DNA of 64,000 nt, from the NCBI RefSeq assembly GCF_019923725.1, contig NZ_JAHXRI010000007.1, positions 62,001 through 126,000 on the forward strand. The letters run 5' to 3'. The DNA comes from Zwartia hollandica. Its GTDB lineage: Bacteria > Pseudomonadota > Gammaproteobacteria > Burkholderiales > Burkholderiaceae_B. The notes below the pieces were generated by a model. The model saw only the letters and a list, made by a program, of their open reading frames with translations, was not told where the DNA came from and searched no databases. Position numbers and translations under genes: made by a program. Shown piece by piece: positions 1 through 64,000 of the stretch (position 1 is the first letter of the stretch; every line of letters begins with the position of its first letter).

Positions 1-943
1 CCACCAATGCTTGTATCTCGACAAGCAAGGGTCTCGTCCCCTCTTGCGTTGCCATCACGCAAGAGCCGGATACCTGCGCAGAGTGCTGAGACAAAAATAG
101 AGCGGAAGGATTCGAGACGCCGCGCAACCCGCGATCGGTCATGGCAAACACACCCAGCTCGTTGACTGCACCAAATCGGTTTTTAAAGGCGCGAACCAAA
201 CGAAAAGATGAGTGCGTGTCGCCTTCAAAGTAGAGAACGGTATCAACGATATGCTCAAGCACACGCGGCCCGGCCAACGTGCCATCTTTGGTGACATGGC
301 CGATCATCACGATGGGGATACCTGCCTGTTTCGCCAAACGCGTCAACTGTGCGGCGCACTCCTTGACCTGCGACACCGATCCCGGTGCGGCAGTTAACTC
401 GCTGGAGTAAATCGTTTGAATAGAGTCGATCACGGCAACTGCAGGCCGTTGCTCTAAAAGAGCGGCCTGAATGGCCTCCAGACGAATTTCAGCAAAGAGA
501 TCAACCGAGCCACCAGACAGACCCAGCCGACGCGCACGCAAGGCCACTTGCTCGGCAGACTCCTCACCAGTGACATACAGCACCCTAGAGGCGCCCGACA
601 TGGCAACCAAGGCCTGCAGCAAGAGCGTCGATTTACCGATCCCTGGGTCACCACCGATCAACACCACAGCGCCTGCGACTAAACCGCCGCCCAGCACACG
701 ATCAAACTCCGCGATACCTGTGGACATGCGGGGTAACTCGAGCGCCTCGACGTCCGATAAACTTCGCAGAGGGCTGGCGGTCGCAAGAGGTGCATAGCGA
801 TGCTGCTCGGCTTGGGCCGAAACACCCGTGTCACGGGACTCTTCGAGCGTGTTCCAAGCATGACAATGCGGACACTGGCCCAGCCATTTTGGACTGATAC
901 CACCACATTCGGAACATGCAAAGATTGTTTTAATTTTGGCCAT
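1..943 (-). CDS. radA: DNA repair protein RadA/Sms (C-terminus cut by window edge)
   Basis: RecA-like ATPase that processes recombination intermediates in the cytoplasm. The gene starts at the ATG at 943-941 and runs off the left edge, so about 314 codons are present of a family that is usually about 450. Residues 10-27 form a four-cysteine zinc finger (C10, C13, C24, C27), the RadA hallmark. A Walker A motif GGDPGIGKST lies around 600-660 on the complement. The C-terminal Lon-protease-like domain is outside the window. The next gene, hpnC, is divergent. The identification is firm because the zinc finger and P-loop occur in the expected order. Confidence 0.95.
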   Translation of the reverse strand, partial: MAKIKTIFACSECGGISPKWLGQCPHCHAWNTLEESRDTGVSAQAEQHRYAPLATASPLRSLSDVEALELPRMSTGIAEFDRVLGGGLVAGAVVLIGGDPGIGKSTLLLQALVAMSGASRVLYVTGEESAEQVALRARRLGLSGGSVDLFAEIRLEAIQAALLEQRPAVAVIDSIQTIYSSELTAAPGSVSQVKECAAQLTRLAKQAGIPIVMIGHVTKDGTLAGPRVLEHIVDTVLYFEGDTHSSFRLVRAFKNRFGAVNELGVFAMTDRGLRGVSNPSALFLSQHSAQVSGSCVMATQEGTRPLLVEIQALV

Positions 944-1021
944 GAAACACTCTGGCGCGCTATGCGCCTAAGACTGGTAGTCTAACGCAGGGGGGCTTGC
1001 AAACGTGCCCTACACTGCGAC

Positions 1022-1051
1022 TTGCATGTCCGGATAGAGATTAAGCATAAT
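1022..1051 (+). promoter_or_regulatory. Candidate hpnC promoter placing the transcript start at the ATG
   Basis: TTGCAT at 1022-1027 and CATAAT at 1046-1051 are separated by 18 bases. A start about seven bases after the -10 box would fall at 1058, which is the A of the hpnC start codon. There is no purine-rich ribosome-binding site before that ATG. The -35 match is only partial, so this is a prediction. Confidence 0.4.
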
Positions 1052-1057
1052 TTACCT

Positions 1058-1888
1058 ATGGCTGTCGATCATTACGAGAATTTCCCCGTTGCGTCTCGGT
1101 TGTTGCCGGCGCCTTTGCGTCCCGCGGTGGTGGCCATCTATCGCTTCGCCCGCAGCGCAGACGACATCGCCGACGAGGGAGATGCCTCCACCGCGCAACG
1201 CCTGGCGCAACTCGTGCAGTATCGCGCTGCCCTAGAGGCGCTCGCAGCAAACAGTCCAAACGCTGCCTCATCGCAGAACTCGCTCAGCCAGATTTTCGTG
1301 CCACTGGACCAGGCCATCAAGCGACATAACCTGCCCTTTAAGCCTTTTCTGGACTTGTTGGCAGCCTTCGAGCAAGACCTCACACAAACGCGTTACCCCA
1401 ATGACGAATCGGTCCTCGCGTATTGCCGACTTTCGGCAAACCCGGTGGGGCTCCTCATGCTGCACCTCTACAACACCACAGATGCCCTATCCATCGAACA
1501 GTCAGACGCTATTTGTAGCGCCTTACAGCGTGTCAATTTCCTACAGGATGTCGCACTAGACTGGAAAAAGAATCGAATCTACCTGCCCACCGATGCTTTA
1601 GCGCATTTTGGCGTTTCAGAAGAACTGATCGCGAGTGGGGCATGCACACCTGCTTGGGGCGCGTTAATGGCTGAGCAGATCAAACAATGCCGTACATTGT
1701 TACACTTTGGCTACCCACTGGGCCGTCGTTTGCCTGGCCGGATTGGGCTCGAGCTTCGACTGATCGTGCACGGCGGTTTAAGAATTCTTGAAAAAATTGA
1801 GCAAGTGAAATTTGATGTCTTCACTAAGCGGCCGATCTTGCGGCCAACGGACTGGATAATCATGCTTTGGCGAGCACTTTGGCGATAA
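1058..1888 (+). CDS. hpnC: Squalene synthase HpnC
   Basis: In the three-enzyme bacterial squalene route, HpnC converts presqualene diphosphate to hydroxysqualene. The 276-residue protein starts MAVDHYENFPVASRLLP, as HpnC proteins typically do. It carries the first Asp-rich motif RSADDIADEG near residues 32-41 and a second, LQDVALDWKKNRIYLP, near the middle. An in-frame TTG at 1022 would add 12 residues with no family resemblance, so I use the ATG at 1058. The gene begins the hpnC-hpnD-hpnE cluster; hpnD starts four bases after its stop. No hopene cyclase lies in the window. Confidence 0.93.
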   Translation: MAVDHYENFPVASRLLPAPLRPAVVAIYRFARSADDIADEGDASTAQRLAQLVQYRAALEALAANSPNAASSQNSLSQIFVPLDQAIKRHNLPFKPFLDLLAAFEQDLTQTRYPNDESVLAYCRLSANPVGLLMLHLYNTTDALSIEQSDAICSALQRVNFLQDVALDWKKNRIYLPTDALAHFGVSEELIASGACTPAWGALMAEQIKQCRTLLHFGYPLGRRLPGRIGLELRLIVHGGLRILEKIEQVKFDVFTKRPILRPTDWIIMLWRALWR

Positions 1889-1892
1889 CCCC

Positions 1893-2771
1893 ATGACCCC
1901 AAGCGAATACTGCCAAGAGAAAGCAGCCAAAAGCGGTTCGAGCTTTTATTACGCTTTTCTTTTTCTTCCTCCTGAGCGTCGCCTGGCAATTACGGCGCTT
2001 TACGCATTTTGCCGCGAAGTCGACGACGTCGTGGATGAGTGCACAGACACCTCGATTGCGCGGATCAAACTGGCTTGGTGGCGCACGCAAGTCGAGACCA
2101 TGTATCAGGGCAAGGCGGAACACCCCGTCACCCAAGCACTCTCGCCCTGGCTTACTCCCTTCCAGATTACGCGTGAACGTCTACTCGCTATCATCGATGG
2201 CATGGAGATGGATCTCGATCAGACGCGCTATTTGGATTGGCCCGCGCTCGAAAAATATTGCTGGCACGTGGCTGGCGTAGTCGGCGAACTCTCGGCCGGT
2301 ATCTTTGGCGCGCAGAGCCCCGCAATACTCCAGTACGCGAGCAAGCTCGGTATCGCGTTTCAATTAACCAACATCATTCGAGATGTCGGTGATGATGCAC
2401 GCCGAGGCCGCATCTATCTGCCGATCAGTGATCTACAGACCTTCGGCGTGCGTGCGGCTGATATCTTAAATAGCCAGTATTCAGAGAAATTTGACGCGCT
2501 GATGGCTTTTGAAGGTACACGTGCGCGCGCACTCTACTGCGAGGCTGTCGAGGCCCTGCCCGCAAATGAGCGTCGCGCTCAGCGACCCGGTCTAATGATG
2601 GCTGCAATTTATTATGCGTTGCTCAATGAAATAGAACACGAGAACTGGCAAGTGTTGCACCAGCGTATCTCCTTGACGCCGGTTCGCAAGTTCTGGCTTG
2701 CCTGGAAAAACTTTGTGGGCTCAGGACGCAGCATTATCAAACAAATCAAGCGCTCAGGTTCTGACAGGTGA
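1893..2771 (+). CDS. hpnD: Presqualene diphosphate synthase HpnD
   Basis: HpnD condenses two farnesyl diphosphates into presqualene diphosphate. The 292-residue protein has the N-terminal SGSSFYYAFLFLPPERR signature and the Asp-rich motifs EVDDVVDE (about residues 46-53) and RDVGDDARRGRIYLP, which bind magnesium-diphosphate. It follows hpnC by four bases. Its stop codon overlaps the GTG start of hpnE in the sequence GTGA, so the three genes are almost certainly co-translated. Farnesyl diphosphate would come from the ispA product encoded further along the window. Confidence 0.95.
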   Translation: MTPSEYCQEKAAKSGSSFYYAFLFLPPERRLAITALYAFCREVDDVVDECTDTSIARIKLAWWRTQVETMYQGKAEHPVTQALSPWLTPFQITRERLLAIIDGMEMDLDQTRYLDWPALEKYCWHVAGVVGELSAGIFGAQSPAILQYASKLGIAFQLTNIIRDVGDDARRGRIYLPISDLQTFGVRAADILNSQYSEKFDALMAFEGTRARALYCEAVEALPANERRAQRPGLMMAAIYYALLNEIEHENWQVLHQRISLTPVRKFWLAWKNFVGSGRSIIKQIKRSGSDR

Positions 2772-4084
2772 ATGTCGCCGTCATCGGTGCTGGCTGGGCC
2801 GGACTCGCCGCAGCTTTCAGACTAAAGAACGCAGGGGCGCACGTCACGGTCTTTGAGGCCTCAGGCGCGCCGGGTGGTCGTGCACGCGGCGTGAGTGACC
2901 TTCGACTTGGTACGATCGATAATGGTCAACACTTGATGCTCGGTGCCTATACCGAGTGTCTGGCGCTCATCAGACAGCTTTCCCCACAACGACCTGACAC
3001 GGAGTTACTCACACGACTGCCGCTCACGCTGGAGAGCGCAGACGGCAGCTTCCGCTTGCGCGCCCCTCGCCTCATCGCCCCCTTAAATCTATTATGGGCG
3101 TTGAGCTTTATGCGGGGCTTAACAATCGCTGATCGAATCTCCGCTTTACGTATGTCAATCGCGCTTCGCCGCAAAGCCTGGCGTGCCTTGCCAGACCAAA
3201 GCGTGCACGCCTTGCTCTCGCAACACAACCAGTCCGATGCACTCATCCGCAAAATCTGGGAGCCGCTTTGTTTAGCTGCGCTCAACACACCCATCCGACA
3301 AGCATGCGCACAGTTATTTCTTAATGTCGTGCGCGATGGCCTGGGCGGCAGCAGCATCGCCTCCGACCTTATCGTGCCACGTGTTGATCTGTCGTCTCTT
3401 TGGCCTGCTGTTGCCGCCCAGCAAGTCACGACGCGTTACCACCATATTGTGCGTAACCTGCAACCGCAACTCGATGGTGTTCGCGTCGATGGTGTGCTCT
3501 TTGACGCATGCATTCTCGCCGTACCGCCTTACGCAGTACAACGCGTTCTTGCAGAGTGTTTAAAAGCCAACGATCCCACCGCCCTTGCCTTGCAGCAAAG
3601 CTTACAAGCCTTTAGCTACCGCTCTATTGCAACACTCACCCTACAACTCAAAGAGCCTTGGTCACTACCCGTGCCACTCATGATGCTTGATGAGGATGCA
3701 GCCTCGCTCCAAGTTGGGCAGTGGGTATTCAGTCGAGCGAACTGTCGCGATCAAGTGACGGTGGTCGTGAGTGATTCGCCAGACTTGCTTAAGGTCGATC
3801 GCGATGCGCTCATCGATGCTGTCGCGACACAAATTCGCTCCCAATGTCTAAAACACCCGAAGGCTACAGGTACGCTACCCGCTGTGATCCACCATCGGCT
3901 GATCGTCGAGAAACGAGCGACCTTTGAGGCTTGTCCAGGATTACGCAGACCTGCAACGCAAACAATGTGGCCTGGGCTCTTACTGGCCGGGGATTGGACA
4001 GACACGGGCTATCCTGCGGTCTTAGAGGGAGCCGTGCGCAGCGGCTTACACGCTGCCGAAACGCTGTTAAAACAGCAAGACTAG
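2768..4084 (+). CDS. hpnE: Hydroxysqualene dehydroxylase HpnE (FAD-dependent)
   Basis: An FAD-dependent amine-oxidase/phytoene-desaturase-like enzyme that reduces hydroxysqualene to squalene, the last step of the HpnCDE route. The 438-residue protein opens with the dinucleotide-binding motif VIGAGWAGLAAAF and ends with the family's FAD-proximal motif LLAGDWTDTGYPAVLEGAV. The start is GTG, overlapping the hpnD stop by four bases. Its own stop overlaps the stop of the convergent crcB gene. Confidence 0.93.
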   Translation: MNVAVIGAGWAGLAAAFRLKNAGAHVTVFEASGAPGGRARGVSDLRLGTIDNGQHLMLGAYTECLALIRQLSPQRPDTELLTRLPLTLESADGSFRLRAPRLIAPLNLLWALSFMRGLTIADRISALRMSIALRRKAWRALPDQSVHALLSQHNQSDALIRKIWEPLCLAALNTPIRQACAQLFLNVVRDGLGGSSIASDLIVPRVDLSSLWPAVAAQQVTTRYHHIVRNLQPQLDGVRVDGVLFDACILAVPPYAVQRVLAECLKANDPTALALQQSLQAFSYRSIATLTLQLKEPWSLPVPLMMLDEDAASLQVGQWVFSRANCRDQVTVVVSDSPDLLKVDRDALIDAVATQIRSQCLKHPKATGTLPAVIHHRLIVEKRATFEACPGLRRPATQTMWPGLLLAGDWTDTGYPAVLEGAVRSGLHAAETLLKQQD

Positions 4085-4473
4085 CCACGAAGGGTTTGAA
4101 AGGTAATTAAACCGAGGAAGGTCAGTGCTAAAGACCCAAATAAACTGACACCCGAATAAAGAGCGGCCATCGCAAAACGGCCTTCTTCGAGAAGCGCGAC
4201 AGTCTCGGCCGAAAACGTGGAGAACGTTGTAAGCCCACCGAGTAAACCTGTCACGATAAACAAGCGCCAGAAAGTGGGCAACGCGGGCAACGTCGAGAAA
4301 AAGCCAAACGCAAGACCGATTAAATAGCCACCGACAAGGTTAGCCACGACAGTACCCCAGGGCATTGCACTACTGGGCTGATTCAACCAAATCGCTAACA
4401 CCCAACGTAACCAAGCACCCACGGCAGCACCGAGACCGACTGCGAAAAAATGTCCGGCCGTTAAAAACTGCAT
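4081..4473 (-). CDS. crcB: Fluoride channel CrcB/Fluc
   Basis: A small inner-membrane protein that works as a dual-topology dimer exporting fluoride. The 130 residues form four hydrophobic segments. The family motifs GAAVGAWLRW, VANLVGGYLIG and GLLGGLTTFSTFSAE are all present; the last includes the Phe and Thr residues that line the fluoride pore. It lies two bases downstream of thrC on the same strand and is probably read from the threonine operon. No fluoride riboswitch is visible upstream, which would in any case lie inside thrC. Confidence 0.95.
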   Translation of the reverse strand: MQFLTAGHFFAVGLGAAVGAWLRWVLAIWLNQPSSAMPWGTVVANLVGGYLIGLAFGFFSTLPALPTFWRLFIVTGLLGGLTTFSTFSAETVALLEEGRFAMAALYSGVSLFGSLALTFLGLITFQTLRG

Positions 4474-4475
4474 CG

Positions 4476-5885
4476 TTAGACGCTCGCGTGTTCAGTGATA
4501 TAGGCACGCACACTTGCAACATCGCAGGGCAAGACGGTTACTTTTTGGGGCAAAGACTCTAAGTTCTCTAGTCCGACAGGTACAGGTGCAGGAACGCCAA
4601 GCGCTTGCTGAATAACCTCAGAGAATTTAGCCGGCAAGGCGGTCTCCAAAACAAGCATCGGGATGCCCGGCTCAACGTACTGGGCAGCGACCTTTACGCC
4701 GTCTGCCGTGTGCGGATCAATCAGTACTCCGTCTTTTTCTTGAACGGCACGTATCGTATTGAGGCGATCTTGGTGGGTACTGTAGCCCGCGACAAATCCA
4801 TACTTGCGCTCAAATTCTGGCAAATAAGCAGACAAATCAAAGTGCCCATTCCCCGATAGTTCGCGCCATAATCCCGCCACCCGCACAGGGTCCCGACCGA
4901 CAAGATCAAACACGAAGCGCTCGAAGTTAGACGCACGTGAAATATCCATCGAAGGACTCGAGGTCGCGTAGGTTTGTGCCGCAGCGCGAGGACGGTAAAT
5001 ACCCGTGCGGAAAAACTCTTCGAGCACATTGTTTTCATTGGTCGCCAACACCAATCTGCGGATTGGCAAACCCATCATGCGCGCGATATGCCCCGCGAGA
5101 ATGTTTCCAAAGTTTCCGGATGGCACGCTAAAGGAGACTTCTTGTCCAGAGCCCGTGGTGGCACGTAACCATCCGTGAAAGTAATACACGACCTGCGCAG
5201 CGATACGCGCCCAGTTAATGGAGTTCACCGCACCCAGACGATAGCGAGCCTTGAAGGGCAAGTCGCTCGCCAAGGCTTTCACAACATCTTGCGCCTCATC
5301 AAAGACGCCTTTTACAGCGATGTTGTGAATATTCGCATCCTGCAAGGAATACATTTGCGCGCGCTGAAACGCGCTCATGCGTCCATGCGGTGAAAGCATA
5401 AAGACCGCTACAGCATCCTTGCCACGCATTGCATATTCGGCGGCGGAACCCGTATCGCCCGAGGTTGCCCCTAAGATGTTCAGAGTCGTGTTGCGTTTGC
5501 GCAAGACATAGGGAAAGACTTGGCCTAAAAATTGCATCGCCATGTCTTTGAAGGCCAACGTCGGCCCCTCAGATACACACAGCAGCGACAAGCCATTACC
5601 CAACGGTTTGAGCGGAACAATCGCCTCTGTTTTAAATGCCTCTTTGCAGTAAGCGGCTCGGGTCATCGCCTGGAGGTCCGCGCGCTCGATATCAGACGCA
5701 AACAGACCGAGCACCTCAGCCGCCAACGCGTGATAGGGCAAGGCACGCCAAGACTCGAGCATGGCGGCAGACACCTGCGGACACTCCTGCGGAATGGCTA
5801 GGCCACCATCCGGTGCTAGGCCCTCGAGCAAGATATCAGAGAAACCTTGCAACGCCATACCGCCGCGGGTCGAAACATACTTCAT
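4476..5885 (-). CDS. thrC: Threonine synthase
   Basis: A PLP enzyme that converts O-phosphohomoserine to threonine. The 469-residue protein has the N-terminal family start KYVSTRGG and the PLP-binding lysine in LAFKDMAMQF (K113). Length and layout match the long, Gram-negative type of threonine synthase. The start ATG overlaps the hom stop by four bases (ATGA), so translation is coupled to homoserine dehydrogenase, the enzyme two steps before it. Confidence 0.97.
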   Translation of the reverse strand: MKYVSTRGGMALQGFSDILLEGLAPDGGLAIPQECPQVSAAMLESWRALPYHALAAEVLGLFASDIERADLQAMTRAAYCKEAFKTEAIVPLKPLGNGLSLLCVSEGPTLAFKDMAMQFLGQVFPYVLRKRNTTLNILGATSGDTGSAAEYAMRGKDAVAVFMLSPHGRMSAFQRAQMYSLQDANIHNIAVKGVFDEAQDVVKALASDLPFKARYRLGAVNSINWARIAAQVVYYFHGWLRATTGSGQEVSFSVPSGNFGNILAGHIARMMGLPIRRLVLATNENNVLEEFFRTGIYRPRAAAQTYATSSPSMDISRASNFERFVFDLVGRDPVRVAGLWRELSGNGHFDLSAYLPEFERKYGFVAGYSTHQDRLNTIRAVQEKDGVLIDPHTADGVKVAAQYVEPGIPMLVLETALPAKFSEVIQQALGVPAPVPVGLENLESLPQKVTVLPCDVASVRAYITEHASV

Positions 5886-7189
5886 GACAGGCTTTCCATA
5901 CGTAAGCGCGTCACGCTCGAGCGCACAAAAGGTAAAGCCTCAATCTGCGCGATCGCAGCATTAACATCGCGCTCGACAGCTTCATGCGTTAAGAAGACGA
6001 GATCGGCACTTGCGTCCAAGTCTGAGGGCTGCTGAATCATCGAACCAATCGAAATGCCACTATTGGCGAAAACGCGCGCGATATCAGCCAATACACCGGG
6101 CTGATCGGCAACGGTCAGACGCAAGTAGTAGGAAGTGATCACATCCTCAATCGACAGAATCGGTATGTCTGACATGGCATCAGGCTGGAAAGCCAAATGC
6201 GGAACACGGTGTTCAGGGTCGGCAGTCAGTAAACGCGTGACATCGACGAGATCTGCTACCACGGCAGACGCAGTGGGCTCCTCACCGGCTCCCTTGCCGT
6301 AATAGAGCGTTTGGCCAACAGCGTCGCCGCGCACTAACACGGCGTTCATCGCGCCCTCGACGTTAGCTAGCATTGACTTGGCTGGCACGAGCGCCGGATG
6401 CACGCGCAACTCGACTCCTTCGGCCCGTCGCTTCGTAATTCCCAGCAACTTGATTCGGTACCCTAAACGTTCTGCCAACTTGATGTCGTCCGCCGATAGT
6501 TTCGAAATACCTTCGATGTAGGCACGATCGAACTGAACCGGAATACCAAAAGCCAACGATGCCAAGAGCGTTAACTTGTGCGCGGCATCAACCCCTTCGA
6601 TATCGAAGGTTGGGTCGGCCTCGGCATAACCAAGCTTCTGTGCTTCAGCCAACACTGTTGCAAATGGCAAGCCGCGCGAACGCATTTCAGACAAGATGAA
6701 GTTTGTCGTGCCATTGATGATACCAGCCACCCACTCGATACGATTGGCAGTGAGGCCTTCCCTTATCGCTTTGATGATTGGGATGCCACCAGCCACCGCT
6801 GCCTCAAAGGCAACCACGACTCCCTTGGCCGATGCGGCGGCAAAGATCTCGGTACCGTGCTTGGCGAGCAACGCCTTATTAGCGGTCACCACATGCTTGC
6901 CCTGTGCAATCGCTTCAAGCACTAATTCTCGTGCCAGGGTGTCACCACCCATGAGCTCCACAACAATATCAATAGACGGATCACGAACTAAACCAAAAGG
7001 ATCTGCGTCAACCTGAATGGCAGAACCCACCAGCGCACGCGCCTTCTCAACGTCACGCACGGCAATACGTGTTACCTCAATGGTCTGGCCCGCACGGCGT
7101 GCAATCTCCTGCGCATTACGCCGAAGTACTTTCCATGTTCCGCCACCCACAACACCTAGCCCAAGTAGGCCAACCTTAATCGAGTCCAT
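5882..7189 (-). CDS. hom: Homoserine dehydrogenase
   Basis: Reduces aspartate semialdehyde to homoserine with NAD(P)H. The 435-residue protein has an N-terminal Rossmann motif GLLGLGVVGGGTW, a catalytic domain with the family stretch AGIINGTTNFIL, and a C-terminal ACT domain (about residues 350-430) of the kind that allows feedback by threonine. It is monofunctional, without an aspartate kinase domain. The start shares one base with the stop of the upstream aminotransferase (TAATG), and the stop overlaps the thrC start. Confidence 0.97.
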   Translation of the reverse strand: MDSIKVGLLGLGVVGGGTWKVLRRNAQEIARRAGQTIEVTRIAVRDVEKARALVGSAIQVDADPFGLVRDPSIDIVVELMGGDTLARELVLEAIAQGKHVVTANKALLAKHGTEIFAAASAKGVVVAFEAAVAGGIPIIKAIREGLTANRIEWVAGIINGTTNFILSEMRSRGLPFATVLAEAQKLGYAEADPTFDIEGVDAAHKLTLLASLAFGIPVQFDRAYIEGISKLSADDIKLAERLGYRIKLLGITKRRAEGVELRVHPALVPAKSMLANVEGAMNAVLVRGDAVGQTLYYGKGAGEEPTASAVVADLVDVTRLLTADPEHRVPHLAFQPDAMSDIPILSIEDVITSYYLRLTVADQPGVLADIARVFANSGISIGSMIQQPSDLDASADLVFLTHEAVERDVNAAIAQIEALPFVRSSVTRLRMESLS

Positions 7190-8373
7190 TACAGTAATCC
7201 ATCCTTGCGAAACATTTCTTTGATGCCTCGCACCGCTTGTCGGGTGCGCTGCTCGTTTTCAATTAATGCAAACCGTACGTACTCATCACCATAGTCACCA
7301 AAACCAATGCCGGGAGAGACGGCGACCTTCGCTTCCTCCAGGATACGTTTAGCGAACTCTAGCGAACCCTTGGCACGATAAGGCTCTGGGATATGTGCCC
7401 AGATATACATCGAAGCCTTAGGATTCTCAACCATCCAACCTGCTTCATGCAAACCTTTCACCAATACATCGCGGCGACTCTGATATTTCTGGACAACTTC
7501 TTGCACACAATCCTGGGGGCCATCTAGCGCAGCGATCGAGGCAACTTGAATCGGGGTGAACATGCCATAGTCGTGGTAGCTTTTGATGCGTGCCAACGCA
7601 CTGACTAAGTCGGCGTTACCCACCATGAAGCCAACGCGCCAACCCGCCATGTTGTAGCTTTTACTCATCGTAAAAAACTCAACGGCAACCTCACGAGCGC
7701 CTTCGACTTGCATAATAGACGGTGCTTGATATCCATCGAAACAGATATCCGCATAAGCCAGATCATGCACCACAATAATGTCGTGCTCTCGTGCAAGCTT
7801 AATTACGCGCTCAAAGAAAGATAGATCCACGCACTGCGCAGTGGGGTTACTAGGAAAACCCAAAATCATCATTTTCGGTTTAGGGATTGACTCGCGTACT
7901 GCGCGCTCGAGTTCCTCGAAAAAATCGACGCCAGGCGTCATACGGACCGAACGGATATTCGCGCCCGCAATCACAGCCCCGTATATATGAATCGGATAAC
8001 TCGGATTAGGTACAAGGACTGTGTCACCCGAGTCAAGTGTGGCCAACATCAAATGCGCCAAACCTTCTTTCGAGCCGATCGTGACAATCGCCTCTGAATC
8101 GGGATCAATGTCTACTTGATAACGGCGTTGATACCAGTCTGAAATCGCTTTACGCAGACGCGGAATTCCTTTGGAGACGGAGTAACCGTGCGTCGTGGGA
8201 CGCTCGGAGGCCTCCACGAGCTTTTCAACGATGTGTGCGGGCGTCGCACCATCTGGGTTGCCCATCGACATATCGATGATATCTTCCCCACGCCGGCGAG
8301 CGGCCATCTTGAGCTCGGCGGTGATGTTGAAAACATAAGGTGGCAGCCGTTCAATGCGCGGAAACTTCTTCAT
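7189..8373 (-). CDS. alaC: Alanine-type aminotransferase (AlaC-like), first gene of hom-thrC operon
   Basis: A class I/II PLP aminotransferase. The 394-residue protein has the PLP-lysine motif [11 protein letters not shown] (K238) and the substrate loop FPSNPTAQ. Overall it resembles glutamate-pyruvate aminotransferase AlaC, which makes alanine. Alignment with that family favours the ATG at 8373, preceded by a purine-rich CGAGGA; an in-frame TTG six bases upstream is less likely. The gene is tightly coupled to hom, so a role feeding or balancing the aspartate family is possible. Substrate choice is inferred. Confidence 0.85.
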
Positions 8374-8546
8374 CCTCAATCCTCGGTCATCTAGCCTTGG
8401 CAGGCTTTATTTGCAGTGCAGCAAAACCCCATAATCTAGCGCATCGTGGGCCACCGGGCAAATCAGCGACTAAATCCTGCAAAATTCCCTATTTTCCCTA
8501 GGGGAGCAGCCGCCCGTTTGTCATCGCATTGGGCGAACGATTGCGC

Positions 8547-8552
8547 TATGAT
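8547..8552 (+). promoter_or_regulatory. Candidate -10 box for the Mth938-like gene
   Basis: TATGAT at 8547-8552 would start transcription near 8559. That is downstream of the first in-frame start at 8529, so it supports the TTG at 8577 as the real start. The -35 region (TCGCAT at 17 bases) is weak. Confidence 0.4.
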
Positions 8553-8576
8553 CAACTGAACTTGCCGGAGTCTTGC

Positions 8577-9029
8577 TTGAAGCTTCACACTGATACTAAT
8601 TCGGCACTGAACACCGTCACGGGATACGGGGACGGCTTTGTCGAAATCAACCAGACGCGCTTTAACCACGCGATCGCTTTTGGCCCCCTGGGCGCCGTAG
8701 AACACTGGCAGGCTGCTGCTGCCACTGACATTACGACCGACCTTCTGCTCCAGGCCGCAAAGCTTAGGATTGCCCCTCTTGACCCTATGGCGTTTCTAGA
8801 TGCTACAGAATCCAATGGGCTGCGCCTCGAAGGGATCCGCCCTGAAGTACTGCTGGTCGGAACGGGCAATCGTCAATGCATGCTCTCGCACACTATCCTG
8901 CTGCCACTTTTGCAGGCTGGCGTGGGGGTGGAATGCATGAGCACGCAAGCGGCTGCCCGCACCTACAACATTCTCATGGCAGAGGGCCGCCAAGTGATTG
9001 CTGCCCTACTGCCAGAGAACACCATTTAA
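8577..9029 (+). CDS. Mth938-like domain protein (DUF498)
   Basis: A small soluble protein of about 150 residues with the Mth938-like fold, distantly related to the mitochondrial complex I assembly factor NDUFAF3. Its biochemical role in bacteria is not established. I place the start at TTG 8577, giving MKLHTDTNSALNTVTGYGDG, the usual start of Burkholderiales members. GGAG at 8567-8570 is well spaced before it. The motif VLLVGTGNRQ and the C-terminal STQAAARTYNILMAEGR are typical. A peroxiredoxin follows by 14 bases. Confidence 0.85.
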   Translation: MKLHTDTNSALNTVTGYGDGFVEINQTRFNHAIAFGPLGAVEHWQAAAATDITTDLLLQAAKLRIAPLDPMAFLDATESNGLRLEGIRPEVLLVGTGNRQCMLSHTILLPLLQAGVGVECMSTQAAARTYNILMAEGRQVIAALLPENTI

Positions 9030-9043
9030 GGAGCATCTTCAAC

Positions 9044-9511
9044 ATGACGACGGTACTCATCGGCAAAGCCGCCCCCGCCTTCACGGCACTGAGCACTTTC
9101 GGTGAAATCACACTCAAACAATGCGTTGGCCGCGGCGTCGTGCTTTATTTTTATCCTAAAGACAACACGCCCGGCTGCACGACCGAAACTGAAAATTTCC
9201 GTGATTTGCACGATCAATTTCTGGCACAAACTTGCGTCGTGATTGGGGTTTCGCGCGACTCACTGAAGTCTCACGAAAATTTCAGTAAGAAACTCGAACT
9301 TCCTTTTCCGCTGATCGCTGACACGGACGAAGTGGTCTGCAACACCTACGGTGTCATCAAATTGAAACAAATGTATGGGAAACAGGTACGTGGCATTGAA
9401 CGCAGTACTTTCTTGATCGACGCCCGTGGCAAACTCGTGCAAGCATGGCGAGGTGTAAAAGTGCCAGGGCACGCCCAAGAGGTGTTGCAAGCCGCTAGTA
9501 GTCTTACCTAA
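9044..9511 (+). CDS. bcp: Thioredoxin-dependent peroxiredoxin (Bcp/PrxQ type)
   Basis: Reduces hydroperoxides in the cytoplasm. The 155-residue protein begins at ATG 9044, behind AAGGAGC; longer in-frame starts inside the previous gene add unrelated sequence. The peroxidatic cysteine is C45 in DNTPGCTTETENF. Position 50, where E. coli Bcp has its resolving cysteine, is glutamate, so this member must be of the 1-Cys kind or use another cysteine such as C64 or C99. It probably shares a transcript with the Mth938-like gene. Confidence 0.92.
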   Translation: MTTVLIGKAAPAFTALSTFGEITLKQCVGRGVVLYFYPKDNTPGCTTETENFRDLHDQFLAQTCVVIGVSRDSLKSHENFSKKLELPFPLIADTDEVVCNTYGVIKLKQMYGKQVRGIERSTFLIDARGKLVQAWRGVKVPGHAQEVLQAASSLT

Positions 9512-9548
9512 TTTTTTCGATCGTTGTAACTCCAGGAGATTGTCTCGT

Positions 9549-11252
9549 ATGCCGTTGCCCAAGCTGCCCACACGCCCTGCCGCCATACTTGACCTAAACG
9601 ATACTGAACCCGATCTCTTACCGCCACTTACACAGACCGCGAAAGGCACACCCGCCCCAGCAATCAAAACAGGATCTCGTGCCCCAGCGCTAGAGGCGCG
9701 CGATGTCCTGCAAAATGAGGGCACAATAGACCAAAGTAGTTCATTCAAACTACCCTCAGCGACAACCCCGGCGCAATCTCCTGTGATCGCACCAAGCAAA
9801 GCTCAGACCACAAAAAAATCGCCCGCACCCCGCACTCCAGCACGCCGAACCACCAAAGCGGACTCGGGCGTACGTAAGTTATTTGTGCTTGATACGAACG
9901 TTCTGCTTCACGACCCCTCCTCTCTGTTCCGTTTCGAGGAGCACGACGTCTTCTTGCCCATGATGACGCTCGAAGAACTTGATCATCAAAAGAAAGGCAT
10001 GTCGGAGGTGGCGCGCAACGCGCGCCAAGTTAGCCGCTCACTAGACACGCTGGTGTCCGAGCACCGGCAACTCGATGAAGGTCTCCCTCTGAGTGGTTTA
10101 GGGCACAAAGACGCCGTTGGACGCTTGTTTTTCCAAACGACGGCAATGGCTAGCACGCTTCCGCCAGATCTCCCGATGGGTAAGGCCGACAACCAAATTC
10201 TCGGTGTTGTGCGTGCATTGCAAGACAAGCATCCCACTCGCGAAGTCGTGCTGGTGTCGAAAGATATCAACATGCGACTTAAGGCGCGTGCGCTATCGAT
10301 GTCGGCGGAAGACTATTTTAATGATCAGGTCCTAGAGGACTCGGACCTGCTCTACACGGGCATGCTGGAATTGCCAGAGAACTTCTGGAATAAACACGGC
10401 AAAGGCGTCGAATCCTGGCAACAAGGTGGCACGACCTTCTATCGGATCAACGGCCCACTATGCAATCAGTTCATGGTGAATCAGTTTGTGTACTTTGAAG
10501 GCTCCATGCCTTTATATGCGCAAGTGCGCGAAGTCAACGGAAAAACGGCGGTACTTGCGACGCTGCGTGACTTCACCCACGGCAAGAATAATGTTTGGGG
10601 TGTGACTGCACGGAACCGCGAACAAAATTTTGCAATGAACCTGCTGATGAATCCAGAGTGCGATTTCGTTTCTCTGCTCGGTCAAGCTGGAACTGGAAAA
10701 ACGCTGATGACACTTGCAGCAGGTCTGGCTCAGGTGCTGGAGACCAAGCGCTACAGCGAGATCATCATGACCCGGGTGACAGTTCCGGTGGGTGAGGATA
10801 TTGGTTTCTTGCCAGGCACCGAGGAAGAAAAAATGCAACCATGGATGGGCGCACTGGAGGACAACCTCGAAGTCCTGAACATGGGCGACGCTGACGGTGG
10901 TGGCAACGAATGGGGACGCACAGCCACCTTGGATTTAATCCGTTCAAAGATCAAAATAAAATCCCTAAACTTCATGCGTGGTCGTACATTTTTAAACAAG
11001 TACCTCATCATCGATGAGGCACAAAATTTAACGCCCAAACAAATGAAGACGCTCATTACACGAGCAGGCCCAGGCACAAAGGTGATTTGTTTGGGGAATA
11101 TTGCGCAGATCGATACACCCTACTTGACCGAGGGCAGCTCCGGACTGACATTTGTGGTCGATCGCTTCAAAGGCTGGCCTCATGCCGGCAGTGTCACGCT
11201 GCAACGCGGCGAGCGTTCACGGCTAGCAGACTACGCCGGGGAAGTACTGTAA
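9549..11252 (+). CDS. phoH2: PIN-domain/PhoH-type ATPase (PhoH2-like)
   Basis: A fusion of a PIN-type ribonuclease domain and a PhoH RNA helicase-like ATPase. Family members of this layout unwind and cleave RNA. From ATG 9549 the protein has 567 residues. Residues 1-105 are low-complexity Pro/Ala/Thr-rich. Residues 110-260 are the PIN domain with FVLDTNVLLHDP (D115) and LEELDHQKKG. The PhoH domain carries Walker A GQAGTGKT at 378-385 and Walker B LIIDEAQN near 485. An upstream TTG at 9540 leaves only one base after AGGAG, so the ATG is preferred. pdxA follows with no gap. Confidence 0.9.
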   Translation: MPLPKLPTRPAAILDLNDTEPDLLPPLTQTAKGTPAPAIKTGSRAPALEARDVLQNEGTIDQSSSFKLPSATTPAQSPVIAPSKAQTTKKSPAPRTPARRTTKADSGVRKLFVLDTNVLLHDPSSLFRFEEHDVFLPMMTLEELDHQKKGMSEVARNARQVSRSLDTLVSEHRQLDEGLPLSGLGHKDAVGRLFFQTTAMASTLPPDLPMGKADNQILGVVRALQDKHPTREVVLVSKDINMRLKARALSMSAEDYFNDQVLEDSDLLYTGMLELPENFWNKHGKGVESWQQGGTTFYRINGPLCNQFMVNQFVYFEGSMPLYAQVREVNGKTAVLATLRDFTHGKNNVWGVTARNREQNFAMNLLMNPECDFVSLLGQAGTGKTLMTLAAGLAQVLETKRYSEIIMTRVTVPVGEDIGFLPGTEEEKMQPWMGALEDNLEVLNMGDADGGGNEWGRTATLDLIRSKIKIKSLNFMRGRTFLNKYLIIDEAQNLTPKQMKTLITRAGPGTKVICLGNIAQIDTPYLTEGSSGLTFVVDRFKGWPHAGSVTLQRGERSRLADYAGEVL

Positions 11253-12236
11253 ATGTCGTTACCGGTTGCGCTGACGGTCGGGGATGCCGCGGGCATCGGG
11301 CCAGAGATTATTGTGAAACTTCATGCGCAAGGTTTAGCTGCTGCATGCGTCGTGTATGGTGATGTCGGTGCGCTCGAGCGCGCTGCGAAGATGCTCGGCT
11401 TGCCGATGCAATGCATCACAGTCGACACACCACAAAGCGTTCCGCAGCGACCTCAGCCAGGTTACCTATATGTGCGTCCAACAAAGCCCGCACTTCCGGA
11501 GAATCTACCTCTAGGGCGTGTGGACGCACGCGCTGGAGCGGCTGCCGTTGAAGCCTTGCGTATGGCAATCGACGATGCCATGCAAAAGCATGTGCGCGCG
11601 ATCGTGACTGCTCCGCTGAACAAAGAATCGATGCATGCTGCGGGCATTGATTTCCCTGGGCATACAGAAATACTTGCTGAGCAATCAGGTACTGAGCATG
11701 TTGCAATGATGCTCGTCAACGATCAGTTACGCGTGATCCTCGCGACCATACACATTGCGTTAGCCGCAGTACCTCGCACGCTCACGATTGAACTTGAACG
11801 GCGCACCATTGAGCTTGCACATCGAGCATGCATGGCGCTGGGCATACCCGCACCGCGTGTGGCGGTTGCAGGTCTTAACCCGCACGCGGGCGAACAGCGC
11901 AAGTTTGGCAATGAGGATCTCGACATCATCGCTCCTGCGATCGCGCTGGCACGTGCCCAAGGCATCGATGCCACTGGGCCGTGGCCAGGCGACACCGTCT
12001 TCATGCGCGCACGCCAAGGTGAGTTTGATATTTGTGTGGCTCAGTATCACGACCAGGGTCTCATACCGATTAAGTATCTTGGCTTGGATCAAGGCGTTAA
12101 CGTAACCGTTGGTCTGCCGTTTGTACGCACGAGTGTGGACCACGGGACAGCGTTTGATATCGCCGGTCAAGGGGTGGCTGACCCATCGTCTTTGCGCACC
12201 GCGTTCGATCTTGCGCTTGCTCTTACCCACGCATAA
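11253..12236 (+). CDS. pdxA: 4-hydroxythreonine-4-phosphate dehydrogenase
   Basis: NAD-dependent oxidation and decarboxylation of 4-phosphohydroxythreonine in pyridoxal phosphate synthesis. The 327-residue protein has the substrate and metal motifs TAPLNKESMHAAG, FPGHTEIL, NPHAGE and YHDQGLIPIK, including the metal-binding histidines. The ATG directly follows the phoH2-like stop, so the two are co-transcribed. That pairing is a matter of position only; I infer no functional link. Confidence 0.96.
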   Translation: MSLPVALTVGDAAGIGPEIIVKLHAQGLAAACVVYGDVGALERAAKMLGLPMQCITVDTPQSVPQRPQPGYLYVRPTKPALPENLPLGRVDARAGAAAVEALRMAIDDAMQKHVRAIVTAPLNKESMHAAGIDFPGHTEILAEQSGTEHVAMMLVNDQLRVILATIHIALAAVPRTLTIELERRTIELAHRACMALGIPAPRVAVAGLNPHAGEQRKFGNEDLDIIAPAIALARAQGIDATGPWPGDTVFMRARQGEFDICVAQYHDQGLIPIKYLGLDQGVNVTVGLPFVRTSVDHGTAFDIAGQGVADPSSLRTAFDLALALTHA

Positions 12237-12290
12237 GACCCCGAGATAAACTAGGTACAAACCCTATAATCAGCGTCTTTACATAAAATC

Positions 12291-12321
12291 TTAGGTTAAA
12301 TAACCTCTCTAAGTATATAAT
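12291..12321 (+). promoter_or_regulatory. Candidate promoter upstream of the PBP7-type endopeptidase
   Basis: TATAAT at 12316-12321 lies 35 bases before the ATG. The best -35 candidate is TTAGGT at 12291-12296 with a 19-base spacer. A second TATAAT is at 12265-12270. A small inverted repeat, AGGTTA-AA-TAACCT, sits between the two boxes. The -35 matches are weak. Confidence 0.4.
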
Positions 12322-12355
12322 TTGACTGGTTTTTATACTTGATGAGGCGCTGGGA

Positions 12356-13495
12356 ATGCGTTTGAAGCTCGCTTTACCCTTACAAAAAGCATGGATTTCA
12401 AGCTTGGTCTGCTTGGGACTTGCCGCCTCTCCGGTCTGCGCAAAAGCGCAACAAACTACGACAAGCAGCACCTCGTCTACCCAAGCAGCAAAACCTAAGA
12501 GCACTAACTCTACAAAGAAAAAGCAACAAACAGCGAAATCAACTAAAAACTCTGCACCAAAGTCAACTGCCGACAGAAAAGCCGCCCCCGCAGGAGCTCC
12601 ACAAGGGAATCGCGCGGTCGCACCTAAAAATGCAAAGGCCCCAGCAGGCGCCAAAGCCGTTGTCCCTGCAGCAAACCATGGAAAGAGTGCGGCGGGAACG
12701 GCAGCAGGCGTGGTAGCTGCCGCAGGTGGTTTGCGCTCGAACGTGGTCTTTGTCCAAGACTTAAACAGCAAAGCTGTGCTGTATTCGCGCAATGAGCAAG
12801 TCGTGCGCCCTATCGCGTCCATCACAAAGTTGATGACCGCCGTCATCATCGTCGATGCGAAACTCCCGATGAGTGAAGTGATTCAAATCACGCAAGCTGA
12901 CGTCGATGTTGTCAAACACAGCCGGTCACGCTTAGCTGTTGGTGCAAAACACACGCGTGGCGACCTTATGCATTTAGCGCTGATGTCGTCAGAGAACCGT
13001 GCTGCGCACGCACTGGGACGTACTTACCCAGGCGGTATGACCGCCTTCGTGAATGCCATGAATGCGAAGGCGCGCGAACTGGGTATGGCGCAGTCAACCT
13101 TTGTGGAACCGACTGGCTTGTCGAGCGCTAACGTCTCTACGCCACGCGACCTAGTCAAGTTGTTGCAGGCCTCCGCTTCTCGACCTGCAATCCGCTTTTA
13201 TACGACTGACCACCAGCACGAGGTTCGCTCGGCTGGCCACCCTACTCTATTCCGCAACACCAATATGCTTGTCACGAATCCTAGCTGGGATATCAAAGTA
13301 TCCAAGACTGGTTTCATCAATGAAGCGGGTCAGTGTTTAGTAATGGTGGCGCGTATCAACAATCGTGATACGGCGATTGTGCTGCTCAATGCTGAGGGCA
13401 AAGGCACCCGCATTGGCGACGCAGTCAAAATCAAGCAAATGATTCAGTCTAAGCAAGTTGCCGCAGTGCCAACAGAAATGGCAAGCTTGAACTAA
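12356..13495 (+). CDS. pbpG: D-alanyl-D-alanine endopeptidase (PBP7/PbpG-like)
   Basis: A periplasmic serine peptidase of the S11 family that cuts D,D cross-links in peptidoglycan. In the 379-residue protein a hydrophobic N-terminal signal segment (about 1-30) is followed by a Lys/Ala/Pro/Thr-rich linker (about 35-115). The catalytic domain then has the serine motif SITK (S155, K158), SEN (212-214) and KTG (317-319). The linker, much longer than usual, probably spans toward the cell wall. The gene converges on dnaB with a 19-base gap. Confidence 0.9.
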   Translation: MRLKLALPLQKAWISSLVCLGLAASPVCAKAQQTTTSSTSSTQAAKPKSTNSTKKKQQTAKSTKNSAPKSTADRKAAPAGAPQGNRAVAPKNAKAPAGAKAVVPAANHGKSAAGTAAGVVAAAGGLRSNVVFVQDLNSKAVLYSRNEQVVRPIASITKLMTAVIIVDAKLPMSEVIQITQADVDVVKHSRSRLAVGAKHTRGDLMHLALMSSENRAAHALGRTYPGGMTAFVNAMNAKARELGMAQSTFVEPTGLSSANVSTPRDLVKLLQASASRPAIRFYTTDHQHEVRSAGHPTLFRNTNMLVTNPSWDIKVSKTGFINEAGQCLVMVARINNRDTAIVLLNAEGKGTRIGDAVKIKQMIQSKQVAAVPTEMASLN

Positions 13496-13514
13496 TCGAC
13501 ACGTTCTTGCCGAG

Positions 13515-14897
13515 CTAGTAACCCGATTGAGAAGACCCACCAGCAAAGTTCAAAAAGCGTGTACTTGAACCCTGGAAGGTTAAACGAACGGTACCGATTG
13601 GACCATTACGCTGTTTACCCACAATGATTTCTGCTGTCCCCTTATCGGGTGAGTCTGGGTTATAGACCTCATCGCGATAAATAAACAAAATCAAGTCAGC
13701 ATCCTGCTCAATTGCACCTGATTCGCGCAAGTCACTCATGACGGGACGCTTGTTAGGACGTTGTTCGAGACTGCGGTTCAACTGCGAAAGTGCAATCACG
13801 GGACAATCGAGCTCTTTACCCAAGGCTTTAAGCGAGCGACTGATTTCCGAGATTTCTGTTGCACGGTTTTCTCCCGCTGAGCTTGCCCCCATCAACTGCA
13901 AGTAATCGATGACGATCAGCCCTAAGCGACCGCACTGACGCGCCAAGCGACGTGCACGTGCGCGCACTTCTACCGAACTCAGTGCCGGCGTTTCGTCAAT
14001 ATAGAGCTGCGCATCCTGCATACGCTGAACGGCATGGGTCACACGAGGCCAGTCATCTGCAAGCAGCTTCCCGGTTCGCATCCGATGCTGATCAAGCATA
14101 CCGACCGAGCCCAACATCCGCATCGCGAGCTGTACCGCACCCATTTCCATCGAGAATACCGCCACAGGTAAGCCATGCTCGATAGCCACGTGTTCCGCGA
14201 TGTTCATCGCAAGCGAAGTCTTACCCATTGAAGGACGACCTGCCACAATGACGAGATCACCACCCTGTAGCCCAGAGGTCATGCGATCTAGGTCCGTGAA
14301 GCCTGTCGGTACACCTGTGACGTCAGTATCGCCCTCACGGTGATACAGCTCGTCGATCCGCTCTACGACCTCGGACAGCAAGGGCTGGATCTCACGAAAC
14401 CCTGTCGTGGCTTTGGCGCCCTCTTGCGCAATCTTAAAAACTTTCGACTCTGCCTCATCGAGCAGTTGCCGCGCCTCTTTACCCTGCGGATTGAAGGCTG
14501 CTGCGGCAATCTCATCCGCGACGCTCACTAGCTTGCGCAGCATGGATCGTTCGCGCACGATCTCAGCGTAACGACGGATGTTTGCAGCAGAGGGGGTGTT
14601 GTGCGCGAGCGCGTTTAAATAGGCTAAGCCACCAACCTCTTCGGACTTACCAACGCTTGCAATCGACTCGTGAACCGTCACTACGTCCGCAGCACGCGAT
14701 AAGTTAATTAATCTGGCGATATGATGCCAAATCAATCGATGATCAAACCGATAGAAATCCTCTTCGTTCACGACGTCCGTGATACGTTCCCAGGCGGCGT
14801 TATCGAGCAAAAGACCACCTAATACCGACTGTTCCGCCTCGACCGAGTGAGGGGGAACGCGCAGGTACTCCAGCTGAGGATCGGGTGCATTATTCAT
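13515..14897 (-). CDS. dnaB: Replicative DNA helicase DnaB
   Basis: Hexameric 5'-3' helicase of the replication fork. From ATG 14897 the protein has 460 residues and begins MNNAPDPQLEYLRVPPHSVEAEQSVLGG, the form seen in the Bordetella group. The longer in-frame start at 14948 adds an unrelated stretch. An N-terminal primase-interacting domain is followed by a RecA-like domain with Walker A GRPSMGKTS and the motif VIDYLQLM. The start lies inside the last codons of the upstream kinase-fold gene, and no ribosome-binding site is obvious, so translational coupling is likely. Confidence 0.96.
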   Translation of the reverse strand: MNNAPDPQLEYLRVPPHSVEAEQSVLGGLLLDNAAWERITDVVNEEDFYRFDHRLIWHHIARLINLSRAADVVTVHESIASVGKSEEVGGLAYLNALAHNTPSAANIRRYAEIVRERSMLRKLVSVADEIAAAAFNPQGKEARQLLDEAESKVFKIAQEGAKATTGFREIQPLLSEVVERIDELYHREGDTDVTGVPTGFTDLDRMTSGLQGGDLVIVAGRPSMGKTSLAMNIAEHVAIEHGLPVAVFSMEMGAVQLAMRMLGSVGMLDQHRMRTGKLLADDWPRVTHAVQRMQDAQLYIDETPALSSVEVRARARRLARQCGRLGLIVIDYLQLMGASSAGENRATEISEISRSLKALGKELDCPVIALSQLNRSLEQRPNKRPVMSDLRESGAIEQDADLILFIYRDEVYNPDSPDKGTAEIIVGKQRNGPIGTVRLTFQGSSTRFLNFAGGSSQSGY

Positions 14898-15726
14898 CTG
14901 GTAATGATAACCGTAAGGCATCGGTGACGTACAAGAATCCTCTGACATCTCGGCCAGGAAGACACTTTAGTAACCACCCAAGATATTTTTGAATACAACC
15001 CATGGTCGAGGCGATTCTCTGTAACGCTTCTTTGACTGATGGGTCGGGGTTCGCGACAAGGTAAGCCTGAAGGAGGCGCAGGGATAAGTCTTGACGCTCA
15101 GTCATGCCAAACTGCTTGCCTCTAAGCCCAGCCATTGAGGAAACCATCTGATACACGTCATAGGCCTGCCCCAAAGGTCGGGATAAGGCTTCGCCTATGT
15201 TTTCCTCGAAGTCGATCCTTGTCAAAACATCCCCTTCGCACATCAGGTTTCGGAGTTGCGCTCCACCATGCACAAAACCCGCACGATGAAACGCAGCTAA
15301 ATCCCGCGCTGCACGATCCATCCAGATTAAGCGGGCGGCGGGCGTGTCAATCCGGATGAGATAAGGCAAGTCTTGGCCCACATACTCGAGCACCAAAACA
15401 TCAGACATATGCCTCCAAACATTGGGTACTCGCCACCCATGTCTAGATAAAAACTCAAGCTTTCGCGCCTCATCACTAAGCGTTGTCCGCATGAGCACAC
15501 TAACTCGCGGGCGCTCTCCCAAAGCGAGCCAACACATACAGGACAATAACGACGCCCGCGCATAGTGCATCCCGTACACCAACTTGTCCGCGAACTGAGG
15601 CCTTCGCAATTTAACAACGCAGCGGTGCCCTTCAATATCGACAAAGTGCACTGACGAAGGCTCAGAAGCATGCTCTGCAAGCCATTGGGTAAGCGCGCGC
15701 TGAAACGAAGAGTCAGAGTTGAGCAT
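14890..15726 (-). CDS. Atypical kinase-fold protein (RIO/Bud32/LPS-kinase-like)
   Basis: About 278 residues resembling small bacterial kinase-fold proteins. An N-lobe lysine lies in RCVVKLRR (about residue 39) and a glutamate in SDEARKLEFL. The hinge is VLVLEYVGQDLPY, a catalytic-loop-like motif is FVHGGAQLRNLM, and a metal-binding motif is RIDFEEN. The usual HGD of this superfamily reads HGG here, so the catalytic aspartate is missing while the asparagine and DFE are kept. The start is ATG 15726 (a GTG lies one codon before). Its end overlaps dnaB by eight bases. Substrate and activity are unknown; it could be a pseudokinase. Confidence 0.6.
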   Translation of the reverse strand: MLNSDSSFQRALTQWLAEHASEPSSVHFVDIEGHRCVVKLRRPQFADKLVYGMHYARASLLSCMCWLALGERPRVSVLMRTTLSDEARKLEFLSRHGWRVPNVWRHMSDVLVLEYVGQDLPYLIRIDTPAARLIWMDRAARDLAAFHRAGFVHGGAQLRNLMCEGDVLTRIDFEENIGEALSRPLGQAYDVYQMVSSMAGLRGKQFGMTERQDLSLRLLQAYLVANPDPSVKEALQRIASTMGCIQKYLGWLLKCLPGRDVRGFLYVTDALRLSLPDE

Positions 15727-15741
15727 CACGTTGGATTAAAA

Positions 15742-15773
15742 ATCAAAAAGCCGGCTCGAGCCGGCTTTTTGAT
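15742..15773 (-). terminator. Perfect 32-base palindromic terminator after rplI
   Basis: Two 16-base arms with no loop form a perfect inverted repeat with the core AAAAAGCCGGCTCGAGCC. A T-run follows the GC stem on either strand, so it can stop transcripts in both directions. It sits 16 bases after the rplI stop, between the ribosomal operon and the kinase-dnaB pair. Confidence 0.88.
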
Positions 15774-15788
15774 GCGTTGAGCGCTAAC

Positions 15789-16244
15789 TTAAACGAGATC
15801 GCCAACCACGACTACTGTAATGCTGCTCACCACATCAGGATGCAGTGAAACTTGCACAGGGAATTCGCCGACCGTCTTCAAGGGACCTTCAGGCAAACGC
15901 ACTTGTGCTTTTTCGATGCCAGCAAAACCGGCAGTAACCAAACCAGCCGCGATATCCATGTTGGTGACAGAACCAAACAGACGGCCATCCACACCAGCTT
16001 TTTGTGTAATGCTGAGTGAGAAGCTTTCCATACGCTGGCCAAGTGCTTGGGCGGCAACCAGTTTTTCAGCCTGGGCTTTTTCGAGCTCAGCGCGACGGAG
16101 CTCGAACTCTTTAAGAGCGGTCTCGGTCGCACGACGTGCTTTTTTCTGAGGAATCAGGAAGTTACGGGCGTAACCATCACGCACGCGCACGACTTCACCG
16201 AGATTCCCTACGTTAACGACTTTTTCGAGAAGAATGATTTGCAT
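15789..16244 (-). CDS. rplI: 50S ribosomal protein L9
   Basis: Binds domain V of 23S rRNA near the L1 stalk. The 151-residue protein has the canonical N-terminal start [30 protein letters not shown] with its Gly/Lys-rich RNA-binding motif, a long central helix and a C-terminal domain. It is the last gene of the rpsF-priB-rpsR-rplI operon, 14 bases after rpsR, and is followed by a strong terminator. Confidence 0.98.
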
Positions 16245-16258
16245 AGTAGGCCTCGGGA

Positions 16259-16531
16259 TCAGTTGTGGTTGTCAGTGAACGGCAACAGAGCCAAGAAGCG
16301 CGCACGCTTGATTGCTGAGTCGAGTTGACGCTGATAAATCGCCTTGGTACCAGTCAGGCGAGCAGGAATAATCTTGCCATTCTCTTGAATGAAATCACGC
16401 AGTGTGTCGAGATCTTTGTAATCGATCTCATCAACACCGGCGGCGCTGAAGCGACAAAACTTACGACGCTTGAAAAGCGGATTTTGTTGGGTGAACTTCT
16501 TTTTTTCTTTACGTTTACCGAAGAAAGCCAT
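16259..16531 (-). CDS. rpsR: 30S ribosomal protein S18
   Basis: Small-subunit protein that forms a heterodimer with S6 on the platform. The 90-residue protein has the family core [21 protein letters not shown] and [20 protein letters not shown]. It is slightly longer than E. coli S18 because of a Lys-rich N-terminus. It lies between priB and rplI, 12 bases after priB. Confidence 0.98.
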
Positions 16532-16543
16532 GATATGCCCTAT

Positions 16544-16834
16544 TCAAATTTGTTCGATGCGCTGCGCATGCAGCCTAAATTTTTGAGAATCTTTTCTAAC
16601 CGGTGCCAGAAATCCTTGAACGTTTACTGAGCGCCCTAAACTTATTGTGCTAGTCATCTGTGCTAAGTCTGCCATCGCAACTACCGTAATACTGAGGGTA
16701 ATGCGACGAGGCTGGCCTGCTTCGATCACTTCGGATTCATGTGAGAGTAAGAATTCGAGAACTGGAACCCCAGATGGTGTGTACCTTAAGGGAGAAAGCT
16801 CTACGACCTGACCCTGCACTTCAAGCCGATTCAC
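16544..16834 (-). CDS. priB: Primosomal replication protein N
   Basis: A single-stranded-DNA-binding OB-fold protein of the PriA-PriB-DnaT restart primosome. The 96-residue protein shows the family start NRLEVQGQVVELSPLRYTPSGVPVLEFLLSHES. Its position between rpsF and rpsR is diagnostic. It is separated from rpsF by 12 bases. Confidence 0.95.
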   Translation of the reverse strand: MNRLEVQGQVVELSPLRYTPSGVPVLEFLLSHESEVIEAGQPRRITLSITVVAMADLAQMTSTISLGRSVNVQGFLAPVRKDSQKFRLHAQRIEQI

Positions 16835-16846
16835 AACAAATCCGGA

Positions 16847-17221
16847 TTACTCAACGTCGTCGGACATCGACTCAGCTGATGCCTTACGCGCCTCATCACG
16901 CTCGACCTGCTTCATCATGATTGAAGGCTCAGTTTGAGCAGCTTTAGTCTTGATGACAAGGTGACGCAACACGGCATCGTTGTAACGGAAAGAATGTTCG
17001 AGTTCGTCGAGCGTTGCTTGACCGCACTCAATGTTGAAGCACAAGTAATGCGCTTTCACGAGTTTTTGAATTGGGTAAGCCAGTTGACGACGACCCCAGT
17101 CTTCTGTGCGGTGAACTTTACCGCCCTGAGTCGTCACCAACGCTTGATAGCGCTCAACCATCGCGGGCACTTGCTCGCTTTGGTCTGGGTGAACGATAAA
17201 AACAATTTCATAATGGCGCAT
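16847..17221 (-). CDS. rpsF: 30S ribosomal protein S6
   Basis: Platform protein of the small subunit, partner of S18. The start is ATG 17221, preceded by AGGAG, giving 124 residues beginning [25 protein letters not shown]. Longer in-frame starts extend into non-coding sequence. The C-terminal tail is acidic (SMSDDVE), though without the poly-glutamate stretch modified by RimK in E. coli. It is the first gene of the S6-PriB-S18-L9 operon. Confidence 0.98.
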
Positions 17222-17352
17222 GCAATGCACTCCTAAGGATGTCCGGCGCCCTGTATGAAGACAAAACGCCGGGGACAGCCCGCCAGGGCCAAACATTGGC
17301 TGGTCGAGCAAGAAAGCCTTGTATTTTCGCGTATTTACGCTCAAAACGCAAA

Positions 17353-19215
17353 TTAACTGAGGAACCGAGTCCGAATCGAACGTTCGATGCCAGCGGCATC
17401 CAAGCCAACACCCGCCAACAGTGCACCCTGCTCGCCATGATCGATAAAACGGTCCGGAAGACCCAACTGAAGAACAGGGCAAACGACCCCTGCCGCGTTA
17501 AGGGCCTCTGTCACAGCACTTCCCGCCCCGCCCATCAGCGCCCCCTCTTCTAGGGTCACTAAACCTCGATGCTCTGAAACCATCTGCAACACCAAAGCGG
17601 TATCTAGTGGCTTTACAAAACGCATATCAACAACCGTGAGATCTAATTCCTCAGCAACTTTTAGTGCTGCCGGCAGCAAGGTGCCAAAAACTAACACAGC
17701 AAGATCCTTGCCCTGCCGACGCACAATCCCCCGTCCCACGGGGACGGTATCTAAGCCCGCCGAAATAATTGCACCAGCGCCAGAGCCTCTCGGATATCGA
17801 ACGGACGCAGGACCGGGATGCTGATAACAGGTGCTCAGCAGCAGACGGGTTTCGTTTTCATCTGAAGGGGTCGCGACCACCATGTTCGGGATGCAACGCA
17901 GGAAGGCAATATCGTAGTTTCCAGCGTGCGTTGCACCATCAGCCCCCACGAGTCCCGCACGATCTAAGGCAAACGTCACATCGAGATCTTGTAGCGCGAC
18001 ATCGTGTATTAGCTGGTCGTAGCCACGTTGCAGAAACGTTGAGTAAATCGCCACCACCGGCTTTTGTCCCTCACAGGCCAAACCTGCGGCGAAGGTCACC
18101 GCGTGCTGCTCAGCGATACCCACATCAAAATAGCGTTTAGGGAAGCGTTTTTCGAACTCCACCATGCCACTACCTTCGCGCATCGCGGGTGTCACACCGG
18201 TTAGCCTAGGGTCATGCTCGGCCATATCGCATAACCAGGATCCAAATACTTGTGTAAAGGTCGTCTTCGGCGTCGCAGTGGGTTTTTGAATGCCGACTGC
18301 AGGATCAAACTTTCCGGGGCCATGATAGAGCACCGGATCCGCTTCAGCCAGCTTGTAGCCCTGCCCTTTCTTTGTCACTACATGCAAAAATTGCGGTCCC
18401 TTCAGGGCACGCATATTTTGTAATGTCGGGATTAAGGCGTCCAAATCGTGTCCATCGATGGGGCCAACATAGTTAAAGCCCATCTCCTCAAACAAGGTGG
18501 CTGGAGTCACCATCCCTTTGGCGTGTTCTTCAAAGCGGCGCGCCAGCTCGAGCACCGGCGGCACATGTTGCAACACAGCGCGTCCCATGTTTTTAGCAGC
18601 CGCATAAAACTGACCGGACATGAGACGTGCAAAATAGCGATTGAGCGCGCCTACTGGCGGCGAGATCGACATGTCGTTGTCATTCAAAATTACCAGTAAA
18701 TTAATGTCGGGGGTCACACCCGCATTATTCATCGCCTCAAAGGCCATCCCCGCTGACATCGCACCATCTCCGATCACGGCAATGTGCTGACGCGACACAC
18801 CTGCATTACGAGACGCTACGGCCATGCCGAGTGCTGCAGAAATCGATGTGGATGAATGCGCCGTACCAAAAGCGTCGTACTCGGACTCGCTGCGCTTGGG
18901 AAATCCAGAGATTCCACCAAACTGACGCAAGCCGCCCATCTGCTCTTTACGACCCGTCAAAATCTTGTGCGGATAGGACTGATGACCCACATCCCAAATA
19001 ATGCGATCGTGCGGCGTGTCATAAACATAGTGCAACGCGACCGTCAACTCGACCGTTCCGAGATTTGAGGAAAGATGCCCCCCAGTCCGCGAAACGGACT
19101 GCAGCACAAATCCACGCAACTCATCGGCTAGTTGTTGAAGGCCACGCCGATCCAACCCTTTTAAGTCAGACGGACGGTGAATTCGATTTAGTAAATCTGT
19201 TGACATAGCGCTCAA
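17353..19215 (-). CDS. dxs: 1-deoxy-D-xylulose-5-phosphate synthase
   Basis: Thiamine-diphosphate enzyme that condenses pyruvate and glyceraldehyde 3-phosphate, the entry step of the MEP isoprenoid pathway. The 620-residue protein has the TPP-binding motif [19 protein letters not shown], the transketolase-like central domain with [16 protein letters not shown] and a C-terminal transketolase domain. It lies 28 bases after ispA on the same strand, so the operon joins the first committed step to prenyl chain elongation. Confidence 0.98.
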
Positions 19216-19243
19216 TCAGTTTGTTCGTATCGGATCACAATCA

Positions 19244-20158
19244 TTAGTGATCACGCAACACAATAAAGTCTGCTAACCCACCCAATAAGGTGGCCGTACC
19301 GCCTAACGGCAACAGGGCCTGGCGCGCCGTTTGATGCAAAGAGGAGGCAAGCGACTGCGCGCCCTCTAAACCCATCAGGGTCACATAAGTCGGTTTATTT
19401 GCGGCAGCATCTTTGCCTGCGGTTTTACCAAGCTTGGCCGTATCAGTGGTCACATCCAATACATCGTCCACCACTTGAAACGCCAAACCAATCGCGCTCG
19501 CATAGTCGTCTAGACAGCGTTCTTGCGCCGCCTGCGCGCCAGCCACAATCCCCCCAAGCTTTACGCTCGCAGCGAGCAAGGCGCCTGTTTTAAGTAAGTG
19601 CATTTGTTGCAGCTCTTGCTGAGATAAGGTTTTACCCACACTTGCTAAATCAATCGCCTGACCACCGGCCATGCCAAGGCTGCCGGCCGCTTGTGCCAGT
19701 ACTCGCGTTGCCCGCACGACCACGTCCGGGGTCAGGGGCATTTGCGCTAACAAATCAAAGGCAAGCGGTTGTAAGGCGTCTCCTGCCAATAACGCCGTCG
19801 CTTCATCGTATTGCACATGCAGGGTGGGACGTCCCCTGCGCAGCATGTCATCATCCATGCATGGCAAATCATCATGAACCAACGAATAGGCATGCACAAG
19901 TTCGACTGCTGCGGCTGCACGATCCAAGGATTCATTCATATCTCTAGTGACAGCCCCCGGGCGGACACTCGCATACCCGGCCGCATAGACCAACGCGGCA
20001 CGTACCCGCTTGCCCCCACCTAGCACGGCGTAACGCATTGCCTGGTGGAGCCGGGCAGGCACTTGTTCGGCAGAAGGCAGCAAACGCTCAAGCACGAGCT
20101 CAATATGCTGCGCACGCTCGGTGAGCCAATTCGTCAGAGCGCTTTCTGCCACCATCAT
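19244..20158 (-). CDS. ispA: Farnesyl diphosphate synthase
   Basis: Adds isopentenyl diphosphate to dimethylallyl and geranyl diphosphate. The 304-residue protein has the first Asp-rich motif [18 protein letters not shown] and the second [11 protein letters not shown]. The sequence near the first motif fits a short-chain (C10-C15) product. The start overlaps the xseB stop by four bases. Its product is the substrate of HpnD encoded earlier in the window. Confidence 0.96.
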
Positions 20159-20442
20159 GACGCTTCGCGATCCAATCCCTCAAAGGGCTTCAGCATCCCA
20201 GACTCAAGCACCTTGACTTGCTGCTCGGCCTGCGCCAAGCGCTCTTGACAGATGCGCGTCAAGGCCACCCCGCGGCGATAAGCCGCCAGGGACTCTTCGA
20301 GGGGTAGCGTGCCCGATTCCATCGATGCCACAAGCTCCTCAAGTTGCAAGAGAGCCGTCTCAAAGTCTTGAGGCAAAGTCGGATCAAGATCCTCGCGATC
20401 AGACACCAGTGGATCGGCCACAGATTTGTTAGCTTTGGGCAA
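20155..20442 (-). CDS. xseB: Exodeoxyribonuclease VII small subunit
   Basis: Small helical subunit of the XseA-XseB nuclease that degrades single-stranded DNA. The 95-residue protein has the family core [35 protein letters not shown]. The N-terminal 25 residues and the C-terminal tail are variable. It is the first gene of xseB-ispA-dxs, a common order in proteobacteria. The large subunit is not in the window. Confidence 0.96.
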
Positions 20443-20629
20443 GCAAAACTCCGTTCAGGGCTGGGTTAAAGACTAACCTGATAATAGGCAAGCTCTCTAT
20501 TGTACGAGAACATCGCGCGCCCAACCCTTGGGGTACAATCGTTTTTTTATGGTGATCGGCCAATCCGATTTTTCTTCGCGCCAGTACGGTGATGTCCGTC
20601 CTGGCATTTTTATCCGTGCGGAGGGAATC

Positions 20630-21796
20630 ATGACCGACATTGGTCGGATGGCGCATTTGGCGCCCGCTCGCACACAGCTAGACGTTAGCGCGTACTTTGA
20701 CCCCGCGCTATTTGCCCGCGAGCAAGCGAGTATTTTTAAACAGTCCTCTACCTATGTTGGGCATCAAAAGAGCGTGCCCAACCGGGGAGACTGGCGTACG
20801 TTGTCCCATGAAAACAATGGGCGGGTACTCGTTCGTGCAGAATCTGGTGTTGAACTCCTGTCAAACGTATGTCGACACCGTCAAGCATTGATGCTTGGTG
20901 GCACAACCGGCAATGTGGGCGGCCACGCAAATACCCATGGCAATCTTATGGGTACTGGCGGCAATATTGTCTGCCCCTTGCATCGCTGGACCTACGATAA
21001 GCAAGGGCACTTACTTGGCGCCCCTCAGTTTGACGACAAGCCTTGCCTGAATCTTGAACGCTTTCCAATTAAAGACTGCCATGGGCTGCTCTTTGAGGGA
21101 CCACGCAATCCCGTCGCGGATATCGGCAAACTGTTTGCCCGTCCAGAGTTCGACTTCTCGGACTATGTACTGGACCACGTCGAAGTTCACCAGTGCAATT
21201 ACAACTGGAAAACCTTTATTGAGGTTTACCTAGAGGACTACCACGTCGCACCCTTCCACCCCGGGCTGGGACATTTTGTGACTTGCGATGACTTATCGTG
21301 GGAATTTACCGACCAATACAGCCTGCAACGTGTGGGAGTGCATCAGGCCTTGTCGAAACCTGGCACGCCCGCCTACAAGGTATGGCATGACAAACTGATG
21401 CAATTCCGGCAGGGTCAGGCCCCTGATTTCGGGGCCGTCTGGGTGACGTATTTTCCAACACACATGATCGAGCTTTATCCACACGTGCTGGTGTTGTCGA
21501 CGCTTTACCCGAAGTCACCCCAAGAAACGGTGAATATTGTCGAGTTCTACTACCCAGAAGAGATCGCCCTCTTTGAGCGAGAGTTCGTAGAGGCGCAGCG
21601 CGAAGCCTACATGGAAACCGCAGTCGAAGACGACGAAATCGCTGAGCGCATGGACGCAGGACGCCTAGCCTTGCTCAAACGAGGCGTCAGTGAAACGGGC
21701 CCCTACCAATCTCCAATGGAGGATGGGATGCAACATTTCCATGAGTGGTATCGCAACACCCTAGGTACAAGCGCCGGGAACTCTTTGCCAGACTGA
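20630..21796 (+). CDS. Rieske aromatic-ring-hydroxylating oxygenase, alpha subunit-like
   Basis: The 388-residue protein from ATG 20630 follows GGAGGGA; a start 102 bases upstream is less likely. The N-terminal Rieske domain has CRH (C81, H83) and CPLH (C115, H118) to bind the 2Fe-2S cluster. The catalytic domain has the iron site EDYHVAPFH (H205, H210). Thirty-one residues separate the two cluster half-motifs instead of the usual 16 or 17; the extra part is Gly/Asn/Thr/His-rich. Substrate unknown. No reductase or ferredoxin gene is adjacent, so it must use partners encoded elsewhere. Confidence 0.85.
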   Translation: MTDIGRMAHLAPARTQLDVSAYFDPALFAREQASIFKQSSTYVGHQKSVPNRGDWRTLSHENNGRVLVRAESGVELLSNVCRHRQALMLGGTTGNVGGHANTHGNLMGTGGNIVCPLHRWTYDKQGHLLGAPQFDDKPCLNLERFPIKDCHGLLFEGPRNPVADIGKLFARPEFDFSDYVLDHVEVHQCNYNWKTFIEVYLEDYHVAPFHPGLGHFVTCDDLSWEFTDQYSLQRVGVHQALSKPGTPAYKVWHDKLMQFRQGQAPDFGAVWVTYFPTHMIELYPHVLVLSTLYPKSPQETVNIVEFYYPEEIALFEREFVEAQREAYMETAVEDDEIAERMDAGRLALLKRGVSETGPYQSPMEDGMQHFHEWYRNTLGTSAGNSLPD

Positions 21797-21895
21797 GCGT
21801 CCAAGCGATATGATCGCGCAACCGATGCGTAGATTTCTGGTCGGTGCGCTTCATAACCCTACCGTCATTGTGCGTTTAACTTTTAATTTGAGATC

Positions 21896-22777
21896 ATGAA
21901 ACGAATCATCCTGTTTTTAGTGACTAACCTCGCTGTCATGCTGGTGCTTAGCGCTACGCTGAGCATTCTGGGCGTTAACCGCTTCATGACCGAGCAGGGC
22001 CTGAACCTCCCGATGCTGCTGATCTTCTCCTTGATCGTCGGCTTTACTGGTTCGTTCATCTCATTGTTGATGAGCAAACCCATGGCGAAATGGAGCACTG
22101 GCGCCCAGATCATCGATCCGCAGGCGCCTGGTGGCCCACGCGAGTCTTGGCTCGTGGACACGGTGCATCAACTCGCCGACCGAGCTGGTATTGGCCGCCC
22201 AGAGGTTGCCATCTACGAGGGTGAGCCAAACGCCTTTGCAACGGGCGCATTCAAAAACGATTCCCTCGTTGCCGTCTCAACGGGCCTGTTGGACAGCATG
22301 ACCGAAGAGGAAATCTCGGCGGTATTGGCACACGAAGTCGCTCACATCGCGAACGGTGATATGGTGACCCTGACGCTTATTCAGGGTGTGGTCAACACCT
22401 TCGTGGTTTTCCTGGCTCGCGTGGTCGGATACTTCGTCGACCGCGTCGTGCTCAAGAACGAGCGCGGGATGGGCATCGGCTACTACGCAACCGTTATTGT
22501 GTGCGAAATCGCCTTCGGTGTCGCTGCGAGCTTAATCGTGGCCTGGTTCTCGCGTCAGCGTGAGTACCGCGCCGACGCTGGCTCAGCGCAATTACTGAGC
22601 TCACGTGAGCCGATGATCCGTGCGCTAGCTCGATTGGGTGGAATCACTCCAGGCGAATTACCAAAAAGCTTTGAGGCGTCGGGCATTACTGGCGGTGGCG
22701 GCTTGGGCGCGATGTTCGCCACACATCCACCCATCAATGCACGGATTCATGCCTTGCAAAACATGCGGGTGTCCTAA
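21896..22777 (+). CDS. htpX: Membrane zinc protease HtpX
   Basis: Inner-membrane metalloprotease of family M48 that acts in quality control of misfolded membrane proteins together with FtsH. The 293-residue protein has two N-terminal membrane segments (about 4-26 and 38-58), the zinc motif HEVAH at 146-150, further membrane segments at about 155-180 and 195-215, and a third ligand glutamate in [13 protein letters not shown]. Length and layout are normal. The gene converges on polA. Confidence 0.97.
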
Positions 22778-22799
22778 ACCTTACAGCATCCGGGAAGCA

Positions 22800-22821
22800 G
22801 CGCACTCAATCACTAGTGCGC
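22800..22821. terminator. Hairpin between convergent htpX and polA
   Basis: GCGCACT (22800-22806) and AGTGCGC (22815-22821) pair around an eight-base loop, with further imperfect pairing of the flanking GGGAAGCAG and CTGCTCCC. There is no T-run, and part lies in the last codons of polA. It may slow convergent polymerases, but this is uncertain. Confidence 0.35.
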
Positions 22822-25533
22822 CTGCTCCCAGTTAGGGCCCACGCCCACTTCCGCGACAAGTGGGACCTTCAAGGTCGCTACATCGCACATCAGAGCCGGT
22901 AGTTTCGTCCGAATTTGATCGAGCTCATTTTGCGGGACATCAAGCACGAGTTCATCGTGGACCTGCATCACCATCTTCGTCTGCAAGCCTTCTGCCTTTA
23001 GCCAGTCCTGCACCGCCACCATCGCCAGTTTGATTAAGTCAGCTGCAGTGCCTTGCATCGGCGCATTAATGGCAGCGCGCTCAGCGCCCGCTCGTCTGGC
23101 CCCTGCTGCGTTGATATCGGCTAGCCATAAACGGCGACCAAACACGGTTTCAACATAGCCTTGTGCATGCGCGAGCGTGCGGGTCTCGGCCATGTACTGC
23201 GCAACACCCGGATAGCGCGCGAAGTAGCGATCGATATAAGACTGCGCTGCATCACGCGTGATGCCTAAGTTACTCGCCAAACCAAATGCACCCATGCCGT
23301 AAATCAAGCCAAAATTAATCGCCTTAGCCGCTCGACGTTGATCAGATGACACCTCGGCAAGGTTTACGCCAAAAACTTCAGAGGCCGTCGCGCGATGGAT
23401 ATCTTCCCCGGCCGCAAAAGCCCGCTGTAAATTCGCATCGTTCGATACGTGCGCCATCACGCGCAATTCAATTTGCGAATAGTCCGCAGAAACAATCACA
23501 CCCCCACTCGCGATAAAGGCCTCACGTACGCGGCGACCTGCCTCAGAACGCACAGGAATATTCTGTAAGTTAGGTTCGGATGACGCCAAGCGGCCTGTAA
23601 TCACCGCAGCCTGCGCATAGTGGGTGTGCACCCTACCCGTTGTCGCGTTGACCATACGGGGCAGTTTATCGGTATAGGTCGACTTCAGTTTGGCTAGGCC
23701 GCGGTACTCAAGCAAGACCTGCGGCAAGGGATAGTCTTCAGCCAGCTTGGTTAATACTTCCTCGTCCGTGGAGGGAGCACCCCCAGCAGTCTTGCGCACC
23801 ACCGGCAGCTGCATTCGACCGAAAAGAATCTCACCCAACTGTTTTGGAGAGTTCAAATTAAAGGGCTGACCCGCCAATGTGTAGGCACGCTGCTCGAGCT
23901 CGAGCATCTCTTGCCCAAGCACATGGCTTTGTCGCCCAAGTTCGACTGAGTCGATCTTGACGCCTGTGCGTTCGATTTCAAACAACACTCGCGACACTTT
24001 CATCTCAAGCTGATAAACAAACTCGAGTTTCGGATCATTCTTGACTTGCGGCCGCAACACCTCGTGCAGTCGCAACGTGAAGTCTGCGTCCTCGCAGGCG
24101 TATTGCGTCGCGCGTTCAAGATCAACCTCATCAAAACAGATCTGATGCACACCCTTGCCGCACAACTCCTCGAAGGTGACACCCTTCACGCCTAAATAGC
24201 GTTGACCTAACTCATCTAACCCTACGCCTCGGTGAGATTCCAATACATATGCTTGCAACATGGTGTCATCTGCCACACCCTGAAGGTCAATCCCCTCATT
24301 AGCAAAAATATGCGTGTCATATTTTGCGTGATGCAATAACTTGGTCGATGCGGTGTCCTCCAGCCAAGACTTCATTTTGGCTAGAACTTCATTACGTGGC
24401 AGTTGATCCTGCGCCTGCGTGCCGCGATGCGCCACAGGGATATAGCAAGCTTGCCCGGGAGCCACGCTGAGAGAAATTCCGACCAATCTTGCTTGCATGG
24501 GCTCAAGCGACGTCGTCTCCGTGTCTAACGCAACACACGATGCAGCACGCGCACGATCCAACCAATGTTGTAGCGCATCCCAATCTGTGACCATCTCGTA
24601 CTGCGTTTGTGCAGGGGCCGCTGGCCGAACCGCTTCAGGCGCGACACGTGTGTCACCCGCCGGAACCCGCGACTCCTCGCCAGTTAGCTCTCGCAACCAC
24701 GACCGAAAACCGTAACGCTCGAATAAGGCAATCAAATCGTCACGCTGTGGTGGCTTGGGCGTCAGCACAGCGATTTCGGGCACCTCGGCCACGAGATCAC
24801 AATCCGTTTTGACTGTGAGTAGCTCGCGCGTCAACGGAAATTGACTAATTGCCGCACGTAAATTTTCACCAGCAACACCCTTAATCTCTTGTGCGCGTTC
24901 TACGAGCGCCTCGACCGAGCCATATTCTTCGATCCACTTCGCAGCCGTTTTAGGTCCAACTTTTTGGACACCTGGCACGTTATCGACCGTATCTCCGACA
25001 AGCATGAGGTAGTCAACGATGCGTTCAGGGGAAACCCCAAATTTTTGATAGACAGCAGGCGGGTCTAGCCGTTCGCCTGACATCGTATTGACCAAGGTGA
25101 CATGCGAGGTCACAAGTTGCGCCAAATCCTTATCACCCGTAGAGATCACGGTATGCACATCATGCATCGTTGCCCATTGTGCCAAGGTACCGATCACATC
25201 GTCTGCTTCAACGCCCTGCACACCTAAAACGGCCCAGCCCAAGGCACGAACGGCGGCATGGATGGGCTCAATCTGACTGGCGAGTTCAGTCGGCATGGGT
25301 GGGCGATGCGACTTGTACTCTGGATACAAATCATCCCGGAAGGTCTTGCCCTTGACATCAAAGACACAGGCGGCATAGTCAGCCTTATAGTCTTGGATCA
25401 GTTTGCGCATCATATTGACTACGCCGTATATTGCACCTGTGGGTTCTCCTTGCGCGTTGCGCAAATCGGGCATGGCATGAAACGCCCGATAGAGGTAACT
25501 CGATCCATCCACTAGCAATAAGGTTTTTTTCAT
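22813..25533 (-). CDS. polA: DNA polymerase I
   Basis: Repair and Okazaki-fragment polymerase. The 906-residue protein has an N-terminal 5'-3' exonuclease domain (VDGSSYLYRAFHAMPDL, then GVEADDVIGTLA). The middle 3'-5' exonuclease domain keeps its acidic motif ALDTETTSLE. The polymerase domain has SADYSQIELRVMAHVS and the C-terminal MQVHDELVLDV. All three activities therefore look intact. The start codon at 25533-25531 overlaps the start codon of the divergent LOG-family gene in the tetranucleotide CATG. Confidence 0.98.
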   Translation of the reverse strand: MKKTLLLVDGSSYLYRAFHAMPDLRNAQGEPTGAIYGVVNMMRKLIQDYKADYAACVFDVKGKTFRDDLYPEYKSHRPPMPTELASQIEPIHAAVRALGWAVLGVQGVEADDVIGTLAQWATMHDVHTVISTGDKDLAQLVTSHVTLVNTMSGERLDPPAVYQKFGVSPERIVDYLMLVGDTVDNVPGVQKVGPKTAAKWIEEYGSVEALVERAQEIKGVAGENLRAAISQFPLTRELLTVKTDCDLVAEVPEIAVLTPKPPQRDDLIALFERYGFRSWLRELTGEESRVPAGDTRVAPEAVRPAAPAQTQYEMVTDWDALQHWLDRARAASCVALDTETTSLEPMQARLVGISLSVAPGQACYIPVAHRGTQAQDQLPRNEVLAKMKSWLEDTASTKLLHHAKYDTHIFANEGIDLQGVADDTMLQAYVLESHRGVGLDELGQRYLGVKGVTFEELCGKGVHQICFDEVDLERATQYACEDADFTLRLHEVLRPQVKNDPKLEFVYQLEMKVSRVLFEIERTGVKIDSVELGRQSHVLGQEMLELEQRAYTLAGQPFNLNSPKQLGEILFGRMQLPVVRKTAGGAPSTDEEVLTKLAEDYPLPQVLLEYRGLAKLKSTYTDKLPRMVNATTGRVHTHYAQAAVITGRLASSEPNLQNIPVRSEAGRRVREAFIASGGVIVSADYSQIELRVMAHVSNDANLQRAFAAGEDIHRATASEVFGVNLAEVSSDQRRAAKAINFGLIYGMGAFGLASNLGITRDAAQSYIDRYFARYPGVAQYMAETRTLAHAQGYVETVFGRRLWLADINAAGARRAGAERAAINAPMQGTAADLIKLAMVAVQDWLKAEGLQTKMVMQVHDELVLDVPQNELDQIRTKLPALMCDVATLKVPLVAEVGVGPNWEQAH

Positions 25534-26212
25534 GGGTTACAAAAAAGAATTGGTTTCGCCGATCACTGAGCAGGCAACCCAAATTATGTCAGAGATGGTG
25601 CACGCCGCAGAGACTTTAGCCTCCATCGGGCCCGCAATCAGTATTTTTGGTAGTGCCAGGATTAAGCGTGACTCGCCCTATTTCACCCTGAGCGAGACGA
25701 TAGCCGCACAACTCGCCAAAGCGGGCTTTGCCATTATCGCAGGCGGAGGCCCGGGAATCATGGAAGCCGCCAATAAAGGGGCCTTTGAGGCGGGTGGCGC
25801 AAGCATCGGCTTGCACATCACCTTACCCAAGGAATCTAAGCGTAATGAATTCCTGACAACCAGCTTGGCGTTTCGGCACTTTGTGTCGCGCAAATCAACT
25901 TTTTTCATGCATAGCGCGGGATATGTCGTCCTACCAGGCGGTTTTGGCACGCTTGATGAGTTATTCGAGGCAGTCACGCTGATGCAAACGGGGAAAATCC
26001 CCACCGCGCCGGTGATTTTGGTCGGACAAGCGTTCTGGGGCGGTTTAATGGACTGGATCAAGCAGCAGCTCGAACAAAGTGGGTTGATCAACAATCTGGC
26101 TGGCATGCACTTCTTCATCGAAGATGATCCAGCACGCATTACCGAACATTTCAAAATATTCTTTGCACAGCACCCTGACTTGCTACAGCAACAACCCAAT
26201 AAGCCCGTATAA
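25532..26212 (+). CDS. LOG-family protein (TIGR00730-type nucleotide phosphoribohydrolase)
   Basis: A Rossmann-fold protein of the Lonely Guy family. Characterised members release the base from nucleoside monophosphates such as cytokinin ribotides or AMP. The 226-residue protein has the signature PGGFGTLDE (135-143) and the phosphate loop GGGPGIMEAANKGA (71-84). From ATG 25532 an AAGG lies about eight bases upstream. Internal ATGs at 25586 and 25595 are alternatives. The physiological substrate in bacteria is uncertain. Confidence 0.85.
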   Translation: MGYKKELVSPITEQATQIMSEMVHAAETLASIGPAISIFGSARIKRDSPYFTLSETIAAQLAKAGFAIIAGGGPGIMEAANKGAFEAGGASIGLHITLPKESKRNEFLTTSLAFRHFVSRKSTFFMHSAGYVVLPGGFGTLDELFEAVTLMQTGKIPTAPVILVGQAFWGGLMDWIKQQLEQSGLINNLAGMHFFIEDDPARITEHFKIFFAQHPDLLQQQPNKPV

Positions 26213-26250
26213 ACAGTTTAAGCTTCTTCAATAGATAAATAGGTGACACC

Positions 26251-27735
26251 ATGGATCGTGCCGTTTTTCCAATGAAATTAAATAACCCTGAGCTGCTCCG
26301 CACGCAGTCGTATATCGATGGCAAGTGGGTGGACGCACCGGATGGCGCCGAGTTTGCCGTCGACAACCCAGCCACTGGCAGCAATATTGCTCATGTGAGT
26401 AACTTGGGTGCCAAACAAGCCGAGCAGGCTATTGCAGCGGCAAGCCGGGCCTTCCCTGCATGGCGTGCACGCACGGCCAAAGAGCGCTCGAATATTCTGC
26501 GCAAATGGTTTGATCTGATCATCGCTCATACCGATGATCTCGCTCGCATCATGACGCTGGAGCAAGGCAAGCCCTTCGCTGAAGCCAAGGGCGAGATTGC
26601 CTATGGTGCTTCCTTTGTTGAGTGGTTTGCCGAGCAAGCCAAACGCGTCATGGGCGACACGATTTCTGCTCCACTTGCGACCAATCGCATGTTGGTGCTG
26701 CGTGAGCCGATCGGAGTCTGTGCCGCGATTACACCTTGGAACTTTCCCAATGCAATGATCACACGCAAAGTCGCGCCCGCCATCGCAGCCGGTTGCACGA
26801 TCGTGCTCAAGCCTGCGGAGCAAACTCCGCTTTCTGCATTGGCATTGGCCGTGCTCGCCGAGCAAGCGGGTATTCCGCCGGGCGTGCTAAATATCATCAC
26901 CGCCGACAGTGATAACTCCATCGCGATCGGCAAAGTACTTTGCGCAAGCCCTGTGGTGCGTAAAGTCACTTTCACAGGATCTACCCCCGTGGGACGGATC
27001 CTGATGCAACAAAGTGCCTCAAGCATCAAAAAAATGTCTCTGGAACTTGGCGGACACGCACCCTTCATTGTGTTTGAAGACGCGGATCTCGACGCAGCCA
27101 TCGATGGCGCGATGATTTCAAAATATCGTAACGCTGGCCAAACCTGCGTTTGCACCAATCGCTTTTACGTTCATGCCAACGTGTATGACAGCTTTGTCGA
27201 AAAACTCGCTGCACGTGTATCCGGAACACTCTCCGTCGGAGAAGGCTTTGAAGACAAAGTGACAACAGGCCCGCTAATAGATGACGCCGCAATCGCCAAG
27301 GTCCAAGAGCACGTGACGGACGCGATCGCAAAAGGCGCAAAGGTCGTCACAGGTGGAGCAGCACACAGCCGTGGCGGAAGATTCTATCAACCTACTGTGC
27401 TGGCGAATATCAATGAAGACATGCTGTGCATGCGTGAAGAAACTTTCGGTCCTGTTGCACCGGTTGTTAAATTCACTGACGAAGCCGAAGTTATTCGTTT
27501 AGCGAACAATACCGACTACGGCTTGGCATCGTACTTTTACAGCCGAGACATTGGCAGAATCTTTCGGGTCGCGGAAGCGCTCGAGTACGGCATGGTCGGT
27601 GTAAATACCGGCTTAATCTCAAACGAAATGGCACCCTTCGGCGGCGTCAAGCAATCAGGGCTTGGCCGCGAAGGGTCCGTCTATGGCATGGACGACTTCA
27701 TGGAAATGAAGTACGTCTGCCTAGGCGGGATTTAG
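26251..27735 (+). CDS. gabD: NAD(P)-dependent succinate-semialdehyde dehydrogenase (GabD-like)
   Basis: An aldehyde dehydrogenase that oxidises succinate semialdehyde (or glutarate semialdehyde) to the acid. The 494-residue protein has the catalytic cysteine in AGQTCVCTNR (C299), the general-base glutamate in LELGGHAPF (E265) and the oxyanion asparagine in ITPWNFP. The pair CxC around C299 matches GabD, where it acts as a redox switch. It stands alone behind AGGTGA; no gabT or gabP is adjacent. Confidence 0.9.
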   Translation: MDRAVFPMKLNNPELLRTQSYIDGKWVDAPDGAEFAVDNPATGSNIAHVSNLGAKQAEQAIAAASRAFPAWRARTAKERSNILRKWFDLIIAHTDDLARIMTLEQGKPFAEAKGEIAYGASFVEWFAEQAKRVMGDTISAPLATNRMLVLREPIGVCAAITPWNFPNAMITRKVAPAIAAGCTIVLKPAEQTPLSALALAVLAEQAGIPPGVLNIITADSDNSIAIGKVLCASPVVRKVTFTGSTPVGRILMQQSASSIKKMSLELGGHAPFIVFEDADLDAAIDGAMISKYRNAGQTCVCTNRFYVHANVYDSFVEKLAARVSGTLSVGEGFEDKVTTGPLIDDAAIAKVQEHVTDAIAKGAKVVTGGAAHSRGGRFYQPTVLANINEDMLCMREETFGPVAPVVKFTDEAEVIRLANNTDYGLASYFYSRDIGRIFRVAEALEYGMVGVNTGLISNEMAPFGGVKQSGLGREGSVYGMDDFMEMKYVCLGGI

Positions 27736-27740
27736 ACGCG

Positions 27741-29552
27741 TTACCTCGACATCTTCTTGCGCTCGTGCTCTTTTAGATAGCGCTTGCGCAAGCGGATGCT
27801 CTTGGGGGTAACTTCCACAAGTTCATCATCACTGATGAACTCGACGGCGTACTCGAGGCTGCAATCAACCGGTGGAACCAGACGAACGGCTTCGTCGGTA
27901 CCCGAGGCACGCACGTTCGTTAGTTGTTTGCCTTTAATCGGGTTCACAACCAAGTCATTATCGCGGCTGTGAATGCCAATAATCATGCCTTCGTACACGG
28001 GATCGTTGTGCGACACAAACATGCGACCACGATCTTGCAACTTCCAAAGTGCGTAAGCAACCGCGGCACCGTCATCCTGACTAATCAGCACGCCGTTGCG
28101 ACGCTCACCCAATAAGCCGTCCTTGACTGGACCGTACGCATCAAAGGTGTGGCTCATCAAACCGTTACCGCGTGTCATGGTCATGAAGTCACCCTGAAAA
28201 CCTATCAGTCCGCGCGCAGGAACGCGGTATTCAAGACGCGTACGACCGCGACCATCGCTCACCATGTCGAGCAGTTCTGCTTTACGCATACCAAGCTCTT
28301 CCATGACAGCTCCCTGAGTATTGTCCTCAAGGTCAATACTCAAGTTCTCGTAAGGCTCGAGCTTGACGCCATTTTCTTCTTTGAACACCACACGAGGACG
28401 CGATACCGCCATCTCGTAGCCTTCTCGACGCATCGTCTCAATCAGAATCGTCAAATGTAGTTCGCCACGGCCAGACACTTCAAACACTGTGTCGTCGTCG
28501 GTCTCACGCACGCGCAAAGCCATGTTGGACTTGAGCTCACGATCCAGACGCTCACGTATCTGACGGCTCGTCACGTACTTACCTTCGCGCCCTGCCAAGG
28601 GGCTTGTATTCACCATGAAATTCATCGTGAGCGTAGGCTCATCGATTTTAAGAAGTGGAAGCCCTTCTACTTTTTCAGGAGAGCAAATAGTTGTACTGAT
28701 ACCAATATCCTCGATACCATTGACAAGCACGATATCACCCGCAATCGCGTCCTCAACAACCTCACGCTCAAGGCCTTTGAACTTCAACACTTGATTGATG
28801 CGACCTTTAAACGGCACGCCGTCGGGGCCGTTCACACACACCACATCCATGCCAGTTTTGATACGTCCACGACGAATCCTGCCGATACCGATTTTGCCAA
28901 CATAAGTGCTGTAATCGATCGAGGAAATCTGGAGCTGCAAAGGCGCATCAGGATCGTCATCGCGCATAGGCACGTACTCAAGAATCGCATTGAACAATGG
29001 ACGCATGTCACCTTCGCGTACGTCCTCTGTCAAGCCTGCATAACCGTTCAGGCCAGATGCATATACGATCGGAAAATCTAGTTGTTCCTCTGTCGCACCG
29101 AGCTTATCGAACAGTTCAAAGGTCGCATTGATCACAAAATCACAACGTGCACCTGGACGATCCACCTTGTTAATCACGACAATCGGCTTAAGGCCAAGCG
29201 CAAGCGCCTTTTTCGTTACAAAGCGTGTTTGAGGCATTGGACCTTCAACTGCATCGACCAACAGCAACACACCATCTACCATCGATAGCACACGCTCGAC
29301 CTCACCACCAAAGTCGGCGTGCCCGGGCGTGTCTACGATGTTGATATGCGTGCCCTCGTACTCGACCGCACAGTTCTTAGAAAGAATCGTAATGCCACGC
29401 TCTTTCTCAAGATCATTGGAGTCCATGACGCGCTCAGTCATCCGCTCGTTAGACCGGAAAGTTCCAGACTGACGCAGAAGCTGATCGACCAATGTGGTTT
29501 TGCCGTGGTCAACGTGGGCAATAATCGCAACGTTACGCAATGCGCGTGACAT
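27741..29552 (-). CDS. typA: Ribosome-associated GTPase TypA/BipA
   Basis: Translational GTPase involved in 50S assembly and stress adaptation. The 603-residue protein has G1 [15 protein letters not shown], the switch region [10 protein letters not shown]3 [12 protein letters not shown] and G4 NKVDRPGA, followed by domains II, III and V and the unique C-terminal domain. It lies nine bases after truB, so it may be carried on the nusA-infB transcript, which is not its position in E. coli. Confidence 0.97.
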
Positions 29553-29561
29553 ACAAGTCCT

Positions 29562-30317
29562 TTAGTGAAGTGAAACTACATTTTTTGCTGGAGGCACCAA
29601 GCCTTCAGGTAAATCATTCATCGCAATTAACATGGACTCGGGTGCTTCCATTGCCTGCAGTGCTTCGAGCTCAATTGCTGCATCCAACATAAAGGGCCCC
29701 ACACGAGTCCGGCGAAGAGCCGACAAGTGCGCATAACAACCCAACACACGTCCAATATCCTGCGCGAGCGTTCGAATATAGGTCCCCTTAGTGCAGTGGA
29801 CGTGAATATTTGCGCTAGTTGGTGTCGCCTCCAACAACTCGATCCCTCGAATCGTAATTTCGCGAGGCTCACGTTCGAGTACGATTCCCTGACGTGCATA
29901 TTCGTACAATGGCTTACCATCGCGCTTCAGGGCGGAAATCATCGGAGGAATCTGCAATTGCGTCCCAACAAACGAATCTAAAACAGTATTAAGACGCTCT
30001 TGTGACACGCCCTCAAAGTCAGCTGACGCTTCATTGACCACTATTCCAGTCAAATCACCTGAGTCAGTTTCTCGACCAAAGGCGATGGTCGCCAGATAAC
30101 TTTTATCGGCATTCAACATCGCACCAGAAATCTTGGTCGCGCGCCCCATACAACACACCAGAAGCCCTGTCGCAAACGGATCAAGCGTGCCCGTGTGGCC
30201 TGCCTTTTGCGCATCCATGGCACGCTTGGCCCGCTGCAATGCATGATTACTCGACAAGCCAACCGGCTTGTCCAGCAACAACACTCCATCGAGCACGCGC
30301 CCGCGTCTTTTAGCCAT
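29562..30317 (-). CDS. truB: tRNA pseudouridine-55 synthase
   Basis: Makes pseudouridine at position 55 in the T-loop of tRNAs. The 251-residue protein has the catalytic aspartate in HTGTLDPFATGLL (D46), the KxxG motif DKPVGLSS and the typical GTYIRTLAQDIG. At 251 residues it is shorter than E. coli TruB, probably lacking most of the C-terminal PUA domain. It follows rbfA by 25 bases. Confidence 0.97.
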   Translation of the reverse strand: MAKRRGRVLDGVLLLDKPVGLSSNHALQRAKRAMDAQKAGHTGTLDPFATGLLVCCMGRATKISGAMLNADKSYLATIAFGRETDSGDLTGIVVNEASADFEGVSQERLNTVLDSFVGTQLQIPPMISALKRDGKPLYEYARQGIVLEREPREITIRGIELLEATPTSANIHVHCTKGTYIRTLAQDIGRVLGCYAHLSALRRTRVGPFMLDAAIELEALQAMEAPESMLIAMNDLPEGLVPPAKNVVSLH

Positions 30318-30342
30318 CGTCTATTCCAGAAACGACAGCCCC

Positions 30343-30744
30343 TTAAGGCTTGTCCTCGGGCTCGTCAGGCACACCGGCATACTGCCCAGGCAAATTTGCT
30401 TGATCAATCAGCGCGGACATTTCAATGCCTCGCTTGAGCTGAGGATCATGAAAAAAGCGCAAAGTCGGCACGGTGTGTATATGTAACAACTTATAGAGCT
30501 GCGAATGAAACCAACCTGCTTTTTCATTTAATAGTGCTGCAGCCAGCTCGGGCTCACCACCAAGCACGGTGAAGTAAACCTTGGCATGCGCATAATCAGT
30601 TGTGAGCTCTATCCCAGAAACCGTGATCAGACCCACGCGACTCATATCGATTTCGCGTTGGATGATGATGGCCAGATCCTTTTGAATCTGGTCTGCCAGT
30701 CTTAAATTACGACCAGGTGCGGTTTTTTGCTTATGGCGGCTCAT
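30343..30744 (-). CDS. rbfA: Ribosome-binding factor A
   Basis: A KH-like protein needed for late maturation of 16S rRNA in the 30S subunit, especially in the cold. The 133-residue protein has the family start [21 protein letters not shown] and the conserved stretch [17 protein letters not shown]. The C-terminus is acidic. It sits nine bases after infB, the usual order. Confidence 0.97.
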
Positions 30745-30753
30745 GGATTTGGC

Positions 30754-33612
30754 TTAAAGCGTGCGGGCCACTTCCCTGATTTCAAAGATCTCAAGCTGAT
30801 CGCCGACTTGCAGGTCGTTGTTACCACGAAGTGTTACGCCGCAATCAAAGCCAGACTTCACTTCGCGCACATCATCCTTGAATCGACGCAAGGACTCCAT
30901 ATGGCCGGTCCAGTGCACAACGTTGTTGCGCAACAGACGCACCTGAGAGTCACGACGCACCAAGCCATCGGTCACCATGCAACCGGCGACGGTACCAATA
31001 CGCGAAATCGTGTAGACCTCGCGAATCTCGACCATACCAATGATTTCTTCGCGCTTCTCTGGCGCAAGCATTCCCGACATGGCCAGCTTGACCTCGTCGA
31101 CTGCGTCATAAATGATGTTGTAGTAACGAATATCTACGCCGTTGGCTTCTGCGAGTTTCTTCGAGCTTGCATCCGCACGAACGTTAAAGCCGATCATGAC
31201 TGCACCGGACGCAATCGCCAAGTTGACGTCGCTCTCAGAGATACCGCCTACCGCTGCATGCACAACTTGTATGCGCACCTCTTCGGTTGACAGCTTTACA
31301 AGCGATTGCACCAACGCTTCTTGCGAGCCCTGCACGTCCGTCTTCACAATCAAGGACAGCGTTTGTGAACCCTCGGCGATAGTTTCAAACATCGATTCGA
31401 GCTTAGCGGCCTGTTGACGTGCCAATTTAACGTCGCGGAACTTACCTTGACGGAAAAGTGCGATTTCACGCGCACGACGCTCATCAGCCAGAGACATCAC
31501 TTCATCACCGGCCGCTGGCACCTCGGTCAAACCCTGGATTTCAACGGGAATCGACGGACCAGCAGATTGGATTGGCTTGCCATTTTCGTCAAGCATGGCG
31601 CGCACGCGACCGTAGCTAGCACCGGCTAGCACGACGTCACCACGATGTAAGGTACCGCTTTGCACGAGGATTGTCGCCACAGGACCGCGGCCTTTATCTA
31701 GACGCGCCTCGATCACGATACCTTTTGCAGGTGCGTCGATCGCTGCCTTCAGTTCCAAAACTTCTGCCTGCAGCAACACGTTTTCTAGCAGTGCATCGAT
31801 ACCTTGCCCAGTCTTTGCCGATACCGAAATGAAAGGAACATCGCCGCCGTATTCTTCAGGAACAACCTCTTCTACGACCAATTCTTGCTTGACGCGCTCG
31901 GGGTTCGCTTCTGGTTTGTCAATTTTGTTGACCGCAACCACAAGCGGAACGCCTGCTGCCTTCGCATGGTGAATAGCTTCTTTTGTTTGCGGCATGACAC
32001 CATCGTCAGCTGCCACAACCAAAATCACAATGTCAGTCGCCTTCGCACCACGTGCGCGCATCGCCGTGAAGGCCTCATGGCCTGGTGTGTCGAGGAAGGT
32101 CACCATGCCACGTTCGGTTTGAACGTGGTAAGCACCAATGTGTTGTGTAATGCCACCGGCTTCGCCCGAGGCGACTTTGGCACGACGAATATAGTCGAGC
32201 AATGAAGTCTTTCCGTGGTCAACGTGGCCCATCACAGTCACCACTGGTGCACGTGGCATCAGCTGAACATCTTCGTGAGGTGCGTCCTCGTCGAGGAAAG
32301 CTTCCGGATCGTCAAGCTTCGCAGCGATTGCCTTATGACCGAGCTCTTCGACCACGATCATCGCGGTCTCTTGATCAAGCACTTGGTTAATCGTGACCAT
32401 CTGACCCAATTGCATCAGATGCTTAATAACCTCTCCCGCTTTAATCGACATTTTGTGCGCAAGGTCAGCCACGCTAATCGTTTCTGGCACATGGATTTCA
32501 CGTGCAATAAATTCAATAGGTGCTGGCTCGCGGTTGTCTGCCTGTGCATTGTTTGCACCGCGTCCGCCCTTCCTGCCACCCGACTTACTCTTACCACCAG
32601 CACGCCAACCCTCACGCCCAGGAGCAGCAGGCGCATCGCGCTTCTCTGCCGGCTTCTTGCGGGAAGCATCGTCCGACCAAGTCGAGGCGATTTCGCCTGA
32701 CTTCAGCGTCTTTTTGCCTGGGGTATCTACGGCGCCTTCTTTTTTAGCGGCTTTGGCGCCAGCAGGCTTGTGTAGCGTGCCAGATAAAGTGGCAGGATCG
32801 GGTTCAGCACGCTGCACTTTACGCGGCTTGTTGAGCATATCGCGTAAAGCGGCAGCCTCAGCTTCAGAAGCACGTCGCGCCTCATCGCGAACGCCTGCGT
32901 CTCCTTCAAGGTGAGCAGGTGTCACAGCGCGACCGCGCAAGGATTTCGGAGCGGTTTTAGTAGAATCAGTGCTCGATTCGATGGCAGCTTGCTCAGCTGG
33001 TGTCTCTGTTACCAAGGAGGACTCAGCTACTGGGGCAGCAGCAACAGGCTCAACCACGACCTCTGGAGCACTCACCACTTCCGGTGCAACATCCACGGGC
33101 GCCACCTCAACCGCAACAGGCTCAGCTGGGACAACCTGCGCCTGAGGAACGATCTCCGGCACCTGCACAGGCACCACAGCCTCGGCAGTCGGAGTCGCTG
33201 GTATCTCGGCAGCTTGCTCAACAGTACGAGGCGCCTCAACCGGAGCTGCTTCCGCAATGGGAGCAACGACTTGCGCAGCGATCGGCGCCACCGGCGCAAC
33301 ATCGACGGCTTCAGGCGTATCGCGCTTAACAAACACACGCTTTTTACGAACTTCTACTTGAATGGTGCGCGACTTCCCTGAACCATCAGCCTGACGAATC
33401 TCAGTAGTCTGCCTGCGAGTGAGCGTAATTTTCTTACCCTCAGTGGCACCATGCGAACGGCGCAGAGACTCGAGCAGTCGAGCTTTGTCGCCGTCCGTGA
33501 CATTATCGTCCACCGATTTGAGATCGACGCCTGCTCCACGCAACTGCTCAAGCAGTACGTTGGCAGGCATTTTCAATTCGATAGCGAACTGGGCGACTGT
33601 GTTACTCGACAT
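30754..33612 (-). CDS. infB: Translation initiation factor IF-2
   Basis: GTPase that brings initiator tRNA to the 30S subunit. The 952-residue protein has an N-terminal IF2_N domain ([20 protein letters not shown]). A Val/Pro/Ala/Glu-rich low-complexity stretch follows at about residues 100-230, then a second IF2_N-like segment near 380. The G domain has [20 protein letters not shown] and NKIDKPEA, followed by domains III and IV. Internal starts for shorter isoforms are plausible but I cannot assign one. It follows nusA by 64 bases. Confidence 0.98.
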
Positions 33613-33676
33613 TAGACTCTCTCTTACCTATTTACAGCGTTACAACTTCAGGTGTACTTCAAGGCGGTAGAGCGCA

Positions 33677-35152
33677 CTAGTTCTCAAACCAATGTGCGCG
33701 CGCCGCCATAATAATCTCGCTTGCAGCAGACTCTTCCAATCCGGTCAGCTCTGCCAACTCATCAGTTGCCAACTCTGCCAAATCATCACGTGTATTCACA
33801 TTTGCGGCTGCCAATTTCGCAATCAACTCAGGAGTCATGCCCTCAAGCGTAAACAAATCTTGCGCTGTTTCAACACGCTCTTCTTGAGCAATCGCCTCTG
33901 TGAGCAGGGCATTACGCGCACGAGTGCGAAGTTCGTTAATCGTATCTTCGTCAAACGATTCGATTTCCAACAGTTCTTGCATCGGCACGTAAGCGATCTC
34001 TTCGAGACCAGTAAACCCTTCATCAATCAAAATGTCAGCAACCTCTTCGTCAACATCCAAGCGCGACATGAAGGTAGCGCGCAACGACGCCCGCTCTGAC
34101 TCTTGACGGTTCTGACTTTCTTCTGGCGTCATGATATTGATCTGCCAACCAGTCAGTTCAGAGGCCAAACGTACGTTTTGACCTTTTGAACCAATCGCTT
34201 TGGGAAGATTTTCTTCATCAACCACAACATCCATGGCATGCCGGTCTTCGTCGACCACAATAGACTCGACGTTTGCCGGAGCCAGTGCGCCGATTACGAA
34301 CTCTGCAGGGTCGTCCGACCACAAGACAATATCAACTTGCTCGCCGCCGAGTTCATTACGCACTGCCGTCACGCGTGAACCACGCATACCGACGCATGTA
34401 CCAATAGGATCAATGCGCTTGTCGTACGCGACCACCGCAATCTTGGCTCGAACGCCTGGGTCACGTGCAGCACCTTTAATCTCTAACAAGCCCTGCTCAA
34501 TCTCTGGGACTTCATTTTCAAATAACTGTTGAATGAACTCCGGAGCCGAGCGTGACAAAATCACTTGCTGGCCGCGTGCCGTACGATCAATTTTCAATAC
34601 CCATGCGCGCACACGATCACCAACCCGAAGGTTTTCTTTGGGGATCATCTCGCTGCGCGGCAAACGGGCTTCTATCTTGCCGGTTTCGACAATGACATCG
34701 CCCTTATCCATGCGCTTAATCGAACCAGAGACAATGGTCTCGCCGCGATCGAGGAAATCATTGAGGATCTGCTCGCGCTCGGCATCGCGAATACGCTGCA
34801 GAATGGCTTGCTTGGCTGCCTGAGCGCCAATACGACCAAACTCGATCGGCTCAAGCGCCTCTTCGATGTACTCGCCCACTTCAATATCGGAGACGATTTC
34901 TTGCGCATCCGACAGCATTTCTTGTTGATCAGGCTCTTGCAGGCCTAGCTCATCAGGCACAACGAGCCAACGGCGAAAGCCCTCATGATCGCCCGTTGTC
35001 CGATTCACTGACACACGGATATCCGCATCCTCTTTAAAGCGTTTTTTCATGGCCGAAGCCAAGGCGCCCTCAAGCGCATCAAACACCACGTCACGGGTCA
35101 CGTTTTTTTCACGTGCCAACGCATCAACCAACAGAAGAATTTCGCGACTCAT
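33677..35152 (-). CDS. nusA: Transcription elongation/termination factor NusA
   Basis: Binds RNA polymerase and controls pausing, intrinsic termination and antitermination. The 491-residue protein has an N-terminal polymerase-binding domain, an S1 domain ([20 protein letters not shown], about 130-200) and two KH domains ([21 protein letters not shown], then [15 protein letters not shown]). Two C-terminal acidic helix-hairpin-helix repeats end near residue 488. The start overlaps the rimP stop by four bases. In other bacteria NusA modulates its own operon through leader terminators, and such an element is visible upstream of rimP here. Confidence 0.98.
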
Positions 35153-35646
35153 CGCTTTTTGCCCTTGAAATCCAAGACCGGATCCAACTTGCCACGCTCT
35201 ACGTCCGAAAACGCAAAGGCCACTTGTCGAACCTCACCTTTTTTTGCCTCAAACTCGATACCGAAAGGCTTAGACTGCACCTCGGCACCTGCTGTGCTGG
35301 CCGAACCGCTAAGGTCGATCAACACACCCGAAAAAACTTTTTGATTCTCTACAGCCTCGCGCAACTTCACTTCCACACGTTCACCAACAAACCGCTTGTA
35401 ATCAGACTCTGTTTTGAGTGGCCGATCTACACCAGGCGAACCAACCTCAAGTCGGCGGTAATCGATGTTTTCTACCTCGAATACTCGCGACAAATGTTTG
35501 GAGACCTGTTCACAATCTTCGATGCGTACGCCTTCAGGGCGATCGATCGTGACGCGCAACAAACCCAATGCGCCACGTTCAATATCGATAAATTCGATAT
35601 CCATTGATGCAAGAGACTGCTGCGTTAGAGTAAAAAGATCTGCCAT
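35149..35646 (-). CDS. rimP: Ribosome maturation factor RimP
   Basis: Assists early 30S assembly at the S12 region. The 165-residue protein has the family pattern GIEFIDIE-like start ([23 protein letters not shown]) and the motif [25 protein letters not shown]. It is the first gene of the rimP-nusA-infB-rbfA-truB operon. Its ATG lies only seven bases beyond the T-run of a leader terminator, so expression depends on reading through it. Confidence 0.97.
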
Positions 35647-35652
35647 ACACTC

Positions 35653-35680
35653 AAAAAAAATGGGCTGAATAACAGCCCAT
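35653..35680 (-). terminator. Intrinsic terminator in the rimP leader (attenuator)
   Basis: On the minus strand ATGGGCTG-TTATT-CAGCCCAT is followed directly by eight T residues, ending seven bases before the rimP ATG. A full terminator placed between a promoter and the first codon of an essential operon implies regulated read-through. Similar rimP leader attenuators are known in gammaproteobacteria. Confidence 0.8.
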
Positions 35681-35712
35681 TTACAACCAGTTAAGACTTA
35701 ACTACGGCGCCT

Positions 35713-35742
35713 GGACCGAGTAGCGTTACGCTCTCAAGGTCC
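35713..35742 (-). ncRNA. Structured rimP leader RNA, main hairpin
   Basis: GGACC/GGTCC, GAG/CTC and AGCGT/ACGCT pair in nested order across 35713-35742, giving a long stem with a tiny loop. A second short palindrome, GTTAAG-T-CTTAAC, lies just downstream near 35690-35702. Together with the terminator they form a roughly 160-base leader from the promoter to rimP. The terminated product would be a small RNA. Structure is read by eye. Confidence 0.55.
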
Positions 35743-35814
35743 GACCTGCAGCACCGCACACAAACCCTGCCAAAAGCTTATTTGCGCACAAAAGTAAATA
35801 CGCATTAGCCCATG

Positions 35815-35823
35815 ATTCTAGCA
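35815..35823 (-). promoter_or_regulatory. Extended -10 promoter of the rimP-nusA-infB operon
   Basis: On the minus strand the sequence TGCTAGAAT gives an extended -10 element (TGn before TAGAAT). No good -35 hexamer is visible at 17 bases, as is usual for extended -10 promoters. Transcription would begin near 35808, about 160 bases before the rimP ATG. Confidence 0.5.
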
Positions 35824-35824
35824 T

Positions 35825-35848
35825 GAAAACGACAATTTTTCTTGTCGT
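35825..35848 (-). terminator. Terminator after rluB
   Basis: ACGACAA and TTGTCGT (35829-35835 and 35842-35848) pair around a six-base loop and are followed by TTTT on the minus strand. It lies about 30 bases beyond the rluB stop and just upstream of the rimP promoter, separating the two units. Confidence 0.65.
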
Positions 35849-35879
35849 GGCAATCATTTAGCGGATTACCTACCCGCAC

Positions 35880-37676
35880 TTAACGATCCCCCCTGGACGA
35901 CTTCGTGAAGCCCAATCGAGACTCGTGCGCTGACGCTCCTTTGGGCTGCCAGTCATCCCCCTTTGGCCCAGACCCAGGTTTTCCTGCGTTTCCCTTAGGC
36001 CCCGATCGCCCTTGTCCGCCCGGCTTACCTGGACCTCTCGGACCTCCGGCTCCCTTGGGGGGCCGTGCACCTGCTCCGCCAGGGGCTCCACCGCCGCTTG
36101 GACCACGCGGGCGTGAGCCCTCAGGACGCGGGCCACTCGAAGCTAGAGGCTGTGACTCACCCGCTGCACCTGTCTGACCAGCGCCCGGGCGTCCGCTAGG
36201 TCTACCGCCTGGACGTCCTCTTGCGCCCGCTTTGGGACCAGGTCCTGCCTGCCCTCCTGAACGACCGCCCGGTCGCGCATTAGGCCCCCCTGGCTTACCC
36301 GAGCGACCTCCGCGTCCCGCTCCCTGCCCTCCTGTGGGATGACCATTGGCATAGCCTCCAGTCACGGTCAACACCGTTGGTGCCGACTCAGTGGGGTGAG
36401 CGAACGGTGCGGGTTTGCCAGAGCGTCCACCCTGAACATTACCGCGTCGCCCCATACGTGCACCATGGCTACCGTTGCGGTCCATCGTGCCGAAGCCCGG
36501 CGGCAAGGCACTGTCGTGCGAGGTCGGCTGCTTTGGGGCGCGCGAGCGACCATCACCGGACTCATCGTCATCACGCAATAAACCAACCTGTAACATCAAG
36601 GCGCTGACAAGCTTCGGATCCAACTCCTCCCAACGGCCACGACGTAGTGTTGTGGGCAAAACAATGTCACCAAAGCGCGTACGAATCAAGCGGCTCACTG
36701 TCAAGCCCACCGACTCGAACATACGACGTACTTCCCGATTACGCCCTTCATTCAGGGTCACACGATACCAACGATTACTGCCCTCGCCACCAAGGAACTC
36801 AATCATGCCAAAGCTCGCAGGACCGTCGTCAAGCACCACGCCATCTAACAACGATTGGCGCTGTTGCGGACCGAGCTCTCCGAGAACCCGCACCGCGTAC
36901 TCGCGCTCGTTGCCGTAACGAGGATGTAGCAGCCGGTTCGACAGATCACCCGATGTCGTCAGAATCAACAGCCCTTCGGTATTTAGATCGAGACGCCCGA
37001 CCGACAGCCACTTACCGACCTTCATCTTGGGTAAGCGCGCAAAAACATTCGCACGACCACCGGGATCGTCATGGCTCACAATCTCACCTGCAGGCTTGTG
37101 ATACAAAATCACGCGCGGCGGTTTTTTAGTGTTAGTGCGCGTAATAGGCCTACCGTTTACCCGCACCAAGTCGTTGGGCCCTACGCGCTGACCAATGTGC
37201 GCCGGCTCACCATTGACCGATACACGACCAGCGATAATGAGCTCCTCCATCTCGCGCCGCGAACCAATGCCAGCATCTGCCAAAAGCTTGTGCAGCTTGG
37301 GCATCAACAGGTCACTGTTCAAGTATTTATTTAGGCGCTGCTCACTACGATCAGCACCACTCAAATAGGCCAGCGCCTCTTGAGCCTCTTTCTCGGCTTG
37401 CACGGGATCGCCCATATCGACCGTATCGGCTTGATCCTGTGCTTCACCGGTTGCAATGTCCGCTTCCACACTTTTTACAGTTGCCGCAGAATCACCCCCC
37501 TCCACCGCTTCTGGGGACTCACTGCGCCGACGCCTAAAAGGCGTGCGTAATTTGCGTCCACGAGGCTTTGCGGGTGAGGCAGCTGTGCCCTCTTGAGCGT
37601 CTTGTGAAGCGGAGACCTGCTCAGGCTGTGGGACTGATGCCTGGCTGTCAGGATGCTCGGTATTCGAATTAGTCAC
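35880..37676 (-). CDS. rluB: 23S rRNA pseudouridine-2605 synthase RluB with long disordered tail
   Basis: Modifies U2605 of 23S rRNA. The 598-residue protein has an acidic N-terminal region, an S4 RNA-binding domain ([21 protein letters not shown], about 130-175) and the catalytic domain with [14 protein letters not shown] and [17 protein letters not shown]. From about residue 370 to the end it is a Gly/Pro/Arg/Lys-rich tail of more than 200 residues, longer than most RluB tails and probably RNA-binding and unstructured. The start overlaps the scpB stop by four bases. Confidence 0.95.
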
Positions 37677-38533
37677 TTGGACTCCAGGTTTGATGGGGGC
37701 ACTGACGGAGGAACTGCAGTTTCTGACGACATCACGCCTTGCTCATCAGCTGGCGCTTCTAAATCGAGGGGCAAGGAATCAACTGCATCCAAACTTTGCT
37801 CACCACTTTCCGTAGACAACATTTTGCTAGCCGCCATACCTGACTCAAGCGTGAGTGATTGCAACGCTTCACTAATCTCCGCCTCCCCTAGCGCGGGTAA
37901 CTCGTCAAGCGCACGCAAGCCTAAGTCGTCCAAAAACTGCCGAGTCGTGCCAAGCAAACCGGGCCGACCTGGACCGTCGCGATGACCGATGACTTCGACC
38001 CAACCACGATCTTCCAACGTTTTAATGATCTGAGACGAAACGGTCACACCGCGAATATCTTCAATATCACCGCGTGTGACGGGTTGGCGCCAGGCAATGA
38101 TGGCAAGCGTCTCCATTACTGCACGCGAATACTTAGGCACACGCTCTGGGCTCAAACGTTCAAGATGTCGTTGCATTGCTGCACGGCTCTGAAACCGCCA
38201 ACCGCTCGCGAGCTCCACGAGTTCCATCCCGCGATCAAGCCAAATTTGCTGTAAGTCCTCGAGCAGTCGCGTCAACTGCGCTGCAGTAAAGGAGGGCTCA
38301 TCAAATAACTTGACCAACTCATTCAAGGGCATCGGCACTGAGGCGCACAGCAATGCGGTCTCAAGAACTTTTTCTGCATGCAGAAGAACTTCCGGATCAA
38401 CCTCAACGACCTGCACCAATTCCGATGCCGCAACTGGGTCAGACTCAATACTTTGTAAGGCAGACGTTTCGGCTGCGCCACCTTCTGGCTGTTCATGACT
38501 GTTGTCATGATTATTGTCATGCTGACCATTCAT
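37673..38533 (-). CDS. scpB: Segregation and condensation protein B
   Basis: Kleisin-associated winged-helix subunit of the SMC-ScpAB condensin. The 286-residue protein has an N-terminal His/Asn-rich tail with a short repeat. The winged-helix core follows ([22 protein letters not shown], then [28 protein letters not shown]), with an acidic C-terminal tail. It is translationally coupled to rluB, a widespread pair. The partner scpA is not in the window. Confidence 0.95.
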
Positions 38534-38568
38534 AAGTCTTTCATTTCCTGTTAAGCGCTGTAGGCAAC

Positions 38569-38597
38569 TTGTTCTAAAGCGGTATGTACGCTATACT
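38569..38597 (+). promoter_or_regulatory. Promoter of the initiator tRNA gene
   Basis: TTGTTC at 38569-38574 and TATACT at 38592-38597 are spaced by exactly 17 bases. The start would fall a few bases before the mature tRNA end at 38611. It reads away from scpB. Confidence 0.7.
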
Positions 38598-38610
38598 TCT
38601 TTTCTTCAGA

Positions 38611-38687
<77 letters not shown>

Positions 38688-38692
38688 AATAC

Positions 38693-38735
38693 AACTGGTC
38701 GATCGCTTTTGGCGCTCGGCCAGTTTTATTTTGTG
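38693..38735 (+). terminator. Terminator of the initiator tRNA gene
   Basis: Starting six bases after the CCA end, a 14-base stem with one mismatch (AACTGGTCGATCGC with GCGCTCGGCCAGTT) closes a short T-rich loop and is followed by TTATTTT. Confidence 0.75.
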
Positions 38736-39164
38736 TGTCTCGTCTAGCCGTCAATTGAATATTTATCTCATTGGATCGCTGCGCATCGAACCCAACCACA
38801 GAATTGACTCGTAACAGGTGAGGTCTTAAAGGACACACACTAGATGTCTCGGTCAGATCGGAGCAATTGAATCGTTACGGTTTGAACTCGGGCCACACGC
38901 AGAGCGTTTAAGGCTAACGCCAAAGATTGCGCAGTGTAAATAAATTGGCAATCTGGCTGTACTTAATTCATATGCATTTTTATTGCGGCGCAGGCATTTA
39001 CTACTTGCACTTACGCTTCCATCTCGCATCTTAAACTGTTTGGTGCGAGGAACTCGTTGCGACACCTCCACAACCAGTGCGATTAAGTGTAACGCACTCC
39101 CCCTCCAACCTCAAGCTATTTGACCCGCACTGAGGCAATTTCCCAACTATAGAGGCTTTCCTGA
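38736..39164. other. Intergenic region without a recognisable gene
   Basis: This stretch between the tRNA terminator and the CobW-like gene has two short minus-strand open frames, but neither has a ribosome-binding site, family resemblance or normal codon use. I see no direct repeat of the tRNA 3' end that would mark an integration site, and no strong hairpin. Confidence 0.6.
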
Positions 39165-39833
39165 TTAAGGTAACAAGCGCATATCAGCGGCGAGCGTGTC
39201 GGAAAAACACCGTACAACACCAATTTCCGGCGCAGCTGCAGCGATCGTGTCGCGAATAGCCTCAAAAGCAGCCTCAAACCTTACCCGCTCGCAGCCAACG
39301 GGTTGACTCACCACCACAGAACGAATCACTCCGCCCACTTGGGACACTCGCGCAGCAGGACCCGGCGTGTCCAACAAGACGCTATTCAAGCGTTGGGCGT
39401 CGAACTCCGCTGGCTCGACAACCCATAGGGTGGCGTGATGCACAAAACGCTGTCCCAAAAAAGGAGTGTGTCTCAACGTCTGCCGCAGTTGTTCAACACG
39501 AATCGTGTCCGTATCGATCAACACTCGCTCAAGCCGCTCTCCTCTGCTGGACAACGCGCTCAAAAAAATACGACGCAGCGCGTCACCCAAGCCACTCCCC
39601 AAGCCACAACAAAGGCAGTCCCCCTCGTTCGCTCCCATCGCTCCATCAAACCATTGAACGACGTGACCATCAAAAGCACTGAGGGACTCTGGGCTTTGCG
39701 CCAACAATGTAAAAAAGCGCGTCGGCAACTGCCTCAACAAGCGGCTGACAAGCGCACGCCTCGCAAAAGTCTGTGTTCCACAAACCAGAACGAGAGGAAC
39801 GCGTGCGTGCCCGCTGGAGGAAGAAAAATACAT
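39165..39833 (-). CDS. CobW/COG0523-like protein with degenerate P-loop
   Basis: The 222-residue protein resembles the N-terminal half of CobW-family GTPase metallochaperones. It starts with a hydrophobic strand (PLVLVCGT), has the metal-binding CLCC motif (C73, C75, C76 in EGDCLCCGLGSGLGDALRR), then a strand ERVLIDTDTI and a DNA-like WVVEPAEF strand. The Walker A motif that should follow the first strand reads GTQTFARRAL, lacking the GKT needed for nucleotide binding. The C-terminal CobW domain is absent. It is coupled (TAATG) to the enoyl-CoA hydratase gene. The assignment is by pattern and moderate. Confidence 0.55.
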   Translation of the reverse strand: MYFSSSSGHARVPLVLVCGTQTFARRALVSRLLRQLPTRFFTLLAQSPESLSAFDGHVVQWFDGAMGANEGDCLCCGLGSGLGDALRRIFLSALSSRGERLERVLIDTDTIRVEQLRQTLRHTPFLGQRFVHHATLWVVEPAEFDAQRLNSVLLDTPGPAARVSQVGGVIRSVVVSQPVGCERVRFEAAFEAIRDTIAAAAPEIGVVRCFSDTLAADMRLLP

Positions 39834-40627
39834 TAATCCAGTGCGCTAGGCCACTTGAATGCCGAGGGCTTTTTATTTAAAAAACGCTGCACCGCGTCTG
39901 TATGCCATTGACTAGTGCGCGCTACCGCTTGCCCATCAGCTTCAATATCCATCATGACTTCCAATGAGCTATTTAACGAAGCGTTGAAAGCGCGCTTGGT
40001 CATCGCAAGCGCCGCCGGTGCCGCCTGTGCAAAACAATCTGCCATCTGTTGTGCACGCTCCAGTACCCGCCCTTCGGGCAGCACCTCTAGCACGATCCCC
40101 AAATCTCGCGCTTCTTGCGCACTCAACTCTCGTGCCGAAAACGCCAGTTCCTTCGCGCGTTGCAGTCCGACGACGCGAGGTAAGGTATAGAACGCGGCAC
40201 AATCAGGAATCAAGCCAAGCTTCATAAACGAAAGGCAAAAACGACTGCTCGGTGCAGCCAAAATAATATCCGCTGTGAGCGCCAAGCTAAAGCCTGCACC
40301 GTAGGCCGCGCCCTCAACTGCAGAGATGACGGGGATCTCCAGCCTGAGCAGGGTCTCAATCCAGGAAAGATAGTCATGCCGCATCCGATGTCGACCATCC
40401 TCAGGACTCAACGTACCGGCCCCCATCACACTGATATCACCACCGGCACAAAAGGTCGCGCCTGCACCGGTGATAATCAGCGCCCGTAAGTCGCGTTGGC
40501 GCGGCATTGATGCCACGACCTCTTTTAGCTCCTCGCGCATCACCGCATCAATCGCGTTTTTTCGGTGCGGACGATTAAGGGTCAACGTGCCGACACCCGC
40601 GCGTACTTCGTATTGAATCGTTTCCAA
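39833..40627 (-). CDS. Enoyl-CoA hydratase/isomerase family protein
   Basis: A crotonase-fold enzyme of 264 residues. It has the oxyanion-hole stretches GAGATFCAGGDISVMG and EGAAYGAGFSLALTADIILAA, and the family motif FCLSFMKLGLIPDCAAFYTLPRVVG. It probably hydrates an enoyl-CoA made by the double-domain acyl-CoA dehydrogenase encoded 61 bases upstream. The position next to a two-domain dehydrogenase suggests an unusual acyl-CoA rather than plain fatty acids, but the substrate is unknown. Confidence 0.88.
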   Translation of the reverse strand: METIQYEVRAGVGTLTLNRPHRKNAIDAVMREELKEVVASMPRQRDLRALIITGAGATFCAGGDISVMGAGTLSPEDGRHRMRHDYLSWIETLLRLEIPVISAVEGAAYGAGFSLALTADIILAAPSSRFCLSFMKLGLIPDCAAFYTLPRVVGLQRAKELAFSARELSAQEARDLGIVLEVLPEGRVLERAQQMADCFAQAAPAALAMTKRAFNASLNSSLEVMMDIEADGQAVARTSQWHTDAVQRFLNKKPSAFKWPSALD

Positions 40628-40688
40628 AATCTCTCCTGTTTAGTTCGCCTCCTTTTCGGAGAGCGCATTTTTTATGCTCGAACCGCTC

Positions 40689-42989
40689 TTAGTCCGGCAA
40701 CTTCAGTACATGCTTAGCCAGAATTTCTTTCTGCACTTCTGTGCTGCCACCATAAATCGTGGAGGGTATTGAGTTCAGCATAATCGCTGGCACATTTAAT
40801 CCAGCAGGAGACAACTCGGTATTAAAGCCCGAGGCGCCATGCTCCTGCGCATACTCGACCATCAGCGCGCAAATTCGTTGATAAGTATCTGTACCCCAGA
40901 TTTTCAGCAGAGAAACACTAGGGGGCAACACATCTCCGCGCTTCACCATCTCGGCATAATGTGTATAGCCTGACACCTGATCAGCAACATCCAGCATTAA
41001 TTCGGCATAGCGCGAAACAAAAACGGCATCGGAGAAAAGCTCCAGATGTTCAGCCATGGCTGTGAGTTGACTCATCGCGTAGCGTGACTGTTTCGGGCTG
41101 CCGAGAAAAATCCTTTCAAAGCCCAAAAGCGTCTTGGCAATGGTCCAGCCTTGGTTTAACTCTCCTACAAGGTTATCGACAGGCACGCGAACATTATCGA
41201 AAAAAACCTCGCAAAACTCTTCATAACCCACAATGTCTTTAATCGGTCTGATCGTAATCCCAGGCGTCGCTAAATCAATCAACAAAAAACTAATACCCGC
41301 TTGTTTTTTTGCTTCTTTATCCGTACGCACCAGAGCGAACATATGCGTGGCATCTTGCGCCAAGGTCGTCCAGATTTTCTGACCGTTCACGACAAACACA
41401 TCACCATCTTGAACCGCCTCAGTCCGCAGTGAAGCCAAGTCAGAGCCAGCACCAGGCTCCGAATAACCTTGACACCAGATGTGCTCTCCAGCAATGATTT
41501 TCGGCAGAAATTTCTGTTGTTGTGCCGCACTCCCGCGCTGTATTAAGAGCGGACCAATCATGACAACCCCCATATCCGGCGCACGTGCTACCCCGTACTG
41601 TTCCTGCTCTTCCACATACGCAATCATCTTTTCTGGCGACAGACCCATTCCTCCAAAATGCTTGGGCCACGCTGGGGCGACCCAACCTTGACGCGACAAC
41701 GTCATATACCAATCTTTGATCTCATGCCAGTGCAGACGACGTGGGACGTTGCGCAAAGTCTCGGGGTAGTTTGTTGAATAGAAGCTGCGTAGCATCTGAC
41801 GAAAATCTTTTTCTGACATCGCGTCCCAGTCGGCCTGCGACGGAAACTCTGTTGTTGTAACTTGTGCGGTCGTCGAGGACTCGGGTGCAGTCTGTTGAAA
41901 GAAGCGCATACGATGTCCATTTAAATTTCCAAGCTGCGCAGACAGTTTGAGCGTTCGCTTGTAATACAAGCCAATATCGCACTCATCTGTAAAACCCATC
42001 GCGCCATGGAACTGAATCGCCATCCGGGTCACTAACAACGCGGCGTAAACAGTACGAGACTTTGCTCTGCTTGCTAAAGCAGAAAGCGCCCCACCCAGCT
42101 CTATTTGAGTAAGGACATCCTCAACACAAGAGGCGGACAACTCGACTTGAATATATGCATCGACTGCGCGATGCTTAAGCGCCTGAAAACTGCCTATCGC
42201 TTGGCCAAACTGTTTGCGGGTTCCAAGATAGTCGATTGTCTGACTCAACGCCTTTCTCATCACGCCCAGTAGTTCAGCGGACTGTATGACGCGCGCTCGA
42301 TCGTTTGCAACATCGACAAGAGCAAGCGCATCCTTACCTCGCAACAAAACATTGTCTGTGGGCACAGCGACATTCATTAGCTTCAAGGTACAGGTGGGTA
42401 GACCATCCGCCCCGCGGAGCTCTTCACACACAAGTCCCCTCGAATCAGAAGGCACCCACACAAGTACAGGCTCAGACTGCTGCATCGCCAAGACAATCCA
42501 GCCATCTGCTCCATTCGACGGGCTGACAAAAGACTTATTTCCCGACAGGCAAAGCATGTCGTTCTGCACGACACTCTTCGCTGTGAGCACTTCTAGCGCT
42601 TGCATCTGCCCTAGTTTCTCTTGCCAAGCGAGTCCGGCCACACAAGAGCCACTCACTAGCTGCTCGAGCAACTGACTGCGCAAGGCGCTCGGCGGTACTC
42701 CCATCAAAACGGTAGCAACCTGCACTGCACCAGCGATATAAGGCTCGGGTAACAGCGCCTGACCAACCTCTTGCGCGATCGCAGACATTTCCCGCAAGCC
42801 TAATCCGAGTCCGCCCTCGTCCTCAGAAACCAAAATGCCCAGCCACCCAGCATTGGCGAGCTCTTGCCATGCCACACGATCAAACCCGACATCCGCGTCG
42901 CGTAAACGGCGCAAGCGCTCAATCGCCCCATTGCGACTTAACAAGTCACGCGCGCTGTCACTAAATGCCTGCATCGCCGTAGCACTCAT
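40689..42989 (-). CDS. Two-domain acyl-CoA dehydrogenase fusion
   Basis: The 766-residue protein joins two acyl-CoA dehydrogenase domains (about 1-365 and 385-766). The N-terminal half keeps flavin-contact motifs TRKQFGQAIG (R258) and QFHGAMGF (326-333), but has Asp (D230, VANDRARV) where a catalytic glutamate could be. The C-terminal half has GYSEPGAGSDL (508-518) and the isovaleryl-type catalytic glutamate in LLGFERIF (E625), and reads YGGST where the medium-chain type has YEGT. One active site shared by two complementary halves is therefore likely, as in heteromeric FadE pairs of actinobacteria. An ATG start at 42989 fits. Confidence 0.9.
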   Translation of the reverse strand: MSATAMQAFSDSARDLLSRNGAIERLRRLRDADVGFDRVAWQELANAGWLGILVSEDEGGLGLGLREMSAIAQEVGQALLPEPYIAGAVQVATVLMGVPPSALRSQLLEQLVSGSCVAGLAWQEKLGQMQALEVLTAKSVVQNDMLCLSGNKSFVSPSNGADGWIVLAMQQSEPVLVWVPSDSRGLVCEELRGADGLPTCTLKLMNVAVPTDNVLLRGKDALALVDVANDRARVIQSAELLGVMRKALSQTIDYLGTRKQFGQAIGSFQALKHRAVDAYIQVELSASCVEDVLTQIELGGALSALASRAKSRTVYAALLVTRMAIQFHGAMGFTDECDIGLYYKRTLKLSAQLGNLNGHRMRFFQQTAPESSTTAQVTTTEFPSQADWDAMSEKDFRQMLRSFYSTNYPETLRNVPRRLHWHEIKDWYMTLSRQGWVAPAWPKHFGGMGLSPEKMIAYVEEQEQYGVARAPDMGVVMIGPLLIQRGSAAQQQKFLPKIIAGEHIWCQGYSEPGAGSDLASLRTEAVQDGDVFVVNGQKIWTTLAQDATHMFALVRTDKEAKKQAGISFLLIDLATPGITIRPIKDIVGYEEFCEVFFDNVRVPVDNLVGELNQGWTIAKTLLGFERIFLGSPKQSRYAMSQLTAMAEHLELFSDAVFVSRYAELMLDVADQVSGYTHYAEMVKRGDVLPPSVSLLKIWGTDTYQRICALMVEYAQEHGASGFNTELSPAGLNVPAIMLNSIPSTIYGGSTEVQKEILAKHVLKLPD

Positions 42990-43141
42990 CGAGAATCTCC
43001 CTTATTGTTTGACTCGATTGTATGGGTTTACAAAAAATTGGCAAAGATAACGCTGAAAGTGCCAAAACGCCGCACAGACATGTGGCAATGCGGCAAAATA
43101 GCCAACTCAATGATTACCAATGATGCAAAGAAGGCACCCCA

Positions 43142-43837
43142 ATGATTAAAAATACTCAACAGCAAATCGTGGACGACGCCATGATCTCCCGTCACTCGAT
43201 GCGCGCCTTTTTACCGACGCCCGTCCCTCGGGAAGAAATTGAAAAAATGTTTGAGGTTGCAGCGCGTGCGCCATCTGGCTCAAACACCCAACCGTGGAAG
43301 GCGTATGTCTTGACCGGAGAGATCAAGGATCGCTTGTCCAATGCCATTCTCGACATTTACAACGACAAGACTCGCTTCGAAGCTTTAAAAGAAGACTACC
43401 GCTACTACCCCACCGAGTGGGAATCTCCTTACATTGATCGTCGCCGTAAAGTTGGCCTAGCCCTTTATAAATTATTGGGTCTTGGCCGTGACGACAAAGC
43501 TGGAATGCACGCACAACACGGCAAGAACTATACGTTTTTCGGTGCGCCTGTTGGAATCATTTTTACGATTGAACGAAAAATGAATACCGGATCTTGGCTA
43601 GATTTTGGCTGTTTCCTGCAAAGCTTTATGGTGGCGGCTCGCGGTCGCAATCTTGACACCTGCGCGCAAGCTGCCTTTAATCGTTTCCATCCCACCATAC
43701 GTCAGATAGTTGGAATCCCTGAGGACGAAATTGTGATGTGTGGGCTCGCCCTCGGCGTAGCCGACATGAGCAAAATTGAAAACTCCCTGATTAGCGAGCG
43801 CGAGCCTGTGTCAAACTTCGTGAAATTTCTTGCTTGA
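43142..43837 (+). CDS. Nitroreductase family oxidoreductase
   Basis: FMN-dependent NAD(P)H oxidoreductase. The 231-residue protein has the N-terminal FMN motif SRHSMRAFLPTPV and PSGSNTQPWKAYVLTG, with the C-terminal CGLALGVADMSKIENSL typical of the family branch that reduces nitroaromatics or quinones. A GAAGG lies before the ATG. It is divergent from the two-domain dehydrogenase and separate from the lyase operon. Substrate unknown. Confidence 0.9.
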   Translation: MIKNTQQQIVDDAMISRHSMRAFLPTPVPREEIEKMFEVAARAPSGSNTQPWKAYVLTGEIKDRLSNAILDIYNDKTRFEALKEDYRYYPTEWESPYIDRRRKVGLALYKLLGLGRDDKAGMHAQHGKNYTFFGAPVGIIFTIERKMNTGSWLDFGCFLQSFMVAARGRNLDTCAQAAFNRFHPTIRQIVGIPEDEIVMCGLALGVADMSKIENSLISEREPVSNFVKFLA

Positions 43838-43863
43838 GCATCGCGCTTAACGAGTACGTCAGC

Positions 43864-44757
43864 TTAACGGTCGAAGCGTTTTTCCCACGCTTCAATCTCA
43901 TCGATGCCTAGCGCCGCGTTGTACTGGGCGGAGTTAAACATCTGCCCAGAAAAACCCTGCATATTTCCCTCTTTGGACAAATGGCCCAAGGCTGCAGTCA
44001 TTGCAAAACCAAAAGCACCTCGAGCCATTGCGGGATAAATACCAAGGTCAATTCCGGCAGCTTTCATCATCTCAAACGATAGCCCTGCTAAAGCACCACC
44101 GCTATCCATATTCACGACAACAGGAACACGCACCGCCGCCTTGATTGCTGCGATGTCTTCCATGAGCGAGGGGCTCGCCTTGAGCTCAACAAATACAGCA
44201 TCAGCGCCCTCTTGTTCGAAAGCGCGTGCCCTGCGAATCGCTTCCGATAAACCAAGCGCCCCTGCAGAATCGGTACGCGCGATCAAAACAAACTCGGGAT
44301 CAGAGCGTGCGGCACTGGCCGCAGCGATTTTTGATACCGCTTCATCGAACTCCAAGACGGAACGATCACCAGGCATTTGCGCACAACGCTTAGGCGAAAT
44401 CTGATCTTCCATATGAATGGCAGCGACACCAGCCGCTTCGAACTCAGCAATTGTGCGTCGAACGTTTACCACATTACCGTAACCGGTGTCCGCATCGCAA
44501 ATGAGCGGAATACTCACAGACCCCGAAACACGACGTGCGTGATCTGTCATCAGCGTCAAGTCGATTAAGCCGACATCTGGACGCCCGAGCAGGCTCGCGG
44601 ATACACCGTTCCCCGTCATATAGACCGCCGAAAAACCAGCCTGCTCCACCAGTCGTGCACCGTAGCCGTCATAAATCCCGGGCGCACGCACGGCCTGAGC
44701 TCTCGTTAACAGTTCACGCAAAGCACGGCGCTTTTGCGTTGCAGTTACAGTTGTCAT
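43864..44757 (-). CDS. Isocitrate lyase/PEP mutase family lyase (2,3-dimethylmalate-lyase-like)
   Basis: A beta-barrel carbon-carbon lyase of 297 residues. The metal-binding stretch is CDADTGYGN, and the loop SPKRCAQMPG keeps the catalytic cysteine (C125) that separates true lyases from PEP mutases and oxaloacetate decarboxylases. Such lyases split substituted malates or (methyl)isocitrate into a 2-oxo acid and a carboxylate. The ATG at 44757 follows GGAAG and overlaps the stop of the aconitase-type small subunit (ATGA). That pairing recalls the dimethylmaleate hydratase-dimethylmalate lyase set of nicotinate fermenters. The exact substrate is inferred. Confidence 0.82.
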   Translation of the reverse strand: MTTVTATQKRRALRELLTRAQAVRAPGIYDGYGARLVEQAGFSAVYMTGNGVSASLLGRPDVGLIDLTLMTDHARRVSGSVSIPLICDADTGYGNVVNVRRTIAEFEAAGVAAIHMEDQISPKRCAQMPGDRSVLEFDEAVSKIAAASAARSDPEFVLIARTDSAGALGLSEAIRRARAFEQEGADAVFVELKASPSLMEDIAAIKAAVRVPVVVNMDSGGALAGLSFEMMKAAGIDLGIYPAMARGAFGFAMTAALGHLSKEGNMQGFSGQMFNSAQYNAALGIDEIEAWEKRFDR

Positions 44758-45272
44758 GCAAACTTCCAATCAGGGTATTTTTTTAGAAAAGGAATGAGAC
44801 CACCTAACGACAAAATCGCCAGGATCTCCGATGGCAAGCGATGCGCCTGCTGTATGCGTTGACCTGCAGCGATAAGCTCGCCGGTCCCAAAATCAATGTT
44901 GATGGTTTGACCAGCAAGGATCTGATCTGTGTCGCACTCAAAGACTGGCAAGCCATTATTGATCGCGTTACGAAAAAACTGTCTGCCGAAAGATTTGGCA
45001 ACAACCGCTCGAATTTTCATTGCATGCAATACATGCGTAGCCTGCTCCCGCGACGAATTGATTCCAAAATGGTGGCCCGCCACCAAAATACCGCCTCCGT
45101 TTGCACCCACATGAGCGGCAAGCTCAGGCGAAAGTTGCTCAAAGGCGTGCTGCGCAACATAAGCAGCATCCTTTCCTGGCAAGTACTTATTGGAACAATG
45201 TATGTCTGTATTGACATCATTGCCTAAAACAAAACCAAGCCCTGACACCTGTAATGTATGCGTGGCCATCAT
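44754..45272 (-). CDS. Aconitase/LeuD-type small subunit
   Basis: The swivel-domain subunit of a 3-isopropylmalate-dehydratase-like hydro-lyase. The 172-residue protein has the anion-binding motif GINSSREQA (GSGSSREHA in LeuD) and FGRQFFRNAINNGLPV. ATG 45272 is preceded by GGAGG at good spacing; an earlier ATG at 45287 and a later one at 45269 are possible. It overlaps the stop of the large subunit and the start of the lyase gene. No leuB is adjacent, which argues against leucine synthesis. Confidence 0.85.
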   Translation of the reverse strand: MMATHTLQVSGLGFVLGNDVNTDIHCSNKYLPGKDAAYVAQHAFEQLSPELAAHVGANGGGILVAGHHFGINSSREQATHVLHAMKIRAVVAKSFGRQFFRNAINNGLPVFECDTDQILAGQTINIDFGTGELIAAGQRIQQAHRLPSEILAILSLGGLIPFLKKYPDWKFA

Positions 45273-46552
45273 GCAACGGCCCTCCATGTTCCGCCCACCA
45301 CATCACGCGGATCGGTGATGTAGCCAGTCAAGGCTGAGGCGGCAACGGTTGCGGCGGACCCCAACCAGATATCCGCATTCTTGTTACTCAACCGCCCCTT
45401 GAAGTTTCTGTTTGCTGTCGAGATAACGGTATCGCCATCGCCGGGAACCAGACGGTTCGTAATACCTACACAGGTACCGCAGCCTGCGGACTCAAAAGAG
45501 GCACCCGCCGTGGTCAGAACCTCAATGAGCCCCTCTCTTAGCGCGGCTAGGTATATTTGACGTGAGGCCGGAGTCACAATCATTCGCACGCCAGCGGCCA
45601 ACTTCTTTCCCTTCAAGATGGACGCAGCCTGACGAATGTCGTCTAAGCGACCATTCGTGCAGGTACCGATCAACGCAAACTGAATTTTTTGACCCACAAC
45701 CTCTGTGATGGCAACAATATCATCCACCTCATGTTTACGCGCGAGCTGCGGCGCTAAGCCAGAGACATCGAAATCAATTTGTTCAAGATACTGAGCGTCT
45801 GCATCAGCAAAAACGGGGGACGGCTCTTTTGCGCCGTGCGCTCGCAGCCATGCAAACGTTTTCTCGTCCGCCTCAAGAATAGCGGCCATTGCACCAAGCT
45901 CAGCGGCGTGGTTGCAAAGTGTCATGCGATCGTCGATATCCATTGCAGCGACAGCTTCTCCGACATATTCAATGGCAATATCGTTCAGACCCTCGGCACC
46001 AAAGCGCCCCAACATCGCGAGCGTGATGTCCTTAGCCCAGACGCCGGGTGCCAGGCGACCGCGCAAATTGATTCGAACCGTGTGGGGTACACGAAACCAA
46101 AGCTTGCTACTCATCATCACGGCCGATACATCCGTCCCTTCAATGCCCGTTCCTAGAGCATTGAAAGCTCCGTAGGTCACAGAGTGTGTGTCGGTGCCAA
46201 CGACGAGATCCCCACAAGTCAAATGCCCGCCTTCGGGCAACACTTGATGGCAGATACCGTCGCCGATGTCATAAAGTTTGGTGCCACGCTCAGCGGCAAA
46301 GTTGCGCATTTCACTGTGGATTTGCGCGGCCTCCAAGCTCGGAGGTGGCGAGTAGTGATCAAGCACTAGTGCAGTATTTTTTGCGAACTGCAACGGCTGG
46401 TCGCCGAACTTGTCGATCATTTTGATGGTGTTGACTGCACGCGTGTCCGTCACCATCGCAAAATCGATATTTGCAACGACAACCTCGCCTGCGCTGACGC
46501 GATCGCGTCCCGCATGCTTGGCTAAAATCTTTTCAACAATCGTAGAGGGCAT
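45269..46552 (-). CDS. Aconitase/LeuC-type large subunit (hydro-lyase)
   Basis: Iron-sulfur hydro-lyase subunit of 427 residues. The three cluster cysteines are C298 (IGTCTNGR), C358 and C361 (GCGTCVG), with the substrate-binding GTDTHSVTYGAFNALGTGIEG (119-139). It would isomerise a hydroxy-acid through an unsaturated acid, or hydrate an unsaturated diacid. It is shorter than LeuC of leucine synthesis (about 465) and closer to the HacA/DmdA-type branch. It is five bases after the Bug receptor gene and overlaps the small subunit. Confidence 0.87.
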   Translation of the reverse strand: MPSTIVEKILAKHAGRDRVSAGEVVVANIDFAMVTDTRAVNTIKMIDKFGDQPLQFAKNTALVLDHYSPPPSLEAAQIHSEMRNFAAERGTKLYDIGDGICHQVLPEGGHLTCGDLVVGTDTHSVTYGAFNALGTGIEGTDVSAVMMSSKLWFRVPHTVRINLRGRLAPGVWAKDITLAMLGRFGAEGLNDIAIEYVGEAVAAMDIDDRMTLCNHAAELGAMAAILEADEKTFAWLRAHGAKEPSPVFADADAQYLEQIDFDVSGLAPQLARKHEVDDIVAITEVVGQKIQFALIGTCTNGRLDDIRQAASILKGKKLAAGVRMIVTPASRQIYLAALREGLIEVLTTAGASFESAGCGTCVGITNRLVPGDGDTVISTANRNFKGRLSNKNADIWLGSAATVAASALTGYITDPRDVVGGTWRAVA

Positions 46553-46557
46553 GATCT

Positions 46558-47544
46558 TTAACGCTTAAGTTTGAGCTTGCGCACCACGTCACCCCAAGTC
46601 TCGTATTCCTTTTCAACGAACGCGCGCATCTCCTGTGGTGTCGAGGGATCAGGCTCCATCGCAGAGGTCTCTAAGCGCTCAATAGTCTTAGGGTCACGCA
46701 GAGCGGCCACCAAAGCCTCATTGAGTTTCTGAACGATTGCATCAGGTGTTCGTGCCGGTGCCACGAAGCTGTACCAGTTCGTCGCTTGATACCCAGGGAA
46801 ACCAAGCTCAGCGATGGTGGGTACATCAGGCAAGGCCTGTGCACGTTGCGCGCCCGTCACAGCAATCGCACGTATCTTGCCTCCCTTGATTTGGGGAATT
46901 GCTGTCGGAGCGCTTGCGAAAATAGCTTGGATATCACCAGCCAATAACGCCGTCATCGCCGGGCCACCACCTTTGTAATTAATATGCTCTGCGGAAGTTC
47001 CAGTACGCGCCTGCAACAACTCACCCGCAAGGTGACCGGCACTGCCTAAGCCTGGCGAGCCATAAAACAAAGGTTTATCTTTGTTCTTGGCTGCCGCGAT
47101 GTAATCAGCCAAGGTTTTTATATTCGAGTCAGCTCGCACGACGAGAATATTCCCGAAGGTCACGCCATTACTAATCATGGCAAAATCTTTGAGCGTTTTA
47201 TAGGGTGTGCCATCAGGCATGTGGGGGTTGACCGCCAAGGATCCGATGTTCGCCAACCCAATTGTGTACCCATCTGGTGCAGCATTCGCGACTGCATCGG
47301 CGGCGATATTACCGCCTGCGCCTGGCCTGTTGTCGACCACCACACTTTGTCCAATCAACTCCGACAGCTTGACCGCGACTGTACGGGCTGCCGAATCCGT
47401 TCCACCGCCAGGGGCGAAGCCAACCAGCAAGCGGATTGTTTTGGCCGGATAGGCGGGCGCAGCGGCTCCCTGGGCATGACTCGAGGCTGCACTACCCAGG
47501 CATATTGCCACCAAGCTAGCTTGGACAATTTTCGTTAAGTTCAT
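46558..47544 (-). CDS. Bug-family periplasmic solute-binding protein
   Basis: A tripartite-tricarboxylate-type (TctC/Bug) receptor that binds small carboxylates in the periplasm. The 328-residue protein has a signal peptide (about 1-25, ending SSHA), then the family start YPAKTIRLLVGFAPGGGTDSAAR and the ligand-loop region VVDNRPGAGGN. It is the first gene of the operon with the aconitase-type subunits and the lyase, so its ligand is probably their substrate. No TctAB membrane genes are near, as is usual for Bug proteins. Confidence 0.93.
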   Translation of the reverse strand: MNLTKIVQASLVAICLGSAASSHAQGAAAPAYPAKTIRLLVGFAPGGGTDSAARTVAVKLSELIGQSVVVDNRPGAGGNIAADAVANAAPDGYTIGLANIGSLAVNPHMPDGTPYKTLKDFAMISNGVTFGNILVVRADSNIKTLADYIAAAKNKDKPLFYGSPGLGSAGHLAGELLQARTGTSAEHINYKGGGPAMTALLAGDIQAIFASAPTAIPQIKGGKIRAIAVTGAQRAQALPDVPTIAELGFPGYQATNWYSFVAPARTPDAIVQKLNEALVAALRDPKTIERLETSAMEPDPSTPQEMRAFVEKEYETWGDVVRKLKLKR

Positions 47545-47665
47545 GACATCTCCGAGGCGTAAATTTATGGGGTTCGGTTTGATAATGGAATACTACAGTG
47601 TGGCGGACTTAAATGCAGCCTGCGCCATACCCCCCCATGCGTCTTGTTGCGCCGCAGCACATTGA

Positions 47666-47692
47666 TTGCATTTTTTTCTGATCCACTATAGT
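47666..47692 (+). promoter_or_regulatory. Candidate promoter of the CitE-like operon
   Basis: TTGCAT at 47666-47671 and TATAGT at 47687-47692 are spaced by 15 bases, shorter than ideal. Transcription would start near 47699. The 163-base divergent region also drives the opposite Bug-aconitase operon, so a shared regulator site is likely here, although no clear palindrome stands out. Confidence 0.35.
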
Positions 47693-47734
47693 TAGATCTG
47701 TGCCAACTTGGCGAAGCAAACTACGAGCCCCAAC

Positions 47735-48613
47735 ATGCGAAGCAAACTTTTTGTGCCTGGTTCGCGACCAGAGCTTTTTGATAAAGCGTTAGCCAGTGCC
47801 GCAGACGCTCTGTCTTTTGATCTTGAGGATGCGGTCGCCGAGTCAAAAAAGGAGTCGGCTCGCATGACGCTTGCAGGCTGGATGGCGTCCCCGTCCGCCA
47901 TAGAAACGAACAAATGCGTCATTGTGCGTGTCAACGCGATGGACACTCGTTTTTTTGAACAAGATATTGCCGAAGTAGTCAGAGCCGGTCTTGACATGAT
48001 TAATATTCCAAAGCCGGAGAATGCTGAGGCAGTGCGGCAAGCAGTTGGCATGATCGAAGCTGCCGAGCGCAAAAACGGCGTTAACGCGAACGGACTGACG
48101 CCAATTAAAGTACTGCTCAATGTCGAGACGCCTAAAGCACTGCGTACCGCTTTTGAGCTTGCAAGCGCACACCCGCGCGTGGCGGGACTTCAGCTAGGGC
48201 TCGCAGACTTATTCGAGCCCATCGCCGTCTCTCGCAAAGAACTCTTTGCAGTGCAATATGCCATGATGGAAATGAAGATGGCTGCGGCCGAAGCCGGTGT
48301 CGCGGCATTTGATGCGGCTTATGCCGACATCAAGAATACCGAGGGCTTCAAACACGAAGCAGGCTTTGCTGCCAGCCTGGGCTATACAGGCAAGACATGC
48401 ATTCATCCCAGCCAAGTCGTGATGGCCAATGACGCCTTCAGACCTAGCGACGAAGCAATCGCACACGCGCTGCGTATCTTAGATGCGGCTGCCCAAGCGG
48501 AGGCTGAGGGTGTTGGCGCCTATGTCGTAGACGGCAAAATGATTGACCCACCCTTTTTAAGAAGTGCCCAAGCGCTCGTGGCCAACGCCAAGAGCATGGG
48601 TCTGATTCCCTGA
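47735..48613 (+). CDS. CitE-like CoA-ester lyase (HpcH/HpaI superfamily)
   Basis: Barrel-fold lyase related to the citrate lyase beta subunit, malyl-CoA lyase and citramalyl-CoA lyase. From ATG 47735 it has about 292 residues; a TTG at 47708 in frame would add nine, but lies very close to the predicted transcript start. Motifs are KLFVPGSRPE, DALSFDLEDAVAESKK with the metal-binding Glu and Asp, and KTCIHPSQV. With the CoA-transferase three genes later it could cleave a hydroxyacyl-CoA to acetyl-CoA or a similar product plus a 2-oxo acid. Confidence 0.87.
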   Translation: MRSKLFVPGSRPELFDKALASAADALSFDLEDAVAESKKESARMTLAGWMASPSAIETNKCVIVRVNAMDTRFFEQDIAEVVRAGLDMINIPKPENAEAVRQAVGMIEAAERKNGVNANGLTPIKVLLNVETPKALRTAFELASAHPRVAGLQLGLADLFEPIAVSRKELFAVQYAMMEMKMAAAEAGVAAFDAAYADIKNTEGFKHEAGFAASLGYTGKTCIHPSQVVMANDAFRPSDEAIAHALRILDAAAQAEAEGVGAYVVDGKMIDPPFLRSAQALVANAKSMGLIP

Positions 48614-48645
48614 CACGCCTGACCTCCCCTAAAAGGAATTAATCT

Positions 48646-49623
48646 ATGTTTACCTTAACCAACTGTATGCGCGTCATCACTGGTTTCGTGCTCTGCGCAA
48701 CACTCGCAACGGTTCATGCCCAAACGGACTTTCCAAATAAGCCGATCACGCTACTCGTCGGAAGTGCCCCAGGTGGATCAAACGACATCTTTGCGCGCGC
48801 CATTGGTAAGCAGCTGCAGGAAACTCTTGGTGTATCGGTTGTTGTCGACAACAAGCCTGCAGCGGGCGGCATTTTAGCCAACGTCTTGCTGGCCAAAGCA
48901 CCTGCTGACGGCTACACCTTAGTCGTGCTGTCCTCCACATTTACGACAGGTGCAGCGGTACGAAAGAATCTGCAGTATGACGCGATTAAAAGCTTTACAC
49001 CGATTGCAATGCTCGCGAAAGGTCCGATGCTTATCACGGTTGGTAACAACACGCCTTTCAAAACAATCGAGGATCTCGTTTCGTTTGCCAAGGCAAACCC
49101 TGGCAAGCTCAACTACGGAACCTCGGGCGTCGGTAGCATTAACCAGTTTGCCTCGGAACTGCTGTCAGAGGCTGCCAACATAAAAATGACGCACGTTCCC
49201 TACAAGGGGATGGGACCTGCCGTGACAGACTTACTAAGCGGGCAAATCGATATGATTATCGCGAGCGCACCCTCATTACTCTCACAAGTCAAGAACGATA
49301 AGATTCGTGCCCTTGCCGTCACGACTGTAGATCGCTCTGAAGTCGCACCTGAGATTCGCGGACTAAAAGAAGCTGGCTTTCCTAAGGCTGCAGTCGATCT
49401 CTGGTGGGGCGTTCTGGCTCCTGCCGGCACACCTAAGCCCGTTGTCGAAAAGCTCAACAAGTCTATCAATCAGATCATTACATCCGAGGCAATGAAATCC
49501 TTTTTCGTCAAAGAAGGTGCCTCACCAGTTGCCATGACTGCAGAAGCCTTTGGGAATCACTTAGTCAACGAACTCGATCGCTGGAAAGCGATTGCCCTGA
49601 ACGCTAACATTCAAGCGGACTAA
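48646..49623 (+). CDS. Bug-family periplasmic solute-binding protein
   Basis: A second Bug/TctC receptor of 325 residues with a signal peptide ending in TVHA (about residue 25), then FPNKPITLLVGSAPGGSNDIFAR and VVDNKPAAGGI. AAAGGAATT precedes the ATG well. It lies 32 bases after the CitE-like gene and nine before the CoA-transferase, so it probably imports or senses the substrate of that route. It is clearly diverged from the Bug protein across the intergenic region, so the two probably bind different ligands. Confidence 0.93.
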   Translation: MFTLTNCMRVITGFVLCATLATVHAQTDFPNKPITLLVGSAPGGSNDIFARAIGKQLQETLGVSVVVDNKPAAGGILANVLLAKAPADGYTLVVLSSTFTTGAAVRKNLQYDAIKSFTPIAMLAKGPMLITVGNNTPFKTIEDLVSFAKANPGKLNYGTSGVGSINQFASELLSEAANIKMTHVPYKGMGPAVTDLLSGQIDMIIASAPSLLSQVKNDKIRALAVTTVDRSEVAPEIRGLKEAGFPKAAVDLWWGVLAPAGTPKPVVEKLNKSINQIITSEAMKSFFVKEGASPVAMTAEAFGNHLVNELDRWKAIALNANIQAD

Positions 49624-49632
49624 GCGCAGCAT

Positions 49633-50835
49633 ATGAGCACTCAAGCACCACACTCTTTTTCTGAACTGCCTAATCGCAGCGGCTCTCTGGGACCACTGAG
49701 CGGCGTGCGTGTCGTCGACATGTCTGCGTATATTGCTGGTCCTTACGCCTGCTCCCTTCTGGCTGATCAGGGCGCAGAAATTGTCAAGATAGAGCCTCCC
49801 TCTGGCGACAACCTCAGGAAATACCCATCAACGCTCGAAGCGGAAAGTCGAGCGTTTTTAGGTGTCAATCGCAGCAAACTATCCGCCGTGCTCGACGTGA
49901 AACATCCTGATGATCTCGCAACATTGCTCACGCTTATCGAGAGCGCCGATGTACTGGTGCATAACTTTCGGCCGACCGTCGCCCCTCGCATTGGGATCGG
50001 TTACGAACAACTCAAGGCCTTAAATCCGAGACTCATTTATTGCACAGTCAGTGGCTATGGTGAAACGGGCCCCCTGAAAGACAAGGCGGGCTTTGATCAG
50101 GTATTACAGACCATGACGGGCATGTGTACCCTACAAGGAAAAAAGGACGGTCCCCCAGAAATCCTTTACGGATCCATTGTCGACTACTACGCCTCGGCTC
50201 TGGTCGCGGGCGCCGTGTCTTCGGCGCTCTTCGAGCGAGAGCGTTCTGGGCAAGGGCAGTTTGTCAGTGTGTCGCTACTATCAGCTGCCATGACACTCCA
50301 ATCCGCTCGCCTAATCTGGGCTGAAAATGAAGGCCGTGACGTGGGTCGCGATATGCGCTCTGGCGGCATCACTGGTCTGCATCCCACAAAAGATGGTTAC
50401 TTATACATCTCAGCCAACACGCCCCATTTCTGGATCGCGTTATGCAAAAAGCTGGGATTAGACGATCTAGGTGTAGACGAGCGTTACGACACGGTTCGTA
50501 AACGCGCGGCGCATCAAGCAGAAATTGTACCCATCATCCACCGCGCGCTTAGTAGTAAATCAGCGTTGGAATGGGAAGCTATTTTTGGTGAAGAGGTTCC
50601 TTGTTCGGCGGCCAGAAGCGTTGAAGATATGTTTGAGCACCCACAGGTGCAAAGTCAGGACATGATCACAACGTTTGACCATCCGGTTGTTGGGCGGTAC
50701 CGCGGCTTGAAGCGATCGCTTCGCTTTAGTCGCACTCCAGGGCCGGAACCGTTTGCAGCCCCGACGCTTGGCCAGCACACCGATCTTGTACGCAACGAAG
50801 CAAAACGTTTACGACTCAAAGCTTCAAAAAAATGA
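49633..50835 (+). CDS. CaiB/BaiF family III CoA-transferase
   Basis: Transfers CoA between carboxylic acids without a covalent CoA-thioester intermediate on Glu; the catalytic residue is Asp. The 400-residue protein has the family start GPLSGVRVVDMSAYIAGPYACSLLADQGAEIVKIEPPSGD and the catalytic aspartate in AGFDQVLQTM (D155). In this operon it would activate the imported acid, giving the substrate for the CitE-like lyase, as in itaconate degradation. A (succinyl-CoA or acetyl-CoA) donor is not predictable. Confidence 0.92.
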   Translation: MSTQAPHSFSELPNRSGSLGPLSGVRVVDMSAYIAGPYACSLLADQGAEIVKIEPPSGDNLRKYPSTLEAESRAFLGVNRSKLSAVLDVKHPDDLATLLTLIESADVLVHNFRPTVAPRIGIGYEQLKALNPRLIYCTVSGYGETGPLKDKAGFDQVLQTMTGMCTLQGKKDGPPEILYGSIVDYYASALVAGAVSSALFERERSGQGQFVSVSLLSAAMTLQSARLIWAENEGRDVGRDMRSGGITGLHPTKDGYLYISANTPHFWIALCKKLGLDDLGVDERYDTVRKRAAHQAEIVPIIHRALSSKSALEWEAIFGEEVPCSAARSVEDMFEHPQVQSQDMITTFDHPVVGRYRGLKRSLRFSRTPGPEPFAAPTLGQHTDLVRNEAKRLRLKASKK

Positions 50836-51692
50836 TGATCCCAAACACGGCAGGCATCGCTGCGCCCACCTTGCGCTTGCCAGCTGGTGCTTGCGACTCT
50901 CACCTCCATATCTACGACGCTCGGTTTCCGACCGCAGTAGATGCAGCGCATTCGTTGGACAAGGCGACTGTTAACGAGTACCGTCAACTTCAAAAAAGAC
51001 TCGGTACTACAAGGGCAATCATCGTGACGCCTCGAAGTTATGGCGTTGATAATCGCGTCACCGTCGACGCGATCGAGCAACTGGGCATACAGAACGCACG
51101 TGGTGTTGCCGTGCTCAGGACCGACACAACCGATGCACAAATACAGGAGTTAGACCGTGCTGGAATTCGCGGCATTCGTTTCTCTCTGTATACGCCCACC
51201 CACGCAGCCGCAAGCTTCGATATGGTCGAAGAGCTCTCACATCGCGTCGAACCCTTTGGATGGCACTTGCAACTCCACTGGACCGCCGACCAATTCGTAG
51301 CGCATGAAGCAATGCTCAAACGCTTACCCTCGCGCCTAGTCATCGATCACATGGCAAGACTGCCACAACCTGCAGGGGTCAATCACCCGGCTGTGCGCAT
51401 CATGAACGCGCTCCTTGAGCGTGGACGCACATGGGTAAAGCTCTCTGGCCCCTACCTCGACAGTCAGTTGGGTGAGCGCGGCCAATATCTTGACATCGAT
51501 GCCGTCCCTAGGCACTGGATCAAGATAGCGCCAGAGCGCTTGGTATGGGGCAGCGACTGGCCGCACCCGACAGAAGTCATCAAGCCTGACGATGCGCGGT
51601 TACTCGACCTGATGAGTCGCTGGACCGAGAGTGAGGCCGTCATCAAAAAAATATTCGTGACGAATCCTGCCGCACTCTACGGCTTTGACTAA
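50832..51692 (+). CDS. Amidohydrolase, 2-pyrone-4,6-dicarboxylate lactonase-like
   Basis: TIM-barrel hydrolase of the LigI-like branch. The 286-residue protein has the metal-type motif CDSHLHIYD (H24, H26), GIRGIRFSLY, a histidine-containing VIDHMARLPQP and the final aspartate in LVWGSDWPHPTE. The branch opens lactones such as 2-pyrone-4,6-dicarboxylate to the open-chain oxo-acid. The ATG overlaps the CoA-transferase stop (ATGA), making this the last gene of the operon. Opening of a cyclic form of the imported acid before CoA activation is the natural guess. Confidence 0.85.
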   Translation: MMIPNTAGIAAPTLRLPAGACDSHLHIYDARFPTAVDAAHSLDKATVNEYRQLQKRLGTTRAIIVTPRSYGVDNRVTVDAIEQLGIQNARGVAVLRTDTTDAQIQELDRAGIRGIRFSLYTPTHAAASFDMVEELSHRVEPFGWHLQLHWTADQFVAHEAMLKRLPSRLVIDHMARLPQPAGVNHPAVRIMNALLERGRTWVKLSGPYLDSQLGERGQYLDIDAVPRHWIKIAPERLVWGSDWPHPTEVIKPDDARLLDLMSRWTESEAVIKKIFVTNPAALYGFD

Positions 51693-51701
51693 TTAGCGCA
51701 C

Positions 51702-52775
51702 TTACACCAGCACTCCGCGCAGGCGCTGAGCAGCGTCCCGAATCATGCTGGCCGTAGTTTCCCAGTCAACGCACCCGTCAGTCACAGAGCATCCATACGT
51801 CATTTTGCTGCGATCGGCTTGAATCGATTGATTTCCCGCCACAATATTAGATTCAATCATGACCCCGACTACCGATCGATTGCCCGCAACGATCTGACTA
51901 ATGACATCAGCCATCACCAAGGGTTGAAGCTCGGGTTTCTTGTAGCTGTTCGCATGCGAACAGTCGACCACGATATTAGGAGTGAGCTTCGCTTTCTTCA
52001 AACCTTCTTCAGCCAAAGCAATCGATACGGTATCGTAGTTTGGACGACCATCCCCTCCTCGTAACACGAGATGCCCGTAGGGATTACCCGTCGTGTGCAC
52101 AATCGAAACTTTCCCATCGCTGGAAATCCCCAAAAATCGATGCGGACGAGATGCGGAAAGAATCGCGTTCACCGCGACACCGACCTCTCCATTCGTTGCG
52201 TTTTTGAAACCGACTGGCGTCGATAACCCAGAGGACATTTCACGGTGGGTCTGCGATTCAGTCGTGCGTGCACCAATTGCATTCCAGGCGATCAAGTCTC
52301 CTAGGTATTGTGGAGAAATAGGATCGAGCGCTTCCGTACCAGCAGGCAAGCCAAGCTCATTGACATCAAGTAAAAACTGTCTCGCAAGCACCATCCCCTC
52401 ATCGATACGAAACGTATCGTCCATGTGAGGATCGTTGATATAGCCTTTCCAACCGACCGTCGTACGCGGCTTTTCAAAATATACCCGCATCACGAGCATC
52501 AATACATCGGAGACCTCGGCAGCCAACGCTTTCAGCCTGCGGGCATAGTCCATTCCCGCGATAGGATCGTGGATAGAGCACGGGCCCACTACAACAAAAC
52601 GACGCTTATCTTCCCCCTTAAGAATGCGAATCAATTCATCTCTGCCATTTTCCACAGTCCGAGTCGCTGCCTCGGTAAGTGGAAGCTTCGCTTGAACCGC
52701 ATGCGGTGTGGGCATTGTGTGGAAAGCGGCTATGTGCAGATTGTTCGTTGAGGTGGATGCGACGTTTGCGTTCAT
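51702..52775 (-). CDS. aroG: 3-deoxy-7-phosphoheptulonate synthase, class I
   Basis: Condenses phosphoenolpyruvate and erythrose 4-phosphate, the first step of the shikimate pathway. The 357-residue protein has the PEP-binding motif RFVVVGPCSIHDP, GFKNATNGEVGVAVNAI, the metal-ligand stretch VDCSHANSYKKPELQP and MIESNIVAGNQS. It belongs to the AroF/G/H type. The N-terminal extension that senses aromatic amino acids in E. coli paralogues is present, but which one inhibits cannot be told. A palindrome lies about 65 bases upstream of the start. Confidence 0.95.
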   Translation of the reverse strand: MNANVASTSTNNLHIAAFHTMPTPHAVQAKLPLTEAATRTVENGRDELIRILKGEDKRRFVVVGPCSIHDPIAGMDYARRLKALAAEVSDVLMLVMRVYFEKPRTTVGWKGYINDPHMDDTFRIDEGMVLARQFLLDVNELGLPAGTEALDPISPQYLGDLIAWNAIGARTTESQTHREMSSGLSTPVGFKNATNGEVGVAVNAILSASRPHRFLGISSDGKVSIVHTTGNPYGHLVLRGGDGRPNYDTVSIALAEEGLKKAKLTPNIVVDCSHANSYKKPELQPLVMADVISQIVAGNRSVVGVMIESNIVAGNQSIQADRSKMTYGCSVTDGCVDWETTASMIRDAAQRLRGVLV

Positions 52776-52840
52776 TTCATGAGACCCGAAGACCTGCGCG
52801 TTAAGTTGATTTACCCGTATTTTAATCAGGCTAGAGAAAG

Positions 52841-52858
52841 CATGCTGGCTCCAGCATG
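52841..52858. promoter_or_regulatory. Palindrome between aroG and dinB
   Basis: CATGCTGG-CT-CCAGCATG is a perfect eight-base inverted repeat with a two-base centre, midway between the divergent aroG-like and dinB starts. It could be an operator. It does not match the CTGT-N8-ACAG type of LexA box, and no T-run follows it on either strand. Confidence 0.45.
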
Positions 52859-52922
52859 TTTGACCTCAAAAAATCGCTTGATCTGGACACCCAGAGGCAA
52901 AGGATTCCCCTACACTTAGGCC

Positions 52923-54077
52923 ATGACACGCGCACGACGAATTGCTCACCTGGACATGGATGCTTTTTTTGCGTCAGTGGAGCTCCTGAGCTATCCGGAG
53001 CTGCGAGGGCATCCCGTCGTTGTTGGAGGACGAAACGCCAGCACGGCAGCTGCTAAAGGTGGGGCCGGCCTTGAACATTTCACCCGCCTCAAAGACTATA
53101 TAGGTCGTGGTGTCGTCACCACCTCCACCTATGAAGCGCGGGCGCTTGGCGTTTTCTCAGGGATGGGGCTAATGAAGTCAGCTCTGCTTGCCCCTGATGC
53201 CATCCTTTTGCCAGCAAACTTCGACGCATATAGACACTATTCACAATTGTTCAAACGCGCGGTCGCTCAGATCGCACCGGCAATCGAAGATCGCGGAATC
53301 GATGAAATCTACATTGATTTGAGTAGCCTCGAGGAGGACACTCTCTCGATTGCCCAACGAATCAAGGCGAAGGTCCTCGAGGCCACAGGGTTGAGTTGTT
53401 CGATCGGTATTAGCCCAAATAAACTTCTATCCAAGATTTGCTCAGACCTAGAGAAACCTAATGGGCTAACCATTCTGCCATTCGACGATCTAAAAAATCG
53501 AATATGGCCACTCCCTGCAAAAAAAATTAATGGAATTGGACCGAAAGCAAATGAGAAACTTGGGCAATTAGGCATCATTACCGTGGGGGAGCTTGCGTCC
53601 GCGCCTCCTGAATTGTTAGTCGCTAATTTTGGTCGAGCAACGGGGACCTGGATGCATCAAGCAGCGCATGGCATTGACGATCGCCCCGTCGTCACATGGT
53701 CAGAACCTAAATCTATCAGCCGCGAAACAACTTTCGAACGCGACCTTCATTCGAAACACGACCGGCCCTTGTTATCAGAAGCGTTCACCAAACTTTGCTT
53801 AAGACTCTCTGAAGATTTGACCCGTAAAGGCTACGCCTGTAAGACCATTGGGATAAAAATTAAATTTGCAGACTTCCAAGTCATTACGCGTGACCTGACT
53901 CTAACGAACGGCATCTCCACAGGACCCGAGATTCGGCACGCCGCAACCGAGTGCCTCAAGCGTGTCCCGCTAGAGCAACGCGTACGTCTTCTTGGTGTGC
54001 GGGCGGCGAACCTATTACCAGAGAGCGAGGCCGTGAACTCAGCAGCAACAACCCAGTCCAGCCTACCATTTCTTTAA
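52923..54077 (+). CDS. dinB: DNA polymerase IV (Y-family)
   Basis: Translesion polymerase. The 384-residue protein has RRIAHLDMDAFFASVELLSYPELRG, the active-site acidic pair in RGIDEIYIDLS, NKLLSKICSDLEKP and a helix-hairpin-helix (INGIGPKANEKLGQLGI). It ends in QSSLPFL, a variant of the beta-clamp-binding motif. No LexA-type box is recognisable upstream, so SOS control is not shown by the sequence. Confidence 0.95.
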   Translation: MTRARRIAHLDMDAFFASVELLSYPELRGHPVVVGGRNASTAAAKGGAGLEHFTRLKDYIGRGVVTTSTYEARALGVFSGMGLMKSALLAPDAILLPANFDAYRHYSQLFKRAVAQIAPAIEDRGIDEIYIDLSSLEEDTLSIAQRIKAKVLEATGLSCSIGISPNKLLSKICSDLEKPNGLTILPFDDLKNRIWPLPAKKINGIGPKANEKLGQLGIITVGELASAPPELLVANFGRATGTWMHQAAHGIDDRPVVTWSEPKSISRETTFERDLHSKHDRPLLSEAFTKLCLRLSEDLTRKGYACKTIGIKIKFADFQVITRDLTLTNGISTGPEIRHAATECLKRVPLEQRVRLLGVRAANLLPESEAVNSAATTQSSLPFL

Positions 54078-54164
54078 TGCGCTGCACAAATTCTGCCTCA
54101 GCGATGACTTCGCTTCAGCCTGTTCTGGCGTTATGCTCAGCGTAGCGCTTTTTTCGAGACTGAT

Positions 54165-55079
54165 ATGATCATCGAACCAAATTCCGTCACACTGGGGGCT
54201 CGCGTTCTTGAGCTTGATTTATCCAGCACATTAAAAGAAAGCCAGGTCGATGCATTGATGCGAGCACTGGGACAACACGGAGTCTTAGAGTTTCCGGAGC
54301 AGGCCCTGACAACGACTGACCTCAAGTCCTTTAGCGAACGCTTTGGACAACTCTACATTAGCCCAGGCGGGAGAGCGCAAGCAAAGGGTCACCCTGAAGT
54401 CATGATTCTGTCGAACATGACGAAGGACGGCCAAGCGTTAGGCCTCAAAGATGCGGGACAGTCGTGGCATACCGATATGTCGTACTCTAAAACGATTGCA
54501 CTGGCGAACATCCTGTACGGCAAGACCATCCCACACCGCGATGGGAGGCCCTTGGGTGCAACACAATTTAGGGATATGCATGCGGCCTATGAGGACTTGC
54601 CTCTCGCACTTAAGAAAACACTTGAAACCAAAACTATCACCCATGACTTCAATAAATTTTGGGAAATGATGCGGGCAAGACCCGGGAGCACACGCCCTGC
54701 TCTGAGCGAACAGGAGCGCCAGGCACGTCCGCCAGCCACTCATCCCGCTTTTCTCACTCATCCCATCACCGGCAAGAAAGTTCTCTACGCGAACCCTGGC
54801 TACGCCATTAGGATCAATGACCTTTCTGAAGAGGAAAGTAGTGCAACGCTCGAGTTTCTTTTCGAGCATCAACTCCAAGACAAATATCTCTATACCTACC
54901 AGTGGAAGAAAAATTCATTACTCATGTGGGATAACATCGGCACCACCCACAATGCGGTTGCAGACTACGAACCACATGAGCATCGATACATAGAAAGATG
55001 CCAGGTGATGGCAACCCGGCTATTTGGGCCAAACGGCACCACACAGCCGATCATGTTTCCGTCTGGAGTCACTTTATGA
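54165..55079 (+). CDS. TauD/TfdA-family Fe(II)/2-oxoglutarate dioxygenase
   Basis: Non-haem iron oxygenase that couples decarboxylation of 2-oxoglutarate to hydroxylation. The 304-residue protein has the facial triad histidine and aspartate in SWHTDMSYSK (H102, D104), the distal histidine H262 in GTTHNAVADYEP and the 2-oxoglutarate arginine at about R274. The TauD/TfdA relatives act on sulfonates or aryloxyacetates; here the substrate is unknown. Its stop overlaps the start of a Bug receptor gene (ATGA). Confidence 0.9.
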   Translation: MIIEPNSVTLGARVLELDLSSTLKESQVDALMRALGQHGVLEFPEQALTTTDLKSFSERFGQLYISPGGRAQAKGHPEVMILSNMTKDGQALGLKDAGQSWHTDMSYSKTIALANILYGKTIPHRDGRPLGATQFRDMHAAYEDLPLALKKTLETKTITHDFNKFWEMMRARPGSTRPALSEQERQARPPATHPAFLTHPITGKKVLYANPGYAIRINDLSEEESSATLEFLFEHQLQDKYLYTYQWKKNSLLMWDNIGTTHNAVADYEPHEHRYIERCQVMATRLFGPNGTTQPIMFPSGVTL

Positions 55080-56047
55080 AGAAAGCAAGTTTAATGGCCA
55101 CTCTTGGCTTGCTCTGCACCTTTATCTTCCCACCTGCGGACGCGCAGGCGCGCGACTTTCCTGACAAGCCACTTAAACTTGTAGTTGCTTATGCACCCGG
55201 CGGTGCAACCGACATCGTCGCACGCATGTTGGCACAGGAACTCACTCAAATTCTTAGCCAGTCTGTCATCGTAGAAAACAAGGCGGGTGGCGGAACTCTG
55301 GTCGGATCAGACTCAGTCAGACGCGCACCTGCCGATGGCCACACATTGTTGTTTGGAACAAACGCTTTCATCATTACGCCTCTCCTACACAACGGTCCAA
55401 CCTACGATCCGATCAAAGACTTCTCGCATGTATCGTTTACAACGATACAACCCTTAGCGCTACTCGTCTCACCTAGCCTGAAAATCCAAACAGTTGATCA
55501 GCTCCTAAAGTACGCACGAGAAAATCCCGGGAAAATAAATTTTGCTTCGTCTGGAAATGGATCGGCTCAGCATCTAGCGGGAGAAGCCTTCCGTAACGCA
55601 GCCAAGATTGACATGACACATGTACCCTACAAAGGTGCAGGTCCCGCACTGATCGATCTACTCGCGGGTCGAGTCGACATCATGTTTACCTCTCTTGTAG
55701 GCAATACCGATCACATCAAGCACCAACGTCTGATTATGCTGGCGACCACTGGCGAACGGCGTGGCGTCGCGACACCCAATACGCCTAGCATTGCAGAATT
55801 TTTGCCAGGCTATCAGGCTTACACTTGGCAAGGTGTGATCGCTCCTGCGAACACACCCGAAGCTATCATTACAAAACTGAACGCGGCAATCAAAAAAGCA
55901 ACGGCCATCCCTGCTTTCTATGAAAAACTGAATGCGCAAGGCATGGAAGTTCAAACATCCTCACCACAAGAGATGCGTACGCGTCTCGCTGCTGAATCAT
56001 TGGAATACCAAACTCTTTTGAGTAAAACTCAAACAAGCATCAAGTAA
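55076..56047 (+). CDS. Bug-family periplasmic solute-binding protein
   Basis: Third Bug/TctC receptor, 323 residues. The ATG at 55076 overlaps the dioxygenase stop and is preceded by GGAG at good spacing, so the longer in-frame start inside the dioxygenase is not used. A signal peptide with the stretch LGLLCTFIFPPADAQA is followed by the family core FPDKPLKLVVAYAPGGATDIVAR and VENKAGGGTLVGS. It probably delivers the ligand that the dioxygenase oxidises. Confidence 0.92.
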   Translation: MKKASLMATLGLLCTFIFPPADAQARDFPDKPLKLVVAYAPGGATDIVARMLAQELTQILSQSVIVENKAGGGTLVGSDSVRRAPADGHTLLFGTNAFIITPLLHNGPTYDPIKDFSHVSFTTIQPLALLVSPSLKIQTVDQLLKYARENPGKINFASSGNGSAQHLAGEAFRNAAKIDMTHVPYKGAGPALIDLLAGRVDIMFTSLVGNTDHIKHQRLIMLATTGERRGVATPNTPSIAEFLPGYQAYTWQGVIAPANTPEAIITKLNAAIKKATAIPAFYEKLNAQGMEVQTSSPQEMRTRLAAESLEYQTLLSKTQTSIK

Positions 56048-56092
56048 GACGCCCGTTTTTTAATTTTTTAATTTTTCTAACTCGGAAGACAA

Positions 56093-56668
56093 ATGAGCAC
56101 ACCTCAATCAAAACGTTTCCCCCAACTCACTCTCGAGACCGTGGCCCCAGAGTCTGTTGGCCTGGCTAAAGAGATTCTAGATATTTCCAGTATCGGCTTA
56201 GGCGGCCCCTACAATGTGATGTTGCGCAGTCCAGTGTTTGCAGACCGGATCAAACGTTTGTTAGATTATTTACGGTTTGGATCATCGCTTCCGATGCGCT
56301 TAAATGAATTTGCAATTCTGATTCAAGCACGAATCTGGACATCGCAAGTTGAATGGTTCGCACATTACCCGATCGCACTGCGCAATGGCCTTCCCGCACA
56401 CGTAGCAGACGACCTGAAGGAAAACATCCGCCCCCGTAATATGCAGCCTGACGAAGCAGCTGTGTACGACGTGTGCATGAATATGACAAAAAACTACGAA
56501 ATCAGCGACGAGCTCTTTAAACATGCAAAAGAAGTTCTAGGCGAACAACAGCTGGTAGACCTCATCGCAGTTAGTGGCACTTATGTCACCATCGCCATGC
56601 TATTGAGCCTTGGCGAAGAGCCAATACCCGCTGGTAAGCCACTACCTTTTCCCGAGAAAGCTCGCTAG
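56093..56668 (+). CDS. Carboxymuconolactone decarboxylase family protein
   Basis: A helical AhpD/CMD-fold protein of 191 residues. The catalytic CxxC of AhpD-type peroxidases is absent (the equivalent stretch reads RIWTSQVEWFAHYPIAL), so it resembles the decarboxylase branch rather than a thiol peroxidase. It lies 45 bases after the Bug gene and probably belongs to the dioxygenase-Bug operon. Its stop overlaps that of the convergent TPR protein by four bases. Substrate unknown. Confidence 0.85.
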   Translation: MSTPQSKRFPQLTLETVAPESVGLAKEILDISSIGLGGPYNVMLRSPVFADRIKRLLDYLRFGSSLPMRLNEFAILIQARIWTSQVEWFAHYPIALRNGLPAHVADDLKENIRPRNMQPDEAAVYDVCMNMTKNYEISDELFKHAKEVLGEQQLVDLIAVSGTYVTIAMLLSLGEEPIPAGKPLPFPEKAR

Positions 56669-58698
56669 ACACCCACATCAAAGTGATCGTTCGGCAAGCC
56701 CTTGGCTTTCCGTTCGATCGCAACCACGAACGCTTGTTCGATATTGCGCGCAAATCGCTCGATATCGAATAGAGGCTGCGTGAGTAATTGGTGCTCTAAT
56801 TTGGTGCGTATCGCAAAGAGCCTGGCAGGGTCTCGAGCCAACGCAATCGCAAGAACCGCATAATCCACTAAGTTGGTCGTGATGAGCTCGTGCAAATCAA
56901 GCGCGCTCAGAAGGCTAGCGCCAACGCGTCCGGCGTATGACCCGCCCTTGCATGTTAAGACAGGCACGCCGGCCCAGAGAGCATCGCTAGCCGTTGTGTG
57001 TGCGTTATACGGCAAAGCATCGATAAATAAATCTGCCGCGCGCTGCCTAGCCAAGTGATCGGCCATTGAATCGATTCGACCGGCGAATACGAGCCGATCT
57101 CCTGCAACACCTCTTGCGACCGCCTCTTTACGAAGGTTCTTCGCGGTTTCCTCTGTCGCCTCTCGCAACCACAGCACGCTATCGGGAACCTCTGACAATA
57201 TCTGCATCCAACGATCAAACATCGCTGGATTAATTTTGTAATTATTATTGAAACAGCAATACACGAAACCTTGTTCCGGTAGACCGAGTTCTTTGCGAGA
57301 AAAAACCCGTTGCGAGGGCCGGCGACTCGGATCGTTTGCTTGATAGCTGTTGGCCAGACGAATGAGTTTCTCGGTGTAATGCATCGCGTCACTTGGCTCG
57401 GCTATTACTTGATCCACCAACACATAATCCATCTCAGGAATACCAGTTGTCCCCGGGTAACCGAGATAACTAACTTGCACAGGCGCGACGCGCGCAAGGA
57501 ATACCCTAGGGCGACAACCCTTGGTCAAGCCAGTTAAATCCACCGCGATATCAAGCTCGCATTCCCGGGCACGCGCCACTAACTGTGTATCCGTGCAGTC
57601 CTTCACATCCAGAAAGTGATCAAAGGTTTTCTCAAGACGTTGCCGCATTTCATCGCGCGTATCGGGGCCAAAAGAGAAACCGAAAATTTCAAAGCGAGCA
57701 CGATCATGCGCTTCGAATAAGCCTGCGCTTAAATAGGCAACAGGATGATTACAGAAATCTCCAGAGAAATACCCTACCCTTAACTTGGCACGGTGGTTGC
57801 GAACCGTCTCCACCCAGGGTGAGCGTATTGTTGAGCGCACAGTGGCAACCCAGGCTTGCGCCACCTGCTTGTGCAAAATAGTATCGTCGGTCAGTGCAAG
57901 CAAGGGAAAAGGCAAACAAACAGGCTTGTCTGCGCGAAGATCTTTTAGCAAGGCTTCAAGGTGTACTTGGTAGTCATCCCATTTGCACTGCTGCGTGTTG
58001 ACGTGCAACAAAGTACCCGCTAGGTAGGGAATCGTGGGGTCAAGCGACAACGCTTGCGTGTAGCTTTGAACAGCAGCTTCATTCTCACGCAGCTCGACAA
58101 GCGCATTGCCACGATTCATCAGCGCCTGCGGGTATTGAGGAGAAATAGCTAGCGCCTGGTCATAGCTTTCAACTGCTTGCCGCCAGCGTCCCAAACGACC
58201 AAAGGCATTGGCCTGATTATAAAAAGCCGCGGCATAACGAGGCGCAAGCTCGATTGCACGTGCGTAACTTGTCAAGGCCTCAGTCACACGTCCCAGCACC
58301 TGCAACAAATCACCTCGATTGTTATGGGCCTCCGCGTACTGCGGATCCAAGGAAATCGCTCGATCGTAGCTAGCTAACGCCAACGTCAGCTTGCGCTGAT
58401 CTTGCAGCACATTGCCGAAATTATTATGTGCAGACGCAACATCGGGATCTAGCTTTAAGGCTTTCCCTATTAGCAAGGCGGCTCGATCTAGTTGCCCTTG
58501 CTGATAGGCCAGCAAGCCAAGCATGTGCACGGCGTCAAAGTGATTGGGGTGCAGTTTGAGCGCACGCTCATACAGGTCCCGTGCTTGCGCAAAGGAGCCG
58601 TGCTGATGGGCCGCAAGCCCTTGTTCTAATTTGGCCTGCGCCTTCATGGCGTCATTCGGCGAAATCGCTCGATGACTCTGCCCTGCTTTAGTTGACAC
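56665..58698 (-). CDS. TPR-containing O-GlcNAc-transferase-like protein (GT41)
   Basis: The 677-residue protein has about seven tetratricopeptide repeats (about 25-260, unit pattern A-x2-A-Y-x2-A-L-x-P) followed by a GT41 catalytic region with RVGYFSGDFCNHPVAYL, SYLGYPGTTGIPEMDY, FNNNYKINP and YNAHTTASDALWAGVPVLT, the UDP-sugar-binding part of OGT/SPINDLY enzymes. It would transfer a sugar to protein Ser/Thr in the cytoplasm. The start is GTG at 58698; an in-frame ATG at 58647 is possible. It stands alone. Confidence 0.92.
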   Translation of the reverse strand: MSTKAGQSHRAISPNDAMKAQAKLEQGLAAHQHGSFAQARDLYERALKLHPNHFDAVHMLGLLAYQQGQLDRAALLIGKALKLDPDVASAHNNFGNVLQDQRKLTLALASYDRAISLDPQYAEAHNNRGDLLQVLGRVTEALTSYARAIELAPRYAAAFYNQANAFGRLGRWRQAVESYDQALAISPQYPQALMNRGNALVELRENEAAVQSYTQALSLDPTIPYLAGTLLHVNTQQCKWDDYQVHLEALLKDLRADKPVCLPFPLLALTDDTILHKQVAQAWVATVRSTIRSPWVETVRNHRAKLRVGYFSGDFCNHPVAYLSAGLFEAHDRARFEIFGFSFGPDTRDEMRQRLEKTFDHFLDVKDCTDTQLVARARECELDIAVDLTGLTKGCRPRVFLARVAPVQVSYLGYPGTTGIPEMDYVLVDQVIAEPSDAMHYTEKLIRLANSYQANDPSRRPSQRVFSRKELGLPEQGFVYCCFNNNYKINPAMFDRWMQILSEVPDSVLWLREATEETAKNLRKEAVARGVAGDRLVFAGRIDSMADHLARQRAADLFIDALPYNAHTTASDALWAGVPVLTCKGGSYAGRVGASLLSALDLHELITTNLVDYAVLAIALARDPARLFAIRTKLEHQLLTQPLFDIERFARNIEQAFVVAIERKAKGLPNDHFDVGV

Positions 58699-58723
58699 GC
58701 GTTAACTCACTTAAACATCAGAA

Positions 58724-58873
58724 TTAACGATCTTTATTTTTAATGCGTGTGAACACCGTGTTTACAACCGTCGCCCGCACCGGATCACTCAGCCCGCTCG
58801 CTGGTTTGGGGGTGGAAGTGTCCTTTTTGGGTTTTTTGGACTCTTTGTTCGACTTTTGCTGACCTTTAGCCAT
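58724..58873 (-). CDS. Lys-rich small protein of 49 residues
   Basis: A short gene from ATG 58873 to TAA 58724. It starts MAKGQQKSNKESKKPKKDTS, the pattern of a small Lys-rich protein widespread in Burkholderiales, and ends with a less charged TVVNTVFTRIKNKDR. The high lysine content suggests nucleic-acid or ribosome binding, but function is not known. It lies 25 bases upstream of the GT41 gene on the same strand. Confidence 0.6.
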   Translation of the reverse strand: MAKGQQKSNKESKKPKKDTSTPKPASGLSDPVRATVVNTVFTRIKNKDR

Positions 58874-58931
58874 GACTGTCTCTGAGAGTTAAACGATAAT
58901 CTAGTTTACAGGTCTATCGAAAAAACTCCCA

Positions 58932-59342
58932 ATGCCAGCGCCTATTTGCATCCCTGCGTCCGAAATTGAGATCACCGCCATGCGCGCCCAGGGTGCCGGT
59001 GGGCAAAATGTGAACAAGGTCTCGAGCGCCATTCATCTGCGGTTTCATGTCCCAACCTCGTCGCTGCCAGCAGGAGTCAAGGTTCGTTTACTTGCGCTAA
59101 GAGACGGACGCATTAGCCGAGACGGCGCAATCATTATTAAGGCACAATCCCATCGCAGCCAAGACTTAAATCGCAGCGATGCTCTCGCTCGCCTGCATGA
59201 ACTCGTCAGTAGCGTCGCACTCCCACCCAAAACACGTCACGCGACGCAACCGACCTATGGGTCCCGGCAGCGTCGCCTCGAGAGCAAACGCAAGCACTCT
59301 GAAGTCAAAACACTCAGAGGAAAATCGGAGTACTCCTCATGA
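58932..59342 (+). CDS. arfB: Ribosome rescue factor ArfB (class I release-factor-like)
   Basis: Peptidyl-tRNA hydrolase that frees stalled ribosomes without a stop codon. The 136-residue protein has the catalytic GGQ (23-25 in RAQGAGGQNVNKVSSAIHLRF) and lacks the codon-recognition domain of RF1/RF2. The C-terminus is a Lys/Arg-rich tail (RQRRLESKRKHSEVK) that fits the empty mRNA channel. The stop overlaps the start of the next gene by four bases. Confidence 0.94.
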   Translation: MPAPICIPASEIEITAMRAQGAGGQNVNKVSSAIHLRFHVPTSSLPAGVKVRLLALRDGRISRDGAIIIKAQSHRSQDLNRSDALARLHELVSSVALPPKTRHATQPTYGSRQRRLESKRKHSEVKTLRGKSEYSS

Positions 59343-59983
59343 ATATCCCTCTCTTTCCGCTTGGCATGACGCTATTCCCTGAAGGGTTGACTGCATTAAA
59401 AATCTTTGAAGTCCGTTACCTTGATATGACACGCGAGAGCTTCCGAGAAAAAATGCCTTTTGGTATCGTCACGCTTAATCAAGGCTCTGAGGTGCGGCAG
59501 CCCGCGGAGCAAGTCTCTTTTGCAGAGGTCGGCACCCTTGCAGAAATCATCCAGTTCGATGCGATACAACCAAGCTTGTACTCCATCCGCTGCAAGGGGC
59601 AAGCACGCTTTAAAATTGATCATGCCGAACAGCTGCCCAATGGGCTATGGCGTGCAGATGTCACAGTCCTTGACGCAGACCTGGACATCGAAATTCCACC
59701 TGAGCTAGCAAAGAGCTCGACCACCTTAGAGCGGGTACTCCATGCGATGGATGAGCAGGGAATCGCCGATGACGAACGACCAATTCTGAAGCCTTACCGT
59801 TTAAACGATTGCGGCTGGGTGAGTAACCGTTGGGCAGAGTTGCTTAACTTAAACGCTTCGCAACGACAGCACCTCATGACACTGGAGAATCCGAGGCTAC
59901 GACTGGACTTGGTTCAAGAGTTACTCGAAGAAATGGGGGCCTTTCGGCCCCCTGCATCAGGCACAACTGACCGGACTGCTTAG
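59339..59983 (+). CDS. Lon-type substrate-binding-domain protein
   Basis: The 214-residue protein consists of the N-terminal domain found in Lon protease, without ATPase or protease domains. It starts NIPLFPLGMTLFPEGLTALKIFEVRYLDM, the LON/PUA-like fold signature. Its stand-alone function is not established. It is translationally coupled to arfB and converges on the aminotransferase gene with stops overlapping by four bases. Confidence 0.9.
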   Translation: MNIPLFPLGMTLFPEGLTALKIFEVRYLDMTRESFREKMPFGIVTLNQGSEVRQPAEQVSFAEVGTLAEIIQFDAIQPSLYSIRCKGQARFKIDHAEQLPNGLWRADVTVLDADLDIEIPPELAKSSTTLERVLHAMDEQGIADDERPILKPYRLNDCGWVSNRWAELLNLNASQRQHLMTLENPRLRLDLVQELLEEMGAFRPPASGTTDRTA

Positions 59984-61188
59984 GTCAACGAGGCACAAAA
60001 CGCATGAATGCGTTTGCAGGCCTCTTCGAGGATTGCATCGGACGTGGCGTAGGAGATTCGAAAATAAGGCGCTAAACCAAAGGCCTCGCCAGGAACAACC
60101 GCCACGAGCTTTTCATCTAACAAGGCTGTTGCGAAATCAAAGTCATTATTGATTTTTTTACCCTTGGGAGTCGTTTTTCCCAGCGTTCCCGCGCAGCTTG
60201 GATACACATAAAAAGCGCCTTGCGGCTTCAAGCAGGTGATACCGGGGCATTCGTTAAGCATGCGTACCACCATGTCGCGGCGTCTCTGAAAAATCACATT
60301 GTGCTTGGCAATGAAATCTTGCGGACCATTGAGTGCCTCAACCGCAGCGGCTTGACTAATAGAAGATGGATTCGAGGTGGACTGGGATTGGATTGTTGAC
60401 ATCGCCTCGATCAGCCAGCTAGGGCCATGGCCATAGCCAATCCGCCAGCCTGTCATGCAGTACGCCTTAGAGACGCCATTTACGGTCAAGATCCGGTCTG
60501 CGATAGCCGGAGCAGCTTGCGCCAACGTACAAAAAGTGGTGCCATCGAATAGCAACTTCTCGTACATGTCGTCGACCATCACCAGTACATTAGGGTGGTT
60601 CTTCAACACATCCCCCAATAGGCGCAGCTCTTGCTCTGTGTAGACCGACCCGGTCGGGTTAGAGGGTGAATTCAAAATCAACCAACGCGTGCGCGGTGTG
60701 ATCGCCTTCTGCAGTTGCGCGGGTGTAATTTTAAAATTAGTCTCGGCGCCGCAAGCAACCGTAACCGCTTTCCCGCCAGCTAAGATCGCCATATCTGGAT
60801 AACTAACCCAACAAGGCGCAGGGATCAACACCTCATCGCCCTCTCCCAAGGTAGCAACCAAGGCATTAAACAAAACTTGCTTGCCGCCAGTTCCGATAAT
60901 CACGTCATTGGGGTTGATGGTCATCGCGTGATCGCGCAAAAACTTCGCAACAATCGCCTTTTTGAGCTCGACCGTGCCATTGACTGGCGTGTAGCGCGTC
61001 TGCCCAGCTCGGATCGCTGTTACCGCTGCATCGCAAATGTTGGCGGGCGTATCCATATCGGGCTCGCCCTGAGCCAGCACAATGACATCTAACCCCTTCG
61101 CCTTCAGCGCCTTGGCGTTATCTGTCACGGCAAGCGTGGGCGACGGCCTGACCAAAGCCATACGAGGTGAAAGTAATGCGGCGCTCAT
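59980..61188 (-). CDS. Aspartate aminotransferase (class I, prokaryotic Iγ-type)
   Basis: A PLP aminotransferase of 402 residues from ATG 61188, preceded by GGAGAG; an in-frame TTG at 61200 adds four residues. Motifs are LNSPSNPTGSVY and the PLP-lysine stretch VNGVSKAYCMTGWRIGYGHGP. The branch typically transaminates aspartate with 2-oxoglutarate and may also act on prephenate. Position away from other amino-acid genes says nothing of its role. Confidence 0.9.
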   Translation of the reverse strand: MSAALLSPRMALVRPSPTLAVTDNAKALKAKGLDVIVLAQGEPDMDTPANICDAAVTAIRAGQTRYTPVNGTVELKKAIVAKFLRDHAMTINPNDVIIGTGGKQVLFNALVATLGEGDEVLIPAPCWVSYPDMAILAGGKAVTVACGAETNFKITPAQLQKAITPRTRWLILNSPSNPTGSVYTEQELRLLGDVLKNHPNVLVMVDDMYEKLLFDGTTFCTLAQAAPAIADRILTVNGVSKAYCMTGWRIGYGHGPSWLIEAMSTIQSQSTSNPSSISQAAAVEALNGPQDFIAKHNVIFQRRRDMVVRMLNECPGITCLKPQGAFYVYPSCAGTLGKTTPKGKKINNDFDFATALLDEKLVAVVPGEAFGLAPYFRISYATSDAILEEACKRIHAFCASLT

Positions 61189-61341
61189 GTTTCTCTCCAA
61201 AATACGCTATAAATCATGCAAAAAGTAGTGGATCAACTATAACCTAAGCCCCTCCCCACCGCGAATGGGCCGCCCCCGTGAACCCACGCACCAAGAAGTA
61301 TGCGCCCATGGTATCGTGCAAAAAATATTTTGGAGACAATC

Positions 61342-62325
61342 ATGATTGGAAAACCCCAGTTTATTCAGCGCGCGTTGGCCTGCACCATGCTGCTGTTTAC
61401 GACGCTCGCCACGCCGGCCTTTGGACAAAACAAGTATCCGGATCGGCCTGTCAAGATCATCGTGGGCTTTCCACCGGGCGGACCGACTGATATCGTCGCC
61501 CGCCTCATTGCCAACCGCTTGGAAAAAGCGCTTGGACAGTCTTTCATCGTCGAAAATAAACCGGGCGGTGGTTCAAATATCGGCTCACAAGAGGCAGCGC
61601 GGGCCAAACCGGACGGCTACACACTCTTTTTGGGTACCGTGGCCAACGCCACAAATATTTCTACGTACAAAAAACTCAATTACGACACCCAGCGTGACTT
61701 TATACCGATTAGTCAGCTAGTCTCCTCGCCGAGCATCCTTGTCGCTAACAATGACCAACCCTTCAAAACGCTACCCGAATTGATTGCGTATGCAAAGGCG
61801 AATCCTGGAAAATTGGCTTACGCGACATCTGGCCCAGGCGGTTCGCCGCACCTCGCTGGGGAAATGCTTAAGTTACGCGCAGGCATCGACTTGCTGCACG
61901 TCCCTTACAAGGGCGCTGCGCCAGCGATGAACGATGTTATTGGCGGACAGGTGGGCATCGGGTTTAAGACTGCCTCCGGCGTCACGACGACCCTTCAGGC
62001 AGGCAAGTTGCGTCCGATTGCGGTTGCGGGACGCGAGCGTATGCCCCAACTTCCTGACGTACCCACCTTGATCGAGCTAGGCTTTCCGGACTTTGAAGTG
62101 AGCTCGTGGAGCGGTCTCATGGCCCCAACCGGCACGCCTCCCGATATCATCAATCTTTTAGCCAAAACAACGATTGAGATTATGAAGTCTCCCGATATCC
62201 GCAAACAATTGGAAGGCATTGGCGCTTTTCCTGTAGGCAGCACGCCTGAAGAGTTTAAGAAATATATTGACGACGAAATTAAAAAATGGGCAGTCGTTGC
62301 AAAAGCTGCAAATATCGAACTCTAA
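61342..62325 (+). CDS. Bug-family periplasmic solute-binding protein
   Basis: Fourth Bug/TctC receptor, 327 residues. ATG 61342 follows GGAGAC at good spacing; an earlier in-frame start at 61300 would put extra residues in front of the signal peptide and is rejected. The signal segment ends near TPAFG, followed by YPDRPVKIIVGFPPGGPTDIVAR and VENKPGGGSNIGS. It is the first gene of a small operon with the CitE-like lyase and the aldo/keto reductase. Confidence 0.93.
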   Translation: MIGKPQFIQRALACTMLLFTTLATPAFGQNKYPDRPVKIIVGFPPGGPTDIVARLIANRLEKALGQSFIVENKPGGGSNIGSQEAARAKPDGYTLFLGTVANATNISTYKKLNYDTQRDFIPISQLVSSPSILVANNDQPFKTLPELIAYAKANPGKLAYATSGPGGSPHLAGEMLKLRAGIDLLHVPYKGAAPAMNDVIGGQVGIGFKTASGVTTTLQAGKLRPIAVAGRERMPQLPDVPTLIELGFPDFEVSSWSGLMAPTGTPPDIINLLAKTTIEIMKSPDIRKQLEGIGAFPVGSTPEEFKKYIDDEIKKWAVVAKAANIEL

Positions 62326-62355
62326 CCAACCACATCAATCTACCTAAGGTCATCA

Positions 62356-63231
62356 ATGGGGACTTTTAGAACTTTTCTTTTCGCTCCGGCGAATCATCCT
62401 AGGCGAACTGAGAAAGCATTTACCTTGGGCGCGGACGCGGTCATCCTTGATCTTGAGGACGCCTGCGCCGTGTCGGAAAAAATTCCAAGTCGTGCAAAAG
62501 TCGTTCAAGCAATGCAACTGCCTCGTAGCTGCCTTGGATACGTTCGTGTCAATCCCATGTCAACGGTTTACGCCTTCGGGGATTTGCAAGAGACGATTCA
62601 ACCAGGTCTTGATGGCGTCGTGTTACCAAAGGTCGAAACAGCGGCTGAGGCCCAAACGGCCGACTGGCTTATTACGCAGCTTGAGCGAGAGCGTGGGCTG
62701 ACTCCTGGCTGCATCGATCTCATGCCAATCATTGAGACAGCCCTTGGCTTAGCGAACTTAGCTAGCATTCTTGCCAACACAGCGCGCATCAAGCGCGTCG
62801 CCTTTGGCGCAGGTGACTTCACGCTTGATCTAGGGCTACGTTGGTCGCGTAGCGAGCTCGAACTTCTTTCCTACAGAAACCAAATCGCCTTGCTTTCACG
62901 TGCGGCTGGCAAAGAGCCACCCATCGACACGGTTTGGGTGGATCTAAAGGATGCGGAAGGTTTTGAGCAGTCGACGCTGCACATCAAAGATCTTGGCTAT
63001 CAAGGCAAGATGTGCATTCACCCCGATCAAATTGCTGTTGCAAATCGCTGCTTCACTCCAACGAGCGAACAGGTAGCTCGAGCGCAACGCGTAGTCGATG
63101 CCTTCGCTGCAGCCGAAGCTGCAGGCTCGTCGTCGATCCAGTTGGATGGGCAGTTCATCGACTACCCGATCGTGTATGCCGCGCAACGCGTACTGGCGAT
63201 TAGTGAAAAAATCGCCAAGCTCGCCGTGTGA
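62356..63231 (+). CDS. CitE-like CoA-ester lyase (HpcH/HpaI superfamily)
   Basis: The 291-residue protein has FLFAPANHPRRTEKAF, DAVILDLEDACAVSEK, the metal-binding glutamate region MPIIETALGLANL and MCIHPDQI. It belongs to the same superfamily as the CitE-like protein at 47.7 kb but is clearly a different branch. It could cleave a hydroxyacyl-CoA derived from the ligand of the adjoining Bug receptor, 30 bases upstream. No CoA-transferase or ligase is in the visible part of the operon. Confidence 0.87.
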   Translation: MGTFRTFLFAPANHPRRTEKAFTLGADAVILDLEDACAVSEKIPSRAKVVQAMQLPRSCLGYVRVNPMSTVYAFGDLQETIQPGLDGVVLPKVETAAEAQTADWLITQLERERGLTPGCIDLMPIIETALGLANLASILANTARIKRVAFGAGDFTLDLGLRWSRSELELLSYRNQIALLSRAAGKEPPIDTVWVDLKDAEGFEQSTLHIKDLGYQGKMCIHPDQIAVANRCFTPTSEQVARAQRVVDAFAAAEAAGSSSIQLDGQFIDYPIVYAAQRVLAISEKIAKLAV

Positions 63232-63282
63232 TAACGTGCGGCCGCAGTTTCTCCTAGCCACCCTTTTCTGCACTCATCAACC

Positions 63283-64000
63283 ATGACAAACACGACGACG
63301 CCCCAGTACATTACTCTCGGTAACAGCGGCCTGCGCGTGCCGCGCCTTTGGTTAGGCGCGATGATGTTTGGTGATCAAACCGACGAAAGTGTTGCGCGTG
63401 AAATGATTGCGGTGACTCGCGATGCAGGACTCAACGCTATTGATACGGCAGATAATTACGCCAACGGCGAGTCTGAACGCATGGTTGGCCGCCTGATCGC
63501 TCAGGACCGCTCGCGCTGGGTACTTGCGACTAAAGTTGCAAATGCGATTGGCAAAGAACCAAATGACAAAGGACTATCGCGTCGCTGGGTCACACAAGAG
63601 GTGGACAACAGTCTCAAGCGCTTGGGCACCGACTGGATTGATGTCTACTACATGCATAAGGATGACGAAGTCACGCCGATCGAAGAAACCTTATCAACCT
63701 TTGCCAGACTAATTGAACAAGGGAAGATTCGGTATTACGGGATCTCAAACTTCCGTGGATGGCGCGTGGCCCGTATGGTCGAGACTGCCCGAAAAATGGG
63801 GATTCCGCAGCCCATCGTTTGTCAACCTCCCTACAGCGCGGTGACCCGCCTGATAGAGACGGAAGTGATTCCAGCGTGCGAACATTATGGCGTGGGCGTT
63901 GTCGCCTACAGCCCCTTAGCGCGCGGAGTCTTGACCGGTAAATATGCTCCGAATGTCGAACCTGATGCCCAAAGTCGCGCCGGCCGAGGAGATCGTCGTA
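63283..64000 (+). CDS. Aldo/keto reductase (C-terminus cut by window edge)
   Basis: NADPH-dependent TIM-barrel oxidoreductase. About 239 codons are present, from ATG 63283. It has LGNSGLRVPRLWLGAMMFG, the catalytic Asp-Tyr region IDTADNYANGESE, the lysine in VLATKV and the histidine in YYMHKDDEVTP, so the catalytic tetrad is visible, plus VVAYSPLARGVLTGKY. It probably belongs to the Bug-CitE operon; the substrate is unknown. Confidence 0.9.
   Translation, partial: MTNTTTPQYITLGNSGLRVPRLWLGAMMFGDQTDESVAREMIAVTRDAGLNAIDTADNYANGESERMVGRLIAQDRSRWVLATKVANAIGKEPNDKGLSRRWVTQEVDNSLKRLGTDWIDVYYMHKDDEVTPIEETLSTFARLIEQGKIRYYGISNFRGWRVARMVETARKMGIPQPIVCQPPYSAVTRLIETEVIPACEHYGVGVVAYSPLARGVLTGKYAPNVEPDAQSRAGRGDRR

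Follow-up and report, generated by a model that had tools for sequence, protein, structure and literature searches.

A Bug receptor operon of Zwartia hollandica combining a LeuCD-type hydro-lyase with a PEP-mutase/isocitrate lyase-type lyase, each from a separate subfamily

Nicotinate-fermenting Clostridia employ a LeuCD-type hydratase (DmdAB) that is encoded near a lyase of the PEP-mutase/isocitrate lyase (PEPM/ICL) type (Dml), while the 2-methylcitrate cycle pairs an aconitase-type enzyme, AcnD or AcnB, with the KRC-motif lyase PrpB. Further heterodimeric [4Fe-4S] hydro-lyases are the isopropylmalate isomerase LeuCD and the homoaconitase HacAB; the maleate/citraconate hydratase HbzIJ is also of the LeuCD type. 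Here we analysed a 64,000-nucleotide stretch of the Z. hollandica genome (the window; contig NZ_JAHXRI010000007.1, positions 62,001–126,000). At 43864–47544 on its minus strand lie four packed genes for a Bug receptor, a LeuC-like and a LeuD-like subunit and a PEPM/ICL-type lyase (Table 1), which the original prediction had read as a possible dimethylmalate- or citramalate-like catabolic operon. Our search for dimethylmaleate, maleate/citraconate or isopropylmalate enzymes with such lyases, which largely covered literature outside subscription journals, showed no account of this operon among the entries and passages listed.

Table 1. Genes of the operon and of its divergent neighbour in the window
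Feature	Position	Strand	Basis or remark
Bug/TctC-type periplasmic solute receptor	46558–47544	-	First gene of the operon; Pfam TctC
LeuC/aconitase-type large subunit, new subfamily	45269–46552	-	Pfam Aconitase; tree; motifs
LeuD/aconitase-type small subunit	44754–45272	-	TIGR02087; motifs
PEP-mutase/isocitrate-lyase-type C-C lyase, new subfamily	43864–44757	-	Pfam PEP_mutase; tree; AF2 model
CitE/HpcH-type lyase	47735–48613	+	First gene of the divergent operon; HpcH_HpaI; associated, outside the core trio
Second Bug receptor	48646–49623	+	Divergent operon; TctC
Family III CoA-transferase	49633–50835	+	Divergent operon; CoA_transf_3, 386.8 bits; below every equivalog cut-off
Amidohydrolase	50832–51692	+	Divergent operon; Amidohydro_2

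Judged from their sequences, the four genes very likely serve to take up and split an organic acid. Their predicted tight packing was confirmed: with the inner starts, lyase and small subunit as well as small and large subunit overlap by the four bases ATGA, and five bases separate the large subunit from the Bug gene. The small-subunit reading frame spans 44754–45287 with an alternative ATG start at 45272, and for the lyase the ATG start (297 aa), just preceded by GGAAG, is a better choice than the TTG start (43864–44769). TctC, Aconitase, Aconitase_C and PEP_mutase each scored above the Pfam cut-off in the respective gene, and the first gene is a Bug/TctC receptor by its TctC score (PF03401, 262.7 bits versus a cut-off of 27). 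Promoter matches (5 versus 3.9 expected from shuffles) and terminator matches (4 versus 5.5) showed no excess.

LeuC, LeuD and the lyase form a conserved unit, more than chance would produce. Among the 64 loci with a large-subunit orthologue, LeuD comes next in all 59 with room, the lyase follows LeuC-LeuD in 54 of 55 with room, leaving the trio order intact in these 54, and in 36 of 57 a Bug gene on the same strand precedes LeuC by no more than 700 bp. Carriers of the trio include the freshwater bacteria Polynucleobacter, Limnohabitans, Zwartia and Sheuella. No large-subunit relative of at least 60% was found among 597 matching records of a plasmid collection from which close-genome records were possibly excluded.

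The large and small subunits together belong to the LeuCD heterodimers of the aconitase superfamily (PF00330 and PF00694), with the SSRE serine and arginine and all three predicted cluster cysteines in place (C298, C358 and C361). For the large subunit, Pfam Aconitase scored 301.9 bits and IPMI_arch 440.7 (cut-off 410.15), whereas LEU2 (370.5 versus 610.65), leuC (218.5 versus 560.25) and HacA_Meth (376.5 versus 550) stayed below their cut-offs; the comparison with the M. jannaschii isopropylmalate/citramalate isomerase gave 353.6 bits. In a tree of 69 rows selected from the matches, the large subunit fell into a clade of its own (100/100, 26 rows) and not with leucine-pathway LeuC. DmdA-position proteins, represented by members of nicotinate-type clusters chosen by neighbourhood and not by the characterised Eubacterium barkeri DmdA, formed two lineages, neither of which groups with this clade (AU test for joining them: p 0.0495, a marginal value, for one and 1.5e-64 for the other). 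The cluster-cysteine motifs are kept, but positions that are near-invariant in LeuCD and HacAB are changed to NHAAE in the large and NSSRE in the small subunit, and the large subunit also carries DTHS. TDxxCS in the small subunit is another change at near-invariant positions.

Sister to the large-subunit clade (100/95) is a LeuCD lineage of Desulfotomaculum/Pelotomaculum-type bacteria (tree members L097, L099, L101–L106 and L108), with the gene order homocitrate synthase-like gene, LeuC, LeuD, isocitrate dehydrogenase. The dehydrogenase profile scored 654.4 versus 335 in L105 and was barely over its cut-off in L097 (433.2 versus 432.4). A gene annotated as homocitrate synthase in Heliomicrobium has been shown to be the Re-citrate synthase (PMC12016533). 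Four of six sister-clade genomes searched hold two aconitase-family large subunits (G268, G671, G673 and G674), and in G268 and G673 the second one sits in an ilv-leu operon. Because of this placement and the neighbouring genes, we infer that the sister lineage is probably the aconitase of its hosts, a role to be read alongside the three or more such subunits in the other two genomes (G672 and G675). The presumed aconitase shares the NTD of the small-subunit loop with the window clade. However, it is 47–51% identical to the window large subunit, keeps GSSRE and N-M-x-x-E, and has homocitrate synthase-like and, where examined, isocitrate dehydrogenase-type partners instead of a lyase. The branch between the two clades is long (0.89), and they differ at many motif positions.

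The small subunit was recognised by the 'LeuD/DmdB family' profile TIGR02087 (128.7, above 108.95), but not by leud (95 versus 245.85) or HacB_Meth (94.1 versus 230). FGINSSRE was the criterion that delimited its clade in the motif counts, and only the remaining motifs therefore carry independent information. Among them, the window loop NTDxxCSxKYLPGKD takes the place of IDTDAIIPARYLNT or VDTDQILPGYAMS in Dmd-type references, and the loop pattern Yx[PS]G[KR] occurs in 64 of 69 sequences. Since Pyrococcus LeuD (YNLTKD) shares the loop lysine, this residue does not have to be a carboxylate ligand.

The lyase is a PEPM/ICL superfamily member (PF13714) by its TIM-barrel fold, DxD Mg site and catalytic cysteine in K(R/K)C, located at C125 within KRCAQ as predicted. 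Its AF2 model (pLDDT 94.1) best matched OAH and PrpB among PDB structures (Z 36–37). Pfam PEP_mutase scored 156.4 bits, and every equivalog cut-off was missed, including prpB (225.4 versus 354.4) and isocit_lyase (51.6 versus 275.9); the AceA profile matched at positions 150–243 of 526 only, and the KKCGH expected of AceA is replaced. Besides GNGV, the clade is marked by a VELK insert. Counted as distinct sequence strings, among which one genome may recur through two collections with different trimming, the catalytic cysteine and both aspartates are kept in 98 of 98 rows, the insert lysine (Lys193) is present in 63 of 64 clade rows and a gap in all 34 others, and Arg246 is found in 61 of 61 readable clade rows versus none of the 34 others. 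PrpB has KRCGH instead of KRCAQ, its histidine being kept in 15 of 64 clade rows, and the MQTR arginine of the PrpB from the same genome, which we take to have a gamma-carboxylate role, is missing.

A lyase tree of 64 of the 98 rows, without near-copies (by locus id) and rows containing X, placed the enzyme in its own clade (100/100, 32 rows), outside the 10 Dml rows and not inside PrpB. A sister relation was rejected neither for Dml (p 0.31 for one clade) nor for PrpB (p 0.16). Identity is 39–43% to Dml of nicotinate-type clusters versus 34–35% to the genome's own PrpB, but the highest local identity outside the clade was to two Candidimonas lyases (47% for L198 and 45% for L199) rather than to Dml. 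In addition, the loop NMDSGGALAG differs from NMVEGGRTPL of Dml, and the insert adds three residues. Dml and Dmd reference rows were assigned by gene neighbourhood, length and order; L185 was kept in spite of having no Hgd-sized gene among its observed neighbours. L180 was the one reference cluster scanned against NCBIfam, where its ~619-aa, ~389-aa and ~504-aa proteins matched no family at E 1e-40; we take these to be the B12 mutase, enamidase and hydroxynicotinate reductase. The name dml is an unsafe guide, since the lyase of a prpC-acnD-prpF cluster is called 'dml: 2,3-dimethylmalate lyase' in PMC9804861.

The original prediction had argued against leucine or propionate metabolism, and the rest of the genome agrees. 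By similarity, gene order and length, without a profile scan, an apparent leuC-leuD-leuB set lies away from the operon (L120), and a separate apparent prp locus (L122) encodes a PrpB that groups with E. coli PrpB. No leuB, prpC/D or methylcitrate gene is present among the proteins assigned at 39.8–51.7 kb. A leucine role is thus unlikely given the apparent leuCDB set elsewhere, the missed equivalog cut-offs and the lack of a leuB-type neighbour; the same holds for the methylcitrate cycle, given the apparent prp locus and the missed prpB cut-off.

The original prediction did not mention a divergent operon at 47735–51692 on the plus strand. Of 13 loci with room and at least 83% LeuC identity, 11 have a CitE homologue next to the trio (the exceptions are L043 and L047). 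More distant clade loci lack the CitE/CoA-transferase operon at this place, and it can be ruled out as necessary context. In deep relatives, an amidohydrolase homologue (36%) lies directly upstream of LeuC in L072, L074 and L079, and AcnA takes this position in L068, L070, L073 and L098 (TIGR01341 1154.7 over 945 in L098; the other three 67–68% identical). Deep operons also contain muconate cycloisomerase-like MR_MLE and amidohydrolase genes. In L135, a CitE-like gene (48% to P0005) is found next to a LeuC-like gene of another kind and a lyase resembling PrpB.

In the mechanism that we propose, the Bug protein would bind an exogenous carboxylic acid in the periplasm. Once inside the cell, this acid would be hydrated or isomerised by the [4Fe-4S] enzyme of LeuC/LeuD type, giving a 2-hydroxy acid in which a carbon that carries a carboxylate adjoins the hydroxyl, and the Mg2+/Cys125 lyase would cleave this product by a retro-Claisen reaction into a carboxylate and glyoxylate or pyruvate. 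The pair would act like aconitase and isocitrate lyase, AcnD/AcnB and PrpB, or DmdAB and Dml, but by sequence both enzymes are subfamilies separate from these; compared with AcnD/AcnB and PrpB, the hydratase is a heterodimer. We give about an even chance to such a Bug-fed module for an exogenous polycarboxylate, with a tricarboxylate slightly favoured. We consider a substrate with a third negative group, such as an aconitate- or isocitrate-like tricarboxylate or one of its analogues, somewhat likelier than dimethylmalate or citramalate because the sister lineage is probably aconitase-like, AcnA precedes LeuC in four deep loci, and the insert lysine, the clade arginine and the small-subunit loop are present. 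The missing MQTR arginine argues against isocitrate-like substrates, and AcnA could be an unrelated neighbour, as other deep loci carry amidohydrolase or other genes there.

The predicted catabolic logic of a Bug-fed hydro-lyase and ICL-type lyase is supported, but membership in Dmd/Dml is not. A dimethylmalate- or citramalate-type pathway, in which LeuCD would hydrate a methylated maleate and the lyase would release propionate or acetate together with pyruvate, is rather unlikely. The gene logic resembles nicotinate-type clusters, and the lyase has a higher identity to Dml than to the genome's PrpB, is not rejected as one clade with Dml and lacks the PrpB-type C-terminal arginine; against this stand the placement of the large subunit apart from DmdA-position proteins, the differing loops and insert, the Candidimonas matches and a Bug receptor where Mgm/Mii/Hgd-type neighbours would be expected (no Mgm, Mii, Hgd, Hnr or enamidase gene among the proteins assigned at 39.8–51.7 kb). 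Could the operon instead be an alternative entry into the glyoxylate shunt, with LeuCD as local aconitase and the lyase as isocitrate lyase of a host without AceA? The genome (99.7% complete) encodes malate synthase, and its ICL matches were six short ones of the PEPM/ICL type, none of them full-length; in addition, the sister clade is aconitase-like. This reading is nevertheless improbable, as an AceA-like match (436–461 aa frame) occurs in four of five trio-carrying related genomes (G269, G270, G271 and G273; not G272), apparent AcnB and AcnD-type genes are present in Z. hollandica itself, the pocket motifs are unlike PrpB, and the close linkage to a Bug receptor gene points to a substrate from outside the cell. 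We see equally little likelihood in an HbzIJ-like maleate/citraconate hydratase of the LeuCD type that, together with the lyase, would serve a pathway for acids from ring cleavage or lactones, which the adjacent CoA-transferase/CitE/amidohydrolase operon would process. That operon's position in close loci, the L135 arrangement and the MR_MLE and amidohydrolase genes of deep operons fit it, but distant loci keep LeuCD and lyase together without the operon.

Returning to the favoured polycarboxylate module, we tentatively suggest that the LeuCD clade, with its remodelled active-site shell (NHAAE, DTHS, NSSRE and TDxxCS), may constitute a novel substrate class within the aconitase superfamily, drawn from an aconitase-like lineage and joined to a new PEPM/ICL lyase subfamily in an undescribed betaproteobacterial pathway for a probably tri-anionic environmental polycarboxylate. 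Such genes are easily named leuC, leuD, dimethylmalate lyase or methylisocitrate lyase, and these names would assign them to the metabolism of leucine or propionate. Motifs specific to the clade provide a test for annotation. The conserved pair would offer a compact, assayable path from an organic acid into central metabolism.

The four reading frames of the operon were confirmed at their predicted positions, and the encoded proteins exceeded the curated Pfam cut-offs for TctC, Aconitase, Aconitase_C and PEP_mutase. The tight packing holds as well: with the inner starts, ATGA overlaps join the large to the small subunit gene and the small subunit to the lyase gene, and 5 bases separate the Bug gene from that of the large subunit. 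All three cluster cysteines of the large subunit (C298, C358, C361) are in place, as is lyase C125 when numbered from the ATG at 44757, and the catalytic Cys and DxD pair of the lyase are present in all 98 aligned rows. The operon thus combines a receptor with a hydro-lyase and a lyase whose catalytic residues are all intact.

Positions of the operon, its surroundings and related loci
Feature	Location	Position	Strand	Content
Operon under study	window	43864-47544	-	Bug receptor, LeuC-like large subunit, LeuD-like small subunit, PEP-mutase/ICL-type lyase
Divergent operon	window	47735-51692	+	CitE-like lyase, second Bug, family III CoA-transferase, amidohydrolase
Fused two-part enzyme	window	40689-42989	-	766-aa protein, two acyl-CoA dehydrogenase halves
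L121	own genome (G000:C22)	7440-10338		Second lyase-LeuC-LeuD unit with Bug genes
L119	own genome (G000:C1)	4850-9054		LeuCD-type pair, family III CoA-transferase, HMG-CoA-lyase-type genes (by eye)
L118	own genome (G000:C1)	7798-11775		Archaeal-type LeuCD, 37% to the window's
L137	Haloferax gibbonsii plasmid	2826-6829		LeuCD-type pair, annotated family III CoA-transferase, HMG-CoA-lyase-type genes

In NCBIfam, the large subunit passed only subfamily models (PRK00402, hacA_fam, IPMI_arch), the small subunit a single model (TIGR02087, 'LeuD/DmdB family') and the lyase none (prpB 225.4 versus a cut-off of 354.4). By sequence, the closest solved relative of the large subunit is the M. jannaschii isopropylmalate/citramalate isomerase, while those of the lyase include PrpB, petal death protein and fungal '2,3-dimethylmalate lyase' entries. 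For the AlphaFold lyase model (pLDDT 94.1, pTM 0.91), structural matches at Z of about 33-37 include OAH, PrpB, petal death protein, PEP mutase and 3fa3/3fa4, so the candidate reactions are not separable by fold alone.

The observation stands, and the operon is well conserved. A search of 268 genomes from the family of the window found the large subunit at ≥73% identity in at least 27, the own genome included. A scan of named genome contigs gave 80 loci (the best 80 of 83), 64 of which carry an orthologue at ≥60%. Among these 64, LeuD follows within 3 kb downstream of LeuC in all 59 loci with room, and the lyase lies within 4.5 kb of LeuC in 54/55, the sole exception (L072) being a sequence that stops about 2.9 kb after LeuC. 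In 38/55 loci the distance from the LeuC end to the lyase start is ≤700 bp, and a Bug gene directly precedes LeuC in 36/57. Of the 13 close loci with room, 11 have the CitE-like gene of the divergent operon next to the trio; the more distant clade loci all lack it there. From these neighbour counts, the core is therefore LeuC-LeuD-lyase, usually with a Bug. Record titles assign the MAG contigs L040, L041, L079 and L109 to Bordetella parapertussis and L110 to Thermoflexus; these labels look doubtful. L040 and L041 show 93-94% identity to the window's large subunit, and the L110 lyase hardly differs from the one in a betaproteobacterial MAG (L051).

Deep relatives (L067-L082 and similar loci) carry a longer composite operon whose gene set varies by locus: upstream lie BKACE, Bug, SDR and amidohydrolase genes; LeuD and lyase are separated by a muconate-cycloisomerase-like MR_MLE gene and a Bug; the lyase is followed by genes for an FMN dehydrogenase, another Bug and an isocitrate/isopropylmalate-dehydrogenase-type enzyme; and PdxA and MmgE/PrpD genes are divergent. 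AcnA lies just upstream of LeuC in four loci; the L098 copy passes TIGR01341, and those of L068, L070 and L073 are 67-68% identical to it.

Several motifs set the clade apart. The large subunit has NHAAE in 71/71 clade sequences (0/51 others, 50 of which have N-[MLI]-x-x-E at this site) and DTHS in 69/71 (0/51 others). TDxxCS occurs in 69/69 small subunits with FGINSSRE versus 0/38 others, which carry GSSRE without exception. Clade lyases have a Lys-containing insert of three residues (63/64) that is missing in 34/34 others, and Arg246 occurs in 61/61 readable clade rows versus 0/34. Gln takes the last position of KRCxQ in 49 of 64 clade rows and His in the remaining 15, as in 34/34 others; the PrpB and ICL motifs are given as KRCGH and KKCGH (PMC11982470). 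With the catalytic residues kept, the shells around a conserved chemistry are therefore altered in all three proteins.

Dmd/Dml references were sought with a PrpF-family (Mii-like) search of 398 genomes from the phylum of Desulforamulus, which gave 26 above the cut-off. At least 11 of the 27 neighbourhoods inspected (L169, L170, L172, L173, L176, L178, L180, L181, L182, L186, L188) hold LeuC-like, lyase, PrpF, ~615-aa, Hgd-sized and GlmL-sized genes clustered together by BLAST, length and order, as is typical of nicotinate fermentation; profile support (Hgd-type, PrpF, GlmL, LeuCD, lyase) was obtained for L180 only. Their LeuC-like proteins form two lineages, one of three rows (L169, L170, L173) and one of eight (L172, L176, L178, L180, L182, L185, L186, L188), which may reflect two separate recruitments of the hydratase. 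Separately, clusters L192-L194 contain a PrpB-like lyase, a fused aconitase-like protein and PrpF, L192 additionally TctABC-like, CitE/HpcH-like and isocitrate-dehydrogenase-like genes (all by eye), possibly another tricarboxylate pathway.

The window's large subunit (26 rows) and lyase (32 rows) each form their own clade at 100/100, the latter separate from ten Dml rows and from PrpB. Joining the large-subunit clade with the eight-row Dmd lineage was just barely rejected (p 0.0495), with the three-row lineage strongly (1.5e-64); for the lyase, joining with Dml (p 0.31) or PrpB (p 0.16) was not rejected. The Dmd/Dml-type family name of the original prediction is thus not supported. The large subunit's sister is a group of nine Desulfotomaculum-type proteins (100/95). 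In L097, L101 and L105 the gene order is homocitrate-synthase-like gene (L097: TIGR02660 534.7 over 462.9), LeuC, LeuD and isocitrate-dehydrogenase-type gene; of the last, L105 and, barely, L097 were scored above an IDH cut-off. Four sister-clade genomes (G268, G671, G673, G674) have two aconitase-domain large subunits and two (G672, G675) at least three, the second copy of G268 and G673 sitting in an ilv-leu operon. Since a Re-citrate synthase was shown to have been misnamed homocitrate synthase (PMC12016533), these observations make it likely that the sister clade is an aconitase.

Leucine and propionate metabolism had been argued against for the operon and are unlikely: judged by order, length and similarity, apparent leuC-leuD-leuB genes lie elsewhere in this genome at L120 and prpB-, prpC-, acnD- and prpF-type genes at L122, where the PrpB falls with that of E. 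coli at 100/100. The genome encodes six PEPM/ICL-type lyases in all and a malate synthase; no full-length isocitrate lyase match was found in it. The L121 LeuC belongs to a bacterial-type lineage, its lyase is 38% identical to the window's, and a maleate-isomerase-like gene lies nearby (by eye). L119 and L137 look like another catabolic LeuCD module, shared between this genome and a haloarchaeal plasmid, and the L118 pair is followed by methyltransferase-like and MmgE/PrpD-like genes (by eye). For the 766-aa protein, the best sub-cut-off matches were pimD small subunit, then pimC large subunit.

The LeuCD pair would hydrate or isomerise the substrate, and C-C cleavage by the lyase would then yield a carboxylate plus glyoxylate or pyruvate. 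The receptor family was first known for citrate uptake, later ligands including aspartate, glutamate, nicotinate, sulfolactate and terephthalate (PMC5812351). A third negative group on the substrate is favoured by the aconitase-like sister clade, the AcnA neighbours and the new basic residues; it is countered or weakened by the missing PrpB MQTR arginine in the window lyase and by the Lys of the small-subunit loop, which Pyrococcus LeuD has too. We give a tricarboxylate-type substrate about even chances and a dimethylmalate/citramalate-type one about half of that. The operon represents the known pairing of an aconitase-type with an ICL-type enzyme in a new version.
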